Origin: a virus
DNA length: 20,835 bases
Virus record (IMG/VR): IMGVR_UViG_3300037847_002991
Coordinates: 20,863-41,697 of that record
Reading direction: 5' to 3' (one strand)
The position numbers were made by a program, and so were the translations under genes. How positions within the stretch are numbered: position 1 is the first letter of the stretch; every line of letters begins with the position of its first letter. Under the pieces are notes generated by a model. It worked only from the letters and a program-made list of their open reading frames with translations, did no database searches and was not told the origin of the DNA. Positions 1 to 20,835 of this stretch are shown here, piece by piece.

Positions 1-732
1 TTTAGAAATGATCAGGTAAAAGCAGAAAAATCTGCTAGAAAATATGTTGAAAGCAAAGGAAAAAACTTTGATGAGTTGCCTATTAAAAATCAATTTATAT
101 TATCAAACTATCATTTGACAGGTCATAAAAATGAAGATTTTTTTGACGCAGTATTGAATAATGATTATATGGGAGCTATAAAAAATTATAGACGTGATGA
201 CATGGAAATGTCTAATGAGTTTTTTAAAAATGTAATGTTTAGTGGTCCTATTAATGAAAATGATTTAGCAAACACTAATCAAGCACAAAATTTTGCAGAT
301 AATATGCTAGATCAAATGTATCCTGATGTAAAGGATAATAAAGTGGCTGAAGGAAAAAAAGGGGATAAAGGCGGCAAAGGTGAAGTTATAGCAGAGTTTA
401 CAGGCGGTGAGCTTGTAAATAATAAAGAAGATGAGATGAGAGATGCTATGGCTAAAGGTCAAGATGATAAAGCTGCAGAGATATTTAGGTCACAAGTAAA
501 AGACGAAAATATAACTCCAGGTGAAGCTAGTCATAAAACAAATCCATTACCAGTTGCAGAAGATGGAACTATAATGGATAAAATGGGCAAAAGCACAGGC
601 ATGAAAGCTGAGGCAGGATCAGGAATATACGATCATATAGAAGATCAGTATGATAGTAAAATGAGTAATAAATCCATAATTGATATGATTAAAAAGAATC
701 ATGCTAAGTGGAAGAAAAACGATATGGATTAA
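1..732 (+). CDS. Internal virion protein, lysozyme-like remnant (5' partial)
   Basis: The reading frame is open from base 1, so the gene starts upstream and 243 residues are visible. The TTG at 76 is an internal codon and not a credible start. Residues about 5-50 are helical and resemble the C-terminal half of phage muramidase-like domains, with a run around FDELP (from residue 23) followed by NYHLTG. A glycine/lysine linker (residues 118-128) leads to a second region with EFTGGELV (132-139) and ITPGEASHKTNPLPV, a segment type I associate from memory with phage internal virion proteins. The C-terminus is lysine-rich and helical. No catalytic residue can be identified because the N-terminus is missing. 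The gene ends in TAATG, shared with the start of the next gene, which suggests translational coupling. A role as an ejected peptidoglycan-acting or scaffold-like virion protein is inference. Confidence 0.7.
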   Translation, partial: FRNDQVKAEKSARKYVESKGKNFDELPIKNQFILSNYHLTGHKNEDFFDAVLNNDYMGAIKNYRRDDMEMSNEFFKNVMFSGPINENDLANTNQAQNFADNMLDQMYPDVKDNKVAEGKKGDKGGKGEVIAEFTGGELVNNKEDEMRDAMAKGQDDKAAEIFRSQVKDENITPGEASHKTNPLPVAEDGTIMDKMGKSTGMKAEAGSGIYDHIEDQYDSKMSNKSIIDMIKKNHAKWKKNDMD

Positions 733-2336
733 TGCGTACAAAAACAGAAGAACAATATTCAAATGATGCGTTAAGACTCTTCAAAAGTATGGGGAGTTTT
801 TCTGCTAGTGGTAGAGTGTCTGTTGGAGAAGAAGGCAATACACCTAAAGTTTTAAATGAGATAATTGCTTCGTATACTAATAAAGCTGACATTGATGCTT
901 TAGAGGAAGCTTATGAAAGATTATATTTGAAACAAGGAACTCTTGAATCAATAAAAGAAAATAATTATAAAAATGTTGATTTAGAGTGGACAGATCAACT
1001 TAAAGGAAACTTTGAAGGTATTGGTAGGTTGTTAGAAGACTGGAGCAATAAGAAAGATACTAACCTATCAATATTAGAAATAGATTTAGCAAATGAAGGT
1101 TTAGAGTTTAGTTCTGATGGTAAAACAGAAACACCATTATATTCAAGACCTTTTAAAACTTACGAAAAGTTTAAAAAAGAATTACCATCAGTTAATCCAA
1201 GAATTGCAGAGTATCAAGAATATCTTGATAATCTACCAGATGACGATCCATATAAGAATAACTTTATAAATCAGCCAGCAGAAGGTTTAACTGGTGAGGA
1301 TATTATCAATCAATATTTAGAAGATGATCCTAGTGGTGCATCATTAAATGAGGCATATGAAAATAAACAGCTACCAGAGTCAGCTATGTTTATTATGTCA
1401 ATTCTAAAAAATGAGGCTATTGATTCTGAGTTGCCTACTGATGAAGATAAACCTTTAGATTTTGCACCACGTTTAAATGAAGGAGACAAAGATGGTGACG
1501 GCATTCCTGATAGCATTGATGTAGATGGGGGTAGTGGTAGTGGTGTAGATTTAGATTCTGCAGTAGATAATACAACTACTGATTCAGATATAGATACATC
1601 TGAAGATGATAAAGGTGTTACTACAAACTATTTGCAATCATTAGGTAGTATTAACAAAGCTCTTACAAATACATTAGGCATTGTAGAACAAGTTAGATCA
1701 CAGATAAATAGTCAAGATGATTTAATATTAGCTGCATTAGGTAAAGATGCTTACATGAAATCAATGGAGCAAGTTAATCCTACTGATCTTCCTGGTTTAT
1801 CTGTAATGTATAAAGAACATTTAAATCAATTAGATCAATTATCTAAGCAGGGATTTAGTGTTGAAGAAGCACAAAAAGCTAGAGCTGAAATAGATGCAGC
1901 TTATGGTAAAGGAATAGAGAATGCAGTTAGAGGTACAGCTGGAGATAGAGCTAAGTTTTTGGCTATGTCTGGTGTATTGGATAGTCAAAGACAATCTGCA
2001 TTATTAGATTTTGCAGCTAAGGATGCACAATTACAAAGACAAAATCAAGCAAACTTTTCAAAAGCACTATCTTTTGCAGAAGATTATAATTTAAATAAAT
2101 CTAAAGCAGAAAGATCGCAAGAACTAGCATTGGAGTTAGCAAATAAAAAAGGAGCATCTGATTTTGCTGCAAAAGTTTTTCAAACACTTGAACAAAGAAA
2201 TGCTGATAGAAGAATGCAACCTATAGTCAATCAATATAAACGAATGATTTCAAATATGGGTACTACACCATTTCAAATACAAAACCCTGCAAGTGTTTAT
2301 GGGGTAACACAAACTAATCAATACACAGGAGAATAA
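732..2336 (+). CDS. Probable internal virion (cargo/ejection) protein with a TSP3-like loop
   Basis: This 534-residue protein is predicted from the ATG at 732, which overlaps the preceding stop in TAATG, the arrangement used repeatedly in this window. A GTG at 708 would add eight residues and is less likely. Residues 1-240 are acidic and mostly helical. Residues 252-263 read DKDGDGIPDSID, a match to the thrombospondin type 3 calcium-binding pattern. An acidic, glycine/serine/threonine-rich linker follows to about residue 295. The C-terminal half is long helix rich in Ala, Gln and Lys, as expected for a rod-like internal virion protein. There is no signal peptide or transmembrane segment. It lies directly before another helical protein and the giant polymerase gene, an order like the cargo genes of crAss-like phages. 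It is not recognised as a named family, and the structural role is inferred from context. Confidence 0.7.
   Translation: MRTKTEEQYSNDALRLFKSMGSFSASGRVSVGEEGNTPKVLNEIIASYTNKADIDALEEAYERLYLKQGTLESIKENNYKNVDLEWTDQLKGNFEGIGRLLEDWSNKKDTNLSILEIDLANEGLEFSSDGKTETPLYSRPFKTYEKFKKELPSVNPRIAEYQEYLDNLPDDDPYKNNFINQPAEGLTGEDIINQYLEDDPSGASLNEAYENKQLPESAMFIMSILKNEAIDSELPTDEDKPLDFAPRLNEGDKDGDGIPDSIDVDGGSGSGVDLDSAVDNTTTDSDIDTSEDDKGVTTNYLQSLGSINKALTNTLGIVEQVRSQINSQDDLILAALGKDAYMKSMEQVNPTDLPGLSVMYKEHLNQLDQLSKQGFSVEEAQKARAEIDAAYGKGIENAVRGTAGDRAKFLAMSGVLDSQRQSALLDFAAKDAQLQRQNQANFSKALSFAEDYNLNKSKAERSQELALELANKKGASDFAAKVFQTLEQRNADRRMQPIVNQYKRMISNMGTTPFQIQNPASVYGVTQTNQYTGE
1485..1520 (+). other. Thrombospondin type 3-like calcium loop (protein motif)
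   Basis: These bases encode DKDGDGIPDSID (residues 252-263 of the 732-2336 protein). The aspartates fall at the spacing of the DxDxDGxxDxxD calcium-binding repeat. Only one copy is present, followed by a low-complexity acidic linker. Such loops are common in exported Bacteroidetes proteins and less expected in a protein packed inside a capsid. Confidence 0.6.
2327..2331 (+). promoter_or_regulatory. Shine-Dalgarno-like AGGAG
   Basis: AGGAG ends seven bases before the ATG at 2339 and lies inside the last codons of the upstream gene. It is the only well-placed ribosome-binding-site-like motif before an ATG in the window. Other junctions rely on stop-start proximity. In AT-rich Bacteroidetes phages such motifs are often not needed, so its importance is uncertain. 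Confidence 0.45.
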
Positions 2337-2338
2337 GC

Positions 2339-4303
2339 ATGGACGCATACGGATATAACGCATTAAGTGGATTTTTAGGATCAAGTAACATTAAGTCTAA
2401 TAGACAGAATGAATTAGCTTATTTAGATAGAATACTTAGAATGCAACAGCAACAGCAGTTGTTAGATCAAAAAAATACACAAGAAACACAACAGTTTATA
2501 GATAATGCTTACGCTACAGCATTAGAACTAACAACGGGTGAAAATGCTAGAGAAAAAGATATTTTAGATTTTCAACAATTGTCATCTAATTTACTTGAGC
2601 CTATTAATGAAAAAATTAGATTAGCAGGTAGTTTGCAAAATGCCAAAAGATTAGGTATAGATCAAGATATAAGAGCTTATCAATTTAAGCTACTAAACAA
2701 TGATAAAGTTTTTCAAATAAAGAAAAACACAGCAGCATATGCTAAATATCTAGAAACAAGAACAGGTGATCCTAAACTGTCAGGATTATTTCCATTAAGC
2801 GATTTGCAAAGTATACATGATTGGCATTCTGGTAAAACAGATGAAATAAAATGGAGGGGTATATTGGATAGTCCAATCAATACTGATTTTATTGAAGGAA
2901 TGCCACAAGATCAACAAGTAACTGAAGTAGATTATGTATTAAATAATTTACAAGGTTTAGCTGCAGATTATGCATATTATGCTTCTGGAGGAGATAAACA
3001 ACGTGAAGCTCAAATATATTCAGAAGAGTTAGCAACAAAGGGTGCTAATATTATAGCTTCAGGCTATTTAAAAAGAAGACTAGGTGTGAGTGAATTTGAA
3101 AATATACCCACACAATATGGTCAAGCTGAAATAAAAACGTCATTAGGCGAGGAATTACAAAAAGGACAAGTAGAGTTATTCCCTTCAACTGGATTGTCAT
3201 TTAATGAATTAGATCAGTATGGAGGATTTTCAGGATATGTAAATTCTAATAAAAATGTTGCTGCAGAACTTTCTATTAGATTAGGAGCAGATGATGATTT
3301 ATCTAATTTAGATACAAAACGTAATATTAGAATTGATGCATCACATGAGTTGTTTGCAAATGACAAACAAACATTAAATAGAATCGTAGATGCTTATTTT
3401 GGTAGTGAAGGTTATTACTTTACAAGAGGAGGAGGAATTAAGATTAGAGTTAATGATTCTATGCTTAACAAATCCTATAATTATCAAGGAGCTTCTTTAG
3501 AAGGTGACCTTGATTATGTAGATAGAACAGCTGATGATATGGAGATCAATGGTTTATTCTTAGGATCTAAAGCAACATATACAGATCAAGCAACTGGTGA
3601 ATTACGAACAAGATTATTAGTAATTGATCCAAGACAAAAAGGCGATAAAACATATTTACAAAAAGTTTTAAAAAATGTTAATACAAATGAGCCTGTTTCA
3701 TTTAGACCTGCCTATTTACTACAGCTTAGAGAACCTGATCCATTAAGAGATGATATATACTATCACGAAATAAATATAGGTAGTGATGCATTTATGGCTA
3801 ATATAAGAGATGAAAACTATGACAAAAATCTTTCTTATGCTAAAAATACTAGAGCATCAGTACAAGCAGATGTAAATGATAGAAACAGAAGAGCAGAGAT
3901 TGATAGAAACACTTACTCTGCACTAAATAGAACTTATGCTCTTGAAGATGGTCCAGGATTACAAACTTTATATAGTAATCACGCAAGTTTACTTAAAGGC
4001 ATGATGGCGGTTCAAAATATAGATAAAAGAATGGAGCCATATATCATTGCAGAAGTATATGATTTAGCTCAAGAAATGATGGGAGAGCAAAAACAAGCTA
4101 ATCAACCTGCAAATTTTTCTACTAATGTCAACCTTATATTAAGTAATTTTGGTAATTTGCAAAAAGATTTACCTGAACTATATCAAGCTATAATGACTGG
4201 TAATCCTAAGAATATTTTACAATACTATGAAGCTACAAATCCAGGTATTGTAGAGCAAAAAGAAAAACGTTACAAACTTTGGGGGAAATATTATAGATTC
4301 TAA
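2339..4303 (+). CDS. Probable internal virion (cargo/ejection) protein, 654 residues
   Basis: This is a 654-residue soluble protein without signal peptide, transmembrane helix or recognisable enzyme motif. The first 120 residues are helical with a glutamine run (QQQQQ at 36-40), suggesting a coiled coil. The middle, about residues 250-500, is mixed and rich in Tyr, Gly and Asp, like a beta-containing structural domain. The last 150 residues are helical again. It starts two bases after the preceding stop with AGGAG well placed, and ends one base before the giant polymerase gene. By position it is probably a partner of the giant protein, packaged with it and passing through the tail during DNA ejection. 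That role is inferred from order and composition, and a portal-proximal ring or tail-tube component is an alternative. Confidence 0.65.
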   Translation: MDAYGYNALSGFLGSSNIKSNRQNELAYLDRILRMQQQQQLLDQKNTQETQQFIDNAYATALELTTGENAREKDILDFQQLSSNLLEPINEKIRLAGSLQNAKRLGIDQDIRAYQFKLLNNDKVFQIKKNTAAYAKYLETRTGDPKLSGLFPLSDLQSIHDWHSGKTDEIKWRGILDSPINTDFIEGMPQDQQVTEVDYVLNNLQGLAADYAYYASGGDKQREAQIYSEELATKGANIIASGYLKRRLGVSEFENIPTQYGQAEIKTSLGEELQKGQVELFPSTGLSFNELDQYGGFSGYVNSNKNVAAELSIRLGADDDLSNLDTKRNIRIDASHELFANDKQTLNRIVDAYFGSEGYYFTRGGGIKIRVNDSMLNKSYNYQGASLEGDLDYVDRTADDMEINGLFLGSKATYTDQATGELRTRLLVIDPRQKGDKTYLQKVLKNVNTNEPVSFRPAYLLQLREPDPLRDDIYYHEINIGSDAFMANIRDENYDKNLSYAKNTRASVQADVNDRNRRAEIDRNTYSALNRTYALEDGPGLQTLYSNHASLLKGMMAVQNIDKRMEPYIIAEVYDLAQEMMGEQKQANQPANFSTNVNLILSNFGNLQKDLPELYQAIMTGNPKNILQYYEATNPGIVEQKEKRYKLWGKYYRF

Positions 4304-4304
4304 A

Positions 4305-7300
4305 ATGGCAGATATAAACGATCCACAAGAAGAAATAAAAGAGTATGATGCAGGATTTAGTCAAAATCCTTTTATTGCATCATTGATGAATCAACAAAAT
4401 GAAGATCAAAAAAATCTTGAGCAATATGCAACACAAATGCAAGCTCAAGAAAGTAATCGTCTTCAAAAACAACAACTTAATTTAGAATCAAGTGGTGTGG
4501 GTAGAGATCCAAGATCTTATTTAGGACCTACAGTTGCACCACAAGATATACTTACAGTAGGTGGTGGTGTTATAGGTGGAGCTTTTGGCGGTCCATTAGG
4601 TTTAGCTGCAGGTATAGGTTTAGGTGCTGCAGCTGCTGATGCTGCAGGATCTGACTCAATGTTATCAAGAAGTTTAGCTGCAGGTACAGGGCAATTTATA
4701 CAAGGTGCAGGAGATACTTTTGAATATCTTAAAGCTGTAGTAACACCATGGGATGATGATGTAGATCAACAAACTACTATAGGTGATTTTTTACAGAGAA
4801 AAGGCTCAGATATAATGAATGCTAATACTACATTTATTCCTGAGGAAATGAAATCTGTAGGTTGGAATCAATTAGCTGATCCAAGATTTTGGGCTACTGA
4901 TGTAGCAAAGCTTTTGCCATATTCTATGTCATTCTTTTTACCCGCAGGTGCAGCAGCTACTGCAACAAGAATAATGCTTAATTCAACCAAAGCATATAGA
5001 GCAGCTTCTACGTTTGGAATTGCTGATAGATTATACCAACCAAAAATTGTTAAAGCTGGTAAAAAATTAGCTAAACAAAAAGGTGTGTTAAAAGGCGAAG
5101 AAGTTGTAGTAGAAACATTAAAGAAAACTCCAAGAATTATTGCATCCGCAATAGGTGGTGGTGTTGGTGGTAACTTTGCAGAAGGGGCATTTGTAGCAGG
5201 TGAAACATTACAGCAAGGATTAGCTGATGGTTTAACACCACAAGAAGCACAAGCTGCAGCATCACAAGTATGGAGAGATAATACTAATTGGATTGCAGCA
5301 GATATAGCGCAGTTTGGTTTAGTATTTGGTGGACTAGGTAGACTAACAGCAGGTTTAAGAAATATACCAAAACAAGCTAGCTTTGGCCAAAAAATATTAC
5401 CTTTTGTACAAGCAGGTGCAACAGGTGTTACTGAAGGTGTAGTTGAGCAATATCAAGAAGTATATCAAGAGTGGGTAAAAGGTAGAGCTATTGCAGATCA
5501 AAAAGGTGAGGACTTTGTTACTTTTAGTGAATTTTTTAAAAGTGATGAAATGTTACAAACACGAGTAAGTGCTTTTGCTTTAGGTTTAGCTATGGGTTCT
5601 AGAGGGGGTTATGTAGATGCTATAGCAGAAAGATCATATCAATTACAAGAAGCTGAAACAAGACTTGGAGAATTTATAGATGACAATAAATTTCAATCAG
5701 CACAAAAAAATAGATTAAAGTATATAGCTTATACTGTTATAGATAGTAATGGTAATGCTGCATTAGCTAAGTCAAGAGTTGAAAGAATGGTTGCTGAAGG
5801 ACAAATGCAATCAGATTTAGGTGAAGATACTATAGCCGCAATAGAACAAGCAGAAGATATATATAGAACTACATATAAAGATAATTCTTTAAGTCAAGCA
5901 GGTAGAGAACAAATATTTTTATCTCGTGTGCAAATAGAAGAAGCTAAGCGAACTATAAGTGCAATTAATGAACAAAGACAAGAGCAAATAGATTTTCATA
6001 ATGAAACTATTAAAAATAAACCTGAAGTATTAGCAGAACAAATTGAAATAACAAACAGAGAACATGATATTGCTGTTCAATTGCAAGAAGAACAAATACA
6101 AGCTAATGAAGAGTTAATTACTAATATAGCTTCATTAAGAGCAGGCAAACTTAGAAAGGATGGTAAAGTTAAAAGATCATCCATAGGATTAGCACCGAAA
6201 GAGTTTAGGGACTTTACTACGGAAGGTATAGAACAACCTGCTCCAGTAGTACAGCGTGTAGTAGACACTGTAAAAAAAGGTGCACAAGCAGTTAAAGAAG
6301 GTGTACAAAAAGGAGTGCAAGCTGTTAGAGAAAAAGGTGTAGTAAAAGCTACTGGAGATGCATTAGGTCTTGCACAAGAAAAAGCACAAGAAGTTATTAA
6401 AAGTGAGCCAGCACAAAATCTACGTACATTTTTACAAGAACAATTTGATCAAGGCAAAAACTTTGCTAAAAAGTATTTAAAACAAAATGCACCAAAAACA
6501 TCTGAAGCATTAGAAAAAGAAATAAGTGCAGCAAGAGAAATATTTGGTGAGCGTGTTCTATCAGCAGAAGAAGTAAAAACTAAAGCTAAAGAAATAATAC
6601 AAAAAATAAAAAAAGTTAATTTAGTTGGAGCGTCTGGTAAAGTTTTAGAAGAATTTACAACTTTTGTAGAAAAAAAATTACAAGATAAAACTGTTACAGA
6701 AACTGTGGTAGATATAGCAGATTCTTTAATTGATAAAACAAAAGATACTGCTAAAAAAGTTGTAGAAAAAGGTAAAGAATTAGCAGATAAGAGTAAACAA
6801 AAACTTGATGAAGCTACAGAAAAAGTAGAAGCTAGAACAGAAAAGGTTAGAACAGAAAAGGCTAAAAAAAAAAGTAAAAGACCAACAAAACAAGCAGTAG
6901 AAGAATCTGTAAAACAAGAAACAACTGCAGAAGATAATACAGACAATCAAAGTCTTTATGATCAAAGCAGCGAGTTTAGTAGAGAAACTCCAAAAAGAAA
7001 AGATACTAACGATAAAGAACCTGCTAGATCATATCTTGAAAGAGTAGATATGGAAGAGTTTTTTATTAGAAGATATTTAACTCGTGCTTTTGAAGAAAAA
7101 TTTCCTGGTAAAAATATTACGTTTACAAATAGACAAGTTATAGAAGGATTTGGTGCACCTGCATCTGCCGTATTTTTTGCTAGTACAATTATAGTAAATC
7201 CAAGAAAAGCTATGCAAACGGATTTGATACATGAGCTATCACATCCATACTACCAATCAATAGCAGGAACTCCAATACAAAAACGACTTAATGCTTTATT

Positions 7301-10300
7301 AATTAAAAGAAGAGTCATAACTCCAGGAGGATCTATTACGGGTTTAATAGAAAATATTCAATATAGTTATCCTTTACTTACAAGATATAAGAGGGGCAAA
7401 AAATTTGTAACTGGTGGTGATATATTAAATGATTTAAGAAAACAAGAAAGAGCAACAATAGATGATGCTCTATCTCAACTACTAGATACTATAGAAACAT
7501 CATCAGAAGCAGGTAATACTATTGCATATAAAAATGCAGCACAATCTTTATTTACATATTTATCAGATAAAGGTGATATAAAAAGATTACAAGATAAATC
7601 ACAATATGGATTATTAGAGGAAGCATTTGCATATTCTAACGAAGAGTTTAATAAACGTGGAGGTATTAGAAATGTTATAGATAATAAAACAGATGCTAAT
7701 AACTATGATAGTTTATTAAAGCGTATGTATAAACGTATATTTAATTTAGCTGATAAAGATGCAGGTAAGTCTGCTTTAGACAAAGTTTTGCCTGAAGTTA
7801 GATTAATGAACTTTGATGAAGCTATGACTTATGTTCAAAGAAACTTTAATATATTAAACAAAGACAATAAGTTTAAACAAAACTCTTACAGCAAAAATAC
7901 TATGTTAAAGCAAGCTAGCTTTGATGCTATATCTACTGTTGGATTGTTTAGAATTATAGAACAAAAAGTATTAGCTAAAGGTGCTAGAGGTGAAGATGCT
8001 GTACAAGAAATAGCAAAAGAAATATACAAACAAAATAATAAAACATATAATACAGATAAACAAGTTCCACCATTTGAAGTGACATCTGTAGAACATGACT
8101 ATCTACTTAGAAAGATTAGAGCACAGGTAGAAAGATTATCTTTTACAGAATATCAAAGAGTTGTAGATGGACTTATACAATCTGTAGACGCTAGACTTAA
8201 TCAGGGCGAAAGGTCTGATGACTCATTAGTATTTAGTTTTAATCAAGAAAGTGAGCAGGTAGCAGAAGAAAATGATAAAGGCAACATATACGATCAAGAA
8301 GAAACATTATTTGGTGATACTACATCAAAACTTATACAAGCATACGCAATAGAAGAAAGTAAAAAAAATGATAAGAACCCTGTAGATGTAAAGGATTTAT
8401 TATCTGAGCTACATTCACTAGGACAACAAAGTAAAAAGCGTGATGTATTTACATTTGTAAATTCTGTTACTAATAGTGACAATGCGTCTGTGGCTAGATT
8501 TGTAGCGTTTCTTAAATCTAAACTTAAAAAAGATGCATTTGTAGATGCTTTATTATTAGAAATGTCTATTGACTTTGCTAATAAAAAGATTGAAACAATG
8601 AAAGAGGTAGGGTTTATGAGAGGTGATAATAAACAAACCACTTGGGTGCCTGGAATATCATTTAGTAAAGATGAAGCTAGATGGCAATCTACACTAACTA
8701 AACAAGCTAATAAATACTTTAGACCTACAATACAAGAAGATAAAAATACAGTAAGGGCTATGATATCTGCTATTGAATCTGGTAATGGTATAGCAGAAGC
8801 ACTTACATCTTTATATGGTGATTCACCTTATTGGGCATTTATCGATAAAAGAAAGCTTACAGAAACAGGTAATCTATATACATTTGATAACAAAAGATAT
8901 TCTTCATTAAAACAACTATTCCAATCAAGACAAAATGATTTTGTGCAAGGTGGTGTGTTACAAATAAAAGGTGGCTTTAATAAACTATTAGGCGATTTAA
9001 TAGTTCAATCAAGAGCTAAGAATTATATAACACAAGTTAATGATGTAGCAGAAAACCCTACCTTAACTATTAACAAAGAAAACTCATTGCATAATAAAAA
9101 TGAAAACTATGCAACTTTAGCAGAGCAAAATATAGATGCATATATTTCATTAATGAAAGGTTTAGGATTTATTAATAAAGATGTAGGTAGGTATAGCAAT
9201 ATATATGCATTAATGTTGGCTGATAGAACAGGTAAAGAACATAATATAAGTATGTTATCTGGTGTATTTAGCACACCTGAAAATGCAAAACAAGATGCGC
9301 GTAGAAACAGAAAATACGTTAAGATGGATAGTCAAGAGCTTATGCTCACAGACTTTAATGATTTTGTTTATGCATTATCTAGATTTAATAAAGGTGAAAC
9401 GGTATACTATGATCAACCTATAGCAGTATTTGGTGCAGCTAAAAGAAGATACTATGTTAGTACACCTATTGCACAAACTTTTAAACAAAGGCAAAGGTTG
9501 TTGCAAATGGCCTTAGACGCTGGATATAACGATGTAAAATATAAAAAATCTGGAAAAAGAGTAAATCCATTTAAGATAGTTAAAAAGAAAGATGGTTTAG
9601 CTTTAGTGGGATTAAAACAATATGCTAAAAAGTTTAAGAAAGAATTACTAAAAGATCCAGATCAAATTAAACTCAATACACTTATAGGAGAAAAAGGGCA
9701 AAAATTAAAACAAGGAGATATAGATAACTATCTTTTAAACTATTCTATTAACAAATTTTTTGCGCAAGAGTTTTTTATAGGCAAACATGAAGAAAGTGAT
9801 AGTGAAATAGATTATATAAAAAGAGCAGAAGGAGCCATAAAAAGACACACACCACACGATCGTAATACGCCTATAGAGTTTGTAGCATTTCAAGATGTAA
9901 CAGACTTTGACGGATTTAAAGCAACAGATGCACAAGCATATGTATTGCCTGGTGACGGTGAAATAATTCGTAAAAAGTTTGGATCTATGCGTAAAGTTGG
10001 TAATCAATTCAAACATGTTTATGATTATGTTGAAACTAACAATAGTAAGCTTATAGGTAAAAGAACTTTTGCTAAGTTTAAGATAGATGAGATAACTCCT
10101 GAAATGGAACAAAATAGTCCGTATCTTAAAAAGATAGCTAATATATTAAGAGCCAGAAAAGAACGTATAGGTGAGTCTAGACTTATACCTGGACCAGAAG
10201 TAACAGGACAGTTACACGATTTTATACCAATTGCAACTTTTGAATCTGCTTTAAAATTATATGCAGGTGGTGAACAATATACATATGATTTAGAAAATAC

Positions 10301-13300
10301 TACAGAAGATGAGGTTGTAGAAAGACAAGATGATATATATGTAGATGGAACTTGGGCAGGTGTAAATGGTGAAGGATTTGGTTTACAAGTAGAACTTGAT
10401 AAAGAAAGACATTCATTCCATATGCCATCACAGTTATTTGGACACCATCACACTAATTTAGAAGCTGAAGAAGAAGCTATGGTATCTCGTATGCATGAAT
10501 TAGCAGCTAGAGCTATGGTAGGCTTTGAGCAAAAAAGAAGTGGTAATGTTATATATAGTGATAAGTCTACAACTGAACAAAGACAAAAAGATACAGAGTT
10601 TTTAAGCAAATTAATAGGTGAAGAGTTTTTTGGTAATCTGAATACATCATTATCAAAATATGCTCCAGGACTACATCCACAGTTGCATAAAATGTTACAA
10701 CAGTTAGCATCTTCAAGACTTGTTAAGTTTGGAACAAAGGCTATGTTTGGTGGTACAATAGCTTATCAAACATCTCCAATAGGTAGAGATTTAAAGTCAT
10801 ATATTAAAGTATCTGACTTGGTTGATGAAGTGTCAGGACAACAGTATAAAAATAATCTTAATGCATTAATAGAACAAGGTAAAGACTTTGTAGTATCAGA
10901 AGCTATAATACCTGCATCTGCAAAAAAAGATGGTATTAAGGTAGGTGATTTAGTATTAGGAACGCGTATACCTGCACACGGTAAACAATCATCTGTAGTG
11001 TTTGTTGTGAAAGGTTTTGCAGCTGAAGGTGTAGATGGTGCAAGATCTACAATAGCCATACCATCAAGAGTATCACATGTTATGGGTGCTGATTTGGATG
11101 GTGATGCTATATATTTAAACTACGCACATATTGGTAATGTACCAGGCACAACAAAGATTAGTCCACTAGGACAAGAGGCTAGAGTGCAGACTAATTTATT
11201 AGAAGACTATCAAGTTGCAGCTAATGAGTTGTTAGACTTAAACATAAAACTATTAGGAGATATAGAGGTAGATAGTCGTAGGTATAAAGAAATTACAACT
11301 CCTATTGATATAAAAGAGGTAGCAGAAGATGCCATCAAATCAGTTGAAAGTTTCTATGGTAAAAAATTAGAAATGGATAATCAGCTTTTACCAACAGGTG
11401 ATGCACAGTTTTTTAATGACAATGTACCTGCACAGAATATGATTGGTACAATAGCATCATTACAACGCGTATTAAATGTAATGGCTGGACACAAAGTAGG
11501 ATTTAAGTTTGGTATAAATATTAAAGGCTATGAAGAAATAGATTCATTAATAGATAGATTTGATGAAGGTAAGCCAGAAGGTGACGCATTTACCGTAGCA
11601 CAATTACTTAATATAGTATTAGATAACGCTAAGTATCAATATGCTAATAAGCTAGGATTAACTCCTAATACAGTAAATATATATACATTTTTAGCTAGAA
11701 ATGGTATAAGCATAAAAGATGTTGCAACCATAATGAATCATCCTATTGTTAAGCTATACGATAAGCATAGAGGTGATCAATCTATTATGACTACTACAGA
11801 TACTAATCAAGCAATAAAGAATGCTTACAAAGAATATTTTAATTTAGTAGGCGAAGCAGGTGCATTAAGTGCAGTTAAAAAATTTAGTAGAGCTGGTGAT
11901 GTTAATTTAGATATATCAAAGCTCAAAGGTAAGAACAGACAAACAGAAGAAGCTTTGTTTGATTTATTGTATAAAACAGAAAAATTAACTGATGAAATAT
12001 TTAGTATCGGCAAAGCATTATCTGTACACAAAGCAATACCTCAGCATGGACATGATGCACAACAGTTGATAAATACTATTACAGAAGACAATTCTAATAG
12101 CTTTATTAATCCTAATACAATAGATAACTTTAGATCAGATCCATTAGTTAAACACGCTATTGATTTATTACAAAAACAAGTAGATAGGCAAAAGTCTACA
12201 TCATTTATGTATACACCAGAAGCTAGACAGATTATAGAGTACATACAAGATACTAAAAAAATTACTCTTGATTTTACAAGATACGAACATAGAAAGCTTA
12301 TAGACGATTATTATTTAATGAAAGTAGCGCAAGCTGTGCCTGCAGTAAACTACAATAATAGAACATTAAAAGAAGTTTATAATGTGCTAGAAACGTATAG
12401 TCAACAACCTGGATCTAATTTTGTCAAAAAGTATTTATTGTTTAGTAATGTAGAAGGGCAAAGTGAATACTTCCAAAACAATATACAAATTAGTCCTAAT
12501 GAAATTAATAAGTTTTCTGTAGAAGAAACTATACAGCAAGCGCGTAACGAGTTTACTCTATTACCACAAGAAATTAAAGATGCTCTACTACAGTATGATT
12601 ATATAAAAAATGGTTTAGGTTTTAAAGGTAAATCATTGACGCCATTGTTTGCTAAAGATTATGTAAGAAATACATTTGGTTTATTAGATCAGTTATTAGA
12701 AACAGAACTTAATAAACAAATAAACATTGAAGCTAGAGAAATAGTAGATATGTCTAATGAGCTTATACGTAAACATTCTAATATATTTAAAAAACAAAAA
12801 AATGCAGATTTAGCACAAAAGCTTACTAATAAAATAAATGCACAAAAAACTGTAGAACCTGCGAGTTCAGCTAAACTTAAATTAGATAAGAGAGAGTTTT
12901 ACCAAGATCACTTACAAGAGCTAACACAAACATTAACCTTTGAAGAGTATTTAAGATTTACAGGGTTTGATCCATTAAAGCTAGACAATGCTGATAAGCC
13001 TACACTTAATTATTTAAGATCAAAGTATGCTCGTTATCAAGACTCTGTAGCTAATGTAGAACAAAAAGAAAATCAATTAGGTAATTTAGAAAGATACTCT
13101 ATTGAAAAATTAACTAAAGAAGCTAGAGAACTACAAGATAAAGAAGATGAATTAGCATCACCTAGATTGTTATATAAGTTACATTTGACTATTGGTAAGA
13201 AGGCTATGAAAAAACAAGCCGATAAACTTAGACAAACCAAACCAGAATTTAGAGAAACAGATGAAGATATTACGGTAATACGTAAATGGTTTGGTGCAAA

Positions 13301-15320
13301 TGATATGACATCTAAAAGACCTGAGATACAGTTAATGCTCAATGAAATGGAAAAAGAGTACAGAAAGTATGTAAGGGAAGTTAAAAAAATAGTTAATGAA
13401 ATTGATGTTGTTGATAGAGCTTTAATAAAAAGTAAATCATTAAAGGGTGTATTTAACAGAAGAAATAGACAGCTTGAGATATATGGTAATATGTTTAACA
13501 TTAATCAAGATGAAAGAGGTAGACAGTCAGGTATTAGTTTAAAAACACAATCAGAATTTAATGCAACTAATCCGTCACAACAAGAGCGCGACTTTTATAA
13601 TAAGTATTTAGAGATTACTGGTAAGTATCGCGACTTACTTGGTAAAGATGGTATGGGTGAGTTTTATATACCGCATGTACAAATGGGTAATATAGAAGCC
13701 TTATCTGCTAGAGGTTTGCTTGGATTATATGCAAACTATTTAGGATCTACAACTAACATAGATGGTGTTATGGTTAAAGGCACAGGTGCTGATGGTAAAG
13801 CCACAAATATGACATTTGGTGAGTTTAAAGAATTGTATCTTACTGAAGGTGGTGAGCTAACTATGAAGTCAGGCAGAAGAATATATGAGCTAAGAAAGCT
13901 TAAGAAACAAGCGGAGCAAAGATTAAAAGAAGGTGTAGGTTCAGATGGCAAAACTATTACTGCTAGTGACTTAGAAATGGATACTCTTATGGGCAATGGT
14001 TTATTCTCTAGATTTAATGCTGGTAGAACTACAAGAGCTAAAGAGCTTACAAGTTTTAATTTAGCAGAAAACTTAAGACAATACGTTAGATCTATTACAT
14101 TTATAAAAGGCACACCTAAGGTAAATGGCGAACAAGCTTTTGAGGGTATGGAAAATATGTCTACTCTTGTTGATGGTGTTATAGCTGTTAATAGAAACAT
14201 GGGTAATGTAAATTCAGCAGAGTATTTAACTAAAGTATGGCGACAAAAGTTTTTGCGTAATCAATCACAAGTTAGTCCGTTTGGTCCTACATTTGATAAA
14301 GCTACAAGATTTATGGTTAGGTGGACAGCCCTTATACATTTAGGATTTAGTGCTGCTGTGGGTGTAGGTAATATACTTGCAGGTAAATATCAAGAGCTTA
14401 GAGCTAAAGGTGGTAAAAACTTTATAAAAGGTGAAAAACGTTTTTGGACAAGTTTAAAAGGTCGAAACGATTGGGCTGCTATGGATATACTTAAAAGACA
14501 TAGAGTTGTAGAAATGTCATTTAGTGATGTAGTAGGACAAAAAGATGAGTTTAGTAAAATAGAATCATTAGCATTTTTACCTATGGAACTATCTGAAAGA
14601 TGGATACAGGGTGCAGCATTTCTTGGAGAATTATCTCAAGAAGAATATCAAAAAGCTTTGAATGACAAAGACTATATGATAGATGAAGAAACTGTAATGA
14701 AAATAAATGCAACTATATCTACTATGCATGGTGAAGGCTATACACAGCTAGATCAAAGACTACTTAGTATGTATTCATTAGGTTTAGCTGCACAACAATT
14801 TAAACGTTGGTTTATTACATTGGTTTACAATAGATTTAAACCTGAAGATATAGATAGGTTTGGTAGAGAGTCAATAGGTTCTTACAGAGCAGGATATGAA
14901 TTTGTAAACAGAATGTTTACTGGTGAAGTTAAACTGTCTGAGTTACAGGAAGAGTTTAGAGCATTGCCTGAGTTTAAACAAAAAGCTATAATATCTTTAC
15001 TTAATGGATTAGGTATGACTGCAATGTTATTGTTAGTTGGCGCTATGTCTGATGATGAAGATTTGTATAGTAAAAACATACAGAAACTAAGTAATGATGC
15101 TATGATATTTACAGATACTAATCGTTTTGTAAACTATACATTACCACCAGCTTCTATAAGCACAGGGCGTAATGCTATGCAATTTATGAGAGAATTGTCT
15201 ACCTTTGAAAGATTTAAAAGGGATAGCAAATTTGGTGATGCAGGTGATTTAAAAGCAAGAGGTACGCTTAGAAAGATATTACCATTTCAAGATGTAACAG
15301 AAAAATTATTAGAAAAATAA
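4305..15320 (+). CDS. Giant virion protein: zincin plus DxDGD-type RNA polymerase
   Basis: This 3,671-residue protein has no internal stop and is the largest gene in the window. In order it shows: Gly/Ala-rich hydrophobic stretches (about 82-116, 203-226, 278-300, 331-352); a lysine-rich repeated-helix region (about 650-880); an HExxH zincin (H976, E977, H980, possible third ligand E1105 or E1106); a double-barrel RNA polymerase core (about 1856-2506) with TDAQ at 1874-1877, lysines 1919, 1924 and 1926, R2221-I-P2223 and catalytic DLDGD at 2263-2267; a long helical region; a conserved-looking LGFSAAVGVGNILAGK near 3345-3361; and a membrane-like helix at about 3562-3582. The DLDGD aspartates bind catalytic magnesium in this polymerase family. 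The likely role is a polymerase carried in the virion, ejected with the DNA and transcribing early genes. Virion location is inferred from neighbouring structural genes. The fold assignment is fairly secure; the protease activity is less so. Confidence 0.85.
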   Translation: MADINDPQEEIKEYDAGFSQNPFIASLMNQQNEDQKNLEQYATQMQAQESNRLQKQQLNLESSGVGRDPRSYLGPTVAPQDILTVGGGVIGGAFGGPLGLAAGIGLGAAAADAAGSDSMLSRSLAAGTGQFIQGAGDTFEYLKAVVTPWDDDVDQQTTIGDFLQRKGSDIMNANTTFIPEEMKSVGWNQLADPRFWATDVAKLLPYSMSFFLPAGAAATATRIMLNSTKAYRAASTFGIADRLYQPKIVKAGKKLAKQKGVLKGEEVVVETLKKTPRIIASAIGGGVGGNFAEGAFVAGETLQQGLADGLTPQEAQAAASQVWRDNTNWIAADIAQFGLVFGGLGRLTAGLRNIPKQASFGQKILPFVQAGATGVTEGVVEQYQEVYQEWVKGRAIADQKGEDFVTFSEFFKSDEMLQTRVSAFALGLAMGSRGGYVDAIAERSYQLQEAETRLGEFIDDNKFQSAQKNRLKYIAYTVIDSNGNAALAKSRVERMVAEGQMQSDLGEDTIAAIEQAEDIYRTTYKDNSLSQAGREQIFLSRVQIEEAKRTISAINEQRQEQIDFHNETIKNKPEVLAEQIEITNREHDIAVQLQEEQIQANEELITNIASLRAGKLRKDGKVKRSSIGLAPKEFRDFTTEGIEQPAPVVQRVVDTVKKGAQAVKEGVQKGVQAVREKGVVKATGDALGLAQEKAQEVIKSEPAQNLRTFLQEQFDQGKNFAKKYLKQNAPKTSEALEKEISAAREIFGERVLSAEEVKTKAKEIIQKIKKVNLVGASGKVLEEFTTFVEKKLQDKTVTETVVDIADSLIDKTKDTAKKVVEKGKELADKSKQKLDEATEKVEARTEKVRTEKAKKKSKRPTKQAVEESVKQETTAEDNTDNQSLYDQSSEFSRETPKRKDTNDKEPARSYLERVDMEEFFIRRYLTRAFEEKFPGKNITFTNRQVIEGFGAPASAVFFASTIIVNPRKAMQTDLIHELSHPYYQSIAGTPIQKRLNALLIKRRVITPGGSITGLIENIQYSYPLLTRYKRGKKFVTGGDILNDLRKQERATIDDALSQLLDTIETSSEAGNTIAYKNAAQSLFTYLSDKGDIKRLQDKSQYGLLEEAFAYSNEEFNKRGGIRNVIDNKTDANNYDSLLKRMYKRIFNLADKDAGKSALDKVLPEVRLMNFDEAMTYVQRNFNILNKDNKFKQNSYSKNTMLKQASFDAISTVGLFRIIEQKVLAKGARGEDAVQEIAKEIYKQNNKTYNTDKQVPPFEVTSVEHDYLLRKIRAQVERLSFTEYQRVVDGLIQSVDARLNQGERSDDSLVFSFNQESEQVAEENDKGNIYDQEETLFGDTTSKLIQAYAIEESKKNDKNPVDVKDLLSELHSLGQQSKKRDVFTFVNSVTNSDNASVARFVAFLKSKLKKDAFVDALLLEMSIDFANKKIETMKEVGFMRGDNKQTTWVPGISFSKDEARWQSTLTKQANKYFRPTIQEDKNTVRAMISAIESGNGIAEALTSLYGDSPYWAFIDKRKLTETGNLYTFDNKRYSSLKQLFQSRQNDFVQGGVLQIKGGFNKLLGDLIVQSRAKNYITQVNDVAENPTLTINKENSLHNKNENYATLAEQNIDAYISLMKGLGFINKDVGRYSNIYALMLADRTGKEHNISMLSGVFSTPENAKQDARRNRKYVKMDSQELMLTDFNDFVYALSRFNKGETVYYDQPIAVFGAAKRRYYVSTPIAQTFKQRQRLLQMALDAGYNDVKYKKSGKRVNPFKIVKKKDGLALVGLKQYAKKFKKELLKDPDQIKLNTLIGEKGQKLKQGDIDNYLLNYSINKFFAQEFFIGKHEESDSEIDYIKRAEGAIKRHTPHDRNTPIEFVAFQDVTDFDGFKATDAQAYVLPGDGEIIRKKFGSMRKVGNQFKHVYDYVETNNSKLIGKRTFAKFKIDEITPEMEQNSPYLKKIANILRARKERIGESRLIPGPEVTGQLHDFIPIATFESALKLYAGGEQYTYDLENTTEDEVVERQDDIYVDGTWAGVNGEGFGLQVELDKERHSFHMPSQLFGHHHTNLEAEEEAMVSRMHELAARAMVGFEQKRSGNVIYSDKSTTEQRQKDTEFLSKLIGEEFFGNLNTSLSKYAPGLHPQLHKMLQQLASSRLVKFGTKAMFGGTIAYQTSPIGRDLKSYIKVSDLVDEVSGQQYKNNLNALIEQGKDFVVSEAIIPASAKKDGIKVGDLVLGTRIPAHGKQSSVVFVVKGFAAEGVDGARSTIAIPSRVSHVMGADLDGDAIYLNYAHIGNVPGTTKISPLGQEARVQTNLLEDYQVAANELLDLNIKLLGDIEVDSRRYKEITTPIDIKEVAEDAIKSVESFYGKKLEMDNQLLPTGDAQFFNDNVPAQNMIGTIASLQRVLNVMAGHKVGFKFGINIKGYEEIDSLIDRFDEGKPEGDAFTVAQLLNIVLDNAKYQYANKLGLTPNTVNIYTFLARNGISIKDVATIMNHPIVKLYDKHRGDQSIMTTTDTNQAIKNAYKEYFNLVGEAGALSAVKKFSRAGDVNLDISKLKGKNRQTEEALFDLLYKTEKLTDEIFSIGKALSVHKAIPQHGHDAQQLINTITEDNSNSFINPNTIDNFRSDPLVKHAIDLLQKQVDRQKSTSFMYTPEARQIIEYIQDTKKITLDFTRYEHRKLIDDYYLMKVAQAVPAVNYNNRTLKEVYNVLETYSQQPGSNFVKKYLLFSNVEGQSEYFQNNIQISPNEINKFSVEETIQQARNEFTLLPQEIKDALLQYDYIKNGLGFKGKSLTPLFAKDYVRNTFGLLDQLLETELNKQINIEAREIVDMSNELIRKHSNIFKKQKNADLAQKLTNKINAQKTVEPASSAKLKLDKREFYQDHLQELTQTLTFEEYLRFTGFDPLKLDNADKPTLNYLRSKYARYQDSVANVEQKENQLGNLERYSIEKLTKEARELQDKEDELASPRLLYKLHLTIGKKAMKKQADKLRQTKPEFRETDEDITVIRKWFGANDMTSKRPEIQLMLNEMEKEYRKYVREVKKIVNEIDVVDRALIKSKSLKGVFNRRNRQLEIYGNMFNINQDERGRQSGISLKTQSEFNATNPSQQERDFYNKYLEITGKYRDLLGKDGMGEFYIPHVQMGNIEALSARGLLGLYANYLGSTTNIDGVMVKGTGADGKATNMTFGEFKELYLTEGGELTMKSGRRIYELRKLKKQAEQRLKEGVGSDGKTITASDLEMDTLMGNGLFSRFNAGRTTRAKELTSFNLAENLRQYVRSITFIKGTPKVNGEQAFEGMENMSTLVDGVIAVNRNMGNVNSAEYLTKVWRQKFLRNQSQVSPFGPTFDKATRFMVRWTALIHLGFSAAVGVGNILAGKYQELRAKGGKNFIKGEKRFWTSLKGRNDWAAMDILKRHRVVEMSFSDVVGQKDEFSKIESLAFLPMELSERWIQGAAFLGELSQEEYQKALNDKDYMIDEETVMKINATISTMHGEGYTQLDQRLLSMYSLGLAAQQFKRWFITLVYNRFKPEDIDRFGRESIGSYRAGYEFVNRMFTGEVKLSELQEEFRALPEFKQKAIISLLNGLGMTAMLLLVGAMSDDEDLYSKNIQKLSNDAMIFTDTNRFVNYTLPPASISTGRNAMQFMRELSTFERFKRDSKFGDAGDLKARGTLRKILPFQDVTEKLLEK
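4548..4653 (+). other. Gly/Ala-rich hydrophobic segment of the giant protein
   Basis: Residues about 82-116 of the giant protein consist almost entirely of Gly, Ala, Leu, Val and Ile, with GGxxGG-type spacing and no charged residue before the terminal aspartates. Together with similar segments near residues 203-226, 278-300 and 331-352 this looks membrane-inserting. In podovirus internal proteins such segments fit a role in forming a channel for DNA entry; here that is inference. Confidence 0.45.
6246..6950 (+). other. LEA/histone-H1-like lysine-rich helical region (protein domain)
   Basis: Residues about 650-880 of the giant protein form repeated amphipathic helices rich in Lys, Glu, Ala and Val. 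Short motifs such as VKKGAQAVKEG, KDTAKKVVEKGKELADK and KQKLDEATEKVE recur at roughly 11-residue periodicity. This composition resembles late-embryogenesis-abundant group 3 proteins, apolipoproteins and histone-H1-like tails. The end, near KAKKKSKRPTK, is strongly basic. The region lies between the hydrophobic N-terminal part and the zincin and may be a flexible, unfoldable linker or a nucleic-acid- or membrane-binding segment. Confidence 0.55.
6864..6873 (+). repeat. A10 homopolymer tract within the giant gene
   Basis: Ten consecutive A residues encode three lysines and part of the next serine codon (residues 854-857). Adding one A leads at once to AAG-TAA, and losing one A reaches a TAG eight codons after the shortened run. 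Any slippage therefore yields a product of about 855-865 residues containing only the hydrophobic and LEA-like regions, without protease and polymerase. Whether slippage occurs cannot be seen from sequence. Confidence 0.5.
7050..7640 (+). other. Zincin (HExxH) domain of the giant protein
   Basis: HELSH (residues 976-980, bases 7230-7244) is preceded by the edge-strand-like segment ASTIIVNPRKAMQTDLI and followed about 125 residues later by LLEEAFAY. A glutamate there (E1105 or E1106) could be the third zinc ligand of a gluzincin. The order of hydrophobic strand, HExxH helix and downstream E-bearing helix matches zinc metallopeptidases embedded in large phage proteins. Processing of the giant protein or of its virion partners is a reasonable but unproven role. 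Confidence 0.6.
9870..11820 (+). other. Double-psi beta-barrel RNA polymerase core of the giant protein
   Basis: The region contains, in the expected order, a TDAQ segment (residues 1874-1877) and lysines at 1919, 1924 and 1926. The TDAQ segment resembles the TDG-type segment of the first barrel of RNA-interference-type polymerases. Next come RIP at 2221-2223 and DLDGD at 2263-2267 (bases 11091-11105), 42 residues from the arginine to the first aspartate. In E. coli beta-prime the R425 to D460 spacing is 35. A downstream helical part with DNAK at 2440-2443 fits the bridge-helix side of the active centre. This is not a T7/N4-type polymerase. Confidence 0.8.
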
Positions 15321-16165
15321 TGTTAGGATTAGGAACAGGAATAATAAAGAATAAAAAATTAGGTGGCTTTAAAGTTTCAGATGTATCTGAAGTAAGCACT
15401 TGGTTAAAAGCAGATACAGGAGTAACACAAACATCTGGAGTGCTAGACAGATGGAGAGATAATGTAGGAACGGCTGATTGGGTTTGTGCTACAAGCTCTA
15501 GACGACCTCTTGTTTCTGGTTCAGGAGTAAATACTAAAATAACTTTTGATAAAAATGATAGAGTTTTTCAAAAAGATTATGCTTGGACTACTAGCAGTGG
15601 TAATGATTTTGATTTTCCACATGATCAATTTGATGTTTTAAATCAAGGAGGATCTGGATTTAGTCTTTTTTGGGTGACAGAAATTGCGACACATTCTACA
15701 GATTCACGAGAATTATTTAATGAAGAACATTTTGTAGATGATGGTGCAGCTGGCTCTCCATTTACAGCAAGAACTGATATTTCAGCTTTCATTCCTATGC
15801 TTGTAAATAGTAGTGGTCTTATACTGATAGGTGGTAAAGATGGTATGGTTGCTGCACAAAGTGCTACTCAAGACATAAATACTCAATTTCCAAAAGATCA
15901 GAAATGTTTATTAACACTTGAATATAAAGGACATGATACAAGTGATCATATAATTCAAAGAACAAATGGTGTTAATATTGATTTTCAAAATCAAGGCGAT
16001 ACAGGTGAACCCAATATAGGAGATGTGCATATAGGTTTATTTGGAGATTCTTCTACTGGTTGGATAGGTGATATTTATGAAATAATAATTTGCAAAAGTA
16101 AAGTTTCAGATAGCGATAGAAGTAAAATAGAACAATATTTAATGAATAGACATAGTATATCATGA
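15320..16165 (+). CDS. Concanavalin/LamG-like virion surface protein
   Basis: This is a 281-residue protein whose start overlaps the giant gene's stop in TAATG. After a short N-terminal stretch it shows the bacterial LamG/concanavalin-like layout: VSEVSTWLKADTGV (residues 22-35), VLDRWRDNVGTADW, RRPLV, long beta-rich segments, and the closing pattern GDIYEIIICKSKVSDSDRSK (from 250) with EQYLMNRH. These jelly-roll domains bind glycans or cap surface structures. There is no signal peptide, as expected for a virion component. It is probably a receptor-binding, fibre or decoration protein. The 17139-18305 gene encodes a distant relative. The exact place in the particle and the ligand cannot be told from sequence. 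Confidence 0.7.
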   Translation: MLGLGTGIIKNKKLGGFKVSDVSEVSTWLKADTGVTQTSGVLDRWRDNVGTADWVCATSSRRPLVSGSGVNTKITFDKNDRVFQKDYAWTTSSGNDFDFPHDQFDVLNQGGSGFSLFWVTEIATHSTDSRELFNEEHFVDDGAAGSPFTARTDISAFIPMLVNSSGLILIGGKDGMVAAQSATQDINTQFPKDQKCLLTLEYKGHDTSDHIIQRTNGVNIDFQNQGDTGEPNIGDVHIGLFGDSSTGWIGDIYEIIICKSKVSDSDRSKIEQYLMNRHSIS

Positions 16166-16380
16166 CACAATATTTTGTAGGAACAAAACAAGAATGTGAA
16201 AATTTAGTTAGTAGATTAAATGAATTTTATAAATATCCTAATGAACATATTTATACTTTTGATTATCCACAAAAATATAATGATGATTATTATATAGTAA
16301 TAAAAGATAGACATTATAACGATTTAACTGATGAAGAAAAATCAAAAGTTAAAAATATACAAATAGAAAAAACAATTTAA
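16162..16380 (+). CDS. Small conserved-looking phage protein of unknown function
   Basis: This 72-residue protein overlaps the preceding stop by four bases (ATGA). It is soluble and rich in Tyr, Asp and Lys, with GTKQECENLVSRLNEFY at the N-terminus, a central tyrosine-rich part around YPQKYNDDYYIVIKD, and a lysine-rich end after LTDEEK. I recall similar small proteins near tail-fibre genes of marine phages but cannot name a family. An assembly factor for the adjacent LamG-like fibre is possible. It has no membrane segment or catalytic motif. Tight coupling to the upstream gene and ordinary codon use support a real gene. Confidence 0.6.
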   Translation: MTQYFVGTKQECENLVSRLNEFYKYPNEHIYTFDYPQKYNDDYYIVIKDRHYNDLTDEEKSKVKNIQIEKTI

Positions 16381-16385
16381 ATTAT

Positions 16386-16393
16386 TATATTTG
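16386..16393 (+). promoter_or_regulatory. Bacteroidetes-type -7 box (TATATTTG), weak candidate
   Basis: TATATTTG matches the Bacteroidetes sigma-A -7 consensus TAnnTTTG and lies in the only gap longer than two bases in the window (16381-16397). It ends five bases before the ATG at 16398, so a transcript from it would have almost no leader. No TTTG or TTG is visible at the expected -33 position, which lowers confidence. A promoter here would raise expression of the small structural genes that follow. Confidence 0.3.
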
Positions 16394-16397
16394 CAAT

Positions 16398-16757
16398 ATG
16401 GCAAACGTAGATCAACTATTTAAAAATCAGTTTGGACAAAATGGTTCTGTTTTTACAGATACTCCTAATGCACCCATAACGCCTCCAACAGGTAAAGTTT
16501 TTGTAGCTATACAATTTATAGCTGATACACAATTAGATGAATTAGATGGAGATCCTAATTCAGGATTTGAATATGCACAAACTGATGCAGCTGCACACAA
16601 TGAAAGTGTAGGTTCAGAAACTGCAATAAGTGGTGGAGGTGGTGTAGTTATAGATAATAGCAATACTTTTGTAGCTGGTTTAACTATTTTTGGCAGATAT
16701 AAAAAAGTAACAATTAAAAATGGGGGCGCTGGTTCAATAATAGCGTATATAGGATAA
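16398..16757 (+). CDS. Small virion structural protein, MANV type, copy 1
   Basis: This is a 119-residue, beta-rich protein without signal peptide. It starts MANVDQLF and ends with GLTIFGRYKKVTIKNG followed by AGSIIAYIG. The pattern FxxGxTIxGRxxxVTxxxGxxIxYI occurs in small structural proteins of marine phages that I recognise from memory. The middle contains a glycine run (GGGG) and acidic loops. The next gene encodes a paralogue with the same start and end pattern. A capsid or tail decoration protein or small fibre adaptor is the most likely role. It is the first gene after the 17-base gap and its candidate promoter, consistent with high expression. Confidence 0.65.
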   Translation: MANVDQLFKNQFGQNGSVFTDTPNAPITPPTGKVFVAIQFIADTQLDELDGDPNSGFEYAQTDAAAHNESVGSETAISGGGGVVIDNSNTFVAGLTIFGRYKKVTIKNGGAGSIIAYIG

Positions 16758-17137
16758 TGGCAAACGTAAACGATTTATTTTCAGTATCAACAGGTTATTT
16801 CGGTAGTGCATATTTAGATGCATCATCATCTGACGAATCATTACAAAACTTAACAACAGACTCTGATCATCATTGTGTAGCAATTACAATGTTAGATAAT
16901 TGTACTTTTACAACATTAACAGCATACAAACAATCAGGTAATGCATCTGCATACGTTGAAGTAAACGGATCAAAGAATCCTGGTTTTGGTAGAGCAATAG
17001 TAAACACAGATACATTTCCAAAAGGTGTAACAATTTATGGAAGATGGACTGCTGTAACTCTTAATACAGGTAAAGCAATTTGTTATGTAGCTCCTGCTAC
17101 AGGCGCGCATCCAGGTTTATCTACATCAGCAACTTAA
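16757..17137 (+). CDS. Small virion structural protein, MANV type, copy 2
   Basis: This 126-residue protein begins in the TAATG that ends copy 1. It starts MANVNDLF and carries FPKGVTIYGRWTAVTLNTGK then ICYVAP, the same C-terminal pattern as copy 1. The first 12 bases of both genes are identical, and the two ends of the proteins align while the middles have diverged. This supports an old tandem duplication. The copy has two adjacent histidines (DSDHHCVAI) and three cysteines, which copy 1 lacks. A beta-sandwich decoration protein is likely. The different middle could give a different partner or location in the particle; that is inference. Confidence 0.65.
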   Translation: MANVNDLFSVSTGYFGSAYLDASSSDESLQNLTTDSDHHCVAITMLDNCTFTTLTAYKQSGNASAYVEVNGSKNPGFGRAIVNTDTFPKGVTIYGRWTAVTLNTGKAICYVAPATGAHPGLSTSAT

Positions 17138-17138
17138 T

Positions 17139-18305
17139 ATGCATTTAGGATTACACTACGGTCTTGAGAATACTTCTCACTATAAATGTTTTCAGCCTAG
17201 TGATATTAGCGATTTAGCTTTACATTTTGATTTATCAGATATAGCTTCGTATTGGGTTAAAGATGCAAGACAATATATATTATTGGTGCCTGTAGCTGGA
17301 GACCTTAATGCAGGTTCCACAGATACATTAGTATTAAGAACATTTTCAAGTTCTATGCCTAGTATATCTACACAAACTAGCGCACATTATTCTAATTTAT
17401 TTAATAAACCAGGAGTTTTTAAAATTGGAAAAGAATTAATTAGTTATGATAATTTAACTTCATCTAGTGATGCTACCATGGTTTTTACTGGAATACAAAG
17501 AACTCAGTTTGACACTCCAGAAGGCAATCACTCTACTAATGATGTAATTGATTTTTTAATATCAGGAGCTATTGTAGATCCAAGATGTTTTGATAGAGTT
17601 AATAACAGTATTTTTTTAAGCACTGAAAGTTCTTCTAATACAGGAACACAAAGAGTTCCTGTACAGTCAGGTGGTTATTATTTATCATCTAATTCAAATG
17701 ACACTACTAATTTTTTAGGCATTCATAATGCAAATAAAGCTTTATTTTTTGATGGAGCTGATGATGTGTTAAGATTAAATAATGAATTTACCAGTACATC
17801 ATTAGACAGCACTTATGTATTTGTAGTTAGAATACCACAAAATTCTAATGCAAACTCTACAGTAAGCTTAGATATATTAATTGGCGGTCTAGTTGCGGGT
17901 AGAGCTATGATGAGACTTTCTCAAAATAATTTAAGAGTAAGATTTAATCATGATAATTCAGCTACAAATGCCGAACAAATATTAGAAACTAATAATACTA
18001 ATAATGGGACAACTAATGTACAGTTTCCTTTTGATTCATTACAAGTCATTATGTTATTAAAAGCTGGTAATGTGTTACAATTATTATATAACAATGTATT
18101 AGTAGCAGCTGAAACATATACAGCTGTTGATTCTAATATAACTGGTGCATTAATACAAACTTTAGGAAGAAGAACTGATTCAGGTGGATCATCTGATTCG
18201 TTTATGGAATTTGGTGAGTTTTTATATTATGATAAAATATTAACTACACCAGAGTATACAGAATTATATAATCATTTAAGAGACAAATGGACAGGAGGTT
18301 TATAA
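17139..18305 (+). CDS. LamG-like virion adhesin interrupted by an IGxExIxY module
   Basis: This 388-residue protein starts one base after the preceding stop. Residues about 20-45 (PSDISDLALHFDLSDIASYW) are the opening of a LamG/concanavalin-like domain. The domain resumes at about 150 with DRVNN, then ALFFDGADDVLRL near residue 201, and closes with GEFLYYDKILTTPEYTELYN near the C-terminus. Between the two parts sits a module with IGKELISY (96-103), GIQRTQFDT (R121) and H131. This matches the IGxExIxY...GxxRxxxxTxxxxH pattern found in several phage tail proteins. No signal peptide is present. Host-surface binding is the likely role. The last 19 bases overlap the following gene. Confidence 0.7.
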   Translation: MHLGLHYGLENTSHYKCFQPSDISDLALHFDLSDIASYWVKDARQYILLVPVAGDLNAGSTDTLVLRTFSSSMPSISTQTSAHYSNLFNKPGVFKIGKELISYDNLTSSSDATMVFTGIQRTQFDTPEGNHSTNDVIDFLISGAIVDPRCFDRVNNSIFLSTESSSNTGTQRVPVQSGGYYLSSNSNDTTNFLGIHNANKALFFDGADDVLRLNNEFTSTSLDSTYVFVVRIPQNSNANSTVSLDILIGGLVAGRAMMRLSQNNLRVRFNHDNSATNAEQILETNNTNNGTTNVQFPFDSLQVIMLLKAGNVLQLLYNNVLVAAETYTAVDSNITGALIQTLGRRTDSGGSSDSFMEFGEFLYYDKILTTPEYTELYNHLRDKWTGGL

Positions 18306-19330
18306 TAATAATAATATTAATTAGTTTGATTTCATGTGCAACACCAAAAAAATGTTGTTCACAAATATTTAAATTTTCTACATTTTATGTAGCAGCTAAT
18401 GGTGGCACATCATTATCTGATAGAGATATTTATTCTGTAGATGGAAGTAAATTAAATTATGATACTATTGTAACACCATATGACTATTCTTTGTCTATGG
18501 GTATAAGAAAAATACAACGATTTGGATATGAAGATAGAACCACTTTTAAAGATGGTACTGAATCATCATTTAGTGATGCTGCTAGCGTAGGCAGAAATCC
18601 TTTTGAATATTTATTTCAATTAAAATATAAAAGACAAGAAGGTGTAGAGTATTTAGATCAACATCATTTTATAAGATATGTTAAATCTAAATGGTTATCA
18701 AAAGTAGAATATATTGTAGATGGTTTTGCAGACATAGAATATTTTGAAAGTACGCAAAGATTAAGACTTAATGGTAATAAAAAATTATCTTTTAATATTG
18801 GTGCAGTACAAAGATTAGCTGAACCATATGGTTTTGATCCTTTAGAACAATGGATACTATCAACAGGTGATATACATTATACGCAACTTGCAATTAATGA
18901 AGGTTATGAAATAGATGTATATGAATCTGAATATAAAAATCCAAATGGAGATATTGTTGCGACAAGCTCTGATGTTTGGAATCAAGTAGTAATTCCAGAA
19001 GTATTAGAAAACTATGTATCTAAAAAAAGACAAGAGTTAGCTAATCAATGGCAACACTCATTAGTTATTGGATTTGATTTTTATCATTACAAGAAAAACT
19101 TTTGGTTACATTCTTGGGGTAATTTTATGCCTTATCATTATGATGATGGTGGACAATATTCATATCATAACTTTAATGATGGAGAACAATGGTATGACTA
19201 TTCTGGTGGCTTAATATTTGGTTTGAAAATTAACAAACATTTAGGTACCTTTGTAGAAGGTAAATATAATAAGTACTGGAATAGAGAGTGGTACGATTTT
19301 AAATTTGGAATAAATTATATAATATTTTAA
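18287..19330 (+). CDS. Lipoprotein/outer-membrane beta-barrel-like protein
   Basis: This 347-residue protein has an N-terminal signal MDRRF plus an Ile-rich core, ending in the lipobox LISC with C17 as the possible lipidated residue. The mature part has alternating aromatic and polar strands, for example GGLIFGLKINKHLGTFVEG. The last strand is DFKFGINYIIF with a terminal Phe, the classic outer-membrane protein end signal. It is probably exported and either lipid-anchored, inserted in the outer membrane, or both. I recall similar proteins in flavobacterial phages but no named function. Masking or altering receptors late in infection is one possibility. The ATG at 18287 gives a normal charged n-region. 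AGGAGG just downstream and an ATA at 18305 overlapping the upstream stop raise an alternative start. Confidence 0.7.
   Translation: MDRRFIIIIILISLISCATPKKCCSQIFKFSTFYVAANGGTSLSDRDIYSVDGSKLNYDTIVTPYDYSLSMGIRKIQRFGYEDRTTFKDGTESSFSDAASVGRNPFEYLFQLKYKRQEGVEYLDQHHFIRYVKSKWLSKVEYIVDGFADIEYFESTQRLRLNGNKKLSFNIGAVQRLAEPYGFDPLEQWILSTGDIHYTQLAINEGYEIDVYESEYKNPNGDIVATSSDVWNQVVIPEVLENYVSKKRQELANQWQHSLVIGFDFYHYKKNFWLHSWGNFMPYHYDDGGQYSYHNFNDGEQWYDYSGGLIFGLKINKHLGTFVEGKYNKYWNREWYDFKFGINYIIF
18293..18298 (+). promoter_or_regulatory. AGGAGG located after the chosen start codon
   Basis: A perfect Shine-Dalgarno hexamer lies six bases after the first base of the chosen ATG (18287) and six bases before the ATA codon at 18305. 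It is also constrained by the Gly codons at the end of the upstream protein, so it may be coincidental. If functional it would favour initiation at ATA 18305 and remove the MDRRF n-region. Confidence 0.35.
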
Positions 19331-19331
19331 C

Positions 19332-19610
19332 ATGGCAACTGAAATAAGTAAAGAGACAAAACTAAAGTTAAGTTTAGAAACAATAATAGGTATTGGTTTT
19401 GTCTTAGTAACAATGACTGGTATGTGGTTTACATTAAAAGCTGAAATACAAGAAGCAAAAGAATTGCCTGAACCACCACCAGCAGAAGTTACACGAATGG
19501 AATTTGATATGAAAGATCAGCTTGTTCGTCAAACAATAATGACTACACAAGAAGATGTAAAAGAAATCAAAGAAACATTAGAAAAAATAGAAAGAAAAAT
19601 TTATCAATAA
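19332..19610 (+). CDS. Single-pass membrane coiled-coil protein (holin- or spanin-like)
   Basis: This 92-residue protein has a short polar N-terminus, one transmembrane helix at about residues 18-35, and a proline-rich hinge (LPEPPP, 45-50). A charged helical tail follows, ending in the heptad-like EDVKEIKETLEKIERKI. Length, single anchor and coiled-coil tail fit either a one-helix holin or an inner-membrane spanin subunit. The position between an exported beta-barrel-like protein and a secreted thioredoxin-fold protein supports an envelope or lysis role. There is no endolysin gene next to it in this window. The start lies one base after the preceding stop. The stop overlaps the next start in TAATG. 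Confidence 0.6.
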   Translation: MATEISKETKLKLSLETIIGIGFVLVTMTGMWFTLKAEIQEAKELPEPPPAEVTRMEFDMKDQLVRQTIMTTQEDVKEIKETLEKIERKIYQ

Positions 19611-19966
19611 TGAAAAGATTTGCAATCGTATGGAGAATGTTATTGACATATTTGTTTGTATTATCTTTATTGTTTGTCTCTACTGTTGCTTTTTCACAGA
19701 TTACAGCGATACACTTTAATGCAGGTTTTAATTCTGCTAATGATGTGGAATGGTTTAGTAAATTAAAAGATTGTAAGAAAAAAAATTTATTAATTGAAGA
19801 AGACAATAATCAAATTGAATACAGCATAGCTGTTGTTCCTACAATAATTATATTAGATGATGGAGAAGAAGTTAAAAGATTTCAAGCAGATCTTAGTTTT
19901 AAAATGGTTGCAACTAAAGAAGAAATTCAAGAATATATTGAAGAACTTATAATTAGTAAATTTTGA
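19610..19966 (+). CDS. Exported thioredoxin-fold protein lacking CxxC
   Basis: This 118-residue protein has a signal peptide of about 29 residues (basic MKRF start, hydrophobic core, AFS before Q30). The mature part follows the thioredoxin order: beta strand TAIHFNAGF where the WCxxC loop would follow, an amphipathic helix, and a strand leading to VVPTIIILDDGEEVKRF. There P77 is in the position of the conserved cis-proline, and a closing helix follows. The active-site cysteines are absent (NAGFNSAND in their place). The only cysteine is C55. A redox reaction is therefore unlikely; a periplasmic binding or chaperone role is more plausible. It overlaps the neighbouring genes by one base on each side. 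Confidence 0.65.
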   Translation: MKRFAIVWRMLLTYLFVLSLLFVSTVAFSQITAIHFNAGFNSANDVEWFSKLKDCKKKNLLIEEDNNQIEYSIAVVPTIIILDDGEEVKRFQADLSFKMVATKEEIQEYIEELIISKF

Positions 19967-20835
19967 TGAAATATTTATTAAGTTTATTGTTATGTGTAAA
20001 TATAGTATTTGCACAATGTCCACCTGGTACTTGGGGATTAGATATTACTTTAAGTCCTGATCAATATCCTGAAGAAACATCTTTTGTTATATTAAATTTA
20101 GAAGGAGATACAATATTAAATGGAGGACCTTATACAAATATAATAGATTATCAACCTCAATATGCTAGTATTTGTTTACCTATAGATACATTTATATTTA
20201 TATTAAATGATGAATATGGAGATGGTGTAGCAGGTAGCTTATGGGGAGGAGAAGATGGTAATGTTATAATAGAACAGTGTGGTGATACAATATGGGAATT
20301 AGAAAGTCCTGATTTTGGTTTTGGTTTAATGGACACTATAATAACTTCTAATTGCCCACCACCACCTGCTATATATGGCTGTATGGATGAAAACTTTTTA
20401 GAGTTTTTATTAACAGCAACAGTTGATACTGGTATGTGTATTACACCTAAATTATTTGGATGTACAGATTCATTAGCATTTAATTATGACGCAATGGCTA
20501 ATACAGATGAATTTATAGATAGTTGTAATCATACATTAGAATTAACCGACTTAGCTGGAAACGGCTGGGCTGGTTCTTCTTTAATAGTTTCACAAGCTAC
20601 AAATTTATTACCACCATATGGTTGGGTAGAACTTGGTACATATACTTTAGAAAATGGTTTTGATACTGTATTTAATTTAAATTTATCTGCAGGTTATAAA
20701 GTTAAGGCAGTTTTTGAAATAACACAACAATCTGATTTTACTGCAGTACAATGTGGTTATAGTTTGTATTCAGAAGAGTACATAGCTATTGATATAGAAG
20801 GTGGATTTGTAAATCCTATACCTCCATTTGTTTCT
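19966..20835 (+). CDS. Secreted cysteine-repeat protein, Bacteroidetes style (3' partial)
   Basis: The frame opens at the ATG overlapping the previous stop (TGATG) and runs 290 codons to the window edge without a stop. A signal peptide (MKYLLSLLLCVNIVFA, cleavage after A16) precedes beta-rich repeats. Two D-x-x-G-[DN]-G loops occur (from D82 and from D195). Two cysteine-bounded repeats of the GC-x-D type lie at residues 138-158 and 165-187, the second reading GCTDSLAFNYDAMANTDEF. Such repeats are common in large surface or secreted proteins of Flavobacteriia, often type IX secretion substrates. No sorting domain can be judged because the C-terminus is missing. In a phage this suggests host-derived or host-mimicking surface material, or a virion-linked adhesin exported late. 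Confidence 0.75.
   Translation, partial: MKYLLSLLLCVNIVFAQCPPGTWGLDITLSPDQYPEETSFVILNLEGDTILNGGPYTNIIDYQPQYASICLPIDTFIFILNDEYGDGVAGSLWGGEDGNVIIEQCGDTIWELESPDFGFGLMDTIITSNCPPPPAIYGCMDENFLEFLLTATVDTGMCITPKLFGCTDSLAFNYDAMANTDEFIDSCNHTLELTDLAGNGWAGSSLIVSQATNLLPPYGWVELGTYTLENGFDTVFNLNLSAGYKVKAVFEITQQSDFTAVQCGYSLYSEEYIAIDIEGGFVNPIPPFVS
20377..20526 (+). repeat. Two GC-x-D cysteine-bounded protein repeats
   Basis: Repeat one spans residues 138-158 (bases 20377-20439) and repeat two residues 165-187 (bases 20458-20526) of the secreted protein. Each begins with GC-x-D and ends with Cys after an acidic stretch. They correspond to the GCTDxxAxNYxxxAxxDDGSC repeats of flavobacterial exported proteins; repeat one is degenerate. 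Confidence 0.65.

Follow-up and report, generated by a model that had tools for sequence, protein, structure and literature searches.

A crassvirus gene cut by its contig end probably encodes a cysteine-rich cargo of the host type IX secretion system and belongs to a conserved four-gene cassette

The open reading frame (ORF) at the right end of the window (the whole stretch of 20,835 nucleotides analyzed here, positions 20863 to 41697, which make up the right-hand half of a 41,697-bp virus record) appears to be the 5′ part, 290 codons long, of a phage gene for a cargo protein of the host type IX secretion system (T9SS), here called T9C. Export of T9C by the host T9SS is very probable: it is strongly supported for the relatives of the protein, and for the truncated window copy the export route is taken from these relatives because its own tail is missing. 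The gene belongs to a conserved phage cassette that also encodes a predicted outer-membrane barrel (OMP), a small protein with one hydrophobic helix (TM92), and an exported thioredoxin fold (TRX). The full chain of events that we propose, from expression of T9C to a shield on the surface of the infected cell, is a tentative reading to which we give somewhat less than even weight. The relevant features of the window are as follows.

18287..19330, + strand: OMP, predicted outer-membrane beta-barrel with signal peptide (predicted model; homologue in 57 of 62 loci)
19332..19610, + strand: TM92, 92 amino acids, one N-terminal hydrophobic helix and, by eye, a coiled-coil-like tail (homologue in 52 of 62 loci)
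19610..19966, + strand: TRX, exported thioredoxin fold with NxxN in place of CxxC (profile matches; homologue in 57 of 62 loci)
19966..20835, + strand: T9C, secreted Cys-rich repeat protein (290 amino acids seen; C terminus and export tail missing beyond the contig end)
19966..20013, + strand: putative signal peptide of T9C, residues 1 to 16 (read from the sequence; the mature protein would start QCP)
20014..20355, + strand: first domain of T9C, with PDQYPEETSF and DEYGDG motifs (distant kin of domains in bacterial proteins with T9SS-type tails)
20377..20526, + strand: two GC-x-D units of T9C (GCMD..., GCTD...; from the sequence)
20527..20835, + strand: second domain of T9C (LTDLAGNGWAG ... 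VQCGY ... GGFVNPIPPF; from sequence comparison)

The T9C frame runs for 290 codons without a stop up to the window end. There the end of the record itself cuts the gene, so that its right end is absent from the data and its right-hand neighbors in its own record are unseen. The ATG at 19966 overlaps the TGA (19964 to 19966) of the upstream TRX gene. The N terminus (MKYLLSLLLCVNIVFA, followed by QC) is hydrophobic and reads as a signal peptide. In the 51 complete relatives the N terminus is likewise hydrophobic and ends in AQC or similar, with Q17 and C18 invariant in all 51. The visible 290 residues contain 10 cysteines and two GC-x-D units (GCMD at 138 and GCTD at 165). A preliminary description of this DNA had called the product a flavobacterial-style secreted repeat protein with a signal peptide, D-x-x-G-D-G loops, and GC-x-D repeats. 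Its flavobacterial-style secreted repeat character is borne out by the signal peptide as read, by the two visible GC-x-D units and the further ones in complete relatives; the loops hold for one exact motif (DEYGDG, residues 82 to 87) and not in the plural, the second being only a variant (DLAGNG, residues 195 to 200). Searches of Pfam, PHROGs, and PDB sequences with window T9C returned no match, nor did tblastn against 50,697 phage records with T9C (E limit, 0.1) or with one T9C tail (E limit, 0.01). A PDB profile match of the Cys-rich part to an F-box/LRR protein (6o60_C; E = 0.00023) was treated as a chance effect of composition.

Relatives of T9C were found by a pattern scan of IMG/VR, which returned 65 stretches. 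Sixty-two of these encode T9C relatives, several of them near-identical copies of one another, with 52 to 72% identity to the window copy; as judged from these identities, T9C is a family well beyond chance. Fifty-one relatives are complete (601 to 794 amino acids), and 11 are cut by the sequence end. The complete proteins share one layout: a signal-like N terminus and two N-terminal domains are followed by consecutive GC-x-D repeats (6 to 14 beyond the N-terminal part, as counted in 44 proteins divided into parts), then by a small region rich in Cys, and finally by the C-terminal tail. Cysteines number about 5.6 per 100 residues in the relatives. In some loci a signal-less GC-x-D protein of about 1.3 to 1.5 thousand residues is encoded upstream of the cassette (L012:273-4739 and its counterparts in L013, L023, and L048 to L052, of about 1.45 thousand residues); it is possibly a virion protein with secreted-type repeats. 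Because this phage protein also carries them, GC-x-D repeats alone do not imply export.

The evidence for export lies in the tails. A YPNP/FPNP-type tail ends 46 of the 51 complete relatives and a short LGRP...Y-x-DG tail the remaining 5, with none lacking both. The NCBIfam model of the T9SS type A sorting domain (TIGR04183) matches 41 of the 51 at an E value of ≤0.01. Among the relatives' records, 33 of 40 match at an E value of ≤0.001 and 29 of 40 score over the curated cutoff; 2 of 14 control genomes were matched, one of these a Deinobacterium, which is not a member of the Bacteroidota. The 10 complete relatives that miss the E value of ≤0.01 are the five short-tailed proteins (no match) together with L005, L023, L038, L043, and L056. 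When ten complete relatives were scanned singly, seven scored over the NCBIfam cutoff and five over the stricter Pfam cutoff (Por_Secre_tail, PF18962), and no enzyme domain was recognized in any of the ten; Pfam matches to T4_Y03C and LysM_RLK inside the T9C repeats were below the cutoff. The two relatives closest to the window copy, both at 72% identity, differ in this respect: L006 passes the NCBIfam cutoff, and L005 fails it (15 bits versus 23). A type IX sorting domain, which the preliminary description had suggested might lie at the right end, is therefore a feature of the complete relatives (TIGR04183 and PNP counts above), the window copy having lost its own tail.

Structure prediction agrees with the profile searches. 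In the AlphaFold model of the L006 protein (mean pLDDT, 64.9; pTM, 0.30), the tail is predicted at a pLDDT of about 80 to 87 and the body at low confidence. Foldseek placed a T9SS cargo domain, 8glk_D, first (E = 2.6 × 10−4; TMt, 0.80; rmsd, 2.0), and further tail matches were 8glj_D (TMt, 0.80), 8gl6_D (0.70), and 7pq4 (0.55). These matches pair the tail with the cargo domains of NucA, FspA, and RemA, as solved in T9SS structures, and with the C-terminal domain (CTD) of RgpB; the RgpB, RemA, and FspA domains stood at ranks 4, 5, and 15, and other early matches were of low similarity and to the body. By comparison of folds, the predicted tail is of the Ig-like CTD type. A PDB profile search also retrieved 8glj_D and 8glk_D. 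For the T9C body, PDB profile, PDB sequence, and Foldseek searches found no convincing solved structure.

The gene is carried by a phage, as the preliminary description had stated. The record encodes crassvirus major capsid, ring 1, ring 2, and muzzle proteins, each over the Pfam cutoff of 27 (PF23898, 136.5 bits; PF24228, 59.9; PF25702, 37.3; PF25731, 427), and PHROG matches add a terminase, a portal, and head proteins. Among 50,697 phage records, 212 are matched by this terminase, every one at <60% identity; the best matches are gut crAss-like phages, and the rest include Flavobacterium, Bacteroides, and Cellulophaga phages. By these matches the record is a crassvirus (Crassvirales). In the relative L012, the cassette is preceded by the terminase gene and T9C is flanked on both sides by crassvirus genes, the order 3′ of T9C being DUF5675, a weakly holin-like gene, a virion structural family, and a muzzle protein. 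An integrase model matched 0 of the 40 relatives' records, many of which are fragments, and 14 of 14 control genomes. The locus is not a prophage edge, because the contig is a crassvirus and L012 has crassvirus genes on both sides; with the integrase counts, flanking host DNA, the finding that would have spoken against a phage gene, was looked for and rejected. Codon use of T9C was compared, as the preliminary description had advised, with phage genes of the window, and it agrees with that of three phage ORFs that contain no cysteine (r = 0.97 over 49 codons), which disfavors a recent acquisition from the host.

Other genes of these phages may be mentioned here. Four successive ORFs of the window (1-732, cut at its start; 732-2336; 2339-4303; and 4305-15320) together encode about 5,100 residues with zero cysteine. 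The last of them, of 3,671 amino acids, carries GADLDGDAIYLN at residue 2263, a DxDGD motif, and is presumably the virion-borne RNA polymerase of crassviruses. Passages of PMC10172136 describe crassviruses as ejecting cargo proteins through the tail in a partly unfolded state. The cysteine-free ORFs of window 1-15320 may be such ejected cargo proteins, and their ejection could depend on having lost cysteine. On the minus strand of two related contigs (L005:19599-21155 and L145:12790-13062), a gene that looks ribonucleotide reductase-like by eye starts an opposite block beside the late genes.

T9C has recurrent partners in these phages, and the usual order over the 62 loci is OMP-TM92-TRX-T9C. 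The predicted OMP model (mean pLDDT, 71.3) has the NanC porin as its top Foldseek match (E = 8.7 × 10−6; TMt, 0.56; TMq, 0.37), and nearly all other matches listed are membrane barrels; a sequence search of the PDB with OMP found no match. TRX has a profile match to the PDB thioredoxin 2vim (E = 1.9 × 10−7), and the Pfam Thioredoxin model matches 12 of 37 TRX members, the window copy not among them. TRX lacks the CxxC redox motif of active thioredoxin; at its place, as read from the motif, N41 and N44 are invariant in 37 of 37 aligned proteins, and the PT of the cis-Pro motif is kept. In TRX, a redox fold seems to have been reused with the loss of its chemistry. By tblastn, OMP (E limit, 0.001), TRX (0.01), and TM92 (0.01) had no match in the 50,697 phage records.

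Gene order varies within limits. OMP lies behind T9C in L020, L021, L026, L027, L037, L053, and L054. Of 57 loci, 34 have TRX immediately before T9C, 16 have one intervening gene, and 7 have two; the adjacent pairs overlap by one base in 26 of 34 by our own gene calls. A search from the OMP side, taking the best 80 of 476 stretches, of which two were already in the first set, gave 78 new loci. T9C is present in 69 of these 78 by a strict test; a looser count of 71 was set aside, some of its labels being the signal-less GC-x-D protein. Many contigs are common to both sets, and the two counts are therefore not independent. In seven loci without T9C (L068, L089, L091, L097, L112, L138, and L139), the sequence ends at most 0.8 kb past the last cassette gene, and the contig of L089 is also that of L065, which holds the start of T9C; T9C is absent from the available stretch of L074 and L102. 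Some OMP-side T9C proteins are longer (up to 1,080 amino acids) and have different starts. OMP, TM92, TRX, and T9C form a conserved cassette in a group of uncultured crAss-like phages of Bacteroidota. T9C is a recurrent part of this cassette, and the stray host gene that the preliminary description had implied is not supported. Nor is the "lysis region" in which it was placed: the window yielded no identifiable lysis gene, and Pfam and PHROGs returned no lytic family for the four cassette proteins.

Of 50 records tested, 37 allowed the terminase to be compared with that of the window phage; five terminases are 83 to 89% identical to it and the remainder 23 to 33%. T9C identity did not follow terminase identity (Spearman coefficient, −0.13; P = 0.45; n = 37, rows not independent). 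L005, for example, has a terminase 25% and a T9C 72% identical to those of the window, and L007 a terminase 26% and a TM92 99% identical. The cassette is common to phages whose terminases are only 23 to 33% identical, and these comparisons indicate that it travels and recombines.

Exchange is also seen inside T9C. Bodies and tails were separated by pattern in 44 of the 51 complete proteins (L017, L028, L031, L033, L047, L054, and L055 were dropped). N-terminal parts are 80 to 99% identical in 268 pairs, and in 223 of these the tails are <45% identical, as in L023 and L024 (96% and 38%). Conversely, 23 pairs combine N-terminal parts of <62% with tails of at least 70% identity, as in L005 and L038 (60% and 88%). 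Several rows are near-copies, so the pairs are not independent, and five of the 44 proteins are short-tailed. Body and tail trees conflict across branches with 100/100 support, and approximately unbiased (AU) tests on 35 rows, with the short-tailed class left out and the groups chosen after viewing the trees, reject the clade of the other part (P = 2 × 10−56 and 2 × 10−111). By these measures, export tails have been swapped between T9C bodies.

Two tail types depart from the usual form. The short tail (TDLLGRP...Y-x-DG...KKFIK) makes up the C-terminal ~40 residues of T9C in L020, L021, L026, L027, and L042. That of the L020 type gave one strong and one weak match among 198 genomes, the strong one (L161) at the very end of a bacterial protein with a signal-like N terminus, which we take to be a glycan hydrolase. 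The short tail is possibly an undescribed short export signal, its link to the T9SS resting on this one strong bacterial match. A divergent YPNP tail (VDVLVIDN.G...GINY.KV....FTTIIIVQ) is found on otherwise different bodies in L005, L007, L023, L038, L043, and L056 and falls below the TIGR04183 cutoff in all six, L007 matching at E = 0.0073.

Among the phages of Bacteroidota, crassviruses are an abundant group, and little is known of the ways in which they change the host surface. An N-terminal profile of T9C, run as the host homologue search that the preliminary description had proposed, found matches in 16 of 296 genomes of the phylum. One of these is a metagenome-assembled genome (MAG) with a phage contig; the other 15 matches are distant (best E = 6.8 × 10−15) and mostly cover residues 20 to 115 or the repeats. 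Of the bacterial loci read at the match, 12 of 14 lie in proteins with a YPNP/FPNP-type tail at the end (the exceptions are L151 and L156), and the building blocks of T9C are therefore those of bacterial T9SS cargo. A pattern scan of the genome contigs matched 16 stretches, one of them a T9C relative. It lies on a 63-kb contig (L145, JAAXIF010000025.1) binned into a Sphingobacteriales MAG, and the contig is read as phage because it carries OMP, TM92, TRX, T9C, DUF5675, and a fiber-like gene. When that MAG was searched for a terminase, there were three matches, of which two are pieces on the same contig, C28. The binning is possibly a hint of the host or possibly a misbinning.

We propose that T9C is translated with the crassvirus structural genes, its start overlapping the TRX stop, and late in infection if its position is a guide. 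The signal peptide would take the protein across the inner membrane into the periplasm, where many disulfides would form, to judge by the cysteine content of the relatives, perhaps with the help of the redox-dead TRX fold. The C-terminal domain would then be recognized by the host T9SS translocon and T9C placed on the outer surface. Since the complete relatives have a T9SS-type tail, the virus probably has the infected cell display T9C on its surface. There, with binding-type domains and no recognized enzyme domain, it might shield the surface or act as a decoy. T9C and the phage OMP barrel may jointly mask or occupy receptors, which in flavobacteria are often gliding or T9SS-dependent surface structures, so that progeny would not be wasted on the infected cell or its debris and superinfection would be reduced. 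Receptor shielding is our leading hypothesis for the function of T9C, and it fits the place of the gene among structural genes, the body without a recognized enzyme domain, and the accompanying barrel. A fast-adapting decoy is disfavored by the strong conservation of the N-terminal region, which also suits a shield less well unless its ligand is assumed to be fixed. We also entertain, as a doubtful extension, a mobile crassvirus cassette that remodels the envelope and gives the infected cell a new coat against kin of the same phage. The OMP barrel and membrane-anchored coiled coil of TM92 would then act with a redox-dead thioredoxin that escorts the disulfide-rich T9C, whose exchangeable address tail would be tuned to the translocon of the host.

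Other functions would use the same parts differently. T9C might be an adhesin or aggregation factor that sticks infected cells or lysis debris to neighbors, polysaccharide, or particles, the benefit being that the phage reaches new hosts or that the host is helped during infection. The kinship of the first domain with domains of bacterial proteins with T9SS-type tails and the absence of an enzyme domain in the ten complete relatives are consistent with this; however, the body has neither a ligand nor a convincing solved structure to its credit, and a place among structural genes favors egress or progeny protection over host benefit, and we consider an adhesin unlikely. Abundant T9C might instead saturate the T9SS, leaving host adhesins and gliding proteins that serve as phage receptors undisplayed, in which case the body would matter little. 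The tail is indeed the part that fits the translocon by structure match, and passages of PMC9233685 report phage resistance in Flavobacterium columnare with gld/spr mutations, that is, upon loss of the T9SS. A mere plug would nevertheless have no need of a strongly conserved body with many invariant residues, and the tails are swapped rather than kept; jamming of this kind seems to us quite improbable.

We are equally skeptical that OMP, TM92, TRX, and T9C jointly weaken the outer membrane or surface layer late in infection. All four look envelope-directed and stay together, and in L012 DUF5675 and the weakly holin-like gene are near; however, the window proteins have no lytic family, and exporting a large disulfide-rich surface protein would be an odd way of breaking a membrane. 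Least probable, and in our estimate only faintly so, is that T9C or the cassette is part of the particle (a fiber or head decoration) with incidental export signals. The location among structural genes and the signal-less GC-x-D protein of some relatives would suit such a role, but the signal-like N terminus and export-type tail of the 51 complete relatives would remove T9C from the cytoplasm, where virions assemble.

If a recurrent phage cassette uses the host T9SS, that system would be an exploited exit in addition to being, in flavobacteria, linked to entry. For Cellulophaga baltica, passages of PMC13288928 describe phage adsorption by way of gliding proteins. With the swapped tails, nature has in effect run an experiment on T9SS translocon recognition, and the pairing of tail and phage allows a direct test of which host T9SS accepts which tail.

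Like T9SS type A cargo (TIGR04183/PF18962), T9C relatives combine a signal peptide with a C-terminal YPNP beta-sandwich. They differ from it in being phage-encoded among structural genes, in exchanging tails between bodies, and, in 5 of the 51 complete proteins, in carrying the short ~40-residue tail instead. In function, the nearest parallel is Llp of phage T5, a small lipoprotein that provides superinfection exclusion at the outer membrane without a T9SS. T9C would act similarly, as a phage protein at the host surface that hides a receptor, and no sequence relation is claimed. Searches of a literature collection that lacks most subscription papers and bioRxiv preprints returned no report of the T9C family or the cassette. 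Phage-encoded T9SS cargo is already in print. Passages of Bellas et al. (2020; PMC7468147) describe proteins with T9SS type A sorting domains in Cryophage, which vary between phage variants, and name superinfection as a possible role. In that 76-kb phage from cryoconite, the cargo comprises an endoglucanase, a GH39 protein, and a PA14 protein, whereas T9C is a single conserved Cys-rich family, belongs to crassviruses, and comes with a partner cassette. For crAss-related phages, passages of PMC6949934 report sorting-domain proteins upstream of the head section and a T9SS sorting domain in a crAss-BACON ORF, in one case a tandem-repeat protein. BACON domains make up that ORF, in contrast to the GC-x-D repeats, PEETSW/YGDG domain, and four-gene cassette of T9C.
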